The position numbers and the translations under genes are program-made. The notes under the pieces were generated by a model. That model saw only the letters and a list, made by a program, of their open reading frames with translations. It was not told the DNA's origin and did not search any database. DNA of 64,000 nucleotides from an uncultured Prevotellaceae bacterium (GTDB lineage Bacteria > Bacteroidota > Bacteroidia > Bacteroidales > Bacteroidaceae). Of the stretch, positions 1-64,000 are shown piece by piece. How positions within the stretch are numbered: the stretch's first letter is position 1; each line of letters opens with the position of its first letter. The DNA lies in assembly GCA_900319225.1 (NCBI GenBank), contig ONNV01000007.1, forward strand, positions 1 to 64,000, read 5' to 3'.

Positions 1-439
1 AGGTTACGTGCTGGGCCCATGGGCGGTTCTTCCACTCGTCAAACGCCTGGTCTATGCTGCGTATCAGGAAATCAGATTTTATGACACGTATGTCACTGAC
101 AGTGCGGTCTTCAAGCCCGGGAAACATATAATCGCTCACATACAACAATGAGTCACGCTGCTCTACAGGACTGAGCCCGGATGCCAATACACCTTTTGCA
201 ATCTCATAGTATTGATGAATCTCATCGCCTTTGTATGAGCGGTGGGCCGGCATGTTCTCAATGAGGAAACGTGCTGCCGCAAGTTTTTCAGGGTTGTCCT
301 TGTAGTGATCAAGGACAACCTCAAGTTCATGGCGGTTATCTCCAGCATAAATTAATGCTTTTTCAACGTAATCGCCGCACTCGCAGAACAAAAAGGCGAC
401 GGTGATAAATATAATCCAATAATATAGCTTTATTCTCAT
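1..439 (-). CDS. Transglutaminase-like lipoprotein, N-terminal part (runs off window)
   Basis: The reading frame opens at the ATG complementary to 437-439 and continues past position 1, so only about 146 N-terminal residues are visible. It starts with a hydrophobic signal segment ending in FLFCECGD, with a lipobox-like cysteine. The rest aligns by eye with the two proteins at 42975 and 44368: LDHYKDNPEKLAAARFLIEN, then NMPAH, then SDIRVIKSDFLI, then the shared block FDEWKNRPWAQHVT. It is therefore a third paralogue of that family. The catalytic Cys/His region lies outside the window, so activity cannot be judged. It is the last visible gene of a leftward group that includes a small membrane protein and a LuxR-type regulator. 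Function is unknown; surface or periplasmic location is inferred from the signal sequence. Confidence 0.85.
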   Translation of the reverse strand, partial: MRIKLYYWIIFITVAFLFCECGDYVEKALIYAGDNRHELEVVLDHYKDNPEKLAAARFLIENMPAHRSYKGDEIHQYYEIAKGVLASGLSPVEQRDSLLYVSDYMFPGLEDRTVSDIRVIKSDFLIRSIDQAFDEWKNRPWAQHVT

Positions 440-464
440 AAGATTACCGCATAAAAACAACTAC

Positions 465-740
465 TTAACCAGCGTAAGATTCAACGGAGAAAGTTGTAAC
501 AGGTGGTGAGGAAGTGAAAAAATTTATTGAGATATATAAAAGTATGGTAAGTATTAATTGTATAGCAATGACAAGTGTCAGTATCTTCTTATTGCCAATC
601 CTCTGTATAAAAAACAATGCAAGACAGACGTCCAATATAAGCCAACCTGCCATCTGACATGAACCATAAGGTAAACATATCATAATACAGGCTATAACTA
701 TTCTTGATAAAGAATATATGATTTCAATGTACTGTTTCAT
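465..740 (-). CDS. Small hypothetical membrane protein (91 aa)
   Basis: This 91-residue protein consists mostly of hydrophobic segments. Roughly three membrane spans are visible at residues 8-27, 29-48 and 54-75, with a short polar tail ending SVESYAG. I do not recognise a family. Its start codon lies inside the last codons of the LuxR-type gene (a 17-nt overlap in another frame) and its stop is about 25 nt before the transglutaminase-like gene, so it is probably co-transcribed with both. The composition is plausible for a real inner-membrane protein rather than a chance frame, but no catalytic motif is present. Moderate confidence that it is expressed. Confidence 0.55.
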   Translation of the reverse strand: MKQYIEIIYSLSRIVIACIMICLPYGSCQMAGWLILDVCLALFFIQRIGNKKILTLVIAIQLILTILLYISINFFTSSPPVTTFSVESYAG

Positions 741-1296
741 TTTGATTTAAATAATTAGTTGTATCTGTGCTGTGATTTGAACTGAAAAACAAATCATATT
801 CAGGTTCTGATAGTTTCAATTTAATCCTTGCTTTGTGAGTACGAACGGTTGCGTATGAAATATGTATTATATCACCAATTATTTGAGGCTTTACTCCAAG
901 ATGGTATAATATGCATATGTATTTTTCATTCTCAGTCATAAGCTTAGACAATTGATTAAAAGTATCATTGTAATAATTCTCTATGGAAACAACAATGGTT
1001 TTACATCCTTTGCTATCTATGACTTCATCCTTGTTTATTATACCATCTATTATAGAATAGCAACCGCTCTCTTTGAACTTTTCATCATCTTTTTTAAGGA
1101 CTGATCGTAACTGTTCTATGATTGCATTTTTGTTATACCCCTTATTCCTGATATTAATTTCTACAATGCATATAAGAGGAAAAAGTGAAGCCAAAAAAGG
1201 ACGTTTTAGAGCATTTTCCTTGCTGAGGCTTATGATTTTAATGATTGCAAATAATTCTGCAATCATTAAAATGCAAAAAACAATTAATGCTGACAT
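724..1296 (-). CDS. Membrane-anchored LuxR-type HTH regulator
   Basis: A 190-residue protein with one N-terminal hydrophobic span (residues about 2-24, LIVFCILMIAELFAIIKI), a basic patch and a second possible hydrophobic stretch near 33-46. The C-terminal LuxR/GerE-type helix-turn-helix is at about 120-165 (MTENEKYICILYHLGVKPQI, then HISYATVRTHKARIKLKL). Bacteroidetes carry many such tethered regulators, usually of neighbouring genes. There is no receiver or kinase domain. It follows the lipoprotein gene at 1300 by 3 nt and overlaps the small membrane gene, so it probably acts within this leftward operon. The signal it senses is not evident from the sequence. Confidence 0.8.
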   Translation of the reverse strand: MSALIVFCILMIAELFAIIKIISLSKENALKRPFLASLFPLICIVEINIRNKGYNKNAIIEQLRSVLKKDDEKFKESGCYSIIDGIINKDEVIDSKGCKTIVVSIENYYNDTFNQLSKLMTENEKYICILYHLGVKPQIIGDIIHISYATVRTHKARIKLKLSEPEYDLFFSSNHSTDTTNYLNQNETVH

Positions 1297-1299
1297 AAA

Positions 1300-2256
1300 T
1301 TATAAATGAGTATGAGTGCCTGCTCCTTTAGCATGTGAGCCTAAATCAGAAGAAAGAGATACTGTATAGTAACCTGAACTGAAAGTTATGGTTATATCAA
1401 TAAGAGGGGTTGACAGTGCGTATCCGTATGCAATCTTATTATACGCAATTTCTGTCCTTTCGGCCTCTGCATTTCCAATTGTCATATATGCAAAAGCATC
1501 TGAATCCTGACCGATAATTTGTCCATTTGAAAAATAACAATCATGATTGATTTCTGCTCTTCCTCTTTCAGTACCCCACAGCCAATCTGCTATTACGGCT
1601 ATTCCCCATGTTTTGGTGCCTGTAAAATGCGGATCTTCACCTCTTGTCTTCTGCCTTTTGTTAGTTTTGTCTGTGGTACTACTTTCAAATAACACAGTAT
1701 TTGTAATTAAATCATCGTAGATTATTCCTGATTTGTCAGAAACAATGCAATAAGTGCATATAATAGTGTCATTATTATTCCATTGCAATTTAAGCAGTTC
1801 CATTCCGGGTTTTACCTCATTTTCTATATATTCATTCCGTCGATTCAAATTATATATAGCACTGCTGTTTCCATTAACATCAGCAATATTCTTAACGTTT
1901 GTGAGAACTTTACAGATTGTATTGTTGTCATAGCATGGAATAAGTGCTAAGTTTTCCATTACTGTATTCTTAACATCCAGGAGATTATTCTCGGTGATTT
2001 TGCAAATTGATTCATAGCCAGACAACGCGATGTTTATATTGGGGATAATATCTGCTCCCTTTTTTTCAAGTTTTTCTAATAAAAGGGTCCATGGGGAATC
2101 ATCTACTACAACATCATGGTTATGGATGATTGGAGTATAATAATCATCGGACGATAATGAGAATTCAAAAAAACTGCTGCTATTACTGCATGAGCAAATA
2201 ATCATTGTTAAGAATGCAATAGCAAAGGATGTTTTAGTAATAAATTTTGTTTTCAT
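1300..2256 (-). CDS. Hypothetical lipoprotein (318 aa)
   Basis: The protein begins with a signal sequence and lipobox (FLTMIICSCSNSS, lipidated Cys about residue 22 or 24), so it is probably an outer-membrane or periplasmic lipoprotein. The middle has mixed alpha/beta character. The C-terminal third (from about residue 205) is rich in aromatic and Thr/Ser residues, with short strand-like repeats ending in a GSHAKGAGTHTHL tail that resembles a beta-sandwich domain. No family or catalytic motif is recognised. It is the first gene of the leftward operon and has a clear Bacteroidetes promoter 33 nt upstream. Base composition is more A/T-rich than the GH127 gene beside it. Function unknown. Confidence 0.75.
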   Translation of the reverse strand: MKTKFITKTSFAIAFLTMIICSCSNSSSFFEFSLSSDDYYTPIIHNHDVVVDDSPWTLLLEKLEKKGADIIPNINIALSGYESICKITENNLLDVKNTVMENLALIPCYDNNTICKVLTNVKNIADVNGNSSAIYNLNRRNEYIENEVKPGMELLKLQWNNNDTIICTYCIVSDKSGIIYDDLITNTVLFESSTTDKTNKRQKTRGEDPHFTGTKTWGIAVIADWLWGTERGRAEINHDCYFSNGQIIGQDSDAFAYMTIGNAEAERTEIAYNKIAYGYALSTPLIDITITFSSGYYTVSLSSDLGSHAKGAGTHTHL

Positions 2257-2288
2257 TTGTTGGTTGTTGAATTTGATTGTATCTGCGG

Positions 2289-2296
2289 CAAATATA
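2289..2296 (-). promoter_or_regulatory. Bacteroidetes -7 box upstream of lipoprotein operon
   Basis: The complementary strand reads TATATTTG, a perfect TAnnTTTG match, 33 nt upstream of the lipoprotein start. A TTTG (-33-like) element lies 18 nt further upstream. This would drive the leftward group down to position 1. Confidence 0.65.
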
Positions 2297-2432
2297 TATG
2301 CATTCCAAAGATTGCAAACTAAATTGATGTTTCATTTGTGTTTAAACATGCCTTTTCAAACAAAGACACTTTATCCAGTTCTCATTACCATATTATTAAT
2401 TAAGACACAGTAGGAACCGTTTTGTATATAAT

Positions 2433-2463
2433 TTGCGCATTAGGGATTGTCCCTAATGCGCAA
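2433..2463. repeat. Perfect palindrome, REP-like / terminator, 14-bp stem
   Basis: TTGCGCATTAGGGA (2433-2446) and its exact reverse complement (2450-2463) are separated by a 3-nt loop. It begins 9 nt beyond the stop codon of the GH127-esterase gene, so it can act as a terminator, although the following T-tract is weak (ATTATAT). The GGGAtTGTCCC core resembles the palindromes at 5686, 20933 and 38111. Confidence 0.7.
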
Positions 2464-2472
2464 GTTTTGCTA

Positions 2473-5307
2473 TCATTTGGCCAGTTGGGACAGCCACTGC
2501 TTAAGGTCACTCATCCATTGCTGGCGGTAGATGAAGTTTTCATTGGCGCACCAGCCGTGACCGCCTGTGGGATAGACGTGCAGGGCGGAGCGTACGCGGT
2601 TGGCCTGCAGGGCGTTGTAGTATTCTATGCTGTTACGCACGGGCACCAGGTTGTCATCGGAGTTGGCCATGATGAATGCGGGCGGGGTATCGCGGGTAAC
2701 CTGCTTCTCGTTTGAGTAGAGGTCTATCTGCTCCTGCGATGCGTTACGGCCCAGCAGGTTGTTGTGTGAACCCATGTGGGTGAAGGTCTTGTCCATGGTG
2801 ATGACCGGATAGAACAGTATCTGGAAATCGGGACGCTGCTCCGGACCGTTGTAGTGGGTGGCGGCTGTGGCAGCCAGATGTCCGCCTGCGGAGCATCCCT
2901 GCACGCCTATCTTCCGGATTCCGTATTTATCGGCATCGGCCTTGAGCAGACGCATGGCCTCATGCAGGTCATCCAGCGGAACCTCGGTGTGACCGTTGGG
3001 CAGACGGTACTTGAGCACGGCCAGGGTTATGCCCTGATCCATGTACCACTGTGCCATGTTGTTGCCCTCGGACCCGTTCCATACATCGGTGTAACCGCCG
3101 CCCGGGCAGGCAATCACTGCCAGACCGTTGGGGTTGGGAGCAGCCCAGATGGTCAGGGTGGGCTGTGTCACATTGGATACGTGCATATCCATAACCCTCT
3201 CGGGACCGGTAAGACCGTTATCGGTAGGTGCACCATTGGGCCAAAGGTTGATTACGGTTGTGGGCTCGGGTACCTGCGGAGCGTCAGGAGCCTGTGCAGC
3301 CTGGGCCGGCGGATTGTAACGTGTCATCCACACCTCCATGTTGCCGTTACCGCGGTGTGCCCATGCGTAGTAGGGGATAAGGCGGAGCTTGACCTGATTG
3401 GCGCGGCCGATATTGCCGGTGTAGTTGTCATAGGCGGTGGTCTCGAGGGCATTCATTGCGTATGCACGTCCCTCTACATTCATCTTGAACGGAATCACCT
3501 TGAAATCGGAGTTTGCAGGAAGTGATGTGTTGAGTATGTTGTAGTCGTTGTCGGCCCATTCGGCGCAATATACCAGCGGTCCGCGCTCAACGGCAATCTT
3601 GCCGCGGTCCTCGGTCACCTGACGGTGAGCGGTAACTATGCGGGGCTCCATGTCAAAGTGGATGCTTACCACATCTCCCTTCTTCCATTTGCGGTTTATA
3701 CCGAAATAACCGTCCTGGAGCGTGGCCTCTACAGCCTCTCCGTTCACCTGAACGGTGTATCCCGGGGTCTTGCCGTCCGAATAGCGGTAAAGGTCAGTTG
3801 GAACCACCTCATTGCGCACCCATCCGGGTATGCGGATGTTAAGGCAGAACTGGCCGGGAGTCTTATCGACGGTGATCTTTATGTCACCGTTCCATGGATA
3901 CTCCGTGGATTGGGTTATCTGGACGTTCTTGCCGCCCACCTTGGTGGCAAGGGTATTGGACATAAAGAGGTTTACAAACAGCTTGTTGTCTTTTACGGCA
4001 TATACGTAACCGGGTACCGACGGTATGAATCGGCATATGTTGCTGGGGCAGCAGGCGCACCCGAACCATGCCTGACGCTGGTGCTGTCCGTGGCTCTCCA
4101 GCGGGTTGGGGTAGAAGAATCCGCCTCCGTCCAGACTCACGCCGCTTATAACTCCGTTGTAGAGTGCACGCTCCAGCACGTCCATATATTTGGCATCGCC
4201 GTGCAGCAGGAACAGACGGTAGTTGGTATAGACATTGGCTATGGCTGCACAGGTCTCGCAGTAGCCGTTCATGTTGGGCAGGTCATAGTTCTGGGTGAAC
4301 CCTTCAATACCTCCTGTTGAGCCGATGCCTCCGGTCAGGTACATCTTCTTTCCTACCATGTTCTCCCAGATGCGGTCTATGGCGTCAATGTATGACTTAT
4401 CGCCCGTGAGTGCGGCTACATCGGCCATACCGGAGTACATGTAACCGGCACGGACGGCATGACCTACGGCCTCATCCTGCTCTATGACGGGTTTGTGTGA
4501 CTGGTCATATGTATCCTTGCGGGCGGTCTTGCCCTTGTTGTCCAGGAACAGTTTGGCCTCGTCCAGATACTTTTTGTCACCGGTTACCAGATAGAGTTTG
4601 GCAAGTGCCATCTCGGCAATCTGATGTCCGGGAACAATCACTTTCTGTCCGGGGCCGTAACCTATCTCCCGGCAAACGCAGTCAGCATAACGTATTGCTA
4701 TATCCAGGAATTTGCGGCTTCCGGTGGCCTGATAGTGGGCTATGGCGCCCTCTACCATGTGGCCCAGATTGTATAGCTCATGGCTGCCGCTCTCCTCGGC
4801 ACTCCAGCGGGTAGGTCCTGACCAATCGTGCGGATGGGCGGGGTTCATGGTGCGGGCGGTATAGAGATAGCCGTCGGGCTCCTGTGCGGCAGCCACTATG
4901 TCAAGTATGCTGTCAATATAGGCCTCCAGTTTCTTGTCTGGGTAGGTCTGCAGCAGGTAGCTGGCGCCCTCTATTGTCTTGTAGACATCGGTGTCATCAA
5001 ACGGGAACTGGGTGGGGCGGTAGTTGCTGCTGTTGTCGCCGCGTGCGGTCTCGGCCATCTTGGCGGCGGCATGCTCAAAGTTGGTGTAGCGGTCAGTCTC
5101 CTCACACTTGCTGAATGCCAGCGGGATGGTTACCTCACGGCTCTGGCGTATGCGGTCACCCCAGAAAGTCTCGGGTGCCACCTTGACTTGTGTAAACGGT
5201 ACGTTACCTATGGGATAACTGGGTTTATCGGCCTTCTTGGCGGCTACAAGGCTAAGCACCAATGCTATGGCGACCAGCGGAATTGTTTTTTTGAATATAG
5301 TTCTCAT
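2473..5307 (-). CDS. Fused GH127 beta-L-arabinofuranosidase and acetyl esterase
   Basis: This 944-residue secreted protein (signal peptide about 1-23) has two catalytic modules. Residues about 35-665 match GH127 (DUF1680). The Zn-cysteine site characteristic of family member HypBA1 is visible: E351 and C353 in GYCETC, and C419/C420 in GCACCPSN, one of which should be the nucleophile. A proline-rich linker (666-682) leads to an alpha/beta-hydrolase (about 685-944) with oxyanion segment CPGGGY, nucleophile S806 in GCSAGG, acid D884/D885 and H917 in GGHGW, as in BD-FAE/acetyl-xylan esterases. Removing arabinose and acetyl groups from the same plant glycan is the likely joint task. It has its own promoter, is transcribed alone, and is divergent from the tRNA. 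Confidence 0.93.
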   Translation of the reverse strand: MRTIFKKTIPLVAIALVLSLVAAKKADKPSYPIGNVPFTQVKVAPETFWGDRIRQSREVTIPLAFSKCEETDRYTNFEHAAAKMAETARGDNSSNYRPTQFPFDDTDVYKTIEGASYLLQTYPDKKLEAYIDSILDIVAAAQEPDGYLYTARTMNPAHPHDWSGPTRWSAEESGSHELYNLGHMVEGAIAHYQATGSRKFLDIAIRYADCVCREIGYGPGQKVIVPGHQIAEMALAKLYLVTGDKKYLDEAKLFLDNKGKTARKDTYDQSHKPVIEQDEAVGHAVRAGYMYSGMADVAALTGDKSYIDAIDRIWENMVGKKMYLTGGIGSTGGIEGFTQNYDLPNMNGYCETCAAIANVYTNYRLFLLHGDAKYMDVLERALYNGVISGVSLDGGGFFYPNPLESHGQHQRQAWFGCACCPSNICRFIPSVPGYVYAVKDNKLFVNLFMSNTLATKVGGKNVQITQSTEYPWNGDIKITVDKTPGQFCLNIRIPGWVRNEVVPTDLYRYSDGKTPGYTVQVNGEAVEATLQDGYFGINRKWKKGDVVSIHFDMEPRIVTAHRQVTEDRGKIAVERGPLVYCAEWADNDYNILNTSLPANSDFKVIPFKMNVEGRAYAMNALETTAYDNYTGNIGRANQVKLRLIPYYAWAHRGNGNMEVWMTRYNPPAQAAQAPDAPQVPEPTTVINLWPNGAPTDNGLTGPERVMDMHVSNVTQPTLTIWAAPNPNGLAVIACPGGGYTDVWNGSEGNNMAQWYMDQGITLAVLKYRLPNGHTEVPLDDLHEAMRLLKADADKYGIRKIGVQGCSAGGHLAATAATHYNGPEQRPDFQILFYPVITMDKTFTHMGSHNNLLGRNASQEQIDLYSNEKQVTRDTPPAFIMANSDDNLVPVRNSIEYYNALQANRVRSALHVYPTGGHGWCANENFIYRQQWMSDLKQWLSQLAK

Positions 5308-5330
5308 ACTCTATTTAGTTGTCTTTGTTG

Positions 5331-5338
5331 CAAACTTA
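5331..5338 (-). promoter_or_regulatory. -7 box of the GH127-esterase gene
   Basis: The complementary strand reads TAAGTTTG, matching TAnnTTTG, 23 nt before the start codon. It overlaps the region needed by the opposite-facing tRNA promoter, so the two units probably share one divergent promoter region. Confidence 0.6.
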
Positions 5339-5351
5339 AGCAAAAAAGCAC

Positions 5352-5359
5352 TATCTTCG
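5352..5359 (+). promoter_or_regulatory. Probable -7 box of tRNA-Arg
   Basis: TATCTTCG lies 25 nt upstream of the tRNA 5' end. It differs from the Bacteroidetes consensus TAnnTTTG at one position. The same variant box stands before the msbA-type gene at 26913. Confidence 0.55.
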
Positions 5360-5384
5360 CGGCCGAATAGGTAAAATCCTGTTT

Positions 5385-5456
5385 GCCTCTGTAGTTCAAT
5401 GGATAGAACGGAAGTTTCCTAAACTTTAAATTTGGGTTCGATTCCCAGCGGAGGTA
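5385..5456 (+). tRNA. tRNA-Arg(CCT)
   Basis: A 72-nt cloverleaf can be drawn by hand. The acceptor arm is GCCTCTG with CGGAGGT, and the D-arm is GTTC-AATGGATA-GAAC. The anticodon arm is GAAGT-TTCCTAA-ACTTT with anticodon CCT, the variable loop has four bases, and the T-arm is TTGGG-TTCGATT-CCCAG. The discriminator is A and CCA is not encoded. It decodes AGG. Bases 5414-5438, from the anticodon stem to the T-loop, recur as an exact inverted copy at 5509-5533, which is unusual (see findings). Confidence 0.95.
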
Positions 5457-5508
5457 CGGGGAGAATGGGTGATAAGGTATAACTTTGTCACTCATTTTGT
5501 TTTAGTGA

Positions 5509-5533
5509 AACCCAAATTTAAAGTTTAGGAAAC
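5509..5533 (-). repeat. Inverted 25-nt partial copy of the tRNA-Arg
   Basis: Positions 5509-5533 are the exact reverse complement of tRNA positions 5414-5438 (anticodon stem-loop through the T-stem). Beyond it, the similarity continues with a 7-nt tandem duplication of AGTTTCC. This could be a footprint of a past integration or rearrangement at the tRNA. If transcribed together with the tRNA it would form a 25-bp duplex with it. Confidence 0.85.
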
Positions 5534-5555
5534 TGGAAACTTCCAGTTTCCTTTT
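5528..5555 (+). terminator. Hairpin terminator downstream of tRNA-Arg
   Basis: GGAAACTGGAA, loop AC, TTCCAGTTTCC gives an 11-bp perfect stem followed by TTTTACCTTTTTTT. It is well placed to end the tRNA transcript and overlaps the end of the inverted tRNA copy. Confidence 0.65.
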
Positions 5556-5582
5556 ACCTTTTTTTAATTTGCTAACGCAAAT

Positions 5583-5627
5583 GGGGCGGCCTACCCGGCC
5601 GCTCTCGCTCGGGGTCTCGCTCGCCCC
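5583..5627. other. GC-rich block with terminal inverted repeat in a 404-nt gene-free gap
   Basis: GGGGCG at the left and CGCCCC at the right bracket a very G/C-rich 45-nt stretch. On the complementary strand it contains GAGCGAGA twice around a CCCC. It stands out from the A/T-rich sequence around it. The rest of the 5308-5711 gap holds the tRNA, its promoters, the inverted copy, two terminators and a palindrome; I see no protein gene. Confidence 0.45.
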
Positions 5628-5650
5628 AATACGGTTGTACGTGCGTAATA

Positions 5651-5682
5651 AAAAAAGGATGACCGCGAGGTCATCCTTTTTT
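5651..5682 (-). terminator. Intrinsic terminator of korAB
   Basis: GGATGACC, loop GCGA, GGTCATCC, flanked by A6 on the left and T6 on the right. It is therefore bidirectional. On the complementary strand it lies about 30 nt after the korB stop codon. Confidence 0.85.
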
Positions 5683-5685
5683 GGT

Positions 5686-5710
5686 GCAATTGGGGTCTGA
5701 CCCCAATTGC
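5686..5710. repeat. Perfect palindrome GCAATTGGGGTC-T-GACCCCAATTGC
   Basis: Two exact 12-nt arms with a single-base loop sit between the korB stop codon and its terminator. The GGGGTC core is of the kind seen in REP-like elements mobilised by Y1/RAYT transposases in other bacteria. It resembles the other palindromes in this window. Confidence 0.8.
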
Positions 5711-5711
5711 T

Positions 5712-6716
5712 CTATTTTACTTCCCAGATGTCGTTGGTTTCAAGGAGCTCGCTGAAGGTGTGGTACTTCTTGGCTGCCTTGACCTCCTCAATCTGTGCTG
5801 TTACGGCGTCGTCATAGGTGGGAGCCTCGACGTCGCGGATAACGCCCAGTGCTACGGGGAATCCGTCGCCGTCGCCCATCAGGGCGAGCTTGAGCTGCAG
5901 GGTGTTGTCCTGGCAGTGAGCATCGTGTACAAGGATATCCTTCAGGGTGATGCCGTTCTCACCAATCTTGACAACCTTGAGGCTGAATCCGTCCTGCATG
6001 AGTCCGAACTCATTGTTCTCGCCGAATACCAGGGGCTCGCCGTGCTTTACGTAGATGGCGTTCTTGGCACGACCCTCCTTGTTGTAGACTGCATCGTGAG
6101 TGCCGTTGTTGAATATCACGCAGTTCTGCAGGATCTCACATACTGATGCACCCTTGTGGTTATAAGCGGCCTTAAGGATATCCACGGTGCCGGGAGCATC
6201 GGTGGCAACGGCGCGGGCAAAGAAGTGACCGCGTGCACCAAAGCAGAGCTCTGCGGGACGGAAAGGATCCTCAACAGTTCCGTAGGGGCTTGACTTACTT
6301 ACAAAACCACGGGGTGAGGTAGGTGAGTACTGACCCTTGGTAAGACCGTAGATACGGTTGTTGAGCAGGATCATGTTCAGGTTGATGTTACGGCGGTTGG
6401 CATGGATGAAGTGGTTACCACCGATAGCCAGACCGTCACCGTCACCTGATATCTGCCAAACGGTCAGGTCAGGGTTGGCAACCTTACAACCTGTAGCGAT
6501 AGCAGCTGCACGTCCGTGTATGGTGTTCATACCGTATGTAGCCATATAGTGAGGCAGACGGCTTGAGCAACCGATACCTGAGATGACTGCGGTATTGTAT
6601 GGAGCTACTCCGATTTCGGCCATAGCCTTGTGCAGTGAAGCCAGGAAGAAGTGGTCACCGCATCCGGGGCACCAACGGGGCTGTCCCTTCTTGAAATCTT
6701 GTGCTGTATATTCCAT
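5712..6716 (-). CDS. korB: 2-oxoglutarate:ferredoxin oxidoreductase, beta subunit
   Basis: This 334-residue thiamine-diphosphate subunit pairs with the alpha subunit encoded just upstream (12-nt gap). Near the N-terminus, QPRWCPGCGDHFFLASLH is the conserved CPGCGH-type motif. A ThDP/Mg binding segment, GDGDGLAIGGNHFIHANRRN, follows at about 90-110. Together with KorA it oxidatively decarboxylates 2-oxoglutarate to succinyl-CoA with reduction of ferredoxin in the cytoplasm, or runs in the reductive direction in anaerobes. Length and motifs are standard for the 2-oxoacid:ferredoxin family. The 2-oxoglutarate assignment rests on the korAB arrangement typical of Bacteroidales; other 2-oxoacids are possible. 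It ends in TAG followed at once by a palindrome and a terminator. Confidence 0.93.
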   Translation of the reverse strand: MEYTAQDFKKGQPRWCPGCGDHFFLASLHKAMAEIGVAPYNTAVISGIGCSSRLPHYMATYGMNTIHGRAAAIATGCKVANPDLTVWQISGDGDGLAIGGNHFIHANRRNINLNMILLNNRIYGLTKGQYSPTSPRGFVSKSSPYGTVEDPFRPAELCFGARGHFFARAVATDAPGTVDILKAAYNHKGASVCEILQNCVIFNNGTHDAVYNKEGRAKNAIYVKHGEPLVFGENNEFGLMQDGFSLKVVKIGENGITLKDILVHDAHCQDNTLQLKLALMGDGDGFPVALGVIRDVEAPTYDDAVTAQIEEVKAAKKYHTFSELLETNDIWEVK

Positions 6717-6728
6717 AGTGCTGTGTGT

Positions 6729-8564
6729 TTACTTGTTAAGGATTTCGTTGAAAGCATTCACGAGTTCGTTCACAACGAACGGCTGGCCTTTAACCTGGTT
6801 GAACTGATACGGAACAAATCCGTCAACTTTCATGCGCAGGAATGCGGCAAGCTGACCCATATTCTGCTCGGCAACAACCACCTTCTTATACTTCTTGAGT
6901 ACCTGAGCGGCGTTTGCGGGAAGCGGGTTGATGAACTTGAAATGAGCGTGAGCCACCTTCTTGCCCTGAGCGCGGAGTTCGTCCATTGCGGCACGCAGGT
7001 GTCCGTATGTTCCGCCAAAGCCAACAATAAGCAGGTCGGCATCATCAACATCACCAATTACCTCCAGGTCAGGAACCTGGATATTGTCAATCTTCTGCTG
7101 ACGCAGACGTGTCATCAGGTCATGGTTCTCAGGGTTGGTGCTTATAGCGCCGGTCTGGCTGTCTTTCTCCAGACCACCCAGAATGTGGGTGAATCCCTCA
7201 CGACCGGGAATAGCCCAGTAACGGGTTCCGTTCTCAGCACGCATATAAGGTGTCCATTTGCCCTTGAGTTCCTCAGGGACATAAGGAGGATTGATTGCGG
7301 GGTAATCGGCCAGGTTGGGCAGCTTGAATGCTGCAGATCCGTTGGCTACGAATGCATCGGTCAGGAGAACAACCGGAGTCATGTGCTCCAGAGCAATCTT
7401 ACTTGCCTGGAATGCTGCATCGAAGCAGTCAACAGGTGATGTGGCTGCAATTACAGGCATGGGGCTCTCACCGTTACGGCCAAACAGTACCTGCAGCAGG
7501 TCTGTCTGCTCTGACTTGGTGGGAAGTCCTGTGGCAGGACCGCCGCGCTGAACATCCAGAACAACCAGCGGAAGCTCCATGATGACAGCCAGGTTCATGG
7601 CCTCGGACTTAAGGCAGATACCGGGACCTGAAGTTGAAGTTACTGCCAGGGCGCCAGCGAATGATGCACCTACGGCCGATGAGCAGCCTGCAATCTCATC
7701 CTCGCACTGAACGGTTGTAACACCCAGTGACTTGTGCTTGGAGAGCTCATGCAGAACATCGGTTGCAGGAGTGATAGGATATGAACCCAGGTAGAGTTTA
7801 AGACCAGCTTTCTCAGCAGCGGCGATGAAACCGTATGCTGTAGCCTTGTTACCGGTTATATCCATGTAACGGCCGGGCTCTTTCTGCTTGGATTCGATGC
7901 GGTATACGTTCATGGCACTGCTGTGAGTGTTGTGACCGTAGTCATAACCTGCCTGGATTACCTTGATGTTGGCATCTGCCAGCTCAGGTTTCTTGGCAAA
8001 CTTTTCACGCAGATAGTTGAATGCAATCTCAAGGTCACGGCTGAACAGCCAGCAAACCAGACCCAGAGCGAACATGTTACGGCATTTGAGAACGGCCTTG
8101 GCCTCCATGCCGGTATCTGCAAGAGCGTCCTTTACCATCTGGGTGAGGGGACATGCAATTACGCGGTCGGGATCAACGCCAAGTTCAGCCAGCGGATCCT
8201 CTGTCTGGAATGCGGCTTTCTCAAGGTCAGCCTTCTTGAATGCGTCTGTATCTATGATTATTGTGGCGTTAGGCTTGGCATACTTGAGCTGTGTCTTGAG
8301 AGCCGCAGCGTTCATGGCAACCAATACGTCGCACTGATCACCGGGAGTGTAAACCTTACCTGCACCAATGTGTACCTGGAATCCTGATACGCCTGTGAGT
8401 GAACCTTGCGGGGCGCGGATATCGGCCGGATAATCCGGGAAAGTACTGATACTGTTTCCGACTGTAGCCGAAACAGTGGAGAAGATGTTGCCGGCCAGCT
8501 GCATTCCGTCACCGGAGTCACCTGAAAAGCGGACAACTACCTGATCCAATTCTTTTACTGTCAT
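6729..8564 (-). CDS. korA: 2-oxoglutarate:ferredoxin oxidoreductase, alpha subunit
   Basis: This 611-residue subunit carries the gamma-type domain at the N-terminus (VVRFSGDSGDGMQLAGNIF at about 9-27). The alpha-type pyrimidine-binding and transketolase-C domains follow: LYLGSYPITPATDVLHELS, then GPGICLKSEAMNLAVIMELP, near the middle, then PEENHDLMTRLRQQK-like sequence. This gamma-alpha fusion is the usual KorA architecture. It precedes korB with a 12-nt gap in a two-gene operon transcribed leftward from a TAATTTTG promoter. The product supplies low-potential electrons through ferredoxin and links the incomplete TCA cycle of Bacteroidales. Nothing unusual is seen in length or motifs. Confidence 0.93.
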   Translation of the reverse strand: MTVKELDQVVVRFSGDSGDGMQLAGNIFSTVSATVGNSISTFPDYPADIRAPQGSLTGVSGFQVHIGAGKVYTPGDQCDVLVAMNAAALKTQLKYAKPNATIIIDTDAFKKADLEKAAFQTEDPLAELGVDPDRVIACPLTQMVKDALADTGMEAKAVLKCRNMFALGLVCWLFSRDLEIAFNYLREKFAKKPELADANIKVIQAGYDYGHNTHSSAMNVYRIESKQKEPGRYMDITGNKATAYGFIAAAEKAGLKLYLGSYPITPATDVLHELSKHKSLGVTTVQCEDEIAGCSSAVGASFAGALAVTSTSGPGICLKSEAMNLAVIMELPLVVLDVQRGGPATGLPTKSEQTDLLQVLFGRNGESPMPVIAATSPVDCFDAAFQASKIALEHMTPVVLLTDAFVANGSAAFKLPNLADYPAINPPYVPEELKGKWTPYMRAENGTRYWAIPGREGFTHILGGLEKDSQTGAISTNPENHDLMTRLRQQKIDNIQVPDLEVIGDVDDADLLIVGFGGTYGHLRAAMDELRAQGKKVAHAHFKFINPLPANAAQVLKKYKKVVVAEQNMGQLAAFLRMKVDGFVPYQFNQVKGQPFVVNELVNAFNEILNK

Positions 8565-8608
8565 ATCTTTTTGTATAGTGTTTATTGATTCTGCATACTA
8601 AAACGGCG

Positions 8609-8616
8609 CAAAATTA
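8609..8616 (-). promoter_or_regulatory. -7 box of korAB
   Basis: The complementary strand reads TAATTTTG, matching TAnnTTTG, 44 nt upstream of the korA start codon. Confidence 0.6.
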
Positions 8617-8723
8617 CAAGATTATTCCATAAATTATTCAGTTTTAAAGCTATTTAGCAGACATTTTGTATTATTTCTTTGATTATACCGTATATATGCA
8701 AAATTAATCGTGGTCAATTATGC

Positions 8724-8760
8724 AAAAAAAGAGAAAGCCCGACAAAAATCAGGCTTTCTC
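8724..8760 (-). terminator. Intrinsic terminator of the TonB-domain gene
   Basis: On the complementary strand GAGAAAGCCTGA, loop, TCGGGCTTTCTC is followed by T7. It lies about 22 nt after the stop of the gene at 8783. Confidence 0.85.
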
Positions 8761-8782
8761 CTTATCTTGTAAGTACGGGATT

Positions 8783-10012
8783 TTAGAATCCGAATCCTCC
8801 CATGCCGCCTCTGCCGCCGGCACCAAAGCTTACGTTGACGGTCTGTGTAGCCTTGACGGGAGTACCGTCCTCCTGTGTAGCCGGGATAAAGTCAGGCATG
8901 ATCATCACTACTCTGAGTGCCTCCTGATTCATGAACGGAACCTGTCCCTCTCTTACTACATGGGGATTCTGGATGGATCCGTCTGTATCAACGGTAAATT
9001 CTACGCTTACCTGGCCGTTTATCTTCTGGGTCTTGAGATTGTCAGGATATAAGGTGTTGGATCTGATGAACTGCTGCATCTGTCCCTGGCCTCCAAGGAA
9101 TGTGGCTGTCGGGGCTGCCGGGCCCTGAGGGGCACCGCCCTGAGCTCCACCGGGAGCACCACCCGGGAAACCGCCGGGAGCTCCGCCACCGGGGAATCCA
9201 CCGCCGGGGAATCCGCCTCTGCCACCTGTGGCAGGTTTCTTGGACTCCTCAATCTGCTGTGCCGTGGGCATGGGGTCAATTCTGGTGGGAACACCCATGT
9301 TCAGGACTTTCTGCAGAGAGTCTATGTACTGTGAATAGTTGGGGAACTGCAGGTCTGACTTAAGCAGAGTCTGATACCATTTCTTGGCTCCACACAGTGC
9401 TGTGGTGTCATTGTCCATGCGCCACTTGCCAAGACAGATAGTTCCAAGACATGCCTGTGCATTCAGTACATTCTCATCTTTATTGTTAACCTCATCAATC
9501 TTGGGGTATCCCTCAAGTATCTTGATACCGCCTTCTACGTATGCGGGGTCATTCTTGTAGACTCCGTAATCATTATAGAAACGGGCCAGCAGGATGATGG
9601 AACGGTTATCGCCGGCCTTGACTGCCTTCTTGAGCCATTTTGATGCTGTAGTAAAATATGCGGTGGTCTTGGGCTGGCTGAGCCAGAACATGTAATAGTA
9701 GCTGGAAAGATTGTACTGGGCTTCTACATAATTCTGCTTGGCTGCTGCGTCAAGAAGATTCAGTCCCATCTCAGGATTGCTCTTTACATACTGGCCAGTC
9801 ATGCATTCCATTCCCAGAAGGTTCATGGATTCCAGGTCACCCTTGATAACACCTTTCTTATAGTTCTCAATTACCTGTTTCATACCCTGATTGGTAATTT
9901 CAATCTTATCCATCTCAGCCTTGATGGAATCAGTGTTGACGTTTTGGGCTGCAACCGGCATGACAAACAATGCCGACATGACTACTGAAATAAGTCTCGT
10001 TCTCATTTGCAT
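8783..10012 (-). CDS. Secreted Sel1/TPR-like protein with TonB C-terminal domain
   Basis: A 409-residue protein with an N-terminal signal peptide (about 1-22, cleavage near VAAQN). Helical Sel1/TPR-like repeats follow at about 45-230 (LLGMECMTGQYVKSNPEMGL and similar). A striking Gly/Pro/Ala-rich linker occupies about 252-300 (repeats of GGFPGG and GGAPGG). The C-terminal domain (about 305-395) resembles the TonB C-terminal fold: FIRSNTLYPDN, then INGQVSVEFTVDTDGSIQNP. The tail is again glycine-rich (GAGGRGGMGGFGF). Unlike classical TonB it has a cleavable-looking signal and no long cytoplasmic anchor, so it may be a periplasmic or membrane-linked partner rather than an energy transducer. It is transcribed alone, with its own terminator. 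Confidence 0.82.
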   Translation of the reverse strand: MQMRTRLISVVMSALFVMPVAAQNVNTDSIKAEMDKIEITNQGMKQVIENYKKGVIKGDLESMNLLGMECMTGQYVKSNPEMGLNLLDAAAKQNYVEAQYNLSSYYYMFWLSQPKTTAYFTTASKWLKKAVKAGDNRSIILLARFYNDYGVYKNDPAYVEGGIKILEGYPKIDEVNNKDENVLNAQACLGTICLGKWRMDNDTTALCGAKKWYQTLLKSDLQFPNYSQYIDSLQKVLNMGVPTRIDPMPTAQQIEESKKPATGGRGGFPGGGFPGGGAPGGFPGGAPGGAQGGAPQGPAAPTATFLGGQGQMQQFIRSNTLYPDNLKTQKINGQVSVEFTVDTDGSIQNPHVVREGQVPFMNQEALRVVMIMPDFIPATQEDGTPVKATQTVNVSFGAGGRGGMGGFGF

Positions 10013-10072
10013 TAATTAATTATTGGTTGTTACAAATATCGTAATTAAGTTAACATGTAAATAATCTTTTAT

Positions 10073-10114
10073 AAAAAAAATGACCGGGGCTCCCCAAAAT
10101 GGGGGCCCCGGCCC
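10073..10114 (-). terminator. Intrinsic terminator of secDF
   Basis: On the complementary strand a very G/C-rich stem (GGGCCGGGGCCCCC paired with GGGGAGCCCCGGTC, loop ATTTT) is followed by ATTTTTTTT. It lies just after the secDF stop codon. Confidence 0.88.
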
Positions 10115-10137
10115 TTTAAGTGTAATTCAGCGCCTTA

Positions 10138-13131
10138 TTATTCCTTGGCTGCTGCAATCTCCTCCTTCTCTTTCTTGGTCTTCTTCATAACCACGTAAGC
10201 GGTAGGAGCGGCAACGAACAGTGATGAGCATGTGCCGAATACAACACCCAGGATCATTGCGAATGCAAAGCTGCGGATGCTGTCACCACCCAGGAAGAAG
10301 ATAGCCAACAGCACGATAAGTGTACTAACTGATGTGTTGATGGTACGAGCCAGTGTGGTGTTCAGGGCATCGTCAAATAACTGCTTGCGGTTACGCTTGG
10401 GATAGAGACCGGTGAACTCACGGATACGGTCAAAAATAACCACCTTATCGTTGATTGAGTAACCGATAGCGGTAAGTACGGCACCGATGAATGTCTGGTC
10501 AATCTCAAGTGAGAACGGCATCCAGCCCCAGCAGATTGAATACATACCTATTATTATAAGGGTATCAAAGCAGAGGGCGAATATGGCACCTACTGAGTAA
10601 GCTACGTTGCGGAAACGGATCAGGATGTACAGGAAGATGGCAATCAGAGCCAGAATCACTGAGATGATAGCACCGCGTGTGATATCCTCGGCGATTGAAG
10701 GACCAACCTTCTGTGAACTGATGATTGAGCCGCCGTCGCGGTTCTCACGATCAATGAACTTGGCCAGTGTCAGGTCTGAGCTGAGCTTGCCGGCTTTCTT
10801 GAGTGATGTAAAGAGGAACTCCTCAATCTCTGAGTCGATATTCTCTGAATCCTCCTCAATACGATAGTTGGTAGAGATACGGATTGTCTTGTGATCGGTA
10901 CCCAGGGCGATAGCCTGTACATTGTCCTCGGTAATTACATCCTGAAGGATTTCACGAACCTCCTCAGGCTCAACAGGATTCTCAAACTGAACCACGAAGT
11001 TACGACCACCTGTAAAGTCAATACTCTTGCTCAGACCGCGTACAGCCAGGAATGCTATGCAGATGATAGCGGCAATACCGAATACTGAGAATGACTTCTT
11101 GGCGTTCTCCATGAACTTGACTGCAGTGTTCTGCATCATGTTCTTTGAGACTGTAGTGGTGAATGTGAGGTTCTGCAACTTGCCCTTACCAAGGAAGTGC
11201 TCATAAACGATACGTGTCAGGAATACTGCGGTAAAGAATGAGCAGATGATACCGATGATAAGTGTGGTGGCGAATCCGCGGATAGGACCTGTACCAAAGT
11301 TGAACAGGATGATACCGGTGATGATTGATGTGAAGTTAGAGTCAAAGATAGCTGAGAAGGCGTTCTTGTAACCGTCTGTGAGAGCTGACTGAACGCTCTT
11401 GCCACCCTTGAGCTCCTCCTTGGTGCGCTCGTAGATAAGCACGTTGGCATCAACGGCCATACCCAGGGTAAGTACGATACCGGCGATACCTGACATTGTC
11501 AGGGCAGCCTGGAATGAGGTAAGGATACCCAGAGTGAAGAAGAAGTTGAGCAGCAGTGCTCCGTTGGCAATCATACCCGGAATGAATCCGTAGATGACGC
11601 ACATATAGATCATCAGGATGATGAATGCTATGATGAATGATGTGAATCCCTTCTGGATTGACTCCTGACCCAGTGAAGGACCAACGATGTCCTCCTGAAC
11701 GATCTTGGCGGGAGCAGGCATCTTACCGGACTTAAGTACGTTGGCAAGGTCCTGAGTATCCTCAACGGTAAAGTTACCTGAGATTTCTGAACGTCCGTTG
11801 GGTATCTCACCGGAAACATTAGGAGCACTGTATACATAACCGTCAAGAACGATGGCGATACCACGATCTACATTCTGCTTGGTCAGGGTTGCCCAACGGC
11901 GAGCACCCTCAGAATTCATGGCCATGCTTACGATAGGACGTCCGCCCAACTGGCTGAAGTCTGCCTTAGCCTCGGTGATTACGTCACCGGCCAGGTCACA
12001 CTGACCGTTCTTGTTGTCGCTCTTGATGAGGTATAGCTCAAAGTACTGGCTGTTTGACTCAGAAACAGGCTTTACACCCCACAGGAACTTGAGGTCACGC
12101 GGTATGATAGCCTTAGCCTCGGCGCTGTTCAGGATACGGTTGATCTCGGCGGTATCTGAATAGTGAGCGATACCTGCAGCCCACTCGCACCAGGTTGAGG
12201 TGAGACGGCCCAGCAGAGGATGGTTCTTAAGAATCTGCTCACGCTCTGCGGCACTCAGCTGGCTGTTTTCATCGGCATCGGCCTCAATAAGTCCGTCCAG
12301 TTCTGCCTCCTCAGCCTGAACTGTATCCTGTGCGGGAGCCTCATCGGCCTTAACCTCCTCAGGATTCTCATCGGCATATTTAAGAGCCAGACGGCTGTCA
12401 ATACGAGTAAGGACGTCTGATACCTCAGACAGTTTATATGTCTCCCAGAACTCAAGGTTAGCTGAACCCTGGAGGAGCTTACGAACACGCTCGGGCTCCT
12501 TTACGCCGGGAAGCTCAACCATGATACGTCCCTGCTTGCCGGCCAGTTCCTGGATGTTGGGCTGAGCCACACCGAAACGGTCGATACGGGCACGCAATAC
12601 CAGGAATGAGTTGCTTACTGCGCTTGCAACCTCATTCTTGAGTACTTCAATTACCTGCTCGTTGGGAGTCTGAGAGTTGATCTGCTCCTTAAGATTTGAA
12701 GTTGTGAAGAATGAATTCAGTTTTGCATCGGCACCTGCGGTCTTGGCAAACTCCTGAGCAAAAATGTCCACGAAGTTCTCCTGACTGCTTACTGAACGCT
12801 TCTTGGCTGCATCCAGAACCTCGTTGAACATGCGGTCCTGAGTGTTGTTTGCCAGAGCCTTGACTACGTCGGGGATTGAAACCTCCATGATGACGTTCAT
12901 ACCGCCCTTGAGGTCCAGTCCAAGGCCGATCTGCATTTCACGGCACTCTCTGTATGAATAAATACCAAGCCAGACCTTTTTGTTCATCACAGAGTCCAGA
13001 TAGGCCTGCTCATCCTGGCTCTGTGCAGCATGTTTCTCAATGCTGCGTGTCTTGAAGGTAAAGGAGAGATAGAACAGACAAACCAGTGTCAGTGCTATCG
13101 CAAAAATCTTTACGAATCCTTTGTTTTGCAT
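10138..13131 (-). CDS. secDF: Protein translocase SecDF fusion
   Basis: This 997-residue fusion of SecD and SecF uses the proton-motive force to help proteins leave the SecYEG channel. Residue 9-26 is the first span, followed by the DLKGGMNVIMEV motif of SecD. The large periplasmic P1 region (about 100-480) has an acidic Glu/Asp/Ala-rich insertion near 260-300. SecD spans include GIVLTLGMAVDANVLIYERT. The SecF half starts near 665 (FTGGRNFVVQFENP) and has LTAIGYSINDKVVIFDRIRE. The fused form is usual in Bacteroidetes. The C-terminus ends with a charged cytoplasmic tail, KKTKKEKEEIAAAKE. It is transcribed alone from a TATATTTG box. Confidence 0.96.
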   Translation of the reverse strand: MQNKGFVKIFAIALTLVCLFYLSFTFKTRSIEKHAAQSQDEQAYLDSVMNKKVWLGIYSYRECREMQIGLGLDLKGGMNVIMEVSIPDVVKALANNTQDRMFNEVLDAAKKRSVSSQENFVDIFAQEFAKTAGADAKLNSFFTTSNLKEQINSQTPNEQVIEVLKNEVASAVSNSFLVLRARIDRFGVAQPNIQELAGKQGRIMVELPGVKEPERVRKLLQGSANLEFWETYKLSEVSDVLTRIDSRLALKYADENPEEVKADEAPAQDTVQAEEAELDGLIEADADENSQLSAAEREQILKNHPLLGRLTSTWCEWAAGIAHYSDTAEINRILNSAEAKAIIPRDLKFLWGVKPVSESNSQYFELYLIKSDNKNGQCDLAGDVITEAKADFSQLGGRPIVSMAMNSEGARRWATLTKQNVDRGIAIVLDGYVYSAPNVSGEIPNGRSEISGNFTVEDTQDLANVLKSGKMPAPAKIVQEDIVGPSLGQESIQKGFTSFIIAFIILMIYMCVIYGFIPGMIANGALLLNFFFTLGILTSFQAALTMSGIAGIVLTLGMAVDANVLIYERTKEELKGGKSVQSALTDGYKNAFSAIFDSNFTSIITGIILFNFGTGPIRGFATTLIIGIICSFFTAVFLTRIVYEHFLGKGKLQNLTFTTTVSKNMMQNTAVKFMENAKKSFSVFGIAAIICIAFLAVRGLSKSIDFTGGRNFVVQFENPVEPEEVREILQDVITEDNVQAIALGTDHKTIRISTNYRIEEDSENIDSEIEEFLFTSLKKAGKLSSDLTLAKFIDRENRDGGSIISSQKVGPSIAEDITRGAIISVILALIAIFLYILIRFRNVAYSVGAIFALCFDTLIIIGMYSICWGWMPFSLEIDQTFIGAVLTAIGYSINDKVVIFDRIREFTGLYPKRNRKQLFDDALNTTLARTINTSVSTLIVLLAIFFLGGDSIRSFAFAMILGVVFGTCSSLFVAAPTAYVVMKKTKKEKEEIAAAKE

Positions 13132-13175
13132 ACTGTTTTTATGTTAATATTATTTTTGTGCGCGTATGTGCGTAA

Positions 13176-16520
<3,345 letters not shown>

Positions 16521-16521
16521 G

Positions 16522-17601
16522 TTACTGCAGTCTTAGTCTGCTGATTACGGGATAGTGGTCACTGTCCTTTTGGGTGCGGTCTACACGGGTGTGCAGGGGG
16601 GTGATGTTACGGCTGCATAGGATGTGGTCTATGCGGTAGTAGAGATTGTGCTCATGGTAGGTAATGCCCATTCCAACGCCGGATTTGGCATATGCGTCAT
16701 ACATGAAACGGTTAAAGACGCTATGGGCATATGAGAGTGGAGTGTCATTGAAATCTCCGCACACAATCACATATTTTGCAGTTTCTCTGCGGGCGCGTTC
16801 TGCTATGGTGCGGGCCTGGGCGGCTCTCATGGATGTTGACTCAAGCAGTTTCTTGAGCACCTTCTTGGATGTGCCATAGTGGGTGCTGTCAGTGGGATGC
16901 ATAATGAAACTCTGGTATTCCGATATCTCTGATCCTCCCAGTTGATTGGACTGGAGATGGCAGTTGTAGACGGCCAGAGTGTCATTTCCTATAAGTATTC
17001 TTACGTGCTGGCAGCTGTTGCTTGTGCCTTCAAAACTGATGTTCTCAGTATGGACTATGGGATATTTTGACATGCAGGATTCTCCTGTGGATCCCGATGA
17101 CCTGGTGATGTAAGGATATCGGCTCTTGATGTCACGACTTTTCAATATATTCTCCATCATATCCGGAAATGCCTCCTGGAACAGGATGATATCGGCATCA
17201 AGGTCCATGGTATAATTGAGAACGGGATTGGTAACTGTACCGTCATTGTTGTCATTTATCCCAAACGCCTCAGTGTTATAGGTTACGACGGTAAGATAGG
17301 GCTCCGCCACCTGACGTGGGGCAAGAAAGTGCAGCGGAAAGTACTTGAGTGTGGGACCAAGTGAGATTATTATGGTTGCCAGCGGGATAAGTGCCCCCTT
17401 TTTCCAGGTGATGAGCCAGAACAGAAGGAAAAGCAGGTTAAGCAGGTACAGGAACGGAAACGCCAGGCCGGACAGTGACGCAAACGGCCACTTGCCGATG
17501 GGTGCTGCCAGTGATCCGTAGCAACTGAATATGAGAAGCAGGGCGGCCACGATATTGACTGCCATGAGCGGATATGCCAGCAGTTTACCCAGGATTTTCA
17601 T
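16522..17601 (-). CDS. Membrane-anchored endonuclease/exonuclease/phosphatase family protein
   Basis: A 359-residue protein with three N-terminal membrane spans (about 10-30, 41-62, 68-85) and a catalytic EEP domain from about residue 100. Metal and catalytic motifs are visible: TYNTEAFG, ILFQEAF (metal-binding Glu), NCHLQSNQ, VCGDFNDTP, YYRIDHIL and the terminal SDHYPV. The fold cuts phosphodiester or phosphomonoester bonds; the substrate (nucleic acid or lipid headgroup) cannot be told. The four-base ATGA overlap with the rhomboid-like gene upstream implies one operon of three membrane proteins. Bacteroidetes commonly place this protein next to rhomboid genes. Confidence 0.88.
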   Translation of the reverse strand: MKILGKLLAYPLMAVNIVAALLLIFSCYGSLAAPIGKWPFASLSGLAFPFLYLLNLLFLLFWLITWKKGALIPLATIIISLGPTLKYFPLHFLAPRQVAEPYLTVVTYNTEAFGINDNNDGTVTNPVLNYTMDLDADIILFQEAFPDMMENILKSRDIKSRYPYITRSSGSTGESCMSKYPIVHTENISFEGTSNSCQHVRILIGNDTLAVYNCHLQSNQLGGSEISEYQSFIMHPTDSTHYGTSKKVLKKLLESTSMRAAQARTIAERARRETAKYVIVCGDFNDTPLSYAHSVFNRFMYDAYAKSGVGMGITYHEHNLYYRIDHILCSRNITPLHTRVDRTQKDSDHYPVISRLRLQ

Positions 17602-18311
17602 CTCTTTTTGCTGAAAATTCTGTCAATCAGTACAGCCACGGCGGTGACAGGAGCTGTTATGTCCTTACCCTTACGCAGCATGTAGTAGAACAGCCAACCT
17701 ATAGCGGCTGCACCCAGATGGGCGGCATCATAGGCGGGGTTTACATGAGGTATGAGGGCTACGTCAACGGCTGCAAGCGTGATTACTATGTACTTTACCT
17801 TGATGGGACCTACAAGCGGAATGGGTTCTGTCCAGTTGGGAGCACGCAGTGCAAGCGCGGTGCAGAAAGCCAGGATGCAGGCCGAACATAGAGGCATGTT
17901 CTGGGTCCAGTCCTTGAGCTGCAGTGACGGGAAGAGCATGAATACCGCGGTGAAAAGGAGCATTCCTGCAATTCCGCCCATTATATACAGGCCGCGCAGG
18001 TTATTTGATGTGTAGAACCTTAGGAATACCCCTCCAAGCCAGTAGAGCATTACCATGTTGAAGAGCAGGTTCCACAGGCCGCCGCTTGCAAACAGCGATG
18101 TGACCAGACACCAGGGCCTTTTGGCAATCAGGTACGGACTCCACGGATAGTTGCATACTATGAATGCGAACTTGTCCTCTCCATATGAGAACAGGGTGAA
18201 CGTTATGTCAAGTAAAAGCAGGATTACAAACACTCCGCAGTTTATGAGCAGCAATCGTGTCAGTATATCTCCGGTGAGGTATTTGATTTTAAGTTCCCTA
18301 AGCAGATTCAT
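17598..18311 (-). CDS. Rhomboid-like protein, probably degenerate
   Basis: A 237-residue polytopic protein of the rhomboid fold, with about six spans. Compared with the neighbouring rhomboid, the first loop reads SGGLWNLLFNM where the active family has a histidine (FQHLFFNM). The catalytic GxSG is replaced by L-C-S143-A, and the His region is AAHLG (H198). Ser and His are thus formally present, but the glycine after the Ser and the oxyanion-side His are lost, so proteolytic activity is doubtful. It could be an iRhom-like pseudoprotease that binds clients. It shares one base with the upstream rhomboid gene and four with the downstream gene, showing tight coupling. Confidence 0.85.
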   Translation of the reverse strand: MNLLRELKIKYLTGDILTRLLLINCGVFVILLLLDITFTLFSYGEDKFAFIVCNYPWSPYLIAKRPWCLVTSLFASGGLWNLLFNMVMLYWLGGVFLRFYTSNNLRGLYIMGGIAGMLLFTAVFMLFPSLQLKDWTQNMPLCSACILAFCTALALRAPNWTEPIPLVGPIKVKYIVITLAAVDVALIPHVNPAYDAAHLGAAAIGWLFYYMLRKGKDITAPVTAVAVLIDRIFSKKR

Positions 18312-19000
18312 TACCAGGTGAAATTGATATGATTGTTCTTACGCTCCTTGTGTTTCCAGTATAGTATCAGAAGGAATCCGGCCAGCATGCCGCCCAGATG
18401 GGCAAAATGGGCTACGTTATCAGATGTGCTGTTGCGCAGTCCAAGCGCAAGTTCCAGAACGATGTAACCCACAACAAGCCACTTGGCCTTGATGGGGAAC
18501 GGGATGGGTATGATGAACAGCTGGTTGTTGGGGAATGTCATTCCGTATCCCAGAAGGATTCCGTATACGGCTCCCGATGCACCGACCGTAAGGAAAGCGT
18601 TCATGTATAATCTGAGCCTTTGGATGAGCTGGGGTGTGAGGTCATCACCTAAACAGGCCAGGGTTATCTGATACTCTGCAAACTGTAACAGTTCCTGGGT
18701 GAGTCCGGCGCCGATTCCGCAAATGAGGTAGAACCAGAGAAAACGCTTGGAACCCCACTGCATCTCCATGATACGGCCGAACATCCATACTGCAAACATG
18801 TTGAAGAAGAGATGCTGGAATCCTTCATGCAGGAACATGTATGTTATCAATTGCCATATCTTGAAACTTGGTGCAAGGAAGAAATGCAGTCCCAGCAGCT
18901 TGTGCAGGTCTATGCCGTATTTGGCCATAGCCATGGTTCCCATCCAACAGAGCACGTTGATGATGAGCAGATTTTTTGTTATAGGTGGTAGTTTATTCAT
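18311..19000 (-). CDS. Rhomboid family intramembrane serine protease
   Basis: A 229-residue polytopic protein with the complete rhomboid signature: HEGFQHLFFNMFAVWMFGR in the first loop, catalytic S142 in GASGAVYGIL, and catalytic His at 201 in HFAHLGGMLAGF. Six membrane spans are apparent. Rhomboids cut single-span membrane proteins within or near the membrane. It is the first gene of a three-gene leftward operon with a TATTTTTG promoter. Its partner downstream is a related but degenerate copy, so the two may form a protease/regulator pair. Confidence 0.93.
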   Translation of the reverse strand: MNKLPPITKNLLIINVLCWMGTMAMAKYGIDLHKLLGLHFFLAPSFKIWQLITYMFLHEGFQHLFFNMFAVWMFGRIMEMQWGSKRFLWFYLICGIGAGLTQELLQFAEYQITLACLGDDLTPQLIQRLRLYMNAFLTVGASGAVYGILLGYGMTFPNNQLFIIPIPFPIKAKWLVVGYIVLELALGLRNSTSDNVAHFAHLGGMLAGFLLILYWKHKERKNNHINFTW

Positions 19001-19018
19001 AATCTATGTAGTGGGCTG

Positions 19019-19026
19019 CAAAAATA
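19019..19026 (-). promoter_or_regulatory. -7 box of the rhomboid operon
   Basis: The complementary strand reads TATTTTTG, matching TAnnTTTG, 18 nt upstream of the rhomboid start codon. It is back to back with the argS promoter. Confidence 0.6.
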
Positions 19027-19039
19027 GCCATTTTTTCAG

Positions 19040-19047
19040 TAACTTTG
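19040..19047 (+). promoter_or_regulatory. -7 box of argS
   Basis: TAACTTTG matches TAnnTTTG, 19 nt upstream of the argS start codon. Confidence 0.65.
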
Positions 19048-19066
19048 CGGTCCATAATATGATAAT

Positions 19067-20896
19067 ATGAAAATAGAGAATTTGGTAGCTGAAAAGACCG
19101 TACAGGCCATCAAGGCACTTTACGGCCAGGAGATCGAGGCCTCATTGGTCCAGGTGCAGAAAACTAAGAAGGAGTTTGAGGGCCACCTTACCATCGTGGT
19201 GTTCCCGTATCTCAAGATGTCACGCAAGGGTCCTGAGCAGACCGCCGGTGAGATAGGCATCTGGCTCAGGGAGCATGTAGATGAGATAAGCTCTTACAAT
19301 GTTATCAAGGGATTCCTGAATCTTGTGATCTCCACATCGGCTTGGATGGATATGCTCAATGAGATCAATGCCAGTGAGACTTTCGGTTTGCGTAAGGCCA
19401 CCGATAACTCTCCGCTGGTTATGATTGAGTACTCAAGCCCCAATACCAACAAACCGCTCCATCTGGGACATGTACGTAACAACCTGCTGGGTGGCGCACT
19501 GTCAAACGTGATGGCAGCCAACGGCTACAAGGTTGTAAAGACCAATATAGTTAACGACCGTGGTATCCACATCTGCAAGTCTATGCTGGCTTGGCTCAAG
19601 TGGGGTAACGGCGCTACTCCGGAATCCACCGGTAAAAAGGGTGATCACCTGATAGGTGACTATTACGTAGAGTTTGACAAGCATTTCCGTGCCGAGGTTA
19701 AGAGTCTGCTGCCAGCCAACTTTGCCGATCTTGATGAGAAGGCTCAGGAGGAGGCTAAGGCCAAGGCCGAGAAGGAGTCACCCCTTATGCAGGAGGCTCA
19801 CGCTATGCTGGTAAAGTGGGAGGCAGGAGACCCCGAGGTCCGCGCCCTGTGGGAGCGTATGAACAGCTGGGTATATGCAGGATTTGATGAGACCTACCGC
19901 CGTCTGGGCGTTAGCTTTGATAAGATCTACTATGAGTCGCAGACTTATCTGGAGGGTAAGAAAACCGTTATGGAGGGTCTGGAGAAGGGCCTGTTCTTCC
20001 GCAAGGAGGACGGATCCGTATGGGCAGACCTGACAGAGAACGGTCTGGACCAGAAACTGCTGCTGCGCAGTGACGGCACATCGGTCTACATGACTCAGGA
20101 TATAGGTACGGCTCAGCTCCGTTTCAAGGATTTCCCTATTGACCGCATGATTTATGTGGTAGGTAACGAACAGAACTACCACTTCCAGGTGCTCTCCATA
20201 CTGCTTGACCGTCTGGGATTTAAGTGGGGCAAGGACCTGGTACACTTCTCATACGGAATGGTTGAGCTGCCTGAGGGTAAGATGAAGAGCCGTGAGGGTA
20301 CGGTTGTTGATGCCGATGACCTGATGGATGAGATGATAGAGACTGCACGTGCCACATCGGCTGATCTGGGCAAGCTGGACGGTCTGACCAAGGAGGAGCA
20401 GGATGAGATAATGCGTATTGTGGGTATGGGTGCCCTCAAGTATTTCATACTTAAGGTCGATGCCCGCAAGAACATGACATTCAATCCTAAGGAATCTATC
20501 GATTTCAACGGCAATACAGGTCCGTTCATCCAGTATACATACGCACGTATCCGCTCTATCATGCGTAAGGCTGCCGAAGAGGGTATCAAACTGGGCAGCA
20601 AGCTGTATGCCGCCGATAACGCCCAGATATCGGAGAAGGAGATTGGTCTTATCCAGATGCTTAACGGATTCCAGGATGTGGTGGCTCAGGCTGCTGATGA
20701 CTACAACCCGTCTGTTATAGCAAACTACTGCTATGACCTGGCCAAGGAGTTCAACCAGTTCTATCATGATTTCAGCATCATGCATGAGCCCAGCCGCGAG
20801 CTTAAGATGTTCCGTCTGGTTCTGGCTCAGAATGTGGGCAAGATCATCAAGCTGGGTATGGGTCTGCTGGGTATCGAGGTTCCGGAGAGGATGTAA
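19067..20896 (+). CDS. argS: Arginyl-tRNA synthetase
   Basis: This 609-residue class I aminoacyl-tRNA synthetase charges tRNA-Arg. The N-terminal additional domain (about 1-110) that recognises the D-loop is present. The HIGH signature appears as HLGHVRNN within SSPNTNKPLHLGHVRNN (about 124-140). The KMSKS equivalent is GKMKSREG near residue 405. The C-terminal helical anticodon-binding domain (DALR type) covers about 480-609 and ends in the family-typical MGLLGIEVPERM. Length is normal. It is transcribed alone from its own promoter and followed by a 50-nt palindrome. A tRNA-Arg gene also lies in this window, but 14 kb away and probably by chance. Confidence 0.97.
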   Translation: MKIENLVAEKTVQAIKALYGQEIEASLVQVQKTKKEFEGHLTIVVFPYLKMSRKGPEQTAGEIGIWLREHVDEISSYNVIKGFLNLVISTSAWMDMLNEINASETFGLRKATDNSPLVMIEYSSPNTNKPLHLGHVRNNLLGGALSNVMAANGYKVVKTNIVNDRGIHICKSMLAWLKWGNGATPESTGKKGDHLIGDYYVEFDKHFRAEVKSLLPANFADLDEKAQEEAKAKAEKESPLMQEAHAMLVKWEAGDPEVRALWERMNSWVYAGFDETYRRLGVSFDKIYYESQTYLEGKKTVMEGLEKGLFFRKEDGSVWADLTENGLDQKLLLRSDGTSVYMTQDIGTAQLRFKDFPIDRMIYVVGNEQNYHFQVLSILLDRLGFKWGKDLVHFSYGMVELPEGKMKSREGTVVDADDLMDEMIETARATSADLGKLDGLTKEEQDEIMRIVGMGALKYFILKVDARKNMTFNPKESIDFNGNTGPFIQYTYARIRSIMRKAAEEGIKLGSKLYAADNAQISEKEIGLIQMLNGFQDVVAQAADDYNPSVIANYCYDLAKEFNQFYHDFSIMHEPSRELKMFRLVLAQNVGKIIKLGMGLLGIEVPERM

Positions 20897-20932
20897 GACT
20901 TGGGACTTTGATACATTTGGCGAGTGCTGATT

Positions 20933-20982
20933 GGGGACGGTTCTATCTGTGCCCTCGAGAGGGCACAGATAGAACCGTCCCC
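20933..20982. repeat. 50-nt perfect palindrome, REP-like
   Basis: Two exact 24-nt arms (20933-20956 and 20959-20982) are separated by GA. The arms begin GGGGACGGTTC and meet at a CCCTC-GA-GAGGG tip. No T-tract follows, so it is not a standard terminator. It lies alone between argS and the RNase H gene. Core and position match the family at 2433, 5686 and 38111. Confidence 0.85.
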
Positions 20983-21005
20983 CGGCAGCGATAGCTGGAT
21001 TTGAT

Positions 21006-21013
21006 TAAATTTG
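21006..21013 (+). promoter_or_regulatory. -7 box adjoining the RNase H start codon (leaderless candidate)
   Basis: TAAATTTG ends four bases before the ATG at 21018. This is the same spacing as at the GH2 gene (13260), so the mRNA probably starts at the initiation codon. Confidence 0.55.
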
Positions 21014-21017
21014 CGAT

Positions 21018-21650
21018 ATGGCACAGAAGTTTTACGTTGTTTGGATTGGGTTGAATCCCGGGGTGTATGATTCCTGGGAGGCCTGCAAACAGCAGGTAGA
21101 AGGCTGGAAAGGTGCCGTATACAAAGGATTTGATACCCGTCAGGAGGCCGAGGAGGCCATTAACCTTCCACCTGAGAACTTCATAGAGAAGAAAACCGCT
21201 GACCATAAGGGCGGCCGCAAAAAGAAGGAAAAACCCATTCCACCGGAGGTTATCCGCCAGGCTTTGGCTGTAGATGCCGCATGCAGCGGCAATCCCGGAC
21301 AGATGGAGTACCGTGGGGTTTATCTGGGAGATATGGAGGAGAAGTTTCATTTCGGCCCTATACTGGGTACAAACAACATAGGTGAGTTTCTGGCTATTGT
21401 GCATGCATTGGCCCTCTACAAGAGCCGTGGGTTGGACTGGCCGCTCTACAGCGACTCGCGTAACGCGATAGACTGGGTGCAGAAAAAGCAGTGCCGGACC
21501 AAACTGGAACGCACACCTGAGACCGAGGCTGTCTTTGAGCGTATAGAGAGTGCGGAGCGCTGGCTCAGGGAGAACAGTTTCCGTAACAGGATAATCAAAT
21601 GGGATACTAAGAAGTGGGGTGAAATCCCCGCTGATTTCGGCAGAAAATAG
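21018..21650 (+). CDS. Ribonuclease HI with N-terminal viroplasmin-type domain
   Basis: A 210-residue protein. Residues about 5-48 form a caulimovirus-VI/viroplasmin-type RNA:DNA hybrid-binding domain (FYVVWIGLNPGVYDSWEACK). A basic linker GGRKKKEK leads to the RNase H fold (about 78-210). The catalytic acids are visible: D in ALAVDAACSGNPG, E in GTNNIGEFLAIVHAL, D in LYSDSRNA, and a final D in WGEIPADFGRK. It removes RNA from RNA:DNA hybrids during replication and repair. The architecture matches eukaryotic-style RNase H1 and common Bacteroidetes homologues. It is followed after 9 nt by the LtaS-like gene, so the two may share a transcript. Confidence 0.92.
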   Translation: MAQKFYVVWIGLNPGVYDSWEACKQQVEGWKGAVYKGFDTRQEAEEAINLPPENFIEKKTADHKGGRKKKEKPIPPEVIRQALAVDAACSGNPGQMEYRGVYLGDMEEKFHFGPILGTNNIGEFLAIVHALALYKSRGLDWPLYSDSRNAIDWVQKKQCRTKLERTPETEAVFERIESAERWLRENSFRNRIIKWDTKKWGEIPADFGRK

Positions 21651-21659
21651 AATACAGAA

Positions 21660-23507
21660 ATGGGAGGAGCTGTAAGAGAGAGAGGAAGAGTAGGCATGCT
21701 GTTATGCCATTATGTGAGTCTGGTACTCATATTCGTCGTTGAGAAACCTCTGTTCATGCTTTACGCGGGCAGTTCTCAGCACCGGTATGGTATCAGGGAC
21801 TGGATGCTGGTTATGTGGCACGGCCTTCCGATAGATCTCTCGGTTGCAGCATATCTCACTCTTTTCCCTGTCGTGATTTTACTGGTGGGTGTATGGCTGC
21901 AGTCTTTTCCTGTCAAGAGATTCATTCAGGTGTATGACCTGTTGACAGCTTTGCTTCTCTCTGCGATTTTTGTGGGCGATACCGCTCTCTATCCGTTCTG
22001 GGGATTCAAGCTGGATGCATCGGTCCTGTTCTACCTTAAGACTCCTAAGGAGGCAATGGCCAGCGTGTCGATGCTGATGGTGGTTGTGGGCGTAATATTG
22101 ATCCTGCTTGTGGCATGGCTCATATACAGGATTCTCATGAGCGCGGTCAGACCGGTGAAGGTTCCTTTCAACAAAGTGCTGATGCGCGTTCCGGTTTCAC
22201 TTTTCCTGTTGATTTTGTTCGCTCCACTGTTTCTTGCAATACGCGGAGGAGTAAGCGAATCTACAATGAATGTAGGACACGCCTATTTCAGCGCCGACCA
22301 GTTCCTAAACCACAGTGCGGTGAATCCGTCATTCAGCATGCTCAGTTCCATGAGCAAGACGTCCGATTATTCCAGTTGGTATGATTACCTTGACGAGGAT
22401 AACCGCAGTGCATATTTTGATGGGCTTTACACCACTTCTGACTCATGTACTGAGAGTCTTCTCAATACAGACCGCCCCAATATCCTGGTGATAGTGCTTG
22501 AGGGTTTCGGAGGTGACTTTGTGAATGCCATGAGCGGCAAACCGGATGTTTCACCCCGGCTGGACAGCCTTATAAAGGAGGGGGTATTTTTCAGCAACTG
22601 CTATGCAGGCAGTTTCCGTACCGACAGGGGTCTGGTATGTGTCATGAACGGTCATCCGGGATTACCCAAAACATCAATAATGAAACTGCCGTCCAAGAGT
22701 GCGGCCCTGCCTTCATTACCCGGCAAACTGCTTGATGAGGGTTATGAGACCTATTTCATGTACGGCGGTGACATCAACTTCACCAATATGAAGAGCTGGC
22801 TTTACGGAACAGGCTTCCGTAATGTGGTATCGGATGCCGATTTCTCTATTGCCGAGCGCCATACGAATGCATGGGGCGTGAATGATGACATCACTTTCAG
22901 CCGTCTTCTTGAGGAAGTGAAGAGCCGTAAGGACTCCCTGTGGTTTACCGGATTCCTGAGCTTGAGCAGTCATGAGCCGTTTGAGGTTCCCTATAACCGA
23001 CTTGAAGACAAGGTGGATAATGCGTTTGCATACACAGACAGTTGCCTGGGAGCTTTCGTGGATGGACTTAAGCAGAGTCCTGTCTGGGATAACCTGCTTG
23101 TGATGATACTCCCGGACCATGGATTCCGATATACCAAGTCAGGTCTCTCAAGTGACCCTCATGTCCATCATATTCCTGTCCTGTGGGTTGGCGGTGCTGT
23201 CCGGGAGCCCAGGATAATTGACCGTTTCACCGGACAATCCGATATGGCCGCTACCATACTGGGGCAGTTGGGTATTGATCACAGCGATTTCCTGTTCAGC
23301 AGGAACGTTTTGTCATGCTCCTACTCATACCCGTTCTCATTCTACACTTACAACAACGGATTCTGCTTTATAGACAGTACAGGCGTGACGCTTTATGATG
23401 ATGATGCGTCAGCATGCCTTATAAATGATTCACATGGATCTGATGTGCGTCTTAATCGAGGAAAGGCCATTGTGCAGACACTGCATGATGACCTGGGCAG
23501 CCGTTGA
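21660..23507 (+). CDS. LtaS-like phosphoglycerol transferase / sulfatase-fold membrane enzyme
   Basis: A 615-residue protein with five N-terminal membrane spans (to about residue 190) and an extracytoplasmic alkaline-phosphatase-fold domain. Metal and nucleophile motifs are NILVIVLEGFGGDF (metal-binding Glu), SFRTDRGLV (nucleophile Thr), ILPDHGFRY and HVHHIPVLW. The family transfers glycerol-phosphate or related groups from lipids; in Gram-negative bacteria the acceptor is often an envelope glycan. A start at 21696 is also possible, because the 12 residues before MLLCHYV are polar. It lies 9 nt after the RNase H gene and faces the lipid acyltransferase gene. A second family member is at 29963. 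Confidence 0.88.
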   Translation: MGGAVRERGRVGMLLCHYVSLVLIFVVEKPLFMLYAGSSQHRYGIRDWMLVMWHGLPIDLSVAAYLTLFPVVILLVGVWLQSFPVKRFIQVYDLLTALLLSAIFVGDTALYPFWGFKLDASVLFYLKTPKEAMASVSMLMVVVGVILILLVAWLIYRILMSAVRPVKVPFNKVLMRVPVSLFLLILFAPLFLAIRGGVSESTMNVGHAYFSADQFLNHSAVNPSFSMLSSMSKTSDYSSWYDYLDEDNRSAYFDGLYTTSDSCTESLLNTDRPNILVIVLEGFGGDFVNAMSGKPDVSPRLDSLIKEGVFFSNCYAGSFRTDRGLVCVMNGHPGLPKTSIMKLPSKSAALPSLPGKLLDEGYETYFMYGGDINFTNMKSWLYGTGFRNVVSDADFSIAERHTNAWGVNDDITFSRLLEEVKSRKDSLWFTGFLSLSSHEPFEVPYNRLEDKVDNAFAYTDSCLGAFVDGLKQSPVWDNLLVMILPDHGFRYTKSGLSSDPHVHHIPVLWVGGAVREPRIIDRFTGQSDMAATILGQLGIDHSDFLFSRNVLSCSYSYPFSFYTYNNGFCFIDSTGVTLYDDDASACLINDSHGSDVRLNRGKAIVQTLHDDLGSR

Positions 23508-24461
23508 TCACTCTGTCTGTCTGCTTATTCTTTCTGCGGCGGTCTTGTGTTTGGCCAGCCAGTTCTGATATCCCTCCCAAGTGCGTTTCCATCGGTTATG
23601 TGTCCATAACCAGAGCTCGGGACAGTTGTTGATGTTGTCCTCAAGCAGACGCATGTATTTCTCAGTTACCGCATTCTCGGGCAGGTCATTGGTGTGGTCA
23701 AACATCAGGGTTATGTCACAGCGGTAATAGCCGCGGCGCTTGCGGGTTATGTTCATATACCACACCTGTGCGTCAAGCTTTCTGGATATGCGCTCCGTCC
23801 CGGTGAATACGGGGGTTTTCTGATTCATGAACTGCGTCCAGTAGTGGATGTTCACGTAGAGCGGAACCTGATCGGCTATCATTCCTATAAAGAATGCCTG
23901 CCCGTTGTTACGGCACTGTACAAGACGGCGCATCACCTGTTCCATAGGTATGTTCTCAGTGCCGAACCTGCTGCGCAGCTTGAGCATGAAAAGGTCCATT
24001 GTGGCGTTCTCAAGCCTGTGGTAGACCTGTCCACCGATAAAATCGTTCACGCCCTTGAAATAGAGCATCATGGAAGGTATCCACTCCCAGTTGCCTACAT
24101 GTCCCAGATATCCGAATCCGGAACGGCCTTTCCGTGCCTCATTGACAATCCTGTCACATCCGGTAATCTCCATGTGACGTTTTATCCAACGCTCACCCAC
24201 CGATGCGGTCTTGAGGCTCTCCATTATCTGGCAAGAGAACTGATAATAGAAACGGCGTTCTGTACGGCGCAGCCATTTGCGGTCCTTGTCCGGGAATGCC
24301 ATGGCCAGGTTCTTCTGGACTACCTTCTTTCTGTAGCGCAGGGGCGGGCATAGGAACATGACCAGCCACATGATGTCCGAGAACAGATAGAGTATGGGCA
24401 TCGGGAGCAGTGAGAACACCCAGACGATACCATACAGAACTGATGAAAGAAACTTAGCCAT
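23508..24461 (-). CDS. Lipid A-type lysophospholipid acyltransferase (LpxL/HtrB family)
   Basis: About 317 residues from the start chosen at 24461 (MAKFLSSVLYG); the frame is open to 24509, but that extension would overlap the upstream gene by 46 nt and is hydrophilic. One N-terminal membrane span is followed by the family's catalytic HX4E motif in LGHVGNWEWIPSM (about residue 120). The family transfers a secondary acyl chain to lipid A or related lipids on the cytoplasmic face of the inner membrane. It is the last gene of a leftward three-gene unit with a PAP2 phosphatase and an outer-membrane protein. An MsbA-type exporter gene is divergent, so lipid A remodelling is a reasonable theme. Confidence 0.9.
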   Translation of the reverse strand: MAKFLSSVLYGIVWVFSLLPMPILYLFSDIMWLVMFLCPPLRYRKKVVQKNLAMAFPDKDRKWLRRTERRFYYQFSCQIMESLKTASVGERWIKRHMEITGCDRIVNEARKGRSGFGYLGHVGNWEWIPSMMLYFKGVNDFIGGQVYHRLENATMDLFMLKLRSRFGTENIPMEQVMRRLVQCRNNGQAFFIGMIADQVPLYVNIHYWTQFMNQKTPVFTGTERISRKLDAQVWYMNITRKRRGYYRCDITLMFDHTNDLPENAVTEKYMRLLEDNINNCPELWLWTHNRWKRTWEGYQNWLAKHKTAAERISRQTE

Positions 24462-24463
24462 AA

Positions 24464-25729
24464 TCAAAACGTGAAATTGAATTGTGCTCCCACTATGTAA
24501 GAGCGCCACACTTTATCATAATAATCCAGACCGCCATGTACAGACACGCTTGAGAACGATGATGTCCTTACGGTCATACCCAAGTTCGCATAGCAGTGCA
24601 TTGCGGCGGGAATGTCCCATTCCAACGGCTGATTCTGATATTTGAAACTATAGCTGTTGGCGCTGGGTGAGTAACCTGCAATGGCCTGTCCGTTTATGCT
24701 CAGCCTGCTCAGGAGCGGAATATCCATGTCAAGGCCGGCTCCAATGGTGTATACATCGGTTACGCTGCCGTTATCCGGCAGATAAAGGTCGTCAGCTCCG
24801 GTCCATTTCATCTGGGTAAGTCCGGCACGGATTACAGGCCCTATGTACCAGGGCATCCAGGATGCGTCAATACCTATGGAGCAGGCGGGACGTGTATCGG
24901 GATTGCCGTATCCACCGGAGGTAAAGAGATCAGAACCTATGCTGTATTCTGTGTAGAGACCGAATTTCCAGCGCGTTGTTTCATCAATATCGGCAACCAC
25001 GACAGGTCTTTTGATCCCGTGCTCTCCGAACAGTATGTCCGTAAGTTCGTAGGCAAGCTCTGTTGAGAGTATGCCTATGGCGGCACCGGCCATGACATCG
25101 GAACACCAGTGGCGGTTGGCTATGACGCGGAAAATGCCGGTGGTTGCGGCCAATCCGTATCCGGCTACGCTTATCCATGGGCTTACGGTCTCACCATACT
25201 CCCTGTGCAGCATCTGGGCGCACATAAAGGCGGTTGCCGTATGTCCCGATGGAAAGGAGTTGATACCGTGACCGTCAGGTCTCTCCCTGTCATTGATATT
25301 CTTGATGGACCGGGTAAGGCCAAACTGGATAACCGCAGCTGTTCCGTGAGCCGTTAACATGCGTGGCCAGTCATTGCGGCTTTGTACTCCTGCAATCTTG
25401 AGGATATAGAGTATGCCGGCAGGTGAGAACTGCAGAAAATCCGCTGACTTTAACGGTGTAGATGAGAGTTTCCCCTCCTTCTTTATGCGCTTGTCCAGCT
25501 CATTGTCATTCAAGAGTATGCCGGTGGAAAGCATTCCTATGGGCAGCAGGGCGCGCTGGGTTAATGATACCGGCTTATATGCTATGCTGGTGGAATCATG
25601 CCCGACAGACCAGTTGTGTGCGTAGTCTATCTCCGTAAGAGGCATATAGGGCTTGAACGGATTGATGCCGGCGTGGGCTCCTGTTATGGTAAGTGAAAGT
25701 ATGGCAGATATGAGCAGGTTTCGTTTCAT
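24464..25729 (-). CDS. PAP2 phosphatase with C-terminal barrel-like domain
   Basis: A 421-residue protein with signal sequence (about 1-20, ITGAHAG). The PAP2 catalytic motifs are complete: KNINDRERP, FPSGHTA, and RVIANRHWCSDV (about residues 140-225). After about residue 245 the sequence changes to alternating hydrophobic/aromatic strands with periodic glycine and ends in FNFTF, as outer-membrane barrels do. A PAP2 enzyme fused to a barrel-like domain suggests dephosphorylation of lipids (lipid A or undecaprenyl pyrophosphate) at or near the outer membrane. The gene lies between an OMP-like gene (9-nt gap) and a lipid A acyltransferase (2-nt gap). Substrate not proven. Confidence 0.87.
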   Translation of the reverse strand: MKRNLLISAILSLTITGAHAGINPFKPYMPLTEIDYAHNWSVGHDSTSIAYKPVSLTQRALLPIGMLSTGILLNDNELDKRIKKEGKLSSTPLKSADFLQFSPAGILYILKIAGVQSRNDWPRMLTAHGTAAVIQFGLTRSIKNINDRERPDGHGINSFPSGHTATAFMCAQMLHREYGETVSPWISVAGYGLAATTGIFRVIANRHWCSDVMAGAAIGILSTELAYELTDILFGEHGIKRPVVVADIDETTRWKFGLYTEYSIGSDLFTSGGYGNPDTRPACSIGIDASWMPWYIGPVIRAGLTQMKWTGADDLYLPDNGSVTDVYTIGAGLDMDIPLLSRLSINGQAIAGYSPSANSYSFKYQNQPLEWDIPAAMHCYANLGMTVRTSSFSSVSVHGGLDYYDKVWRSYIVGAQFNFTF

Positions 25730-25738
25730 TGATAGTCC

Positions 25739-26800
25739 TTATAGTTTTTTGAACTTGCCGATTCTGTATTTCAATGTTATAAGTTGTTGGTTGTGGAGTT
25801 GTCCGTCAGATGACATATGCAGGTTCCAGCTGAATCCCATCACTACGTTACGGTTGTTTATGAGCTGTGCCTTGAACTCGGTCTTGAGGTACCGGGTGTC
25901 ATTGTAGAACGGATCGCTGCGGTGAAAGGCCAGTCCTGCCTCACTGTCCTTAAGGAAAGGCTGCTGGTTGCCACCCTTGTAGAAAGTGGTTTTTACGTCA
26001 AACATTTTCCAACCTATCTGTATATCTCCCAAGAATCCTAAAGGTTTGTGCCAATCGCCGTCCTTGCGGCATCTTATCATGGAGTACAGCAGTCCGCCGT
26101 TCACTATAACCCTTAATTCCGGATTGATGAACCTGCTCAGGTCAAAACCTATATACGGGTTGAACTGGAACTGGTCATAGATATAATGTCCCGCCTCCTT
26201 GGGCTTGGCCCAATGGGTCATGGTTACAAACCATCCGGAGTGAATGAAACCGTTCATGATATCATCTGCGTCCCAGAAGTCATTATAGACTGCGTATCCG
26301 TCCCAAACAATGCGGAAAGCCTCACGCTGCGTCTCTGTCTGGCGGCTGAACCAGTTACAGTACAGCTCTGTCTGCCAGAATCTGCCGTGACGCTGGAACA
26401 GCGTACCGCTTATGGTGGGCTCAAAAAACGCGATGGAATCATATAAAAGTGCGTCAGGCAGTTGCCTCTGGAGCGCGTCGCGCGGAATGCTTCCGAACAA
26501 TGCATTCCATTTGTCACCCTGATACTTGTAGTATAAGATGAAAGTGGGGTCTATCCTGTCTTCGGCTCCAAATTCCCATATCTTGGAGAATCCGCCTATA
26601 AGTGCGTTCTGATCCTTTATGATGCCTATCTGGGGCGTGACGCGCATTCCGTAGATGGTCTGCGGAAGCATGTTGTTCTTGTATTCCCGGTTGTCAAATA
26701 GACCGTCAAACTCCAGGTCGTAGTAGAGAGTCTGACTGCTGACTCCAATGCATAGCATTGACAATACAGCCGATACTAACAGTTTGATGTGACGGGTCAT
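25739..26800 (-). CDS. Probable outer-membrane beta-barrel protein, unknown function
   Basis: About 353 residues from the start at 26800 (MTRHIKLLVSAVLSMLCIGVSSQ, a clear signal peptide). An ATG at 26830 is in frame but lies inside the -7 promoter box, so it cannot be the start. The mature part is rich in aromatic residues and alternating strands (FILYYKYQGDKWNALFGSIP, LQRHGRFWQTELYCNWFSRQ-like segments), with the pattern of a 12-18-strand outer-membrane barrel. I recognise no named family. As first gene of the operon with a PAP2 phosphatase and acyltransferase, it may help lipid or glycan handling at the outer membrane. Confidence 0.8.
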   Translation of the reverse strand: MTRHIKLLVSAVLSMLCIGVSSQTLYYDLEFDGLFDNREYKNNMLPQTIYGMRVTPQIGIIKDQNALIGGFSKIWEFGAEDRIDPTFILYYKYQGDKWNALFGSIPRDALQRQLPDALLYDSIAFFEPTISGTLFQRHGRFWQTELYCNWFSRQTETQREAFRIVWDGYAVYNDFWDADDIMNGFIHSGWFVTMTHWAKPKEAGHYIYDQFQFNPYIGFDLSRFINPELRVIVNGGLLYSMIRCRKDGDWHKPLGFLGDIQIGWKMFDVKTTFYKGGNQQPFLKDSEAGLAFHRSDPFYNDTRYLKTEFKAQLINNRNVVMGFSWNLHMSSDGQLHNQQLITLKYRIGKFKKL

Positions 26801-26827
26801 GTTCAGAAAACTTATCAACAGATTGGG

Positions 26828-26835
26828 CAAAGTTA
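26828..26835 (-). promoter_or_regulatory. -7 box of the OMP-PAP2-acyltransferase operon
   Basis: The complementary strand reads TAACTTTG (TAnnTTTG), 27 nt upstream of the ATG at 26800. It excludes the longer upstream start at 26830. Confidence 0.65.
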
Positions 26836-26879
26836 CCTATTTATAACGCATTTCCCGATTTTTCGGCCGTTTAAATTTG

Positions 26880-26887
26880 TATCTTCG
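26880..26887 (+). promoter_or_regulatory. -7 box of the MsbA-type gene
   Basis: TATCTTCG, one mismatch to TAnnTTTG, lies 25 nt upstream of the start codon. The same variant precedes tRNA-Arg. Confidence 0.5.
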
Positions 26888-26912
26888 CATTTGAAACCAA
26901 TTAAATTACTCA

Positions 26913-28754
26913 ATGAAAGAGCTTTTTGCTTTCCTAAGGCGTTTTGTACGTCCCTACCGCCGCAATCTTGTGGGCAGTGTGGCATACAATCTGCTTTCAG
27001 CCATTCTCAATGTATTCTCTTTTGCCCTTATAGTACCCATACTGAGGATCCTGTTCAAGATAAACACAGAATCATACGTATACATTCCGCTGTCCGATGT
27101 CCATGGAGGCAAGGAGGTGGTAAACGCACTCAGGAATAATTTCTTCTGCAAGGTGTCTGATTTTGTCGATGCCTACGGTGAGTCCCGCACGCTGCTTATC
27201 CTGGGAATTGTGCTGATAGTCATGACATTCTTCAAGACTGCCTGCTATTTCGGCTCATCGGCCGTGATGGTACCCTTGCGCAACGGTATTGTCAAGGATA
27301 TAAGGGTTCAGATATACAACAAGATACTCAACCTGCCCATGGGATTCTTCTCAAAGGAGCGTAAGGGTGATATCATCACCCGCATGAGCGGTGACGTATC
27401 GGAGATAGAGAACTCAATAGCCCAGTCTCTGGACATGCTCATAAAGAATCCTATCCTGATTCTGGTATATCTGGGAACTCTGGTGGCAATCAGCTGGCAG
27501 ATGACGATATTCACCATCGTGATAGGACCCCTTATCATCTGGGTTATGGGTACAATAGGACGTAAGCTCAAGGCAAAGTCACTTGTGGCGCAGTCTTACT
27601 GGAGCGATACCATGTCGGAACTGGAGGAGACTCTTGGAGGATTGCGCGTTATCAAGGCATTTCTGGCCGAGGGTAAGATGTCGGCCCGATTCACCAAGAG
27701 CAGCGAGCAGCTGCGCAAGGCATCCAACCGCGTCCATATGCGTCAGGCTCTGGCTCACCCGGTAAGTGAGTTCATGGGTACCGCGTTGATAGTGCTGGTT
27801 CTCTGGTTTGGAGGTACTCTCATTCTGGGCGGTAATGCAAGCATTGACGCATCCACGTTCATCTGGTACATGACAATCCTTTACAGTGTCATCAACCCCA
27901 TCAAGGATTTCTCAAAGGCCGGTTATGCCATCCCCAAGGGACTTGCATCGGTAGAGCGTATAGACAAGATACTTCTGGCCGAGAACAACATTACGGATCC
28001 TGAGAAACCGGTTGAACTCACCGAATTGAAGGGTGAAATCAAGTATAACGGCGTATCATTTTCTTATGAGGACGGCCATGAGGTGCTGCATGACATAAAC
28101 GTTACGATACCCCACGGAAAGACCGTTGCCCTGGTGGGCCAGTCAGGTTCCGGAAAGTCTACCATGGTGGACCTTCTGCCCAGGTTCTATGACGTATGTC
28201 AGGGTTCCATAACCATCGATGGAAAGGATATCCGCGATGTGTCACTCAAGTCATTGCGCAGCCTTATGGGTAACGTAAACCAGGAGGCGATCCTGTTCAA
28301 TGACACGTTCTACAACAACATCACGTTCGGCGTTAAGGATGCCACCCGTGAGCAGGTGATTGCGGCGGCCAAGATTGCCAATGCACACGATTTCATCATG
28401 GAAACGGAGAACGGATATGACACCAACATAGGTGACCGCGGTTGCCTGTTGTCAGGCGGTCAGCGCCAGCGTATAAGCATAGCGCGTGCCATACTCAAGA
28501 ACCCGCCCATACTGATTCTGGATGAGGCCACCAGTGCCCTTGACACTGAGTCCGAGCGTCTGGTACAGGAGGCACTTGAGCGTCTTATGAAAGACCGTAC
28601 CACAATTGCCATAGCACACCGTCTGTCAACCATCAAGAATGCCGATGAAATCTGCGTTCTCCATGAGGGCAGGATAGTGGAGCGCGGTACACATGAGGAA
28701 CTGATTGCTTTGAACGGCTACTATAAGAGACTGCATGATATGCAGCAGTTGTAA
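26913..28754 (+). CDS. MsbA-type lipid A / multidrug ABC exporter
   Basis: A 613-residue half-transporter: six membrane spans (about 20-330) then an ATPase domain (about 365-613). Walker A is GQSGSGKST, the Q-loop is [11 protein letters not shown], the signature is LSGGQRQR, Walker B is [12 protein letters not shown], and the switch His is in AIAHRLST. It should work as a homodimer that flips lipid-linked substrates across the inner membrane. The lipid A acyltransferase and PAP2 genes next door make an MsbA role plausible, though drug-export homologues look the same. It is followed after 23 nt by purT, with which it may be co-transcribed. Confidence 0.9.
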
Positions 28755-28777
28755 GACAAGTTACTTTATTCGACAAT

Positions 28778-29962
28778 ATGGTTAAGATTGGATCTCCGCT
28801 TACAAAGGTTGCCAAGAAGGCACTTCTGTGCGGCTCAGGTGAACTGGGAAAAGAAGTTGCAATTGAATTGCAGCGTTATGGTGTCGAGGTCATTGCCCTT
28901 GACAGGTATGAGAACGCCCCTGCCATGCAGGTGGCTCACCGCAGTTATGTACTCTCAATGCTTGACGGTGCCCGTCTGCGTGAGATTATCGAGAAGGAGA
29001 AACCGGATATGATTATCCCGGAGGTTGAAGCCATTGCCACTCCCACTCTTGTTGAGCTGGAGAAAGAGGGCTACAACGTGATTCCTACAGCAAATGCAAC
29101 ATTCCTCACCATGAACCGCAAGGGCATACGCCAGCTGGCTCATGAGAAACTGGGATTGCCTACATCCAATTACCGTTTTGCCGCTACCCGTGAGGAGTTT
29201 GATGCCGCCATCAAGGAGATTGGCACACCTTGCGTAGTGAAGCCTATCATGAGTTCGTCAGGTCACGGCCAGAGCGTCTGCAAGACTCCTGCCGATGCTG
29301 ATGCATCATGGAAGATTGCCCAGGAGGGCGGTCGTGCCGGAGGCGGTGAGGTTATCGTTGAGGGATTCGTAAAGTTTGATTATGAGATCACCCTGCTCAC
29401 TGTACGTCACAGCGGCGGTACCACATTCCTTAATCCCATAGGTCACCATCAGGTTGACGGTGACTACCGTGAGTCATGGCAGGCACAGCCCATGAGCGAT
29501 AAGGCTCTTGCCCAGGCTCAGGATATAGCAAAGAAGATAACCGACGCACTGGGCGGATATGGTATCTTTGGCGTAGAGATGTTCATTTGCGGTGACAATG
29601 TGCTGTTCAGCGAGGTTTCACCCCGTCCGCATGATACCGGTATGGTAACGATGATATCACAGGATCTGAGTGAGTTTGCACTGCATGCACGTGCCGTGCT
29701 TGGCCTGCCTATCCCCAAGATTAACTTTTTTGGCCCCAGCGCATCAAAGGCTATCGTAGTTGAGGGTGATACCACAATGATAGAGTTTGAGAATGTTGAC
29801 GAGATACTGGCTGAGCCCGATGTTCAGGTACGTTTCTTTGGAAAGCCGTTCATAAAGGGTCACCGCCGTATGGGTGTAATCCTGGCCCGCGCCGAGAGTG
29901 TTGAGAAGGCACTTGAGAAAGTTGAGCGTGCTTACGCCAAGCTTAAGGTCAAGGTTTATTGA
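28778..29962 (+). CDS. purT: Formate-dependent phosphoribosylglycinamide formyltransferase
   Basis: This 394-residue ATP-grasp enzyme makes formyl-GAR from GAR, formate and ATP in purine synthesis, independently of folate. Landmarks are the N-terminal nucleotide fold ([18 protein letters not shown]), PEVEAIAT, the ATP-grasp lysine region [16 protein letters not shown], and Mg-binding acids in FGVEMF...[14 protein letters not shown]. Length and motif order are those of E. coli PurT. It follows the ABC exporter by 23 nt and faces the LtaS-like gene with no spacer (stop codons adjoin at 29962/29963). Nothing unusual seen. Confidence 0.95.
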
Positions 29963-31924
29963 TTATTCCGGAATAACCAATTCTTTGGTTGTCATGTGCT
30001 CAAGGTACTGTTGGATCAGTGCCTTGAGTTCTTTTATCATCTCCTCTTCCACGTCGGGCCTGGTTCCCTTCAGGTTCTCCTTCAGGGCGGCATCCTTACG
30101 GAATGCATAGAGTCCGGCCTGCTGTTCACCGTCAAACTTGATCATCCAGTCTCCCTTGTAGAACATGTACATGCCGTTCTGGTAGTTGGCTGCCCAGGTA
30201 TCCTCATCGGGAGTGGCAAACAGGTTCTGTCCGAAACTGATAAAAGGTTTGTCATATCCCAGATATCCCATAATCGTGGGGAGAATGTCTGACTGCTGGG
30301 CTATGGCGTCACGGTGTCCCGCTATATCTCCTGACGGATCGTAGAATATGATGGGTATGCGGAACTTTCCGTATTCGGCCTGATAGGCGGGGTGCTCGGA
30401 CTGGTTTGTGTGATCGGCTGTGAGGACAAACAGCGTGTTGTTGAACCAGGGCTCCTTACTGGCCTTTTCAAAGAACAGGCGCAGGGCGTTGTCCGAGTAG
30501 CGGATGCAACGGTACATATCCAGGTTGGGCTCCTCAGGATAGATATCCTTGTAGCGGTCCGGAATGTTGAAAGGGTGGTGCGATGTAGCGGTGAAAACGG
30601 TCGAAACGAACGGTTCCTTGAAGGTGTTTATCTTGGCGCACATGAACTGCAGGAACTCCTCATCCCAGATAGCCCATACACCGTCAAACATGCTGTGTCC
30701 TCCAAACCTTGGGTCTGCATCAAACTCATCCATTCCAAAGTAGTCCTTGTAGCCGATGGCACGTGAGTATGACTGGAATCCCATTGATTGGTTATCGGCT
30801 CCGTGGAAATATGCCGAGTAGTAACCCTTACGGTCCAGTTCCTCAGCCAGACCGCTTACCTCCTTTGACATCATCGTGGTGGTGAGTACAAAGTTGTCTT
30901 TAAGCATGGGTATGCCTGACAGGACAGAGGGTGATGCGTCTATGCTCTTGCGTCCGTTGGCGAACGAGTACTCAAAGGTGAGGCTGTGGCTCATGAGCGA
31001 ATCCAGGAAAGGAGTGCAGTCATGCGTGCCCTCAAGACCCTTGTTCATGAATCCTACATACTCTCCGCCAAAGCTCTCAAGAATGAATATGACCACATTT
31101 TTAGGGGTGAAAACGGCGGTGGAATCAGGCATTATTACCGGTGAGTATATCTTTTCCAGCTCCTCCTCGCTAAAGTACCTGGGAACCTCAATCTTGACTC
31201 TTCCTGCCGTACGTATAACGCAGAACGGGGTGTTGAGCACGGCTGCAGCATCGGCCGGACGGTCAGCGTACTGATACGCGTTACTCATGGTTATGGGCCT
31301 GATGCTTGTGGATATGCCTCCTCTTATGCCAACCACGCTCGCAAATACGCAGACCAGCAGAAGTCCGGTCTTGACGATATAGTATACTGAAAGCCTCTTG
31401 TACTGTACTGCAACCGGAATCCTTATGGTTATGCACAGAACCCATACCATCACTATGAACAGCAGTACCAGATACCAGTTCTCCATAACTGCGTTCATCA
31501 CTATGGAGCGCATCTGGCCTCCGCTCTCGTTCTTGAATTCGGCCAGTACGTTGAGGGTGCTGCGGCATCCTGTAAACGGGAAGTATACGGTATCAATCAG
31601 GTTGGCGGCTATACCGGCCGATATCAGGATGATGAGGATGACCTTGACAATGGTGTAGTATGTCCTGTTCTCCTTGAAGTGAAACGGGAGCATGGTTAGC
31701 AGCATGTACGGTACGGTCAGATACATTATGCCGGCGGTATCGAACTTGAGTGCTCCCGGAAGCATCTTCAATATTACATCCTTATCCAGATTTCCATCAA
31801 ATACATTCCAGTTGTACCATATGAAAACGACACGGCACAGCATGAATGAGATGTAGATAACAAGAAGATTCAGAACAACCGTCATGAACGGAGTCTTGAG
31901 CAGGATATTATCTTTTTTTCTCAT
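29963..31924 (-). CDS. LtaS-like phosphoglycerol transferase, second copy
   Basis: A 653-residue membrane enzyme with five N-terminal spans (to about residue 215) and a sulfatase-fold domain. Motifs are NVVIFILESFGGEYVGF (metal-binding Glu), NGRKSIDASPS, where a Ser stands at the usual nucleophile Thr position, FVLTADHTNQSEH and FRIPIIFYDP. Thr and Ser both occur in related enzymes, but the difference from the paralogue at 21660 suggests a different group or acceptor. It is the third gene of an operon with arabinose-5-phosphate isomerase and a PfkB kinase (4-nt gap), which points to envelope glycolipid modification. Exact substrate unknown. Confidence 0.87.
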   Translation of the reverse strand: MRKKDNILLKTPFMTVVLNLLVIYISFMLCRVVFIWYNWNVFDGNLDKDVILKMLPGALKFDTAGIMYLTVPYMLLTMLPFHFKENRTYYTIVKVILIILISAGIAANLIDTVYFPFTGCRSTLNVLAEFKNESGGQMRSIVMNAVMENWYLVLLFIVMVWVLCITIRIPVAVQYKRLSVYYIVKTGLLLVCVFASVVGIRGGISTSIRPITMSNAYQYADRPADAAAVLNTPFCVIRTAGRVKIEVPRYFSEEELEKIYSPVIMPDSTAVFTPKNVVIFILESFGGEYVGFMNKGLEGTHDCTPFLDSLMSHSLTFEYSFANGRKSIDASPSVLSGIPMLKDNFVLTTTMMSKEVSGLAEELDRKGYYSAYFHGADNQSMGFQSYSRAIGYKDYFGMDEFDADPRFGGHSMFDGVWAIWDEEFLQFMCAKINTFKEPFVSTVFTATSHHPFNIPDRYKDIYPEEPNLDMYRCIRYSDNALRLFFEKASKEPWFNNTLFVLTADHTNQSEHPAYQAEYGKFRIPIIFYDPSGDIAGHRDAIAQQSDILPTIMGYLGYDKPFISFGQNLFATPDEDTWAANYQNGMYMFYKGDWMIKFDGEQQAGLYAFRKDAALKENLKGTRPDVEEEMIKELKALIQQYLEHMTTKELVIPE

Positions 31925-31928
31925 TTCA

Positions 31929-32861
31929 TCAATGTTTTTCTATGCGGAAACGCTCTGCGAACTCCTTGCTTACGTAATTTGACGTGCTCATGCATGCATC
32001 GGTACCGAACTCTATTCCGTACCCTATCAGATGGCCCCATTTCTCTTCTGTCATGTGGTCCAGACCGTTCCTGTCTATGCCTTCACGGATAAATCCGTAT
32101 ATCATTCCGGCATTGAAGTTGTCACCTGCACCGATGGTACTTACCGGTATTATGGGACGTGCACTGAAATAATATTCCTGACCGTGGTCAATCACCTGTA
32201 CGCCATCCTTGCCGCGTGTGCAGATAAGACGCGGACAATATTTTGAGGTCTCCTCATCATATATCCTGCGGCAGTTGTCATGGCCAAACAGGTTAATGAA
32301 ATCCTCATGGCTTCCGCGTACTATGTCGGTAAGAGCAAAATTCTCACGGAAAGTATCCCTGAGACTCTCCACCTCATGGGCGTGGTTGTCACGGAAATTA
32401 AGGTCATAATAGAGGATGGCTCCCTGATCCTTGGCGTACTGAAGGAACGGTTTCACTTTGTCACGAAGTACCGGATTGAGTGAGAAATAGGCTCCGAAAG
32501 CCATGATGTCATTCTCTTCTATGAAAGGCATCTCAAAGTCCAGACGGTTGTTGGGATAGTCCTTGTAGAAGCTGTACTTGGCATCATTGTTCTCGTCCAG
32601 ATATGCCAGTGAAATGGCGGTTTTTTTACCTTGGTAGCATGAAACGTAATCGGTGTTGATTCCGTTCTCCTGCATGAATCCCAGAATGTGCTGACCAACC
32701 AGGTCAGATCCTATCTCAGTGACAAAGGTGCAATCCATACCTGTACGTCCCAGAGAAATGAGTCCGTTGAATACGGATCCTCCCGGAACAGCGGCTACAG
32801 GTTTTCCCCCTTTGAAAAGAATGTCATAAATGGTCTCGCCAATACCGAATATTTTCCTCAT
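31929..32861 (-). CDS. PfkB-family sugar kinase (fructokinase-like)
   Basis: A 310-residue ribokinase-fold enzyme. The N-terminal sugar-binding signature GGSVFNGLISLGRTGMDCTF, and the C-terminal ATP/anion-hole motif STIGAGDNFNAGMIYG with catalytic Asp, are both present. It phosphorylates a sugar, most likely fructose or a related ketose or pentose, at the expense of ATP; family members are hard to tell apart by sequence. The ATGA overlap with the isomerase gene upstream shows translational coupling. Downstream is an LtaS-like enzyme. The pairing of an arabinose-5-phosphate isomerase with a PfkB kinase suggests a role in supplying a sugar phosphate for Kdo or a similar glycan. Confidence 0.88.
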   Translation of the reverse strand: MRKIFGIGETIYDILFKGGKPVAAVPGGSVFNGLISLGRTGMDCTFVTEIGSDLVGQHILGFMQENGINTDYVSCYQGKKTAISLAYLDENNDAKYSFYKDYPNNRLDFEMPFIEENDIMAFGAYFSLNPVLRDKVKPFLQYAKDQGAILYYDLNFRDNHAHEVESLRDTFRENFALTDIVRGSHEDFINLFGHDNCRRIYDEETSKYCPRLICTRGKDGVQVIDHGQEYYFSARPIIPVSTIGAGDNFNAGMIYGFIREGIDRNGLDHMTEEKWGHLIGYGIEFGTDACMSTSNYVSKEFAERFRIEKH

Positions 32862-33466
32862 AACAGTTTTTTGGAACGCATTCCAAGATATCCTCCGTGA
32901 TGGCGTTTATTGTAATCTTCTACGGTGAATCCTATCTTTTTCATTGTTTCAACTACCAGAGCGTCACCGATCACGTTCATGACGGTGGTGCTTGTGGTGG
33001 GAGCCAGTCCTAAGGCACAGACCTCATCGGGCTTGCCGGTGGAGAGAACTATATTGGCCTGACGGGCCAGAGGGCTCTGCGTGTTGCCGGTAAGTACAAT
33101 GAATTTGAGAGTGGGGTCAAGTGTAAGACTCAGGTCCATAAGCTCCAGTACCTCACGTGTCTTGCCGGAGTTTGAGACCAGCAGGAACAGGTCATTTTTC
33201 TGGAGTATACCCAGGTCTCCATGCTGAGCCTCGCTGGGGTGCAGGAATATGGATGGGGTTCCGGTGGAACTGAAGGTGGTTGCCATATTCATGGCTATCT
33301 GGCCGGCCTTACCCATGCCGCTGGTAATCAACTTTCCTTTAAGTTCGTGAACGTGATGAACAATCAGGTTCACAGCCTTCTCATATTCATCGCCTATAGG
33401 GATGTTCATTATGGCCTCAGCCTCCCTTGTAACGATGTCTTTTATTGATTCAATCATTGCTGTCAT
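32858..33466 (-). CDS. kdsD: Single-domain arabinose-5-phosphate isomerase (SIS domain)
   Basis: About 202 residues from the start taken at 33466 (MTAMIESIKDIV); an ATG at 33457 is equally possible. The frame is open to 33502, but that ATG lies upstream of the likely transcription start. The SIS fold carries KLITSGMGKAGQIAMNMATT, STGTPSIFLHPSEAQHGDLG (active-site His) and LLVSNSGKTREVLEL. Classical KdsD has two added CBS domains; this one lacks them, as does the characterised enzyme of Bacteroides fragilis. It interconverts ribulose-5-phosphate and arabinose-5-phosphate, the first step to Kdo of lipopolysaccharide. It heads the operon with a PfkB kinase and an LtaS-like enzyme. Confidence 0.87.
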   Translation of the reverse strand: MTAMIESIKDIVTREAEAIMNIPIGDEYEKAVNLIVHHVHELKGKLITSGMGKAGQIAMNMATTFSSTGTPSIFLHPSEAQHGDLGILQKNDLFLLVSNSGKTREVLELMDLSLTLDPTLKFIVLTGNTQSPLARQANIVLSTGKPDEVCALGLAPTTSTTVMNVIGDALVVETMKKIGFTVEDYNKRHHGGYLGMRSKKLL

Positions 33467-33489
33467 CCAATGAATCTTTTGTGAACTCG

Positions 33490-33497
33490 CAAAGATA
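33490..33497 (-). promoter_or_regulatory. -7 box of the kdsD operon
   Basis: The complementary strand reads TATCTTTG, a perfect TAnnTTTG match. Its position means that translation must start at 33466 or 33457, not at 33502. Confidence 0.7.
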
Positions 33498-33578
33498 TGC
33501 ATTTAAAACGAACGTTACAAATTTACTTTGACAGCCGGACTGGAACGTAAAATATTTGGAGGTATCAATGCTATTCGC

Positions 33579-33586
33579 TAATTTTG
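33579..33586 (+). promoter_or_regulatory. -7 box of pnp with -33 element
   Basis: TAATTTTG, with TTTG (33555-33558) 20 nt upstream, is a good full Bacteroidetes promoter. The leader to the pnp ATG is about 50 nt and A/T-rich. Confidence 0.7.
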
Positions 33587-33638
33587 CCGCAATTTACTCT
33601 GAAAGAGGAATATTTTTATTAGATGTTTTAATATTTTA

Positions 33639-35930
33639 ATGATGAAAATTGTAACAAAAGAGTTCCAGCTCCCTGATGGAAGAACCATCAAACTGGAGAC
33701 CGGGAAACTGGCCAAGCAAGCCGATGGAGCCGTGATGCTGACATGTGGCAAAACTATGCTCCTGGCCACTGTATGCGCCGCTAAAGATGCAGTTCCCGGA
33801 ACTGATTTCATGCCGCTGCAGGTAGAGTACAGAGAAAAGTATGCGTCAATCGGACGTTATCCCGGCGGTTTTACCAAGCGTGAGGGTCGTCCCTCAGATT
33901 ATGAGATTCTTACATGCCGTCTTGTAGACCGTGCATTGCGTCCTTTGTTTCCGGACAACTACCATGCTGAAGTTTTTGTAAACATCATACTGTTCTCCGC
34001 TGATGGCGAGCAGATGCCTGATGCTCTGGCCGGTCTGGCTGCATCAGCTGCCCTGGCTGTATCGGACATTCCTTTCCAGGGTCCGATATCCGAGGTTCGC
34101 GTAGCCCGCATAAACGGAGAGTACGTAATCGACCCCACATTCAAGCAGCTTGAGCAGGCTGATATGGATGTCATGGTTGCCGCAACCTATGACAACATCA
34201 TGATGGTTGAGGGTGAGATGAAGGAGGTTAGCGAGGCTGACCTGCTTGGTGCCATGAAGGCCGCTCACGATGAGATCAAGAAGCACTGCAAGATCCAGAT
34301 GGAGCTGACCGAGGAGGTAGGCAAGACCGTTAAGCGCGAGTACTGCCACGAGGTTAATGACGAGGATCTGCGTCAGGCTGTAAAGGATGCCTGTTACCAG
34401 AAGTCTTACAACCTGGCAGCTGAGGGCAATACCGATAAGCATTCACGTGAGGCCAACTTTGAGGCTGTACGTGATGAGTTCAAGGAGCAGTATCATGCAG
34501 CACATCCAGAGCTGAGCGAGGATGAGCTGGCAGAGAAAGATGCTCTTATAGACCGCTACTACCACGATGTTGAGCGTGACGCAATGCGTCGCTGCGTGCT
34601 CGATGAGGGCAAGCGTCTGGATGGCCGTAAGACAACCGATATCCGTCCCATCTGGTGCGAGGTAGGTTACCTGCCCGGACCTCACGGATCATCAATATTC
34701 ACCCGTGGTGAGACTCAGGCTCTCTGCTCTGTAACTCTGGGTACCAAGGATGACGAGAAGATGGTTGATGATGTGCTGGATCAGCACGATGAGCGTTTCC
34801 TGCTCCACTACAACTTCCCGCCCTTCTGCACAGGTGAGGCTAAGGCACAGCGTAGTCTGGGTCGTCGTGAGATCGGTCACGGACATCTGGCATGGCGTGC
34901 CCTCAAGGGTCAGATCCCTGAGGATTACCCCTACTGCGTTCGCGTAGTATCAGATATTCTTGAGTCTAACGGTTCATCATCAATGGCTACCGTGTGCGCA
35001 GGTACACTTGCCCTGATGGATGCCGGCGTTAAGATCAAGAACCCCGTATCAGGTATCGCAATGGGTCTTATCAAGAACCCGGGTGAGGACAAGTACGCTG
35101 TACTGAGTGATATCCTTGGTGATGAGGATCACTTGGGCGATATGGACTTCAAGACCACCGGTACCGTAAAGGGACTTACCGCTACACAGATGGATATCAA
35201 GTGCGACGGTCTGTCATATGAGATCCTTGAGAAGGCTCTGGCTCAGGCCAAGGCCGGACGTGAGTATATCCTGAGCAAGATCACCGAGACCATTCCTGAG
35301 CCTCGCGCAGATCTCAAACCCCATGCTCCCCGCATTGAGACCCTTACCATTCCTAAGGAGTTCATCGGTGCAGTCATTGGCCCGGGCGGAAAGATCATCC
35401 AGGGTATGCAGGAGGAGACCGGTGCAAGCATCAGCATTGATGAGGTTGACGGCGTAGGCAAGATTGAGATTGCCGCATCCAACCGTGACAGCATCGAGGC
35501 TGCTCTGGCCAAGATCCGTGCAATCGTTGCTATCCCCGAGGTAGGTGAGACATATGACGGTACCGTACGTTCAGTAATGCCTTACGGTCTGTTCGTAGAG
35601 TTCCTGCCCGGTAAGGACGGTCTGCTTCACATCAGTGAGATTGACTGGAAGCGTTACGAGACCATTGAGGAGACCGGTATCAAGGAGGGTGACAAGATTC
35701 AGGTTAAGCTGATTGACATCGATCCCAAGACCGGTAAGTTCAAACTGTCACGTCGTGCCCTGATTGAGAAACCTGAGGGTTATGAGGAGCGTCCCGCACG
35801 CCAGCCCCGTCAGGATCGTGGTGAGCGTCAGGATCGTGGTCCCCGTCAGGACCGTGGCCCGCGTTTCCATCATGACCGCCGTCAGGATGAGAACAACCAG
35901 GCAGAGAATAACAACAATGAAGAGAAGTAA
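33639..35930 (+). CDS. pnp: Polyribonucleotide nucleotidyltransferase (PNPase)
   Basis: This 763-residue phosphorolytic 3'-5' exoribonuclease acts in mRNA decay. It has two RNase PH domains (about 10-150 and 320-540; second-domain landmarks FPPFCTGEA and [21 protein letters not shown]), a KH domain (about 560-615, [17 protein letters not shown]) and an S1 domain (about 628-700, [19 protein letters not shown]). The C-terminal tail (705-763) is low-complexity Arg/Asp/Gln/Gly repeats ([14 protein letters not shown]) ending in Asn/Glu, and probably disordered and RNA-binding. The start may be either of two adjacent ATGs. The last 14 nt overlap the start of the downstream lipoprotein gene. Confidence 0.97.
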
Positions 35931-37092
35931 CCTAGTATTACTTATTCTTACCCTTTTAACAGTAGCCTGTCAACCCACAGTTGACAGGTTTACTTTAAAT
36001 GGGCAGATAGCTGAGGCCGATGGTCAGATGCTTTATCTGGACCATATGGGTCATGACAGGATTGAGACCGTTGATTCTGTCAGGCTGGATTCAGTGGGAA
36101 TCTTCTGTTTCTCCCAGCCGGCCACAAAGGATTGCTTTGATTTCTACCGTCTGCGCGTGGACGGCAGGGCTATAAATCTGGCAATTGATTCAACTGAGAC
36201 CGTAAGCATCATCGCCAGTCTGCCTCTGATGCATATATCCTATGCTGTTCAGGGATCGGAGAATTCGGCCCTGATTAAGGAGATGGTCTTCAAGCAGGTC
36301 AGTCTTCTTAGAGACCTGAGGAGTATGGCATCGGCCTACCGCAGCCCTGACAGGGCTCCATTGCAGCAGAGAATGAAGGAGAGGATAGATGTATTCAAGT
36401 CTGAGATCACGACCCGATACATACTTCCTGATCCGTCATCGGCCGCCGCATACTATGCGTTGTTCCTGAGTATAAACGGACAGATGCTGTTCAATCCGCA
36501 GGCTGACCGCCAGGATGCCAAGTGTTTCGCTGCCGTGGCAACACAGATGGATATGCTCTATCCTGATGCCACCCGCACCGCACATCTGCATAATGTGGCA
36601 CTTAAGGGAATGACCATGACTGCACCGTCAAACAATGACGGGAGTGTGGTTGAGCAGATTGTCCGCAAGTTCGGCGACCTTATTGAGGAGACCGGAATCA
36701 TTGAGATAGAGCTGCCTGACTATGAAGGCCATATGCAAAAGCTGACAGACCTTAAGGGTAAAGTGGTTCTGCTGGATTTTACAGCTTACAAGACAAACTA
36801 CTCACCCAACTACAACCTGATGCTCAAGGGCCTGTATAACAAATATGCAGATCAGGGATTCACCATATACCAGGTGTCAGTAGACAGTGATGAGAGTTTC
36901 TGGCTTAATACCGCTCCCAATCTTCCGTGGATTTCGGTCTATGATGAGGCCAGTCTGGGCTCCACATATCTTAAATTATATAATGTAGAACAGATTCCGG
37001 CAGCGTTCCTGATTGACCGTGAGGGCAATATCGTGGACCGTCCGGATGAATCGGACCAACTGGACAGTAAGATTGCTGAGCTTTTAAGGTAA
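35917..37092 (+). CDS. DUF4369/TlpA-type thioredoxin-fold lipoprotein lacking CxxC
   Basis: About 391 residues from the start at 35917, chosen because it begins a lipoprotein signal ([20 protein letters not shown]); the frame is open further upstream but inside pnp. The N-terminal half resembles the DUF4369 domain ([20 protein letters not shown]). The C-terminal half is a TlpA/AhpC-type thioredoxin fold ([20 protein letters not shown], then [17 protein letters not shown] with the cis-Pro loop). The active-site WCxxC is replaced by AYKTNY, so redox activity is unlikely. It overlaps the pnp end by 14 nt and is probably co-transcribed with it. Outer-membrane location is inferred. Confidence 0.87.
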
Positions 37093-37139
37093 TAGGACCA
37101 AAAAATCTCCTTTTTGTTGGGATAGTATAAAAATAAACC

Positions 37140-37147
37140 TATCTTTG
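37140..37147 (+). promoter_or_regulatory. -7 box of greA
   Basis: TATCTTTG is a perfect match, with TTG 21 nt upstream (37116-37118). The ATG of greA is 110 nt downstream, leaving a long leader that contains a terminator-like hairpin. Confidence 0.7.
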
Positions 37148-37172
37148 CAAAAGAGACAAATATGGGAATAAT

Positions 37173-37212
37173 GAGTTCCAACACCTAGAACGGTTTGTTG
37201 GAATTCTTTTTT
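37173..37212 (+). terminator. Terminator-like hairpin in the greA leader (attenuator candidate)
   Basis: GAGTTCCAACA and TGTTGGAATTC (one G-T pair) flank a 12-nt loop and are followed by T6. It lies between a perfect promoter box and the greA start. AATGAGT at the left can alternatively pair with ACTCATT after the T-run. A short reading frame, ATG GGA ATA ATG AGT TCC AAC ACC TAG, overlaps the left arm. Confidence 0.6.
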
Positions 37213-37257
37213 ACTCATTTCAAAACTAGAATGTAGAACTTACAAATTACTGATATT

Positions 37258-37722
37258 ATGGCTTATATGTCAGAGGAGGGCTACAAGAAACTGGTAGCCG
37301 AGTTACAGTATCTGGAGGGTGTACGCCGTCCGGAGATAATTCAGCAGATTGCCGAGGCACGTGATAAGGGTGACCTCAGCGAGAATGCAGAGTATGATGC
37401 CGCAAAGGAGGCTCAGGGTATGCTTGAGGCTAAGATTGCCCAGATTAAGGCACAGATTGCAGATGCAAAGATCATTGACGAGTCCAAGATAGATACATCA
37501 ACCGTTCAGATACTTACCAAGGTAAAGCTGCGCAACACCAAGAATAATGCCACTATGGTTTACTCTATCGTTCCCGAGAGCGAGGCAGACCTTAAGAGCG
37601 GTAAGATTTCTAGCAGCACACCTATTGCCAAGGGCCTTCTGGGTCACAAGGTAGGTGAGACCGTTGAGATTACAATCCCCAGTGGAAAGATCGGTTTTGA
37701 AATTCTGGAGATTTCATTATGA
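37258..37722 (+). CDS. greA: Transcription elongation factor GreA
   Basis: This 154-residue factor inserts into the secondary channel of RNA polymerase and stimulates cleavage of backtracked RNA. The N-terminal coiled coil (about 1-75) carries the tip acids in GDLSENAEYDAAKE, the hallmark of GreA. The C-terminal FKBP-like domain (about 80-154) contains ISSSTPIAKGLLGHKVGETVEI. Length is standard. The leader upstream has its own promoter and a terminator-like hairpin, which recalls the autoregulated greA leader of E. coli. The stop codon overlaps the HIT gene start (ATGA), so the two are co-translated. Confidence 0.97.
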   Translation: MAYMSEEGYKKLVAELQYLEGVRRPEIIQQIAEARDKGDLSENAEYDAAKEAQGMLEAKIAQIKAQIADAKIIDESKIDTSTVQILTKVKLRNTKNNATMVYSIVPESEADLKSGKISSSTPIAKGLLGHKVGETVEITIPSGKIGFEILEISL

Positions 37723-38108
37723 CCATCTTTTCCAGAATCATAGCAGGTGAGATACCTTGCTACAAGATAGCCGAGACAGAGAACTGTTTTGCGTTTTTGG
37801 ATATAAACCCGCTGGTCAGGGGACACGTGCTTTGCATACCTAAGCGTGAGGTTGACTACCTGTTTGACCTTACGGACCAGGAGTTATGTGACCTGCAGCT
37901 TTTTGCCAAGAAGATTGCCGCAGCCCAGAAAAAGGTGTTTAGCTGCATCAAGGTAGGTGAGGCCGTACTTGGTCTGGAGGTTCCTCACGCACATATCCAT
38001 CTTATCCCCATGCAGAGTGAGAAGGATATGCTGTTCAGCAACCCCAAACTCAAGCTCACCCCTGAGGAATTTGAGCAGATTGCAGCCTCTATCCGCGCTG
38101 CACTCTAA
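37719..38108 (+). CDS. HIT-family nucleotide hydrolase/transferase
   Basis: A 129-residue protein of the histidine-triad family: CFAFLDINPLVRGHVLCIPK in the N-terminal half and the triad HAHIHLIPM (HxHxHxx) near residue 90. Such proteins bind purine nucleotides and hydrolyse AMP-linked or dinucleoside polyphosphate substrates. Bacterial Hint proteins are about this size. It overlaps greA by four bases, so both should be made from the greA promoter. A 71-nt palindromic element begins 3 nt after its stop codon. Physiological substrate unknown. Confidence 0.92.
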   Translation: MTIFSRIIAGEIPCYKIAETENCFAFLDINPLVRGHVLCIPKREVDYLFDLTDQELCDLQLFAKKIAAAQKKVFSCIKVGEAVLGLEVPHAHIHLIPMQSEKDMLFSNPKLKLTPEEFEQIAASIRAAL

Positions 38109-38110
38109 AT

Positions 38111-38181
38111 AACACAATAGGGACAGTCCCCTCTGTGTGCTTTTTGAAAAAGAACACAGAGGGGACTGTCCCTATTGTGTT
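38111..38181. repeat. Long perfect palindrome, REP-like, between HIT and higA genes
   Basis: Exact 28-nt arms (38111-38138 and 38154-38181) surround a 15-nt loop that is itself mostly self-complementary (CTTTTT-G-AAAAAG). Each arm contains GGGACAGTCCC, itself a palindrome. The right arm reaches the stop codon of the antitoxin gene. It could terminate both converging units, but has no proper T-tract. Family members are at 2433, 5686 and 20933. Confidence 0.85.
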
Positions 38182-38572
38182 AGGCGTATTTGAGTATCAG
38201 ATCTGCATTTATGCCTAACTTTGAGTGTAGTCTTTTGGCGATAGGCATAGTGATACGCCTCTTTCCACTCAATATTTGACTGAAGACCGACTCATTGATT
38301 CCCAAATATTGAGCACCTTCTTTTTGTTTCATGTTATGTGCATAGAAGTAATCTTCTATAGACCTTATTAGTGGCGTCTTCTCTCTAAGCGGAAGAATGT
38401 CCATGTATTCATCCTCATATTGAGCCATAAGCTTACTCAAATCTGATATTTGGCGTGTGTACTCATTATCCATCTCAGGCTCAAGCATTCCTTTATCAGT
38501 TGCCTCTGCAATCAAGGCTTCAACTTTAGCCTTTATTTCATCATATTCCTTTCTTGTAGTCAATTTGTTCAT
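38180..38572 (-). CDS. HigA-type antitoxin, XRE HTH
   Basis: About 130 residues from the start at 38572 (MNKLTTRKEYDEIKAKVEAL). The N-terminal half is helical, and the C-terminal half is a Cro/C1-type helix-turn-helix (MKQKEGAQYLGINESVFSQI, then LSGKRRITMPIAKRLHSKLG, about 77-120). It follows the HigB-type toxin gene by 11 nt, with the toxin-first order typical of HigBA. It should neutralise the toxin and repress the operon through the palindromic site upstream. The frame is open nine codons further upstream, but that would overlap the toxin gene and lacks support. Confidence 0.9.
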   Translation of the reverse strand: MNKLTTRKEYDEIKAKVEALIAEATDKGMLEPEMDNEYTRQISDLSKLMAQYEDEYMDILPLREKTPLIRSIEDYFYAHNMKQKEGAQYLGINESVFSQILSGKRRITMPIAKRLHSKLGINADLILKYA

Positions 38573-38583
38573 AGTAAGTCCTT

Positions 38584-38877
38584 TTAAATTGTTGAACAAT
38601 CTATTTTGTCATATTCTTGATGTGTACCCACAAATCGGATATTTATCACACCTCCAATAAAGATGACTACAGCGACAATCCGATAGTTATTTCCTCCTAT
38701 GTTGAAAACATAGCGTCCATTCTTAACATAGTCTGCCGATGGAAACTGTGCTTTCAGTTCTGAATGACTATGCCATGTGGCGCGTTTTACCTTATCAACC
38801 CAATTGTTCATTGGAGCCGCTGATTGCGCATGGCTTTGTACAAAAGCATCAAGGAGTTCTTTATTTGCAATAATCAT
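38584..38877 (-). CDS. HigB-type mRNA interferase toxin
   Basis: About 97 residues from the start at 38877 (MIIANKELLDAFVQSH); an ATG at 38898 is in frame but inside the promoter box. The pattern of the HigB_toxin family (RelE superfamily) is clear: WVDKVKRATWHSHSELKAQF, NGRYVFNIGGNNYRIVAVVI and the C-terminal IRFVGTHQEYDKID. The basic and aromatic residues of this fold cut mRNA on the ribosome. It is encoded just upstream of its antitoxin. The module is inserted between the HIT gene and an A/T-rich hypothetical gene, suggesting horizontal arrival. Confidence 0.92.
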   Translation of the reverse strand: MIIANKELLDAFVQSHAQSAAPMNNWVDKVKRATWHSHSELKAQFPSADYVKNGRYVFNIGGNNYRIVAVVIFIGGVINIRFVGTHQEYDKIDCSTI

Positions 38878-38895
38878 CTTTATGGTATTTGTCCA

Positions 38896-38936
38896 CAAAA
38901 ATAGAACAATCTTTGCATTTCTGCAAATTAATTTGC
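38896..38936 (-). promoter_or_regulatory. higBA promoter with operator-like inverted repeats
   Basis: The complementary strand has a -7 box TATTTTTG at 38896-38903. Just upstream lie TTTGCA-4 nt-TGCAAA and the perfect palindrome GCAAATTAATTTGC (38923-38936), sharing TTTGC half-sites. These are suitable for binding by the HigA dimer. Confidence 0.6.
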
Positions 38937-38997
38937 GATTCTGTAAATTTTGATGAATAAACGTCCCCTTTTGTATTCTTTATGAAACGAATCACTT

Positions 38998-40158
38998 CTA
39001 TGTATTTTTTTGTCCGGCGTATCCTTGCAGGATAGTGAGAATAAATCCGCATGCCGAAGATTCATCATCAAAGGTTATGGGATATATGTTATCAAAACGA
39101 CCTATTGAGAAAAACCACCATAATCCGTCGGATGCAATTATATTATATGTGCTGGCAGATTCCATTTCACGTATTGTTAAATTGACACTAAAACCATCAG
39201 AGTCATCCTTTGCAATTGAAACCGTATAATTGTTACGCCCCTTGAACATATCCTTTGTCCTCTTTGCCATATCCTTTAAGAAAAGAGAAGGCTTGCATCT
39301 GTTATGTGAGGCCGCATTGTATAACTCCTTATATTCATCTTCATTCAGAGATGTATCAATCTCTTGAGTCCAGTTATTATAAAACTGTTTGTAGTTCAGA
39401 TATAGTTTATCAAGGTTATGCTTTAAAAGAACTGCGCTTTGAAGCAAATTTCCTTTGTGGTACCGATATTCCTTTCCAATAGATGTATAGTTACAAACGA
39501 ACCAGGAATAATCTTGAAGATTGTATTTGCCGATAATATCAATTATGTTTTTCTGTAACTCAATCAATAATGATGGTGTAGCTTTCTTGAACAAAAATTC
39601 CAGTGCGAAAGGCTGCCCCGTCCATGTTACTGGTTCCTCATCATCGTTGTCTTTATTGTCACTCTCATCGCTGTCTTTGACGATAGGATTGAACAGAGTC
39701 AGCAGTCCCTCTTTTTGTAAACGGTCAATAATATCCTGTAGATCTCTTTTAATAGCTTCCTTAACTATAGAATCATGGGCTACATCATTTCCTGATGGAA
39801 AAGGTATACCAACCTCCATAGTAATGTATGTCTTATTTAACGGATTATTGATATTACCTTTTTCATATATTCTATATATAAAACGGTAATTCCCTATGTT
39901 TATGGCAGCGATATCTTGTGTAATCAGTTTGTTATCTGCAGGTAGTGTGTCAATCAGTTTTTTAAAATCACGGGACCATTTACTTAAAGCATAACCTGTT
40001 ATATAAAGGATTAATAGTAATCCCACTAAAACTCCAATGCTCTTAAATACAGAAGCATTAGAGGTCTGGATATATGTTTTCACTGCCATGAAAATGACGT
40101 ACAAAAACACAACGCCTATAACAATGTAATTTTTTGTTCTTTGTCTCATTTTGAGCAA
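38998..40158 (-). CDS. Hypothetical membrane protein (386 aa)
   Basis: Two N-terminal membrane spans (about 10-27 and 40-60) precede a large soluble domain with mixed alpha/beta character. An acidic stretch, DSDESDNKDNDDEE, lies near residue 170. Later parts contain LFLKDMAKRTKDMFKGRNN and SDGLWWFFSIGRFDNIYPIT. I recognise no family. The sequence is more A/T-rich than the Wzx gene upstream of it, from which it is separated by only 6 nt, so co-transcription is possible. An alternative start three codons in (MRQRTKN) fits equally well. It may have come in with the toxin-antitoxin module next to it. Confidence 0.75.
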   Translation of the reverse strand: MLKMRQRTKNYIVIGVVFLYVIFMAVKTYIQTSNASVFKSIGVLVGLLLILYITGYALSKWSRDFKKLIDTLPADNKLITQDIAAINIGNYRFIYRIYEKGNINNPLNKTYITMEVGIPFPSGNDVAHDSIVKEAIKRDLQDIIDRLQKEGLLTLFNPIVKDSDESDNKDNDDEEPVTWTGQPFALEFLFKKATPSLLIELQKNIIDIIGKYNLQDYSWFVCNYTSIGKEYRYHKGNLLQSAVLLKHNLDKLYLNYKQFYNNWTQEIDTSLNEDEYKELYNAASHNRCKPSLFLKDMAKRTKDMFKGRNNYTVSIAKDDSDGFSVNLTIREMESASTYNIIASDGLWWFFSIGRFDNIYPITFDDESSACGFILTILQGYAGQKNT

Positions 40159-40164
40159 GATTCA

Positions 40165-41667
40165 TTACTTAAAATACTTGCCGATGACCGGGAGGCTGGA
40201 GAGCGGCAGGTCTTTCTTTATTAGGTAGGCCAGGTAGATACAGAGAAGGACGGTGTTGATTATGAATGTGAGCCAACCGGACAGCTCTTTCTTGTCTACG
40301 TATAGGTAAATCACGTAAAGTACGGCAGCCAGCAGCACGTACACGGCAATCTCCCCAAGCGGATAGTTGATGGGACTCTTTTTCTGCCCGATGAAGTAGG
40401 ACAGGATCATGCAGGTGGCGTATCCGGCAAATCCTCCCCAGGCGCAGGCCATATATCCGTATTGGGGCACATAGATGAAGTTTATGGCCAGCAGCACGGC
40501 GCACCCCACGAATGAGAAAATGGCTCCCCACCAGGTCTGGTCAATCAGTTTGTACCAGAAAGAGAGGTTGAAATAGATTCCCATGAATATCTCGGCCATC
40601 ATGACTATGGGCACGACCTTAAGTCCCTCCCAATAGGTCCTTCCTATTATAAACTTGAAGTAATCCAGGTAGAACATCACAAACAGGAATGCCAGCAGGG
40701 AGAATATGATGAAATACTTCATGGCATCGGCATAAATCTTGTTCTGCCCTGTCTTCTCCTTGGCGGCAGTACTGAACACCATAGGCTCATAGGCGTAACG
40801 GAATGCCTGGGTGAGCATTGACATTATCATGGCAACTTTGACGGCGCTTCCGTAAATGCCCAACAGCCTTTCACCTTCCTCTCCCGTGATAATCTTGGTA
40901 AAGCAGATCTTATCGGCCACCTGGTTAAGGATGCCGGCCAGACCCAGAATCAGGATAGGCCAGGTGTAGGAGAGCATCTGTTTGAACAGCTTAGAGTCAA
41001 ATCCGTTCCTTATCTGTCTTATCTCGGGCAACAAACCTAAGGTAATGCTGGCCGAACAGAACAGATTGATGTAGAATACGTATCTGATCACGTTATCCAT
41101 GCTGTACCATCCAAGCAGTCTGGGGTGATTCTGATAAACCGATGAGAACCACAACACAATTATCAGGTTGAGAGCAATTGTAAGGCCTATGTTGGTAAGC
41201 TTGAGCGCAGCAAACTTTATGGGTCTCTTAAGGAATCTCAGATATGAGAATACTATAGCCTGGAAAGAGTCAATTGCCACTACAAGTGACAGTGCCGTCA
41301 CATACTCGGGGTGATCAGGATACTGCAGGAAAGCACAAATCTCATACCGGAATGTTATGCACAATGCTGCAAACAGAGCCGACAGGATACCTACCGATAT
41401 AAGGGCGGTAGAATAGACCCGTTCCGGTTTCTGCCCCTCTTTGTTGGCAAACCTGAACATGGTGGTCTCCATTCCGAACGTAAGCAGCACCAGGCACAGG
41501 GCAGTATAGGCATACATCTTGGTGATAGCTCCATACTGTGCGTCCTGAGCCTTCAGGATATTTGTGTATAGCGGTGTAAGCAGATAGTTGATGAACCTGC
41601 CTACAATGCTGCTTATTCCGTAAATGGCCGTATCCTTGGCCAATGATGCCATCTTGCTGCTTGCCAT
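40165..41667 (-). CDS. Wzx-type polysaccharide/lipopolysaccharide flippase
   Basis: A 500-residue polytopic protein with about 12-14 membrane spans of the MATE/MVF (polysaccharide biosynthesis) type. It begins MASLAKDTAIYGISSIVGRFINYLLTPLYTNIL, typical of the family. Such proteins flip undecaprenyl-linked repeat units to the periplasm. No glycosyltransferase cluster is next to it, so it works at a distance from its biosynthesis genes or on another lipid-linked substrate. It is 8 nt downstream of the TlpA lipoprotein gene and 6 nt upstream of a hypothetical gene, so it lies inside a leftward operon. Confidence 0.9.
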   Translation of the reverse strand: MASSKMASLAKDTAIYGISSIVGRFINYLLTPLYTNILKAQDAQYGAITKMYAYTALCLVLLTFGMETTMFRFANKEGQKPERVYSTALISVGILSALFAALCITFRYEICAFLQYPDHPEYVTALSLVVAIDSFQAIVFSYLRFLKRPIKFAALKLTNIGLTIALNLIIVLWFSSVYQNHPRLLGWYSMDNVIRYVFYINLFCSASITLGLLPEIRQIRNGFDSKLFKQMLSYTWPILILGLAGILNQVADKICFTKIITGEEGERLLGIYGSAVKVAMIMSMLTQAFRYAYEPMVFSTAAKEKTGQNKIYADAMKYFIIFSLLAFLFVMFYLDYFKFIIGRTYWEGLKVVPIVMMAEIFMGIYFNLSFWYKLIDQTWWGAIFSFVGCAVLLAINFIYVPQYGYMACAWGGFAGYATCMILSYFIGQKKSPINYPLGEIAVYVLLAAVLYVIYLYVDKKELSGWLTFIINTVLLCIYLAYLIKKDLPLSSLPVIGKYFK

Positions 41668-41675
41668 TGCCTAGT

Positions 41676-42737
41676 TCACTTAAGTAGTTCTGATATCTTT
41701 TTCTCCAGATCGTCTCCTCTCAGGTTGGTCGCGATAATCCTGCCGGTGCTTGCATCTACCAGGAAATTGGCAGGAATTGAGGTTATACCGTATTCTCTTG
41801 AAACCTCATTGTCCCAGTATTTCAGGTCACTTACATGTACCCAGTTCATCTGGTTGTCCGTGATGGCCTTGAGCCAGGCGTCCTTTGAGCGGTCAAGTGA
41901 TACTCCCAGAATCTGGAATCCCTTCTTGAAATACTTGCTGTAAGTCTCTTTCAGGTACGGAACCTCACGCATGCATGGACCGCACCATGATGCCCAGAAA
42001 TCTATCAGCACATATTTTACTCCCTCTGCTGCCAGCACATCCTTTGATGAGATGACGTTGCCGTGGATATCGGTCTGGCTGAATTCTGTATAAGGGCTTC
42101 CGGGTGCCGTGCCCATCAGTTTTACATTGCGTTCATTGAGAGCTTTCCACAGATCCGTCTCCTGCATGCGTGCCTTGAATGAGTCAAGTATGTTCCTTAC
42201 CTCTTGCGGTTCCAGGTCATCGGCAACCTCACGCAGGCAAATCAGGCCAAACAGGTTGCCATTGTTCTTTTTTGCACCGTCCACAAGGAATGTCTCCCAT
42301 TTCTGCTGAACCTCCTCAAGAACGCCTTCCTGGCCTTCGTGAGACTCATAATACTGGGTAAGCTCAATAGACTTCTGTACAAAGGTATTGAACAGGTCAT
42401 TAGTCCTGGAGCCTGTCACCTTATATTCATCATAAAAGCCCAGAGGAACCATAGTGAGATCACCCGGTTCAAGAATTACCGTGCAGTTGAGTGATGCCAC
42501 ACGGGGATTGCGTGTATTGGCAATATTTGCAAGCTTGGGCAGAATGATTTCACCCTTGAATGAGAACTCTCCTTTATCACTAACCTCTGCCGAATCAATC
42601 ACTTGACCGGAGCTTATCAGATACAGCTTGTTTATATCCTTTTCCTGTATGGAGCCATGCAGCAGATAGGCTGTTTTCTGACCTGTGCAGTTGCACAATA
42701 CCATAGACAGGAGTAATACCAGGGATGCTTTCTTCAT
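41676..42737 (-). CDS. TlpA-family thiol-disulfide lipoprotein (DUF4369 + thioredoxin)
   Basis: A 353-residue lipoprotein (signal MKKASLVLLLSMVLCNCTGQ). A DUF4369 domain (about 25-130, LLHGSIQEKDINKLYLI) and a helical middle part precede a TlpA/ResA-like thioredoxin domain (about 215-353). The intact active site is FWASWCGPCMREVPYLKE, and the cis-Pro loop is GITSIPANFLVD. It should reduce or rearrange disulfides on the periplasmic or outer-membrane side. It is the first gene of the leftward operon with the flippase, and has a perfect TATATTTG promoter. Compare the cysteine-less relative at 35917. Confidence 0.92.
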   Translation of the reverse strand: MKKASLVLLLSMVLCNCTGQKTAYLLHGSIQEKDINKLYLISSGQVIDSAEVSDKGEFSFKGEIILPKLANIANTRNPRVASLNCTVILEPGDLTMVPLGFYDEYKVTGSRTNDLFNTFVQKSIELTQYYESHEGQEGVLEEVQQKWETFLVDGAKKNNGNLFGLICLREVADDLEPQEVRNILDSFKARMQETDLWKALNERNVKLMGTAPGSPYTEFSQTDIHGNVISSKDVLAAEGVKYVLIDFWASWCGPCMREVPYLKETYSKYFKKGFQILGVSLDRSKDAWLKAITDNQMNWVHVSDLKYWDNEVSREYGITSIPANFLVDASTGRIIATNLRGDDLEKKISELLK

Positions 42738-42763
42738 ATCGGTGTTTTAAGTAATTACTAGTC

Positions 42764-42771
42764 CAAATATA
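42764..42771 (-). promoter_or_regulatory. -7 box of the TlpA-Wzx operon
   Basis: The complementary strand reads TATATTTG, 26 nt upstream of the TlpA-type start codon. Confidence 0.65.
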
Positions 42772-42868
42772 GGGAGTTAGTTTCAAACTGAAGGCCTTAT
42801 TTTGGCCCATTATTGAAATTTTTGAAAAATTTTCCTGCAAAAGTGTTGCACGCAATAAAACCATGTCT

Positions 42869-42876
42869 TATATTTG
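42869..42876 (+). promoter_or_regulatory. -7 box of the transglutaminase-like pair
   Basis: TATATTTG, a perfect match, lies 98 nt upstream of the ATG at 42975. The leader contains a terminator-like hairpin. Confidence 0.65.
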
Positions 42877-42892
42877 CCCTCGATAGATTGCT

Positions 42893-42944
42893 GAGTTACA
42901 TTTTTAATCCCGGAATTAGGCATTGAAAATGTAGCTCTTTTTTT
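42893..42944 (+). terminator. Terminator-like hairpin in the leader of 42975 (attenuator candidate)
   Basis: GAGTTACATTTT and AAAATGTAGCTC (one wobble pair) form a 12-bp stem around a 21-nt loop, followed directly by T7. It begins about 10 nt after the expected transcription start and ends 30 nt before the ATG, so it would stop most transcripts unless read-through is controlled. Confidence 0.65.
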
Positions 42945-42974
42945 GTCTATTTTGAACTTTATTTGTTTGAATAA

Positions 42975-44360
42975 ATGTTGTTAAGAGACTCCATCATCGC
43001 TATGATGGCCTTGTTTGCAGCCTTTTCCTGTCAGAGTAAAGACACTCAGTTGGAAACAGCGCTCGGGTCGGCCGGTGAAAACCGGCCGACCATAGAGGCT
43101 GTCCTTAAACACTACCGTACTCAGGATCCTGTTCCCGAGAAATTTGAAGCGGCCTTGTTCCTTATTAAGAATATGCCTGCGCACTATTCTTATATGGGTG
43201 ATTCCATTTACCTGTATTATGACTATGCTCAGCGCATTTTGAGTAATGACACCCTTACACCGGAGTCACAGCGTGACTCTCTGCTCATGGTAACCAAAAG
43301 GCTCTATTCTCATTTACCTGAGCGCACCGTCCCTGATACAAGAGTAATATCAAAGGATTATCTTATACATAATATAGACCTCTCTTATGACCAGTGGAAA
43401 AACTGTCCATGGGCAAGCCAGCTCACTTTCGATGAGTATCTGGAATGGCTGTTGCCATATAAGGCAGTAGATCTGCAGGAACTGGATTATTGGCGTGACA
43501 CCTTATCACTGTGCTATGGTGACGGCATGCGTAATCCCGTAGTTAATGATGTAGAGTACAATACCACGACAGGTGTGGCCGATATGATCCGCAATGAGGT
43601 TCTCGGCAAGATTAACCGTCATGGCCTCTACACCGAAAGCGGACTGCCGCTGCTCAGTGCATCACTCCTGCACCGGCAGACATTCGGACATATTCCGGAT
43701 TATGCGTTGCTGGCAGCTTTGTCATTCCGCAGTATGGGAGTGCCGGTGGTTATCGATGAAACCCCTGTAGGAGCAAGGGATGAGGCTGCAACACGTTGGT
43801 TCGTGATCTTGTCGGACCGTGGCAAGGAGGTTACATCGGAGTGGGATCTTGCCACACAGATAGGCTGGTCTTTCTTTCCGTATGAACGTGGCCCTAAGGT
43901 TTTCAGACAGACATATGCAATAGATGAACGCAGGCTTGACTATATAAAGAACGCTAAGTACGTATATCCCTTTGATATTACCGTAAAGGACGTCACAGAC
44001 AAATACTTTCTTTCATCACATGTCTCTGTAACTATTGAAAAACACAACCGGAGCAAACTAAAGGACCGATACGTTTATATTGCTTCGGCCATTCGTTCAA
44101 CTCAGGACCATATCGCACCCAGTGCGGGTCCTGAGCCGGACGGTTGGAAAATTGTAGATTTCTGCAAACTAAAGGGTAGTAAGGCTGTTTTCCGGAATAT
44201 GGGCCGTGAAGTAATGTACATAGTTCTGGGTTATGACGGCGTTGCTCTTGTACCGATATCAGATCCCTTTATATTAAAGAAGGATGGAACCACCCAATAC
44301 GTATCTGCTGATACGGTTTTCTCTCCATATTTGAATAAATGGTGTAATAAACCAATCTGA
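42975..44360 (+). CDS. Transglutaminase-like lipoprotein without catalytic Cys/His
   Basis: A 461-residue lipoprotein (signal MMALFAAFSCQS, lipidated Cys about 20). It aligns along its length with the protein at 44368: AGENRPxxExxLxHY, KNMPAHYSYMGD, SKDYLIHNIDLSYDQWKNCPW, LTFDEYLEWLLPYK. In the transglutaminase-like core the paralogue reads FGSCYDY and SEGHSW, whereas this one reads FGHIPDY (Ile240 at the Cys position) and EAATRW (Thr at the His position). It is therefore probably inactive as an enzyme. It lacks the C-terminal discoidin-like domain. It lies 7 nt upstream of its paralogue. A binding or scaffold role is inferred, not shown. Confidence 0.87.
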   Translation: MLLRDSIIAMMALFAAFSCQSKDTQLETALGSAGENRPTIEAVLKHYRTQDPVPEKFEAALFLIKNMPAHYSYMGDSIYLYYDYAQRILSNDTLTPESQRDSLLMVTKRLYSHLPERTVPDTRVISKDYLIHNIDLSYDQWKNCPWASQLTFDEYLEWLLPYKAVDLQELDYWRDTLSLCYGDGMRNPVVNDVEYNTTTGVADMIRNEVLGKINRHGLYTESGLPLLSASLLHRQTFGHIPDYALLAALSFRSMGVPVVIDETPVGARDEAATRWFVILSDRGKEVTSEWDLATQIGWSFFPYERGPKVFRQTYAIDERRLDYIKNAKYVYPFDITVKDVTDKYFLSSHVSVTIEKHNRSKLKDRYVYIASAIRSTQDHIAPSAGPEPDGWKIVDFCKLKGSKAVFRNMGREVMYIVLGYDGVALVPISDPFILKKDGTTQYVSADTVFSPYLNKWCNKPI

Positions 44361-44367
44361 ATCAATC

Positions 44368-46344
44368 ATGAAAAACATCTTTGGATTTATTGGGGCTTCG
44401 GTCTCATGTGTTCTCCTGGCAGTTTTAAGCAGTTGCAGTAATGAACAGAGGTATCTGCGTTATGCCCTTAAGGTTGCCGGCGAGAACCGGCCGCAACTTG
44501 AACGGGTCCTTGACCACTATAGGCATGAGGACAAGGATCCGTCCAAGTTAGCTGCAGCCAAATATCTTATAATCAACATGCCGGGACACTTCTCATATAC
44601 AGATACGGCAACCGTTGATTTCTATTATAACGCAGCTCTTAAGATTCAGCAATCCGGCGGCACCCCGGAGTGGCAGCGTGATACCCTACGCTCCATCAGT
44701 GACGCGCTCAATTACAGTCTGTCAAGAGCCGTAGAGTCTGACATAAAGCTGGTAACATCCGATTATCTGATTGACAACATTGACAAGGCATTCCATGAGT
44801 GGCGAACCCGTCCGTGGGCTCAGCATCTCACATTTGATGAATTCAGGGATTGGATATTGCCATATAAGGTCATAGATTATCAGTTGTTGGATTCATGGCG
44901 TGACACCCTTTCGGCACGTTTCTCGGACAGTATCAGCTCTGTGCCGTCAGATGATGACCGCCGTCTCTCCATTTACGGTGCGATAGATATAGTCCGTAAT
45001 GAGATTCATACCAAGAATCCGCCGCGTGTACTGTGGGAGGAACGCAGCGGCATACCGTTGAGAAGTGCCCAAACATGGGCTAATATGACATTCGGCAGCT
45101 GTTATGATTATGTAACTATGGGAACAGCCGTTTTCCGTAGCCTGGGTCTTCCGTCTGTAGTGGACCGTGTTCCTGTCTGGGGGCGTAACAGTGAAGGTCA
45201 CAGTTGGTTTACATTCCTTTCAGACCAAGGAAAGGAGACTCCAACCATCAATTCACTTATTGTAGCGGCTGGCATGCCGTTCTATCCGTACGAACGCATT
45301 CCCAAAGTCTGGCGCAATACGTTTACCATTAACCGTGACATTGTAAGATACCGTAATACGGCCAAATATGTCCATCAGTTTGACCTGTGCGAGCATGATG
45401 TGACGGACCATTACGTAAGGACATCGGACATAGAGGTTCAGTTGATGAGTGACATCAGGATTGATGATAAGTATGCCTACATAGCAGTGTTTGTCAACTC
45501 AGGTGGTCCGTCATGGCGTGTCCTGGATTACGGAGAGGTCAAGCACGGTAAGGTCTGTTTCAGGAACATGGGTAGAAACGTTCTTTACATAGCGCTCTAT
45601 TACAACGGTTCTGTCCTTGCTCCGGCAAGTGAACCGTTTATCCTGGAAAAAGACGGCGGGGTACGTTATATCCATAGCGAAGGAGGTGACGGCGTACGCA
45701 GCATTGACATTCGTCGCAAGTACTTTGAGTCTTATAATGTGGTAGATATGCGTAGGCGTATACTTGGCGGTAAGATTCAGTGCGCAACACGTCCAGATTT
45801 CAGTGATTCGGTTACGCTCTACACAATAGAGACAACCAAAATTCCTGACAAGATTCCCGTTTGTGCCCGTGCCCCTTACCGTTACTGGCGTTATCTCTCA
45901 CCCAACGGCTCATGGGGTAGCGTAGCCGAGGTCCTGTTTATGGATAGTCTGGGCAATCCGGTAAAAGGCTGTGGAATTGCAGTCCCCGAGGCAGGACAGG
46001 ATGCAATAGACCGGGCATATGACGGAGACATGCTCAGCAATTTTGAGGTAAACCAACCAGATGGAAACTGGGTGGGGCTGGATTTGGGTACTCCCGGTGA
46101 TGTGTCATTCGTAAGGATTGTCCCCCGTAGCGATGACAACGACATATGCCCCGGCAACCAATATGAACTGATGTTCTTTGACGGACTGGACTGGTTCTCA
46201 ATAGGCCGTAAAGTGGCCGATGACAACACTCTGCATTATGAGAATGTTCCCATAAACAAACTGCTATGGTTACGTAACTATACCAGAGGTAATGACGAGC
46301 GTCCGTTCCTGCTGGATCATGACGGCAACATAGAATGGTGGTAA
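44368..46344 (+). CDS. Transglutaminase-like lipoprotein with C-terminal discoidin-like domain
   Basis: A 658-residue lipoprotein (LLAVLSSCSNE, lipidated Cys about 23). The N-terminal helical part (about 30-190) leads to a transglutaminase-like core with C245 in TFGSCYDY and H278 in SEGHSWFTF; an Asp should follow. After a beta-rich middle (about 340-500) the last 110 residues (FEVNQPDGNWVGLDLG, VRIVPRSDDNDICPG, YELMFFDGLDWFSIGR) resemble an F5/8-type (discoidin) carbohydrate-binding domain. The family may cleave or cross-link peptide or glycan-peptide substrates at the cell surface. A paralogue with a dead core precedes it, and another begins at the window's left end. Confidence 0.88.
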   Translation: MKNIFGFIGASVSCVLLAVLSSCSNEQRYLRYALKVAGENRPQLERVLDHYRHEDKDPSKLAAAKYLIINMPGHFSYTDTATVDFYYNAALKIQQSGGTPEWQRDTLRSISDALNYSLSRAVESDIKLVTSDYLIDNIDKAFHEWRTRPWAQHLTFDEFRDWILPYKVIDYQLLDSWRDTLSARFSDSISSVPSDDDRRLSIYGAIDIVRNEIHTKNPPRVLWEERSGIPLRSAQTWANMTFGSCYDYVTMGTAVFRSLGLPSVVDRVPVWGRNSEGHSWFTFLSDQGKETPTINSLIVAAGMPFYPYERIPKVWRNTFTINRDIVRYRNTAKYVHQFDLCEHDVTDHYVRTSDIEVQLMSDIRIDDKYAYIAVFVNSGGPSWRVLDYGEVKHGKVCFRNMGRNVLYIALYYNGSVLAPASEPFILEKDGGVRYIHSEGGDGVRSIDIRRKYFESYNVVDMRRRILGGKIQCATRPDFSDSVTLYTIETTKIPDKIPVCARAPYRYWRYLSPNGSWGSVAEVLFMDSLGNPVKGCGIAVPEAGQDAIDRAYDGDMLSNFEVNQPDGNWVGLDLGTPGDVSFVRIVPRSDDNDICPGNQYELMFFDGLDWFSIGRKVADDNTLHYENVPINKLLWLRNYTRGNDERPFLLDHDGNIEWW

Positions 46345-46380
46345 TGAATGCTTATGATAATTGAAATAATAAAGTGTAAC

Positions 46381-46472
46381 TCAACAATAGCTTTATCTGC
46401 CGGGGCAGCTCCCGTGCATAAGCTCCAAGGGTGCATTGGAGCTGCCCAAGGCGGATTTATCACGATTGTTGA
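46381..46472. repeat. Imperfect long inverted repeat with competing hairpins
   Basis: TCAACAAT (46381) and ATTGTTGA (46465) are the outer arms. Inside, GGGCAGCTCC (46403-46412) pairs with GGAGCTGCCC (46438-46447). AGCTCCAA (46421-46428) can instead pair with TTGGAGCT (46436-46443), using the same right arm. The two inner pairings exclude each other, as in RNA switches. No protein gene is seen in the 46345-46736 gap. Confidence 0.6.
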
Positions 46473-46615
46473 CTAAAGAATTGAATTATGTGATAGAAAA
46501 CTGGAGAGCAATAACAGATCTGGAAAGAGAGAAGGGATAAGACAGTGCCACCCTTGCAAAGTTCGCTGTCAATATCCCTTCCCGATCCAGGTCCATAGTT
46601 TAACCTAAACCTGAA
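46381..46615 (-). ncRNA. Candidate structured RNA, leftward, unidentified
   Basis: A perfect TATCTTTG promoter on the complementary strand (46621-46628) points into about 230 nt without a protein gene. The transcript would contain a long hairpin, 46520-46590: CTGGA/TCCAG, an internal loop, AAGGGATA/TATCCCTT, then ACAG/CTGT. It would end in the G/C-rich competing hairpins at 46403-46447. I looked for tmRNA, RNase P and SRP signatures and found none; a 6S-like RNA cannot be excluded. Inference from promoter and structure only. Confidence 0.35.
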
Positions 46616-46620
46616 CGCCG

Positions 46621-46628
46621 CAAAGATA
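46621..46628 (-). promoter_or_regulatory. Orphan -7 box facing the non-coding gap
   Basis: The complementary strand reads TATCTTTG. No reading frame of credible composition follows it leftward, so it may drive a non-coding RNA. Confidence 0.5.
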
Positions 46629-46652
46629 GTGGATTTTATTAAAGTTCTGTTG

Positions 46653-46679
46653 TTTGGCATAACCTATGGTGTTGCCAAA
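46653..46679. promoter_or_regulatory. Dyad symmetry between the orphan promoter and the NVEALA-like gene
   Basis: TTTGGCA-ta-ACC and GGT-gt-TGCCAAA form a 27-nt dyad with two mismatched pairs. It lies just upstream of the leftward TATCTTTG box and 57 nt before the rightward peptide gene. It could be an operator for either, or a small terminator. Confidence 0.4.
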
Positions 46680-46736
46680 TACCATCAATTAGTCTAAAAC
46701 AATAATTAAAAACGTATTAATCAATCATTTAAATTT

Positions 46737-47141
46737 ATGAAGAAGAAATTTATTATTCTGGCAACCACATCTTTGTTTTCACTTGGACTTGCCTTGTATG
46801 CAAATCACTCTAACTCCATTGATGTTCTCGGCAGCAGTGATGTAGAAGCTCTATCTGACGGAAATGAGCATGTAATAAATATGGAAAATAGAATAGAAAC
46901 TGATGATTACATAGAGTATACAGACTTACATAAATTGTTTGTAAAACATGGATCAAATAAGGAAAGATGGGGTAACCAATTAAATACATGTAAACTAAGA
47001 GGTGCTGGCTGCTTGATAGATCTCGATGATCAAACAGATAAGGAAAGGACTGATAATGAATCCTGGGCATCAAAAGTACAAGAATGGGTGCTGGAGACAG
47101 CTAAGGAAGTGGTTATTAATTTAATCAAAAAGATATTTTAG
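46737..47141 (+). CDS. NVEALA-like secreted peptide precursor
   Basis: A 134-residue precursor. The basic start and hydrophobic span MKKKFIILATTSLFSLGLAL (1-20) are followed by SNSIDVLGSSDVEALSDGNE. The DVEALS at 35-40 corresponds to the NVEALA motif of small Bacteroidetes secreted proteins, and its A-L-S has the A-x-S/A shape of a signal-peptidase cut site. The predicted mature part holds two cysteines (C85, C92; NTCKLRGAGC) and a C-terminal amphipathic helix ending VVINLIKKIF. Downstream are a CxxC lipoprotein and a signal peptidase that could oxidise and cut it. It is longer than typical NVEALA proteins. Role (signal, toxin or surface peptide) unknown. Confidence 0.75.
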   Translation: MKKKFIILATTSLFSLGLALYANHSNSIDVLGSSDVEALSDGNEHVINMENRIETDDYIEYTDLHKLFVKHGSNKERWGNQLNTCKLRGAGCLIDLDDQTDKERTDNESWASKVQEWVLETAKEVVINLIKKIF

Positions 47142-47150
47142 TATTTAGAC

Positions 47151-47188
47151 AGAAGGTGTCTTGTACAAATATGTACAAAACACCTTCT
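47151..47188 (+). terminator. Strong hairpin after the peptide gene, possibly a leaky terminator
   Basis: AGAAGGTGT pairs with ACACCTTCT and TTGTAC with GTACAA, with a C/A mismatch between them and a 6-nt loop. Only TTAAAA follows, so termination may be partial. Such a site would make more peptide mRNA than mRNA for the downstream proteins. Confidence 0.6.
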
Positions 47189-47212
47189 TAAAACTATTAA
47201 GCAAAAGATAAT

Positions 47213-48349
47213 ATGAAATCTATTGTATATGTTTTGACTCTTTTCATAATGGTTTCTTGTATAAATCAGAGACATGATGAGCAGTCTATTAAGATAGAGA
47301 ATAATTATATTGACCTACCATTTGATGAATGTGTGGATAGCTTCTATGTAAGAAAACTGATAAGTAATAATCCCTTAACTGAGCTTTATTTGACTCAGGT
47401 TGTCGATGATCAGTTATTCATAATAAGTGAAGATGATAGGATTATTTATTACTTAAAAAATGATTCCGTAGTTTCCAAATTAGATGCATTTGGGCGAGGT
47501 AGAGGAGAATATTTTTCTATTTCAGGATTTGCTTACTCTAAAGAAGATAGTATTCTATATATTGGGTCGGCTGGTAGTAATAAAATACTTAGTTACAAAG
47601 TACCTTCATTTAGTTTTATTTCCTCAATTGATTGTGATTTGGAATTATCTACAATGACATTTTGGGCCGGTAAAATAATTGCAATATGTCACACAAGTAG
47701 TATAGAATCTCCTAGACTTAATGGTATTTATGAGATTGATGTAAAAACAGGTGACTATAAAAAAATTCTAGATGTTGACTATCTAAGTGCAGTCAATATG
47801 GGTTTAAATAATATTTCTTTCTCAGATAGTGAATTGTTGATCTCTGTACCAGGTTTTGACAATATTATTTACAAAGTAACAAATGGTGGCCTGGTTCCGA
47901 CTAACGAATTTCATTATGGAGAAATGAATCTTGATAGATCTTTTTTTAACGTCGACGAAACAAATTCAAAAGAATATGCTGATAAAATGGTTGAATTATC
48001 CGAAAAGGAATACTGTTTAGGTGGTTCTTATCCGATAACATACGATAGTAATAATTGTTCTTTTTGGAGGTGTGTTAACATTGATAATGAGTATGTCTAC
48101 TTGTACACTATTCTTCATAATGAACTGTCTTCATCTTACAAATTATATATTCCTGGTTTTTCAGAACCCGTCATTCCTTTTTGTGTAAATAACAGATGGT
48201 ATATGAGTATTATAGAGGGACCGGTAGAGTCTGTTGTTGATGATGAGAGTATTCTTGAAGGAATAGGACTTGATGTGATTAAAACACTTAAGGAACAAAC
48301 CTTTGATAATCCTATTTTATTGTATTACAAGATAAAGGAAACAATATGA
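47213..48349 (+). CDS. 6-bladed beta-propeller lipoprotein
   Basis: A 378-residue lipoprotein (signal MKSIVYVLTLFIMVSCINQ, Cys about 16). The body shows repeated beta-strand blades, and the family marker FGRGRGEYFSISGFAY (near residue 94) corresponds to the GxGxGEY/F turn of Bacteroidetes 6-bladed propellers (DUF5128/TolB-like). It probably binds a peptide or other partner at the membrane. It follows the peptide gene and its hairpin and overlaps the CxxC lipoprotein gene by four bases (ATGA). A/T-rich like the whole cluster. A second propeller is at 51392. Confidence 0.85.
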   Translation: MKSIVYVLTLFIMVSCINQRHDEQSIKIENNYIDLPFDECVDSFYVRKLISNNPLTELYLTQVVDDQLFIISEDDRIIYYLKNDSVVSKLDAFGRGRGEYFSISGFAYSKEDSILYIGSAGSNKILSYKVPSFSFISSIDCDLELSTMTFWAGKIIAICHTSSIESPRLNGIYEIDVKTGDYKKILDVDYLSAVNMGLNNISFSDSELLISVPGFDNIIYKVTNGGLVPTNEFHYGEMNLDRSFFNVDETNSKEYADKMVELSEKEYCLGGSYPITYDSNNCSFWRCVNIDNEYVYLYTILHNELSSSYKLYIPGFSEPVIPFCVNNRWYMSIIEGPVESVVDDESILEGIGLDVIKTLKEQTFDNPILLYYKIKETI

Positions 48350-48858
48350 ATAAATTGAATATAGTAATACTACTTCTAGTATTTCCATTTCTTATTTGTT
48401 CTTGCCGACATAACAAAGATGATAGAATAATTGATAGCTCCCAACAAACATTCTTATTATCAAAGAGTATCAATAAAGAATTGGATTCATGTTCCATAAA
48501 AAGGATTATTCTATATGTGGAAAATCAAACATGTATATCGTGCGTTGAAGAAACTTTATATCCTCTTTTTAGTTTATTAGTAGACTCTTTCCCCAATATT
48601 CATCCATTGTTGATTATTCATGATGAGAATGGTAATACTACAAATTATAAGTGGAATGAACAGTACAAAAGAGTTTTCCGTATAGTAGATTCGAACAAAG
48701 ATTCTATAAGACTACTTAACAGTTGGATTCCTCAAAACCATGTGTATTATGGATTCCTATTAGACAGTATCAACAAGGTGAAGGAGTGTGGCTTTTTATA
48801 TAACAATATATTTATTCAGGATTGTAAAGATGTGATTAAAGAGGATTTAATACGTTGA
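48346..48858 (+). CDS. Small lipoprotein with thioredoxin-like CxxC
   Basis: A 170-residue lipoprotein (FPFLICSCRHNK, lipidated Cys 18 or 20). A strand IKRIILYVENQTCISCVEET (about 51-70) brings C63 and C66 to the place of a thioredoxin-type active site, followed by a helix and further alternating strands and helices. Overall sequence is unlike TlpA and shorter, so it is a divergent thioredoxin-fold protein. It overlaps the propeller gene by four bases. The two cysteines of the nearby secreted peptide are possible substrates. Redox role inferred from the motif alone. Confidence 0.75.
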   Translation: MNKLNIVILLLVFPFLICSCRHNKDDRIIDSSQQTFLLSKSINKELDSCSIKRIILYVENQTCISCVEETLYPLFSLLVDSFPNIHPLLIIHDENGNTTNYKWNEQYKRVFRIVDSNKDSIRLLNSWIPQNHVYYGFLLDSINKVKECGFLYNNIFIQDCKDVIKEDLIR

Positions 48859-48878
48859 ATTAAGTATCATATTTAGAA

Positions 48879-50498
48879 ATGGAGAATGAGATAAGAAAAC
48901 GTATGCAAGGTAAAGTTCTATTAGACCAATTAATTGTTCTATTATCTATCATTTTATTTTTTGAATTATCGTTCCCCTTTTTAAAGGAGGTACATTGTCC
49001 ATTCTTCTTTTTTGAGCAATTTGTAATGGCATATTGCTTGTTTAGAACTCTATATTATATAAATCATAGATGGATTTCATCATTGTTAATTGTAGTTCTG
49101 GCATTCATATGCGCTCACGAGTTGTTTCTAGGTTTTTCTCAGTTGATTGAGAACTTTAGAAATATCAAAGCACAAGATGTATGTGTTGGGTCCTTCTCAA
49201 ACTCTGGACCGTATGCTTGTTTTTTAGCTGTTTGTTGTAGCTTGTTTGTTGTAGTTTATGTGAAGGAATCGAAAGCAGTGATTAAGGCTATATTGGCCAT
49301 ACTAGTGCTTATATCTTTTATACTATTGACGTGTACGCTAAGTAGAGCTGCCATCATATCACTGTCGATAAGTATGTTTCTATTAATACTCAAAAACAAT
49401 AATATGGTCGTCTTGATACGCAAATACTGGATTTACATATTGATTTCTTTCATATTATTGGGAATAGGTACATACTTAATAAAAAAAACTTCTGCCGATG
49501 GTCGTTTCCTAATGGCTAGGATAAACTTAAAGATGATCAGAGAAAACGGACTAACAGGGATAGGATTCGGTAATTACTGTGGTGAATATGGAAGAACTCA
49601 GGCAAGATTCTTTTCTGAATTTATGAAAGATAGTGCTGATGATATGGATATTTCCAATATCCCAGAGGGTTTGCGAATGGTTGCAGATTGTCCTAGGTTT
49701 TCTTTCAATGAATATCTAAAGATGGGAGTAGAGAATGGGCCGATTGCAATGTTATTAATGGTAGGCATTATGTTGTTAGGCATTGTTCAAACCTATAAAA
49801 GTAATAGCATTTGGTGCTACCCTCTAGTTGTCCTTTCCGTATTTGCTTGTTTCTCATATCCCTTTGAAGTTGATATCCTGTTGCTGATAACAATCTTATG
49901 TTTGGCTTCAAATAATAATCAACAATCAAACAATTTAGGTGGACTCTTTCTTCTTGTTTTGGTGGTAGTCTTTGGATCAGTGTATTATGTGAGAAAAGAA
50001 CAAATGTATAATAAGAATATCAAGGCTTACTCTTCATTCTATAGTAAGATGTTCAGAAATAGGTCAAAACTGTACTACATACATGACACAGATGTTATTC
50101 CTGAAGGGATATATCATGAAAGCATGTTATTCAATTATGGTCAAAGTCTTTCCGAGAATGGAGATTATACCAGGAGCGATTCTGTACTAAAAATGGGAAC
50201 AAAAATCAGCAGCGATCCCATGTTCTGGAATGTCATGGGAAATAACAGTCTTGCTCAAGGCAAATACCGTGAAGCTGAGGAACGCTATAAGCACGCCTTC
50301 TATATGGTGCCCAATAGGCTTTATCCGCTATATCTGTTGGCTAAACTATATCATACAGAAGGCGATACCGTAAAGTTTCTTGATATGGCAGATAAGGTAG
50401 AGACGTTCATACCTAAGGTGGAGTCAGTAAATACAGAACGCCTTCGTAATGAGATAAGAGATCTAAAGTCAGGTTACATAACAGAACAGGATGAATAA
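48879..50498 (+). CDS. O-antigen-ligase-like membrane protein with C-terminal TPR
   Basis: A 539-residue protein with about 10-11 membrane spans (15-375). Features of the Wzy/WaaL superfamily are GSFSNSGPYACFLAV, LLTCTLSRAAI, and the large periplasmic loop with SADGRFLMARINLKMIRENG then GIGFGNY. The C-terminal 150 residues are soluble TPR-like repeats (WNVMGNNSLAQGKYREAEER, LYPLYLLAKLYHTEGD). Family members join glycans to lipid A or proteins. Its place between a CxxC lipoprotein and a signal peptidase (8-nt overlap with the latter), rather than in a polysaccharide cluster, suggests it may glycosylate or otherwise process the peptide. Substrate inferred only. Confidence 0.85.
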   Translation: MENEIRKRMQGKVLLDQLIVLLSIILFFELSFPFLKEVHCPFFFFEQFVMAYCLFRTLYYINHRWISSLLIVVLAFICAHELFLGFSQLIENFRNIKAQDVCVGSFSNSGPYACFLAVCCSLFVVVYVKESKAVIKAILAILVLISFILLTCTLSRAAIISLSISMFLLILKNNNMVVLIRKYWIYILISFILLGIGTYLIKKTSADGRFLMARINLKMIRENGLTGIGFGNYCGEYGRTQARFFSEFMKDSADDMDISNIPEGLRMVADCPRFSFNEYLKMGVENGPIAMLLMVGIMLLGIVQTYKSNSIWCYPLVVLSVFACFSYPFEVDILLLITILCLASNNNQQSNNLGGLFLLVLVVVFGSVYYVRKEQMYNKNIKAYSSFYSKMFRNRSKLYYIHDTDVIPEGIYHESMLFNYGQSLSENGDYTRSDSVLKMGTKISSDPMFWNVMGNNSLAQGKYREAEERYKHAFYMVPNRLYPLYLLAKLYHTEGDTVKFLDMADKVETFIPKVESVNTERLRNEIRDLKSGYITEQDE

Positions 50499-51351
50499 AG
50501 AAACTGAATCTCCAAAACAACAGAGCACCAACACTGCAGCACTTGAAAGGATTGTCGATATCCTGTGTCGTGTTGTGCTATTCATATTGCTCGTAGGTGC
50601 CTTACATTTTGGACGCCGTATATTCATAGCCGAGCGATTCATAATCCCGTCGGAGTCCATGAGCCCCACACTGGAGCCTGGAGATAAAGTGTGGGTTAAC
50701 AAACTGCTTTATGGAGCCAGGATATACAAGTCTTTTGACTTTGAAGACCATGCTCCGCTCAAGTGTTTCCGGATGCCGGGGTTGAGAAAAATCCGTTCTG
50801 GTGATGTGATATGTTTCAATTATCCATTGGGTTATGACAAGTGGACAAAGATAGAGTTCAAGATAAACTACGTCTATTGCAAACGTGTTGTTGGAACTCC
50901 CGGTGATACCATTGGCATTAAAGATGGGGTCACGTGGAATAGTAATTACAACGGAATAATTGGAGTCCAGGATAATCAGCTTGCCATACAGAATACCCCT
51001 GACAGCATACTGTGGCGTACCAAGTTCATGGCAACTATGCCATTTACAAGACCCATGTGGACAATGAAGAACTTTGGACCTCTTTACGTGCCGGAAAAAG
51101 GCGTAACGATAGAACTGGACTCAGTTGGACGTGCCATATATGGTCCGGTCATTGAATATGAGTCAGGCTCATGGCCGGATGATGAAGTTTGCAGTCATAC
51201 ATTCCGGCATGACTACTACTTTGCATTTGGAGACAACTGTCTTGACTCAAATGATTCCCGATACTGGGGATTCATTCCGGAGGATTTTATTATCGGAATT
51301 GTGGGGGGACGGAAGGTTCGTAATAGTTGTGTCAATCAGAAAACATATTAA
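50491..51351 (+). CDS. Signal peptidase I (S26), cluster-dedicated
   Basis: A 286-residue enzyme with one N-terminal membrane span (about 24-44). The nucleophile S56 is in IIPSESMSPT and the general-base K131 in YCKRVVGTPGD; the box AFGDNCLDSNDSRYWGFIPED follows at about 245-265. All S26 boxes are intact. It cuts after small residues in A-x-A-type sites, and the EALS/EALA motif of the peptide encoded upstream has that shape. The gene overlaps the O-ligase-like gene by 8 nt. A remnant of a second copy of its C-terminus is at 52640. Housekeeping function cannot be excluded, but the context argues for a specialised enzyme. Confidence 0.92.
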   Translation: MNKETESPKQQSTNTAALERIVDILCRVVLFILLVGALHFGRRIFIAERFIIPSESMSPTLEPGDKVWVNKLLYGARIYKSFDFEDHAPLKCFRMPGLRKIRSGDVICFNYPLGYDKWTKIEFKINYVYCKRVVGTPGDTIGIKDGVTWNSNYNGIIGVQDNQLAIQNTPDSILWRTKFMATMPFTRPMWTMKNFGPLYVPEKGVTIELDSVGRAIYGPVIEYESGSWPDDEVCSHTFRHDYYFAFGDNCLDSNDSRYWGFIPEDFIIGIVGGRKVRNSCVNQKTY

Positions 51352-51356
51352 TTATA

Positions 51357-51369
51357 GGGGCTTCGGCCC
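51357..51369 (+). other. Small UUCG-tetraloop hairpin between genes
   Basis: GGGC-TTCG-GCCC (with one extra G) lies 5 nt after the signal peptidase stop and 22 nt before the next gene. It is G/C-rich in an A/T-rich setting. No T-tract follows, so RNA processing or stability is more likely than termination. Confidence 0.4.
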
Positions 51370-51391
51370 AAAACATTAAAAAAATAAGATT

Positions 51392-52615
51392 ATGAAAAAG
51401 ATTTTTTGTTTGTGTTTATTATTTGCTTTTGGAGTTTCATGTTTTAGTAAGAACAACAGTGGAGATTTATTTAAATATACCTCCAAGCATTATATTGATG
51501 TGGATAACAAAACGAACCGTTTTGATATCATTGACAGAATTGGAGATATTAGTGTATTGAATTTGAAGGCTGGAGATGATTGGATGTATATGGATTCTCC
51601 AATGATGGCTGTTTCTGATAATGGTTATTATTTTCTTTCAGATAGGACTTACTATTTCTTAGGTTACGACAAGTCTGGCAATCTTAAGTTCTCAAAACCA
51701 CTTACAGGAAGGGGCAGAGGTGAAGTACAGAATGTGGGTAACATGTTTATTATGAATGATACGCTGATGCTATATGATCTTGTGGCAGGCCGACTGTTAC
51801 GTTATACAGATAAGGGAGAATTCATAGGTTATGACAATAAGGCAGAGATAAAAGTGAGTTATCTTTATAAGAACTCAGATTCTTATTTGGGCCTCACCGT
51901 TTATGGAGAGAATGAAAGCAATAATCATTACTGTATTACCTATAATAAAGACGCTTCCAGATATGACAGTTATCTGACTTTGCCGCCTTATTTGGTAGCG
52001 TTTAATGGAACTGTAGGATATACGGAATTATCATATATTTATCATGATACACTTCGATTCATGTTGAATTATGATTACAATATTTTTTCTTTGACCAAGA
52101 ACGGGGTTGAATCAACTTACAGGTTTAAGGCTGATAAGGAGATGACAAAAGACATCTTTGATGGAATTACCGGGGCTGAACTGATGCTCCCGGGTAAAGA
52201 AGCTATGGTCTATAATGGGGGGGCCCTTAGGGATATATCCGGCTTATTTGAAACGGACAAATATATAGTAGCCAATATTTTTATAAACAATAAATACCAT
52301 TCCATGTTGTATGACAAGACGCAAAACTCTTGTGGTATTATCTTACGTCCTGACAGTTTCTTTGAAGAGTCACTGGTTCCGGAATTGACTACATTGGATA
52401 TATGGAAATATATATGGTTCTCTTTCACACGGTTAAGAGAGTATAATAATGCAATTTATGGTTGTGTTTCTTACAGTTTATACTACATTCTTTCAAAAAC
52501 CGAATCTCTTCATGATGCAAAAATCAGAGCTCTCTATAAGCAATTGAAGAGTTATGTTGAAGAACAGAACCTTTCTGAGGGAGATGCAATCTTTTTAAAG
52601 ATGGAGCTTTTATAA
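51392..52615 (+). CDS. Second 6-bladed beta-propeller lipoprotein
   Basis: A 407-residue lipoprotein (signal MKKIFCLCLLFAFGVSCFSK, Cys about 17). The family marker LTGRGRGEVQNVGNMFIM appears near residue 109, as in the propeller at 47213, and blade-like beta repeats continue to about residue 350. A helical tail (SKTESLHDAKIRALYKQLKS) follows. The two propellers are related but clearly diverged. This gene follows the signal peptidase and is itself followed by a fragment of another signal peptidase, so it may belong to a duplicated propeller-peptidase unit. Partner unknown. Confidence 0.85.
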   Translation: MKKIFCLCLLFAFGVSCFSKNNSGDLFKYTSKHYIDVDNKTNRFDIIDRIGDISVLNLKAGDDWMYMDSPMMAVSDNGYYFLSDRTYYFLGYDKSGNLKFSKPLTGRGRGEVQNVGNMFIMNDTLMLYDLVAGRLLRYTDKGEFIGYDNKAEIKVSYLYKNSDSYLGLTVYGENESNNHYCITYNKDASRYDSYLTLPPYLVAFNGTVGYTELSYIYHDTLRFMLNYDYNIFSLTKNGVESTYRFKADKEMTKDIFDGITGAELMLPGKEAMVYNGGALRDISGLFETDKYIVANIFINNKYHSMLYDKTQNSCGIILRPDSFFEESLVPELTTLDIWKYIWFSFTRLREYNNAIYGCVSYSLYYILSKTESLHDAKIRALYKQLKSYVEEQNLSEGDAIFLKMELL

Positions 52616-52639
52616 ATGAGTATGATACCAAACAGGACA

Positions 52640-52690
52640 ACACAATTAATCCCCGAGGAATTTATTATCGGGATAGTGGGGGGACGGTAG
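52640..52690 (+). pseudogene. Remnant of a signal peptidase C-terminus
   Basis: The reading ...LIPEEFIIGIVGGR-stop nearly repeats the end of the signal peptidase at 51282-51321 (FIPEDFIIGIVGGRKVRNS), also at DNA level (TTTATTATCGG, GTGGGGGGACGG). It has no start or catalytic part. The bases after its stop still resemble the codons that follow in the intact gene. It records a duplication followed by loss. Confidence 0.75.
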
Positions 52691-52701
52691 GTCCTTAGTG
52701 G

Positions 52702-53250
52702 TTAGGGACAGACTAGACGGTGGTAGGTGGTTCCGAATACGGAGATGTAACCATTGTGATGGAATCCGTTCGCATTGTATAGGCGGTAGGCTTCATCATT
52801 CTCAGGGTCAACGGCTATAGTGGCTAGGGGTATTCCTGCGGCGTCTCGCAGGCGGAACATCTCTTTTATCAGGGCTGTGGCTATGCCTTTGCGGCGGAAC
52901 TGGGGTAGTACGGCCAGGGAGTCAAGGTAATACTCGCCGGGACTGGCCTCATCATCCATCTGATTGTAGTCATCACCTACGTACATGCGGATCATGGGGA
53001 ATGTTATGTCACGCATCCGGCGGTATCGGGCGCCGTCATAGGCTACCATCAGGCCGGCGGGTTGGCCGTCATAGAGTGCAATTGTGGAGTTCCGCCAGCT
53101 GTAGAGGGTGTCTTCACGGCTGCTTATGGTGGCCAGGTGGTCTATGTGTCGGGGGTCAGTTTCTTCAATATGCAGCGCACGGAGCACGTTCTCGGCAATG
53201 AAACGTGAATCGGCCCGGGTGGCTTTTCTTAGTGTAATTACTGAATCCAT
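52702..53250 (-). CDS. GNAT-family N-acetyltransferase
   Basis: About 182 residues from the start at 53250 (MDSVITLRKATRADSRFIAE); an ATG at 53271 lies in the promoter box and is rejected. The acetyl-CoA-binding motif A is QFRRKGIATALIKEMF (Q/RxxGxG/A), preceded by strand YLDSLAVLPQ and followed by LATIAVDPENDEAYRLYNANGF, the typical GNAT C-terminal part. The substrate (small amine, peptide or antibiotic) cannot be deduced. It stands alone, leftward, with its 3' end next to the signal peptidase remnant, so it marks the right border of the A/T-rich cluster and has the G/C content of the core genes. Confidence 0.9.
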   Translation of the reverse strand: MDSVITLRKATRADSRFIAENVLRALHIEETDPRHIDHLATISSREDTLYSWRNSTIALYDGQPAGLMVAYDGARYRRMRDITFPMIRMYVGDDYNQMDDEASPGEYYLDSLAVLPQFRRKGIATALIKEMFRLRDAAGIPLATIAVDPENDEAYRLYNANGFHHNGYISVFGTTYHRLVCP

Positions 53251-53268
53251 ATCCTTATGCACGGGGTA

Positions 53269-53276
53269 CAAAGATA
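53269..53276 (-). promoter_or_regulatory. -7 box of the GNAT gene
   Basis: The complementary strand reads TATCTTTG, 18 nt before the ATG at 53250. It overlaps the upstream ATG at 53271, ruling that out as a start. Confidence 0.65.
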
Positions 53277-53349
53277 TAGCAATACCGTCATTATTTTATA
53301 GAGTATTAAAAAAAGTGTGCTGTGGGTATGTGTGGGCCAAAAGTTTGTT

Positions 53350-53357
53350 TACCTTTG
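53350..53357 (+). promoter_or_regulatory. -7 box of the efflux operon
   Basis: TACCTTTG matches TAnnTTTG, 46 nt upstream of the TolC-type start codon. Confidence 0.6.
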
Positions 53358-53403
53358 CCAAAAACCTGATTATTAATAGTATTTATTGTTTGCAATCAAC
53401 TTT

Positions 53404-54897
53404 ATGAAAAGACCTTTTCTAAGAGTTTTGCTCCTGCTGCCGGCGCTGTTGGCGCATTCCCTGTGTGGAGGACAGATTATCGGTCCCAGAACACTTACAA
53501 TGCAGGAAGTGATTCAATTGGCTCAGGAGAACTCAATCTCTTCAATGAGTAACCGTAACAATTTTGTGGCGTCGTATTGGAATTACCGCTCATATAAGGC
53601 GCAGCTGTTGCCGTCATTGAGCCTTAGTGCCAATTTGGGTGAATTTAACCGCTCGCTGGATAAACTGCAGGACTTCAATACGGGTGCTGTGGCTTTCAGG
53701 TCCAGTTACAACATGTCAAACAGAGTTACGCTGAATTTCAGTCAGAACATTCCGCTTACAGGTGGTCAGGTTACTCTGTCTACCGATATGCAGAGACTGG
53801 ATCAGTACAGCCCGTCACGTCTTACATCCTATTATGCACAGCCCATTTATCTGAGTTATGCCCAGAGTCTGTGGGGATACAACCAGTTCAAGTGGGAGAA
53901 AAAGACACAGCCCAAGCAGTATGAGGTGGCTAAACGCCAGTACATTGAGAGTATGGAGCAGGTTAACCAGACAGCCGCCTCTTATTTCTGGGGTTACGTA
54001 AGGGAAAAGGAGAAATATGAACGTGCCAAAAAGAGTTTTGAGGACAGCAAACGTCTGTTCGCGGCCGGTCAGACACGTTTTGAGATGGGTACCATAACTC
54101 GTGACCAGCTTATGCAGATTGAGGTGTCCATGCTTAATGACTCCCTGCAACTGAGTTTGGTTACGGTCAGCCTGCGTTCGTCACTGAACCGTCTGTGCTC
54201 TTACATTGGTTATAAGGAGGATACGGAGCTGAACCTTAAGATTGACTATGAGATCCCTGATGTGACTCTGGATTATGATGATATGCTGGATAGGGCTCTG
54301 CATAACTCATCATTCCAGCTGAGTCAGGATATAGAGTATATTGAGGCCGAGTCCAGTATTGCAAGAGCCAAGTCAGAGCGTGGCCTGTCTGCCAGACTGA
54401 ACGCCAGATTCGGTATGTCGGGCTCATCGGAGAAATTCAGGGATACATTCATTGAACTGAAAGACCAGGAGGTTATTGGTGTTCAACTTAATATCCCCAT
54501 TTTGGATTGGGGCCTGGCACGCGGACGTGTACGTATGGCCGAGGCTCGCGCGCAGACCACACGTAACCGTCTGGAGCAGAATATGATTGATTACCGTCAG
54601 GACCTGCTTACTCAGGTCATGCAGTTCAACAACCAGCGCAGTCGGTGTGAGATCTCCAAACGTGCAGCCGACCTGGCTGAGGAGAGCTATGAGCTTGCGC
54701 TCAAGAATTTCAGCAGCAGTTCAATGACCATGACCCAGCTGGATCAGCTTAAGGAGAAACGTGACGATGCCTTGAGCAACTATGTGTCCAATGTGGCCGA
54801 TTTCTGGAACTTTTATTTTACAATAAGACGTACCACGTTGTATGACCCGGAATCGGGCAAGGACATTAGTGTTGAGTTTGACAACCTTATCAAGTAA
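53404..54897 (+). CDS. TolC-family outer-membrane efflux protein
   Basis: About 497 residues from the start at 53404 (MKRPFLRVLLLLPALLAHSL, signal peptide to about CGGQ). Two OEP domains with long alternating helices are visible (LTMQEVIQLAQENSISSMSN; then QTTRNRLEQNMIDYRQDLLT and RAADLAEESYELALKNFSSS in the second half). Such proteins form trimeric channels across the outer membrane. It is the first gene of a four-gene efflux operon, with a 19-nt gap to the adaptor gene. The ATG six codons upstream at 53386 gives a less typical signal peptide. Substrate unknown. Confidence 0.92.
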   Translation: MKRPFLRVLLLLPALLAHSLCGGQIIGPRTLTMQEVIQLAQENSISSMSNRNNFVASYWNYRSYKAQLLPSLSLSANLGEFNRSLDKLQDFNTGAVAFRSSYNMSNRVTLNFSQNIPLTGGQVTLSTDMQRLDQYSPSRLTSYYAQPIYLSYAQSLWGYNQFKWEKKTQPKQYEVAKRQYIESMEQVNQTAASYFWGYVREKEKYERAKKSFEDSKRLFAAGQTRFEMGTITRDQLMQIEVSMLNDSLQLSLVTVSLRSSLNRLCSYIGYKEDTELNLKIDYEIPDVTLDYDDMLDRALHNSSFQLSQDIEYIEAESSIARAKSERGLSARLNARFGMSGSSEKFRDTFIELKDQEVIGVQLNIPILDWGLARGRVRMAEARAQTTRNRLEQNMIDYRQDLLTQVMQFNNQRSRCEISKRAADLAEESYELALKNFSSSSMTMTQLDQLKEKRDDALSNYVSNVADFWNFYFTIRRTTLYDPESGKDISVEFDNLIK

Positions 54898-54916
54898 GAA
54901 TAGAAATTATACGAGT

Positions 54917-56011
54917 ATGAAAAAGCATATTTTAAAGATTGCGTCAATAGTTTTGTTTGCAGCACTTGCATATGGAATGAACAGCTGCAAGGGTAAGAAA
55001 GAGAAGAATGAGAATACTGATGATACGGAGATGGCCCGCGGTACATACAATGCCGAGAAGAATGTGGTGACCGTGGTGCCTCTGGAGCGTAAGGCTTTTA
55101 ACAAGCAGTTGGTTTGCAACGGTAAACTTGAGGCTCAGAGTAAGGTTACCTTACAGTTTGCGACACAGGGTACTGTGGCTGAGATCGGTGTCCGTGACGG
55201 ACAGAAGGTGCAGAAGGGACAGATCCTGGCATCACTTGACAAGGAGCAGCCCCGCCGTCAGCTGGAGCAGGCCCGTCTGTCATATGACAAAGCCGAGATG
55301 AGTCTGGCCGATAAGCTGCTGGATTACGGTTATTCACTCTCTGATACCGCCAGGATTCCGGCAGACCAGAAGCGTGTAATATATATCAACTGCGGTTTCA
55401 TTGATGCTCAGATGTCACTTGCCAACGCAGAGAGGACATATGAGCAGTGTGACCTTAGGGCCCCTTTCAGCGGAAAGGTTGCCAGCCTTAAGGGACGTGT
55501 ACATGAGCAGAGCGGACAGTTGTGCACTCTGATTGATGACAGCCGTTATCTGGTACGTTTCAGCGTGCTGGAGACAGAGTATAAGTTTATCCGCGTGGGC
55601 CAGCAGGTGCTGGTATCCCCGTTTGTGGATAATGATGTGGAACTTAAGGGTTCAATCATATCCATCAACCCCACTGTTGACCAGAACGGCCAGATTGCAG
55701 TAACGGCACAGGTTCCGGGATCAGATGACCTGATGGACGGTATGAACGTGCGCATCACTGTTGAGAACAGCATTCCTGACCAGTTGGTGGTTCCCAAAAG
55801 CGCAGTGGTTATACGTGACAACATGGATGTGCTGTTCCGATACAAGGACGGAAAGAGTCTGTGGACATATGTGAATGTGCTCATGTCAAACACCACTGAG
55901 CATGTGGTTGAGGCCAATAAGGACCGTGGAGCCGATCTTGAGTTAGGTGACCTTATTATTACCAGCGGAAACCTTAATCTTGGTGATGAGGCTCCGGTAG
56001 TTCTGGAATGA
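54917..56011 (+). CDS. RND efflux adaptor (membrane fusion protein)
   Basis: About 364 residues from the start at 54917 (MKKHILKIASIVLFAALAYG), with a lipobox-like MNSCKG around residue 20; an earlier in-frame ATG lies inside the TolC-type gene. The order is typical: barrel-sandwich half (KVTLQFATQGTVAEIGVRDG, then QKVQKGQILASLDKEQPRRQ), alpha-hairpin, second lipoyl half (CDLRAPFSGKVASLKGRVHE) and beta-barrel. It bridges the RND pumps and the outer-membrane channel. Its stop adjoins the first RND gene (1-nt gap). One adaptor serves two pump subunits here. Confidence 0.93.
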   Translation: MKKHILKIASIVLFAALAYGMNSCKGKKEKNENTDDTEMARGTYNAEKNVVTVVPLERKAFNKQLVCNGKLEAQSKVTLQFATQGTVAEIGVRDGQKVQKGQILASLDKEQPRRQLEQARLSYDKAEMSLADKLLDYGYSLSDTARIPADQKRVIYINCGFIDAQMSLANAERTYEQCDLRAPFSGKVASLKGRVHEQSGQLCTLIDDSRYLVRFSVLETEYKFIRVGQQVLVSPFVDNDVELKGSIISINPTVDQNGQIAVTAQVPGSDDLMDGMNVRITVENSIPDQLVVPKSAVVIRDNMDVLFRYKDGKSLWTYVNVLMSNTTEHVVEANKDRGADLELGDLIITSGNLNLGDEAPVVLE

Positions 56012-56012
56012 T

Positions 56013-59000
56013 ATGTTCAAAGGATTGACCAACCGCCCCATAGCGGTGACCATGGTGCTTATAGCAGTTATGGTCCTGGGAATTGCGGCCATACGTAAAC
56101 TGCCGGTATCACTTGTTCCCGATATCAATATACCGCAGATTACGGTTCAGGTTACATCACCTGACCGCAGTGCCCGTGAACTGAATGACATCCTGTTGGA
56201 GAGGTTGCGCAGTGAGCTGGTGCAGGTGCCCCACCTGCAGGATATTACCTGTACTGCCCGTGACGGCAGCGGCCTTATCCAGATGACATTTGAGTACGGA
56301 GCAGATGCCGATTATATCTTTATCGATGTAAATGAGCGTGTGGACCGTGCAGGATGGCCTCAGGGTGAGGAGCGTCCCATGATAGCACGTGCCAGTGCCA
56401 CGGATATCCCGGCATTCTTTATAAATGTCTCCATCAAGAAGGGTCTCAACACCAGTGATAACCGTTTCATGGAGATGAGTGATTTTGTACGTCAGGTCAT
56501 AGTACGCCGTCTGGAGCAGATTCCTGAGGTGGCAATGGTGGATGTATCGGGACAGGTGTACCCGCAGTTGCTTGTCATACCTGACATGGAGAAACTGCGT
56601 GCTTTAGGTACCAATGAACAGCAGCTTAGCAATGCCATACAGAGTGCCAACGTTAACCTGGGTAGCCTATCCATCCGTGACGGTGAGTACAGGTTTGACG
56701 TCCGTTTTGAGTCGAGCGTGGTTACTCGTGAGGATGTTGAGAACGTATGGCTCAAACTGGGCGGCCGCACCTATCAGATTAAGGATCTGGCCGAGGTACG
56801 TGAGGAGCAGCAGCGTAAGAAGGGTGAGGTTACCAGTGACGGTTCACAGTGTGTGACACTGGCAGTCATAAAGCGTACCGATGCCCGAATGGCCAATCTG
56901 CGTGAGGGTATCCAGAAACTGATGGATGCCTTTGACAAGGATTATCCGGATATGGAGTTTACCATTACGCGTGACCAGACGGAGCTGCTGGATTACTCCA
57001 TCAACAACATGGTACGTAACCTGCTGTACGGTGCCCTGTTTGCCTGTATCATCATTTTCTTCTTTATGCAGGATGTGCGCAGTCCGCTGCTGGTGGTCAT
57101 TACCATACCTACGGCACTCATACTGTCATTCCTGTTCTTCTATGTGCTCAAGATATCAATCAATATCATTTCCCTGTCCGGTCTGGTACTGGGCTTGGGT
57201 ATGATGGTGGATAACTCCATCATCACGATTGATAACATCACGCAACGGTGGATGAAGGGAGAGCCCCTGCAGGATGCCTGTGTTTACGGTACCCAGGAGG
57301 TGTTCACACCTATGTTGAGTTCCGTGCTCACCACTTGTGCCATATTCATTCCTCTGATTTTCATGAGCGGAATTGCAGGTGCCCTGTTCTATGATGAGGC
57401 AATGGCAGTCACCATCACTCTGATATCGGCACTCATTGTATCTGTAATGGTCATTCCGGTATTCTATTACCGTTTCTATAAGAACCAGCCCTGTTTTACC
57501 CCCAACAAGTTCATAAGCAAGATAAGCGTGGGTAACATGACTGGTGGTTATGACCGTATACTGAGTTGGTTCTTCCGCCGCAGGGGTGTGATGTGGGGCA
57601 TATTCGGTGCTGCAATATTGCTGATAGGCGTGCTGTTCATCAAGCTTGACAAGCAGAAACTGCCTGTACTTTCACACAGTGACACTCTTGTAAACATTGA
57701 GTGGAACCAGCGCATATCAATTGAGGAGAACAACAGCCGTTGTGAGCAGATTGTGGCTCAGTTCCCGGAAATGGTTGAGCAGTACACCTGCATGACCGGT
57801 GCACAGCAGTTTGCCCTGTCGCATACACGTGAGCTGACACTGTCGGAGGCTATAATCTATATCAAGGCCGGTTCTACTAAAGATATTGACAAGATTGAGG
57901 AGCAGGTAGCGGAGTATATCCATAAGACCTGGCCGGATGCCGTTCACAGCAGTCAGGCATCGGGTAATATCTTTGATATGCTGTTCTCTGACCATGAACC
58001 GCCGTTGGTGGCACGCATCAAACGTACCAACGGCAGTACCCCGGATCCTGAGCAGCTTACATCACTGCTGGGCGCCATACGTACAGAACTGCCTGACATT
58101 GAGATTCAGCCGGCCGAGTGGAATGAGTATATTGAGCTTGTTGCAGACCCTGAGCGTCTGGCTCTCTATGAGGTTGATTTCAATACGCTGCTCAGTTATC
58201 TGCAGAAATCAATGAACTCAAGCTCCGTATTGCGTATATCCAAGGGCGATATCTCCATGCCTGTGGTTATAGGTGTGGGCGAGAAGGAGGCACGTGACCT
58301 TATCCAGAACCAGTATCTGGACACCCGCGGCGGACGCGTTCCGCTTGAGATCCTGCTCAAGGAGACACGTAACCGTGACCTTAAGTCCATAACATCAGGT
58401 GTGGACCGTGAGTTCTATCCGTTGGTACTGAATGTGAAAGGTAAGGATGCACGCCGTGCCATGGATGCCATTCAGAAAGTGGTACGTTCCGATGATAAGT
58501 TTGACGTGAGTTTCTCAGGTACATATTTTACCAACCGCGAGATGATAAAGGAGCTGTGCGGAGTGCTTGTGATATCAATCCTGCTACTGTTCTTTATCCT
58601 GTCGGCTCAGTTTGAGAGCCTGATACAGCCATTCATCATACTGAGTGAGCTTATCATTGACATCTTTGCTGTGCTTGGTATCCTGTGGATCTTTGGCGAG
58701 ACTCTGAACCTCATGTCCATGATAGGTATGGTGGTTATGTGCGGTATCGTTATCAATGACTCCATACTTAAGGTGGATACCATAAACCGTCTGCGCGAGA
58801 GCGGTATGGGTCTTAAACACGCTATTCTTGAAGCCGGCAGCCGCCGTCTAAAGGCTATAGTAATGACATCACTCACCACTATCCTGGCCATCGCTCCGTT
58901 CCTGGTGCGTGGTGATATGGGTAGTGACCTGCAGTATCCTCTGTCACTGGCTCTCATAAGCGGCATGATTGCAGGTACGTTTGTGAGCGTGTTCTTTGTA

Positions 59001-59042
59001 CCCCTGGCTTATTACGTAATCTATAAGCACACAGAAAGATGA
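56013..59042 (+). CDS. RND efflux pump subunit 1 (AcrB/MdtB-like)
   Basis: A 1009-residue inner-membrane pump with 12 spans and two large periplasmic loops (about 35-330 and 555-850). It begins MFKGLTNRPIAVTMVLIAVM and has PVSLVPDINIPQITVQVTSP. In TM4 the proton-relay segment reads LGMMVDNSIITIDNI, with a single Asp (VDN) rather than the Asp pair of AcrB, as in several non-proteobacterial pumps. It exports drugs, lipids or metabolites using the proton gradient. It overlaps the second RND gene by four bases, so the two are made together and may form a mixed trimer like MdtBC. Confidence 0.93.
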   Translation: MFKGLTNRPIAVTMVLIAVMVLGIAAIRKLPVSLVPDINIPQITVQVTSPDRSARELNDILLERLRSELVQVPHLQDITCTARDGSGLIQMTFEYGADADYIFIDVNERVDRAGWPQGEERPMIARASATDIPAFFINVSIKKGLNTSDNRFMEMSDFVRQVIVRRLEQIPEVAMVDVSGQVYPQLLVIPDMEKLRALGTNEQQLSNAIQSANVNLGSLSIRDGEYRFDVRFESSVVTREDVENVWLKLGGRTYQIKDLAEVREEQQRKKGEVTSDGSQCVTLAVIKRTDARMANLREGIQKLMDAFDKDYPDMEFTITRDQTELLDYSINNMVRNLLYGALFACIIIFFFMQDVRSPLLVVITIPTALILSFLFFYVLKISINIISLSGLVLGLGMMVDNSIITIDNITQRWMKGEPLQDACVYGTQEVFTPMLSSVLTTCAIFIPLIFMSGIAGALFYDEAMAVTITLISALIVSVMVIPVFYYRFYKNQPCFTPNKFISKISVGNMTGGYDRILSWFFRRRGVMWGIFGAAILLIGVLFIKLDKQKLPVLSHSDTLVNIEWNQRISIEENNSRCEQIVAQFPEMVEQYTCMTGAQQFALSHTRELTLSEAIIYIKAGSTKDIDKIEEQVAEYIHKTWPDAVHSSQASGNIFDMLFSDHEPPLVARIKRTNGSTPDPEQLTSLLGAIRTELPDIEIQPAEWNEYIELVADPERLALYEVDFNTLLSYLQKSMNSSSVLRISKGDISMPVVIGVGEKEARDLIQNQYLDTRGGRVPLEILLKETRNRDLKSITSGVDREFYPLVLNVKGKDARRAMDAIQKVVRSDDKFDVSFSGTYFTNREMIKELCGVLVISILLLFFILSAQFESLIQPFIILSELIIDIFAVLGILWIFGETLNLMSMIGMVVMCGIVINDSILKVDTINRLRESGMGLKHAILEAGSRRLKAIVMTSLTTILAIAPFLVRGDMGSDLQYPLSLALISGMIAGTFVSVFFVPLAYYVIYKHTER

Positions 59043-62000
59043 GTGATAAGCAGAAAGGAAAGAGCCATGCTTTTTCCATAATCCTTATAATGATTGTGCT
59101 CATGCTGGTGGGTGCGGCCTGCATCCCGCTGCTGAACGTACAGTATGAGCCCAAGACCGAGAATCTGGGCCTGAGCGTCAATTTTAGCGGCAAAGGCTCT
59201 GCCCGTGTGATCGAGAGTGAGATTACATCGGTCATAGAGGGCGCACTCAATACCGTTGCCGGCGTGAGCAGTATCAGAGCTACGTCCAGACAGAATGGAG
59301 GTTACATCAATCTTACTTTCAAGAAGGGTACGGATATGGAGACTACCAGATTTGATGTCTCCACACGTCTGCGTCAGATCCGCTCCCGCTTGCCTGAGGA
59401 CGCAAGGTATCAGGTAAGCGGATCATCGGGTGGTGGCGGACGTGGCAAGAAGACACTTCTTTCTTACTCCATTAATGCCGATATGCCCGCAACTGAGATT
59501 GTAAGGTATGTGCAGGATCATCTGGTTACGCCTCTGTCACGAATTGAGGGAGTGGACGGAGTAGAGCCGTCGGGTGCAGAACCTTTTGAGTGGGTACTTA
59601 CCTTTGATCCCAACTCATTGCGTGCAGCAGGACTCAACCCCAGCGTCTTGAGTAATGCCATAAGCCGATATTTCAGACGCAGCAATGAGATTGTGGGAAC
59701 AGAGGTTGTTGATGACAACCTGATGCTTGTGCGCCTTAGGACCATGGATGCCAGGAACGATATGGAGAGCATTCCGGTAACAAAGGTTGGTGACCGCCTC
59801 TATTATGTAGGTGATTTTGCAACCATCTCATATCAGGAGCGTATACCAAATTACTATAGGCGTATCAATGGCCTTAACATGATTGGCCTTACCATAATGG
59901 GCCAGGAGGATATCAATATAGTAACGGTGGCAGCTGCTGCAAAGCAGAAGATGGAGGAACTCAAGGCCTCAATGCCCGATAACTTTGCCGTCAAACTTGA
60001 GTATGACGGGTCAGAGAATCTGAGCAATGAGATTGAGAAGATATTCTTCCGTGCCGTGATGTCACTTGCCATACTGCTCATGTTTGTGCTGTTGGTAAGC
60101 CGCAGTTTCCGTTACCTGCTTGTGATAGGACTTACCATTACGGTAAATATCCTCAGTGCGATAGCGTTCTACAAACTATTCGGGGTATCGATTGAGCTCT
60201 ACTCCATGGCCGGTATCACGGTTTCACTGGGAATTATAATCGATACTGCCATAGTGATAGCGGACCACTATACCTATTATGGAGACCGTAAGGTGATGTT
60301 CTCCATATCGGGCGCATTGTTTACCACCATTGCGGCACTGATGCTCATATTCTTCCTGCCGGAGGAGTCACGCAACTCACTTACCAACTTTATCTGGGTT
60401 ATAGTGATAAACCTGACCCTGTCAATGATCATTGCATTCCTGTTCGTTCCGGCCCTGCTTGAGTATCTGCCTCTTAAAAACAAGGGCGTGGTACAGAACT
60501 CCATGAAACGTATGCGCCGTCTGGTTAGACGTACCAGACAGTATGAGCGTATTGTGTCATGGGGCAGGTCCCACCGATGGGTTTATATAGTAGGATTGTT
60601 GCTGCTGTTTGGAATTCCCGTACAGTTGTTGCCGTCACAGGTCAAGCATAAGGAGTATGATGAGGATGGTAACAATACCAAAGGCGGACTGGTGGGATTG
60701 TACAACAAGACCATAGGAGGCAAGTGGTATCAGCGTAACAAGGCCTGGTTTGAGTATCCTCTGGGCGGAGCCTTTAACCTGTTCCAGAAACATTCAGGTG
60801 GCCGCATGTCATTCGGACGCCAGGAGGAGGACCGTGAGGTGGTGCTCAGCATCACCGCCAATATGGATGAGGGACAGACTGTACAGCAGCTCAATGAGAT
60901 TGTAAAGGAGATGGAAAACTGGCTGCAGCAGTTTGATGAGATTAAGGACTTTACCACCTATCTTAGCGGAACTCAGGGCCAGATAGAGATCCATTTCAAG
61001 GATGAGTACCAGAAGAGCCGCTTCCCGTTTATACTAAAGCAGCAGATGTGGGCCAAGGCTACCCGTTACGGAGGTGCCACCTGGTACATACCGTCATTGG
61101 GAGAGAATGACGACCCTCTGTATAACAGCGTTTACAGGACATACTGGAGTAATTCCATCAGCCTGTACGGTTACAATTATGACCTGTTGTACAGATATGC
61201 CGAGGATCTGATAGACACCCTTAAGGCCAATCGCCGTGTCAACGGACAGGCAGGATTCTCAAGCGGATACAGCTCTTTTGTAAGGAATGAGTTCTATCTG
61301 GATTTTGATGAGGAGAAGATTATCCGTACAGGAACTAACCTTAACCGTTATTTCTCATTCCTGAGTGACCAGCTTTACAACTCCTATTCAGCCAGTGTCT
61401 ATGACGGTCACAAGGAGACCTCAATCCGTCTGGTATCGGGAGAGAGAGATTATTATGACCTGTGGCATATCCGTAATGACATGGTGCTGGTGGACAGCAT
61501 CAATACCCGTCTCAATGATGTGGGTTCCATAACCAAGCGGCGTACCGGTCTGGATATTGAGCGTAACAACCAGGAGTACGTGATAAATGTGGGATATGAG
61601 TTCATAGGCTCATGGGATCTGCGCAGCCGCATGGCCAACAAGCTGATAAAAAGGCTCAATGAGACTCTGCCTATGGGTTTCCATGCCGGTGGTGATTCAA
61701 ATTATGTATATTGGAGCCAGCAGAAACAGCGTACGGTGCTCATCTTTGTGGTTATACTTGTCATATTCATGATCTGTGCCATACTGTTTGAGTCATTCCG
61801 ATCGCCGTTGGTTATAGTAATCCTTATTCCGGTTAGTTTTATCGGCATGTTCCTGGCCTATCCGCTTATACATGTGGGATTTGACCAGGGTGGATTTGCA
61901 GCCATGATCATGCTTTGCGGTATCACCGTAAATGCCGGAATCTACCTGACTTCTGAGTACAATACCATAGCAGGAGCAACCGGAAAGCAGGACCTTAAGA

Positions 62001-62233
62001 CCTATATAAAAGCATTCAACCGTAAGATCATACCCACCATGCTTACAATCCTGAGTACTGTACTGGGTCTGATCCCGTTCCTGTTTGACGGTCGTGACAG
62101 CCAGTTCTGGTTCAGTTTTGCCATCGGCGTAATGAGTGGCATGCTGTTCTCGGTAGTGGCCATTGTCTTTGTGATGCCGGTATTCTTCCCGGTAGGAAAG
62201 AGTAAAGTACCGGATCTGGGTAAAGAACCATAA
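59039..62233 (+). CDS. RND efflux pump subunit 2
   Basis: A 1064-residue RND protein, clearly different from subunit 1. It has the same topology (12 spans, two periplasmic loops) but a shorter start (FSIILIMIVLMLVGAACIPL) and TM4 LGIIIDTAIVIADHYTYYGD, where only one Asp of the relay remains. A Gly/Lys-rich insert SGSSGGGGRGKKTLLS lies near residue 135. Overlap with the upstream pump gene (ATGA) and sharing of one adaptor and one channel support a two-component pump. A terminator hairpin follows 28 nt after the stop. Confidence 0.92.
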   Translation: MSDKQKGKSHAFSIILIMIVLMLVGAACIPLLNVQYEPKTENLGLSVNFSGKGSARVIESEITSVIEGALNTVAGVSSIRATSRQNGGYINLTFKKGTDMETTRFDVSTRLRQIRSRLPEDARYQVSGSSGGGGRGKKTLLSYSINADMPATEIVRYVQDHLVTPLSRIEGVDGVEPSGAEPFEWVLTFDPNSLRAAGLNPSVLSNAISRYFRRSNEIVGTEVVDDNLMLVRLRTMDARNDMESIPVTKVGDRLYYVGDFATISYQERIPNYYRRINGLNMIGLTIMGQEDINIVTVAAAAKQKMEELKASMPDNFAVKLEYDGSENLSNEIEKIFFRAVMSLAILLMFVLLVSRSFRYLLVIGLTITVNILSAIAFYKLFGVSIELYSMAGITVSLGIIIDTAIVIADHYTYYGDRKVMFSISGALFTTIAALMLIFFLPEESRNSLTNFIWVIVINLTLSMIIAFLFVPALLEYLPLKNKGVVQNSMKRMRRLVRRTRQYERIVSWGRSHRWVYIVGLLLLFGIPVQLLPSQVKHKEYDEDGNNTKGGLVGLYNKTIGGKWYQRNKAWFEYPLGGAFNLFQKHSGGRMSFGRQEEDREVVLSITANMDEGQTVQQLNEIVKEMENWLQQFDEIKDFTTYLSGTQGQIEIHFKDEYQKSRFPFILKQQMWAKATRYGGATWYIPSLGENDDPLYNSVYRTYWSNSISLYGYNYDLLYRYAEDLIDTLKANRRVNGQAGFSSGYSSFVRNEFYLDFDEEKIIRTGTNLNRYFSFLSDQLYNSYSASVYDGHKETSIRLVSGERDYYDLWHIRNDMVLVDSINTRLNDVGSITKRRTGLDIERNNQEYVINVGYEFIGSWDLRSRMANKLIKRLNETLPMGFHAGGDSNYVYWSQQKQRTVLIFVVILVIFMICAILFESFRSPLVIVILIPVSFIGMFLAYPLIHVGFDQGGFAAMIMLCGITVNAGIYLTSEYNTIAGATGKQDLKTYIKAFNRKIIPTMLTILSTVLGLIPFLFDGRDSQFWFSFAIGVMSGMLFSVVAIVFVMPVFFPVGKSKVPDLGKEP

Positions 62234-62260
62234 AGATGATTTTATAGTGTAATAATATGA

Positions 62261-62289
62261 AAAGGAGGTCATTAAGGCCTCCTTTTTTT
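62261..62289 (+). terminator. Intrinsic terminator of the efflux operon
   Basis: AAAGGAGG, a short loop, and CCTCCTTT run into TTTT. It lies 28 nt after the last RND stop codon. Confidence 0.85.
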
Positions 62290-62352
62290 GTTGCCGGTTT
62301 AAAAGCAACAGAATTGCAGCGCCCTAAACTTGCCTTATGATAGCCGCTCATA

Positions 62353-62360
62353 TACTTTTG
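62353..62360 (+). promoter_or_regulatory. -7 box of the secreted-protein pair
   Basis: TACTTTTG matches TAnnTTTG, 75 nt upstream of the start at 62436. Confidence 0.5.
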
Positions 62361-62435
62361 TCACAAATTTAAAAAACAGGAGACGCATTTTCTGTATTTA
62401 AACGTTTTGATTTCAGACAACCAATTAATGATAGT

Positions 62436-63140
62436 ATGAATAGGAAACTCTTTGTTTTAAGCCTTACGGCAATCTGTTTATCCCTGACGTCATTGGATGC
62501 GCAGGATCTTAATCCTGATCAGGGAAACTTTGTGGAACAGATTGAGCGCTTGAGTTCACAGGCGGGAGGCCTGCATAATCTTATGAAGCAGATGAATGAA
62601 GATAGGCGCAAGCCTATAGATGAAGCCCCTGTAAAAGGAGGCAGAGTGAACGGTTTTATCCTGGACAGTGAGGGTAATCCCATAAAATTCAGGGATGTCA
62701 AGGCATGTGAGCGTGACATAGTGGGCCGGGCCGTGATGGAGTGGTACGCATCAGATGACGGGTTCTTTGATATGCTGCAGGTTACAGATACCAATAATAA
62801 GATATCATTTGAGGCCGAGGGTTATGAGACCCAGACATTGCCGTTTGACCGCGGAACATATCAGATCAGGCTCAAACCAGCTGCCTGCACCCTTAAGCCC
62901 GGCGATGTGATAAGCGGCCGCGTAATATTGGGTAACTGGGCCAATGCCGGTGGCATATCGGTCCAGGAGATAGATGCGGACGGCAAGGTGGTGGCCGGCA
63001 CAAAAACAGAGAATGGTGAATTCAAACTTACAATAGTAAAGCCCGGCAATACGCTGAGGGTTTCTATGGAAGGTTATAACACTTTCAGCACTCCCATTGA
63101 TATTTCTAAATACACTCTTGGACTTGAAAAAATTAAATGA
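62436..63140 (+). CDS. Secreted protein with two carboxypeptidase-regulatory-like domains
   Basis: A 234-residue protein with a signal peptide (1-22, LTSLDAQD). After a short helical, charged part, two beta-sandwich domains resembling CarboxypepD_reg-like folds follow. The first (about 68-145) has GRVNGFILDSEGNPIKFRDV and ISFEAEGYETQTLPF. The second (about 157-230) has GDVISGRVILGNWANAGGIS and LRVSMEGYNTFSTPI. Such domains usually mediate folding or binding at the surface. It is coupled by an ATGA overlap to the next gene, which is also secreted. No enzyme motif and no recognised named family. Confidence 0.8.
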   Translation: MNRKLFVLSLTAICLSLTSLDAQDLNPDQGNFVEQIERLSSQAGGLHNLMKQMNEDRRKPIDEAPVKGGRVNGFILDSEGNPIKFRDVKACERDIVGRAVMEWYASDDGFFDMLQVTDTNNKISFEAEGYETQTLPFDRGTYQIRLKPAACTLKPGDVISGRVILGNWANAGGISVQEIDADGKVVAGTKTENGEFKLTIVKPGNTLRVSMEGYNTFSTPIDISKYTLGLEKIK

Positions 63141-63892
63141 TTATGAAACAGAATTTTAAGATGGCTGTATTCAGCCTTATGTTTGCACTGGCAATGCCGG
63201 TAATGGCACAGGGAACGGAAGATTATTTAAAACCTTGTGACAAACCTCTACCTCAATTCACTTTGAAAGCGGTTGGAAATCTGAACGATCCGGATTTCAT
63301 GAATCAGTTGACCGCTCAAATGAACGCTCCCAGATCCAATGACATAGTATGTTGGAGCACAAAGGTAGAGCCGTCTTTCTCAGAGAGTTATGAGATACAG
63401 TGTGTCTGCAACTCTGATTCAAAGAAGTGCCGTCTTGAGCTTAAGATTCAGAACCAGCAGGAGCCTCATGTCCTTGAAATAGATGAGGAGCTGGCTTATC
63501 AGATGCGTACTCTTATTGATGCAGCGGTATATTCGGCCACAAACCTGCCTTCAAAGCAATCGGTGCAGCAAAAGCTTGACATATTAAAGACAGGTGAGGG
63601 TGCCGATTTTATGGCTATAGGTACTGATGGTACGACTTTCCGTTTCTTTAACCGACAGTATGGAGCAAAATGCTGGTCTCCCAGAGGAGGCAATAACGGT
63701 GCGTTGGTTGCAATAGGACAGGATTTATACAATGCCATCGCTTACAAGGATGCTGACAAGATCAACTCCAAGCTTGCCGACATAAAGAGCCTTGCCAGGA
63801 AATATGCGTCTCTGCTTGATGATCCCTACAAGGAGTATCTGCTGCTAAGGATTGACAAGAAACCCCAGAACTGGTGGTGGTCAGAAATCTGA
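63137..63892 (+). CDS. Hypothetical secreted protein (251 aa)
   Basis: The signal peptide is MKQNFKMAVFSLMFALAMPV, with cleavage near VMAQG. The ATG at 63137 overlaps the previous stop (ATGA); another ATG two codons later at 63143 is equally possible. The mature part is alpha/beta with three cysteines (CVCNSDSKKC and an earlier C in IVCWSTKVEP), an aromatic core FRFFNRQYGAKCWSPRGGNN, and a terminal KPQNWWWSEI. I recognise no family. It is probably co-translated with the protein upstream and secreted with it. A good terminator follows. Confidence 0.78.
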   Translation: MIMKQNFKMAVFSLMFALAMPVMAQGTEDYLKPCDKPLPQFTLKAVGNLNDPDFMNQLTAQMNAPRSNDIVCWSTKVEPSFSESYEIQCVCNSDSKKCRLELKIQNQQEPHVLEIDEELAYQMRTLIDAAVYSATNLPSKQSVQQKLDILKTGEGADFMAIGTDGTTFRFFNRQYGAKCWSPRGGNNGALVAIGQDLYNAIAYKDADKINSKLADIKSLARKYASLLDDPYKEYLLLRIDKKPQNWWWSEI

Positions 63893-63901
63893 TTTATACG
63901 G

Positions 63902-63931
63902 AAAATGCGTCTTTAACTGAAGACGCATTTT
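63902..63931 (+). terminator. Intrinsic terminator after the secreted-protein pair
   Basis: AAAATGCGTCTT, loop TAACTG, AAGACGCATTTT gives a 12-bp perfect stem ending in T-rich sequence. Confidence 0.8.
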
Positions 63932-63979
63932 TCATATAATGGAGTTTAGATAGCAAACAACCTACAGAATAATTGCAGT

Positions 63980-64000
63980 ATGAGAGTAAGAGTCCTTTTG
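63980..64000 (+). CDS. Possible start of a further gene (runs off window)
   Basis: ATG at 63980 opens the frame M-R-V-R-V-L-L to the window end, which looks like the basic and hydrophobic start of a signal peptide. It lies 49 nt after a terminator. Only seven codons are visible, so this is a weak call. Confidence 0.35.

What the first reader, a model, noticed from the sequence alone, without database searches (positions are those of the whole stretch)
46737..52615. Candidate peptide maturation/display system built round an NVEALA-like peptide
Seen: a small precursor with signal segment, DVEALS motif, two cysteines and an amphipathic C-terminal helix. It is followed by a hairpin, a beta-propeller lipoprotein, a CxxC lipoprotein, an O-ligase-like/TPR membrane protein, an S26 signal peptidase and another propeller. 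The proteins from 47213 to 51351 are nearly all coupled by overlaps, and the block is more A/T-rich than its flanks. Known: S26 enzymes cut after A-x-A/S, and NVEALA proteins are a Bacteroidetes family of unknown role. Inference: EALS (EALA in the family) is the cut site of the linked peptidase, the CxxC protein forms the peptide disulfide, the ligase-like protein modifies or lipidates it, and the propellers bind it or sense it. I know of no description of this set as a system.
Basis: partly seen in the sequence, partly recalled or inferred. Interest (0 to 1): 0.78.

Follow-up and report, generated by a model that had tools for sequence, protein, structure and literature searches.

The report
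Secreted peptides paired with propeller lipoproteins
Gut and rumen Bacteroidales carry a recurrent gene cluster that appears to make small cysteine-rich secreted peptides, each next to its own matching binding protein, with a shared cutting, folding and probable export machinery; I found no description of it, and it could reveal a new way these bacteria compete or communicate.

Summary
The finding is real and larger than described. The window peptide is a divergent NVEALA-type precursor: a leader model trained on other genera ranks it first among the window's ORFs, though it fails the Pfam PF14055 cut-off. HMMs from the window's genus find S26, Wzy_C/TPR, CxxC, propeller, transglutaminase-like and DUF1573 genes beside PF14055 hits of other genera; for these six families, 19 control stretches gave one hit, a propeller.

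New here: (1) 84 of 96 precursors are followed by a propeller (77) or CxxC (7) lipoprotein; peptide core and propeller co-diverge beyond within-genome shuffles; the propellers share little but the lipobox Cys and a Gly, as binding proteins would. (2) The hairpin after the peptide gene recurs. (3) A TolC-MFP-RND-RND pump subfamily co-occurs (29 of 35 against 20 of 166 genomes), the probable exporter. (4) Conservation falls behind an A-x-[AST] box a median 24 residues past the membrane segment; the S26 Ser/Lys dyad is intact.

Not supported: ligase or lipidation activity; the motif His is F/Y in 41 of 42. Role (immunity, receptor, carrier) and export are unproven. No searched paper describes it.

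The parts
42975..44360 (+). TG1: transglutaminase-like homologue without the Cys and His of TG2, probably inactive
   Evidence: sequence; 12 of 14 TG1-type genes of the same genus shown likewise lack both (2 not matched by the pattern)
44368..46344 (+). TG2: transglutaminase-like lipoprotein, Cys245/His278 conserved
   Evidence: Cys 33/33, His 32/33; model pLDDT 89.8, local transglutaminase-type match; TG genes linked in other genera (19 hits, control 0)
46737..47141 (+). NVEALA-type precursor peptide (134 aa)
   Evidence: leader HMM E 0.0015, first of 246 window ORFs; same-genus relatives in G027, G029
46839..46856 (+). box DVEALS, residues 35-40; proposed cut after Ser40
   Evidence: box and small last residue in 96 precursors, conservation falls behind it (precursors were picked with a motif pattern)
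47151..47188 (+). hairpin between precursor and propeller genes
   Evidence: 84% of 55 such gaps at z < -2 against 31% of 172 control gaps
47213..48349 (+). cognate 6-bladed propeller lipoprotein (PF17170)
48346..48858 (+). CxxC lipoprotein, thioredoxin/TlpA-like fold
48879..50498 (+). Wzy_C-like membrane protein with TPR tail, motif His absent
50491..51351 (+). short S26 signal peptidase, Ser56/Lys131 intact
51392..52615 (+). second propeller lipoprotein without its own peptide gene
53404..54897 (+). TolC-like outer membrane channel
   Evidence: PF02321
54917..56011 (+). membrane fusion protein
   Evidence: HlyD_3, HlyD_D23; start chosen by me within the ORF 54842-56011
56013..59042 (+). RND1 pump subunit of the system-linked subfamily
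59039..62233 (+). RND2 pump subunit

Best explanation
A peptide secretion system of Bacteroidales. A precursor with a membrane-spanning signal and a conserved N[VI]EAL[AST] box enters through Sec. The short S26 peptidase cuts after the box, which lies a median 24 residues past the hydrophobic segment, beyond the normal reach of the housekeeping enzyme (inferred). The released core, most often with 4 cysteines, is folded in the periplasm by the TlpA-like CxxC lipoprotein, in some loci with MauE or DUF1573 (inferred from fold, fusion and linkage). The TolC-MFP-RND-RND pump exports it (inferred from co-occurrence and adjacency). The propeller lipoprotein made from the gene directly downstream binds its own core. 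I judge immunity or self-protection in an antagonistic peptide system most likely, because pairs diversify together, I saw no recurrent signalling gene, and extra propellers occur without peptides. The hairpin keeps peptide mRNA in excess over the partner (inferred). Shown: linkage, recurrent elements, intact S26 and redox motifs, co-divergence. Not shown: cleavage, disulfide formation, export, binding, biological effect. The jobs of the Wzy_C/TPR and transglutaminase-like proteins are unknown.
For: Reciprocal linkage: HMMs from window-genus loci hit 39 PF14055-seeded loci (38 of other genera, 650 kb) 16 (S26), 18 (Wzy_C/TPR), 29 (CxxC), 66 (propeller), 19 (TG) and 13 (DUF1573) times; in 19 control stretches (365 kb) 0, 0, 0, 1, 0, 0. 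Of 96 precursors, the next gene is a propeller in 77 and CxxC in 7 (small unassigned or opposite ORFs skipped). Core-propeller similarity r 0.775 against 0.20 in within-genome shuffles (67 pairs, 28 genomes, p 0.0005); without near-identical cores 0.416 against 0.044 (p 0.001). Columns at 90% or more, other-genus sequences only: 3 of 287 in 65 paired propellers, 55 of 287 in 12 S26, 67 of 625 in 11 TG. Short S26 within 15 kb of a listed PF14055 hit: 24 of 37 (3 of the 37 are LepB neighbours); LepB 1 of 34. S26 Ser and Lys 48 of 48 that reach the positions, 51 members. RND subfamily in 29 of 35 PF14055-positive and 20 of 166 negative genomes. Gap hairpins. CxxC fold.
Against: No cleavage, export or binding was measured. 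The box pattern was used to pick the precursors, so its letter counts are partly built in. Co-divergence can come from inheritance of the pair as one cassette without binding; leaders also follow the propellers a little (r 0.212 against 0.128, p 0.0055). Three same-genus S26 copies stand among unrelated genes (L058, L059, L065). RND adjacency is incomplete: 16 of 30 copies lie within 20 kb of a listed PF14055 hit, and G177's lies 962 kb away. In 12 pump-positive, PF14055-negative genomes the fetched stretch round the pump held propellers in 12, a box precursor in 3 and an S26 in none. Control stretches also hold one unrelated TolC-MFP-RND set. Mature parts have median net charge -2, unlike common cationic antimicrobials.
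Confidence: 0.53

Rival explanations
1. Peptide signalling: the peptides are secreted signals and each propeller lipoprotein is the receptor or envelope sensor.
For: Cognate co-divergence and variable binding scaffold; neutral to negative small disulfide-rich cores.
Against: No regulator family stood out next to the set in the gene tables, but most unassigned genes there were not annotated; several pairs in one genome.
Confidence: 0.25
2. The propeller (and the CxxC protein in 7 cases) is a peptide-specific carrier or folding partner needed for maturation or hand-over to the pump, not an immunity protein or receptor.
For: CxxC proteins take the propeller's place behind one core class: 7 of 7 have CxxxGxxxCP, against 6 of the other 89; most are lipoproteins by a lipobox pattern.
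Against: Paired propellers carry no conserved catalytic residues; the window has an extra propeller without a peptide.
Confidence: 0.2
3. The peptides are not secreted but are surface or envelope structural subunits, cross-linked by the transglutaminase-like protein and anchored by propellers.
For: A transglutaminase-like lipoprotein with conserved Cys/His is linked.
Against: Hypervariable cores; an efflux pump subfamily is linked.
Confidence: 0.1
4. Co-localisation of unrelated fast-evolving envelope genes; the precursor is an ordinary small secreted protein cut by the housekeeping peptidase.
For: Some S26, pump and propeller genes occur without precursors.
Against: Controls nearly empty for the six non-pump families; LepB not linked (1 of 34); the same set in several families.
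Confidence: 0.05

Closest known systems
NVEALA protein family (Pfam PF14055)
   Same: Signal segment, box, small Cys-rich tail; other-genus loci were seeded with it.
   Different: The window peptide is not hit by the profile; Pfam describes a family, not a system (role recalled as unknown).
Bacteroidales GG-leader RiPPs and bacteroidetocins with C39/PCAT exporters (PMC10352776, passages seen)
   Same: Leader plus variable core; processing and export genes in one locus.
   Different: Membrane-spanning leader, S26 and RND genes linked instead of a C39 ABC transporter, propeller lipoprotein partners.
Signal peptidase I (S26, TIGR02227)
   Same: Over the TIGR02227 cut-off; Ser/Lys dyad.
   Different: About 285 aa, separate from the roughly 490-aa LepB of the same genomes, linked to peptide genes.
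WaaL/PglL O-antigen ligase family (PF04932)
   Same: Wzy_C match over cut-off; Arg156, Arg209, Asn277 and Gly287 conserved.
   Different: Motif His (recalled) is F/Y in 41 of 42.
Tripartite RND efflux pumps (AcrB type, PF00873)
   Same: TolC-MFP-RND gene set.
   Different: A subfamily 40-46% identical in seven chosen other-genus genomes, where the next RND copy is 38% in one and 23-27% in the rest; linked to peptide genes; two RND genes.

Membership tests
NVEALA PF14055 | profile score over the curated cut-off (27 bits) | tested here: not met
   No hit for the window peptide or genome; same-genus peptide L068 20.1 bits, E 5e-4
NVEALA PF14055 | homologous leader with N[VI]EAL[AST] box | tested here: met
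   Leader HMM from 81 leaders of L113-L151 (at most one same-genus): window peptide 16.9 bits, E 0.0015, top window ORF; best control ORF 12.6 bits, one unrelated window ORF (the MFP) 16.3
Signal peptidase I S26 | catalytic Ser and Lys | tested here: met
   48 of 48 that reach the positions, of 51 members
Signal peptidase I S26 | cleavage of the linked peptide | not testable with these tools
   needs proteomics and a deletion
WaaL/PglL ligase | motif His (motif recalled) | tested here: not met
   F/Y in 41 of 42
Thioredoxin/TlpA-like | CxxC and fold | tested here: met
   Cys 43 and 42 of 44; model pLDDT 82, Foldseek probability 1.00 to a Geobacter thioredoxin and ResA at E 6e-4 and 8e-4, TM 0.43-0.53
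Transglutaminase-like (TG2) | Cys/His and fold | tested here: met
   Cys 33/33, His 32/33; local match to 3isr, probability 1.00, rmsd 3.6 over 124 columns, E 0.003; whole-length matches to animal transglutaminases have E to 3e-5 but TM under 0.21; Pfam PF01841 only E 0.027, below cut-off
C39/PCAT GG-leader bacteriocin | double-Gly leader and C39 transporter | tested here: not met
   box ends mostly A/S/T, Gly right behind it not conserved; of the eight window proteins scanned (42975 to 52612) only the TPR part of the Wzy_C protein touches a C39-family model, E 0.19, far below cut-off; genes of other loci not all annotated
Polymorphic peptide/immunity pairs (by analogy) | cognate variable pair behind a constant leader | tested here: met
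Polymorphic peptide/immunity pairs (by analogy) | toxicity and protection | not testable with these tools
   needs bench work

The most novel reading that the evidence does not exclude
A new class of Gram-negative peptide secretion: Sec-entered precursors released by a dedicated S26 peptidase, oxidised in the periplasm and exported by an RND-type pump, with each hypervariable peptide matched to its own beta-propeller lipoprotein for self-recognition or immunity.
Probability: 0.38. Interest if true: 0.88.

Novelty: new variant of a known kind. Interest (0 to 1): 0.74.

Why it matters
It gives a family of unknown role (NVEALA) and several unknown or loosely named envelope proteins (DUF5128 propellers, DUF1573, CxxC lipoproteins, TPR Wzy_C proteins) one testable setting, in gut and rumen bacteria including cultured species. 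If right, an RND pump exports peptides and propellers act as peptide-specific partners; I know of no description of either (recalled; searches).

Tried and rejected
Rejected: O-ligase or lipidation step (His absent). GG/C39 leader. Amphipathic helix of the window peptide as special (619 of 2000 shuffles). A distinctive proton-relay change in the RND: Asp-Asn also occurs in an unlinked control RND, and RND2 keeps one Asp. PHROGs: two weak hits for the peptide (E 0.05 and 0.09), none for two other proteins. Literature: the word NVEALA gave 0 papers; searches gave no description of the set in their listings; one search was a WaaL search, listing only; the library holds only open-licence PMC papers.

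Limits. The precursor set was picked by a motif pattern, under 230 aa, not assigned to another family; one row (L055_g2) was matched at TVKSLT, though its likely box is TVEALS further on; at least one true precursor (L052:12968-13237) was missed. Gene calls are mechanical. The lists were typed by hand from printed rows, which were cut in part (150 PF14055 rows from 33 of 35 genomes); 3 of the 37 short S26 (G096:C16:20458, G113:C4:289426, G129:C9:77763) lie beside LepB, so the fairer counts are 24 of 34, and 1 of 22 for LepB neighbours; fragments were left out. I take to have drawn the same 201 genomes, as their handles agree where printed. The comparison is uneven (S26 33 of 45 and TG 22 of 33 from the window's genus); one search repeats it on other genera only. 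In one search the genomes were chosen because their loci already showed pump genes; one search is the wider version (E cut-off 1e-170 chosen by me). One search was meant as a prediction test on 12 pump-positive, PF14055-negative genomes (L153-L164): propellers in 12 of 12, a box precursor in 3 (L155 by reading, L159, L164), S26 in 0, so only partly met. On checking I corrected that row, and lowered two confidences slightly because of the missing S26.
Full report
Observation. Two of three junctions overlap, not nearly all. The helix claim for the window peptide is not beyond chance.

Is the peptide NVEALA-like? PF14055 has no match in the window's genome and the peptide hits no Pfam or NCBIfam family up to E 1. 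But PF14055 hits a precursor at the equivalent place of a same-genus locus (L068, G024:C1:286633, E 1.7e-4; 5e-4 and 20.1 bits, below cut-off). A leader HMM built from 81 leaders of PF14055-seeded loci (at most one of them same-genus, L151), searched against 4557 ORFs from the window, same-genus and control loci, puts same-genus precursors in its first 13 places and the window peptide 14th at 16.9 bits, E 0.0015; the best control ORF reached 12.6 bits and one unrelated window ORF (the MFP) 16.3. So the leader is homologous, though the window's score is weak.

Linkage. In the same genus I fetched 37 stretches round relatives of the S26 gene. With the window, 35 of 38 loci had an S26 gene called, and 25 of these 35 have the Wzy_C/TPR gene next to it; in L058, L059 and L065 the S26 stands among unrelated genes. 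In the other direction I fetched 39 usable stretches from 32 genomes seeded by PF14055 hits, 38 of other genera and one (L151) same-genus. HMMs built only from window-genus loci hit them 16 (S26), 18 (Wzy_C/TPR), 29 (CxxC), 66 (propeller), 19 (TG) and 13 (DUF1573) times, against 0, 0, 0, 1, 0, 0 in 19 arbitrary stretches of the same genomes; TolC, MFP and RND 5, 8 and 9 times against 1, 1, 1 (one unlinked operon, L190). By whole-genome positions, 24 of 37 short S26 lie within 15 kb of a PF14055 hit (3 of the 37 are LepB neighbours), LepB 1 of 34, listed short S26 next to LepB 1 of 19. Named carriers of several parts with a precursor include Prevotella aff. ruminicola Tc2-24, Paraprevotella xylaniphila, Bacteroides rodentium, B. 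timonensis, a Muribaculaceae isolate and a Proteiniphilum MAG; 12 of the more distant S26 loci that I looked at show none of the set beyond a propeller in one and an RND gene in two. PF14055 is rare in the class: 4 of 395 genomes at E 1e-5.

Precursors. In 96 precursors (83 of other genera) the box reads N (93), V/I (96), E (92), A (95), L (92), A/S/T (93), with E three residues on in 65; information is 3.0-4.2 bits in the box, 0.9 right behind it, 2.45 at that E and 0.2-0.5 from the seventh residue on (the box letters are partly fixed by the search pattern, the fall is not). The median distance from the best 13-residue hydrophobic segment to the proposed cut is 24 residues, 83 of 96 at 21-26. 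Mature parts have a median of 42 residues; 44 of 96 have four Cys; median net charge is -2. In same-genus loci of a second type, 17 precursors of 125-198 aa carry other boxes (IAYA, VAYA, FAYA, FAYS, NVEAK[ST], NVQAKA, VKADA) which still put Ala at -3 and a small residue at -1 (my reading). This fits signal peptidase I rules (recalled).

Cognate partners. The next same-strand gene is a propeller in 77 of 96, CxxC in 7, another precursor in 6, other in 6. All 7 CxxC-followed cores hold CxxxGxxxCP; 6 of the other 89 do too. Across 67 core-propeller pairs from 28 genomes, similarity correlates at r 0.775; shuffling partners within genomes gives 0.20 +- 0.07 (p 0.0005). Leaving out near-identical cores gives 0.416 against 0.044 +- 0.040 (p 0.001); leader-propeller correlation is 0.212 against 0.128 +- 0.024 (p 0.0055). 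Inheritance as a cassette could give the same sign; the core follows the propeller much more than the leader does. Of 291 occupied columns in 75 paired propellers, only the lipobox Cys (74 of 75) and a Gly (72 of 75) pass 90%. With other-genus sequences only, 3 of 287 columns pass in 65 propellers, 55 of 287 in 12 S26 and 67 of 625 in 11 TG. That is what a variable binding scaffold looks like, not an enzyme.

Hairpin. In 55 peptide-partner gaps of 35-170 bases, 84% fold at z below -2 and the mean z is -4.1; 172 other same-strand gaps in the same loci give 31% and -1.5 (Mann-Whitney p 1.6e-12). I read it as a device for excess peptide mRNA (inference).

Machinery. S26: Ser56 and Lys131 in 48 of 48 that reach them. 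CxxC protein: Cys 43 and 42 of 44, TlpA/ResA-like model with modest TM-scores; a longer form (L113) is fused to DUF1573, and MauE genes occur in L194 and L196. Wzy_C/TPR: Asn277 and Gly287 kept, His position F/Y in 41 of 42. TG2: Cys 33 of 33, His 32 of 33, a confident model with a local transglutaminase-type match; TG1 lacks both residues, as do 12 of 14 such genes shown. Pump: the RND1 subfamily occurs in 29 of 35 PF14055-positive and 20 of 166 negative genomes (Fisher p 2.6e-16, not corrected for relatedness); 8 of the 20 are the window's genus. Of 30 copies in positive genomes, 16 lie within 20 kb of a listed PF14055 hit and 20 within 20 kb of that or a short S26; G177's lies 962 kb away and others are on contigs without either. 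In the 12 remaining pump-positive genomes the stretch round the pump holds propellers in 12, a box precursor in 3 and an S26 in none, so pump and propellers go together more widely than the whole set. In Prevotella aff. ruminicola Tc2-24 precursors sit between MFP and RND genes.

Literature. No paper in the library holds the word NVEALA. Searches were seen as listings; of PMC10352776 I saw passages, of PMC3643930 one passage. Bacteroidales peptide systems in PMC10352776 mostly use GG leaders and C39 transporters, unlike this one.

Verdict. A real, recurrent peptide maturation and probable secretion system with cognate propeller lipoproteins, of which I found no description. Role and export route remain inferred.

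Noticed in passing
window 42975-46344: Two adjacent transglutaminase-like genes; the first lacks the Cys and His of the second, as do 12 of 14 such first genes shown.
   Followed up: partly
L058, L059, L065: Relatives of the S26 gene (55-69% identical) stand alone among unrelated genes, without peptide or propeller.
   Followed up: partly
L113:2342-3229: The longer CxxC protein is a fusion with DUF1573, which is a separate lipoprotein in the window's genus.
   Followed up: yes
L198 / L141: Five tandem precursors with very similar leaders and different cores lie within the pump operon.
   Followed up: no
family genomes: Besides LepB many genomes have a second short S26 gene right beside LepB, mostly not linked to the peptides.
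   Followed up: partly
L070, L080, L081, L082: Second-type loci carry two precursors in tandem with an IAYA/VAYA box instead of NxEALx.
   Followed up: partly
L153-L164: Pump subfamily members next to propellers but without S26 and mostly without a recognised precursor.
   Followed up: partly
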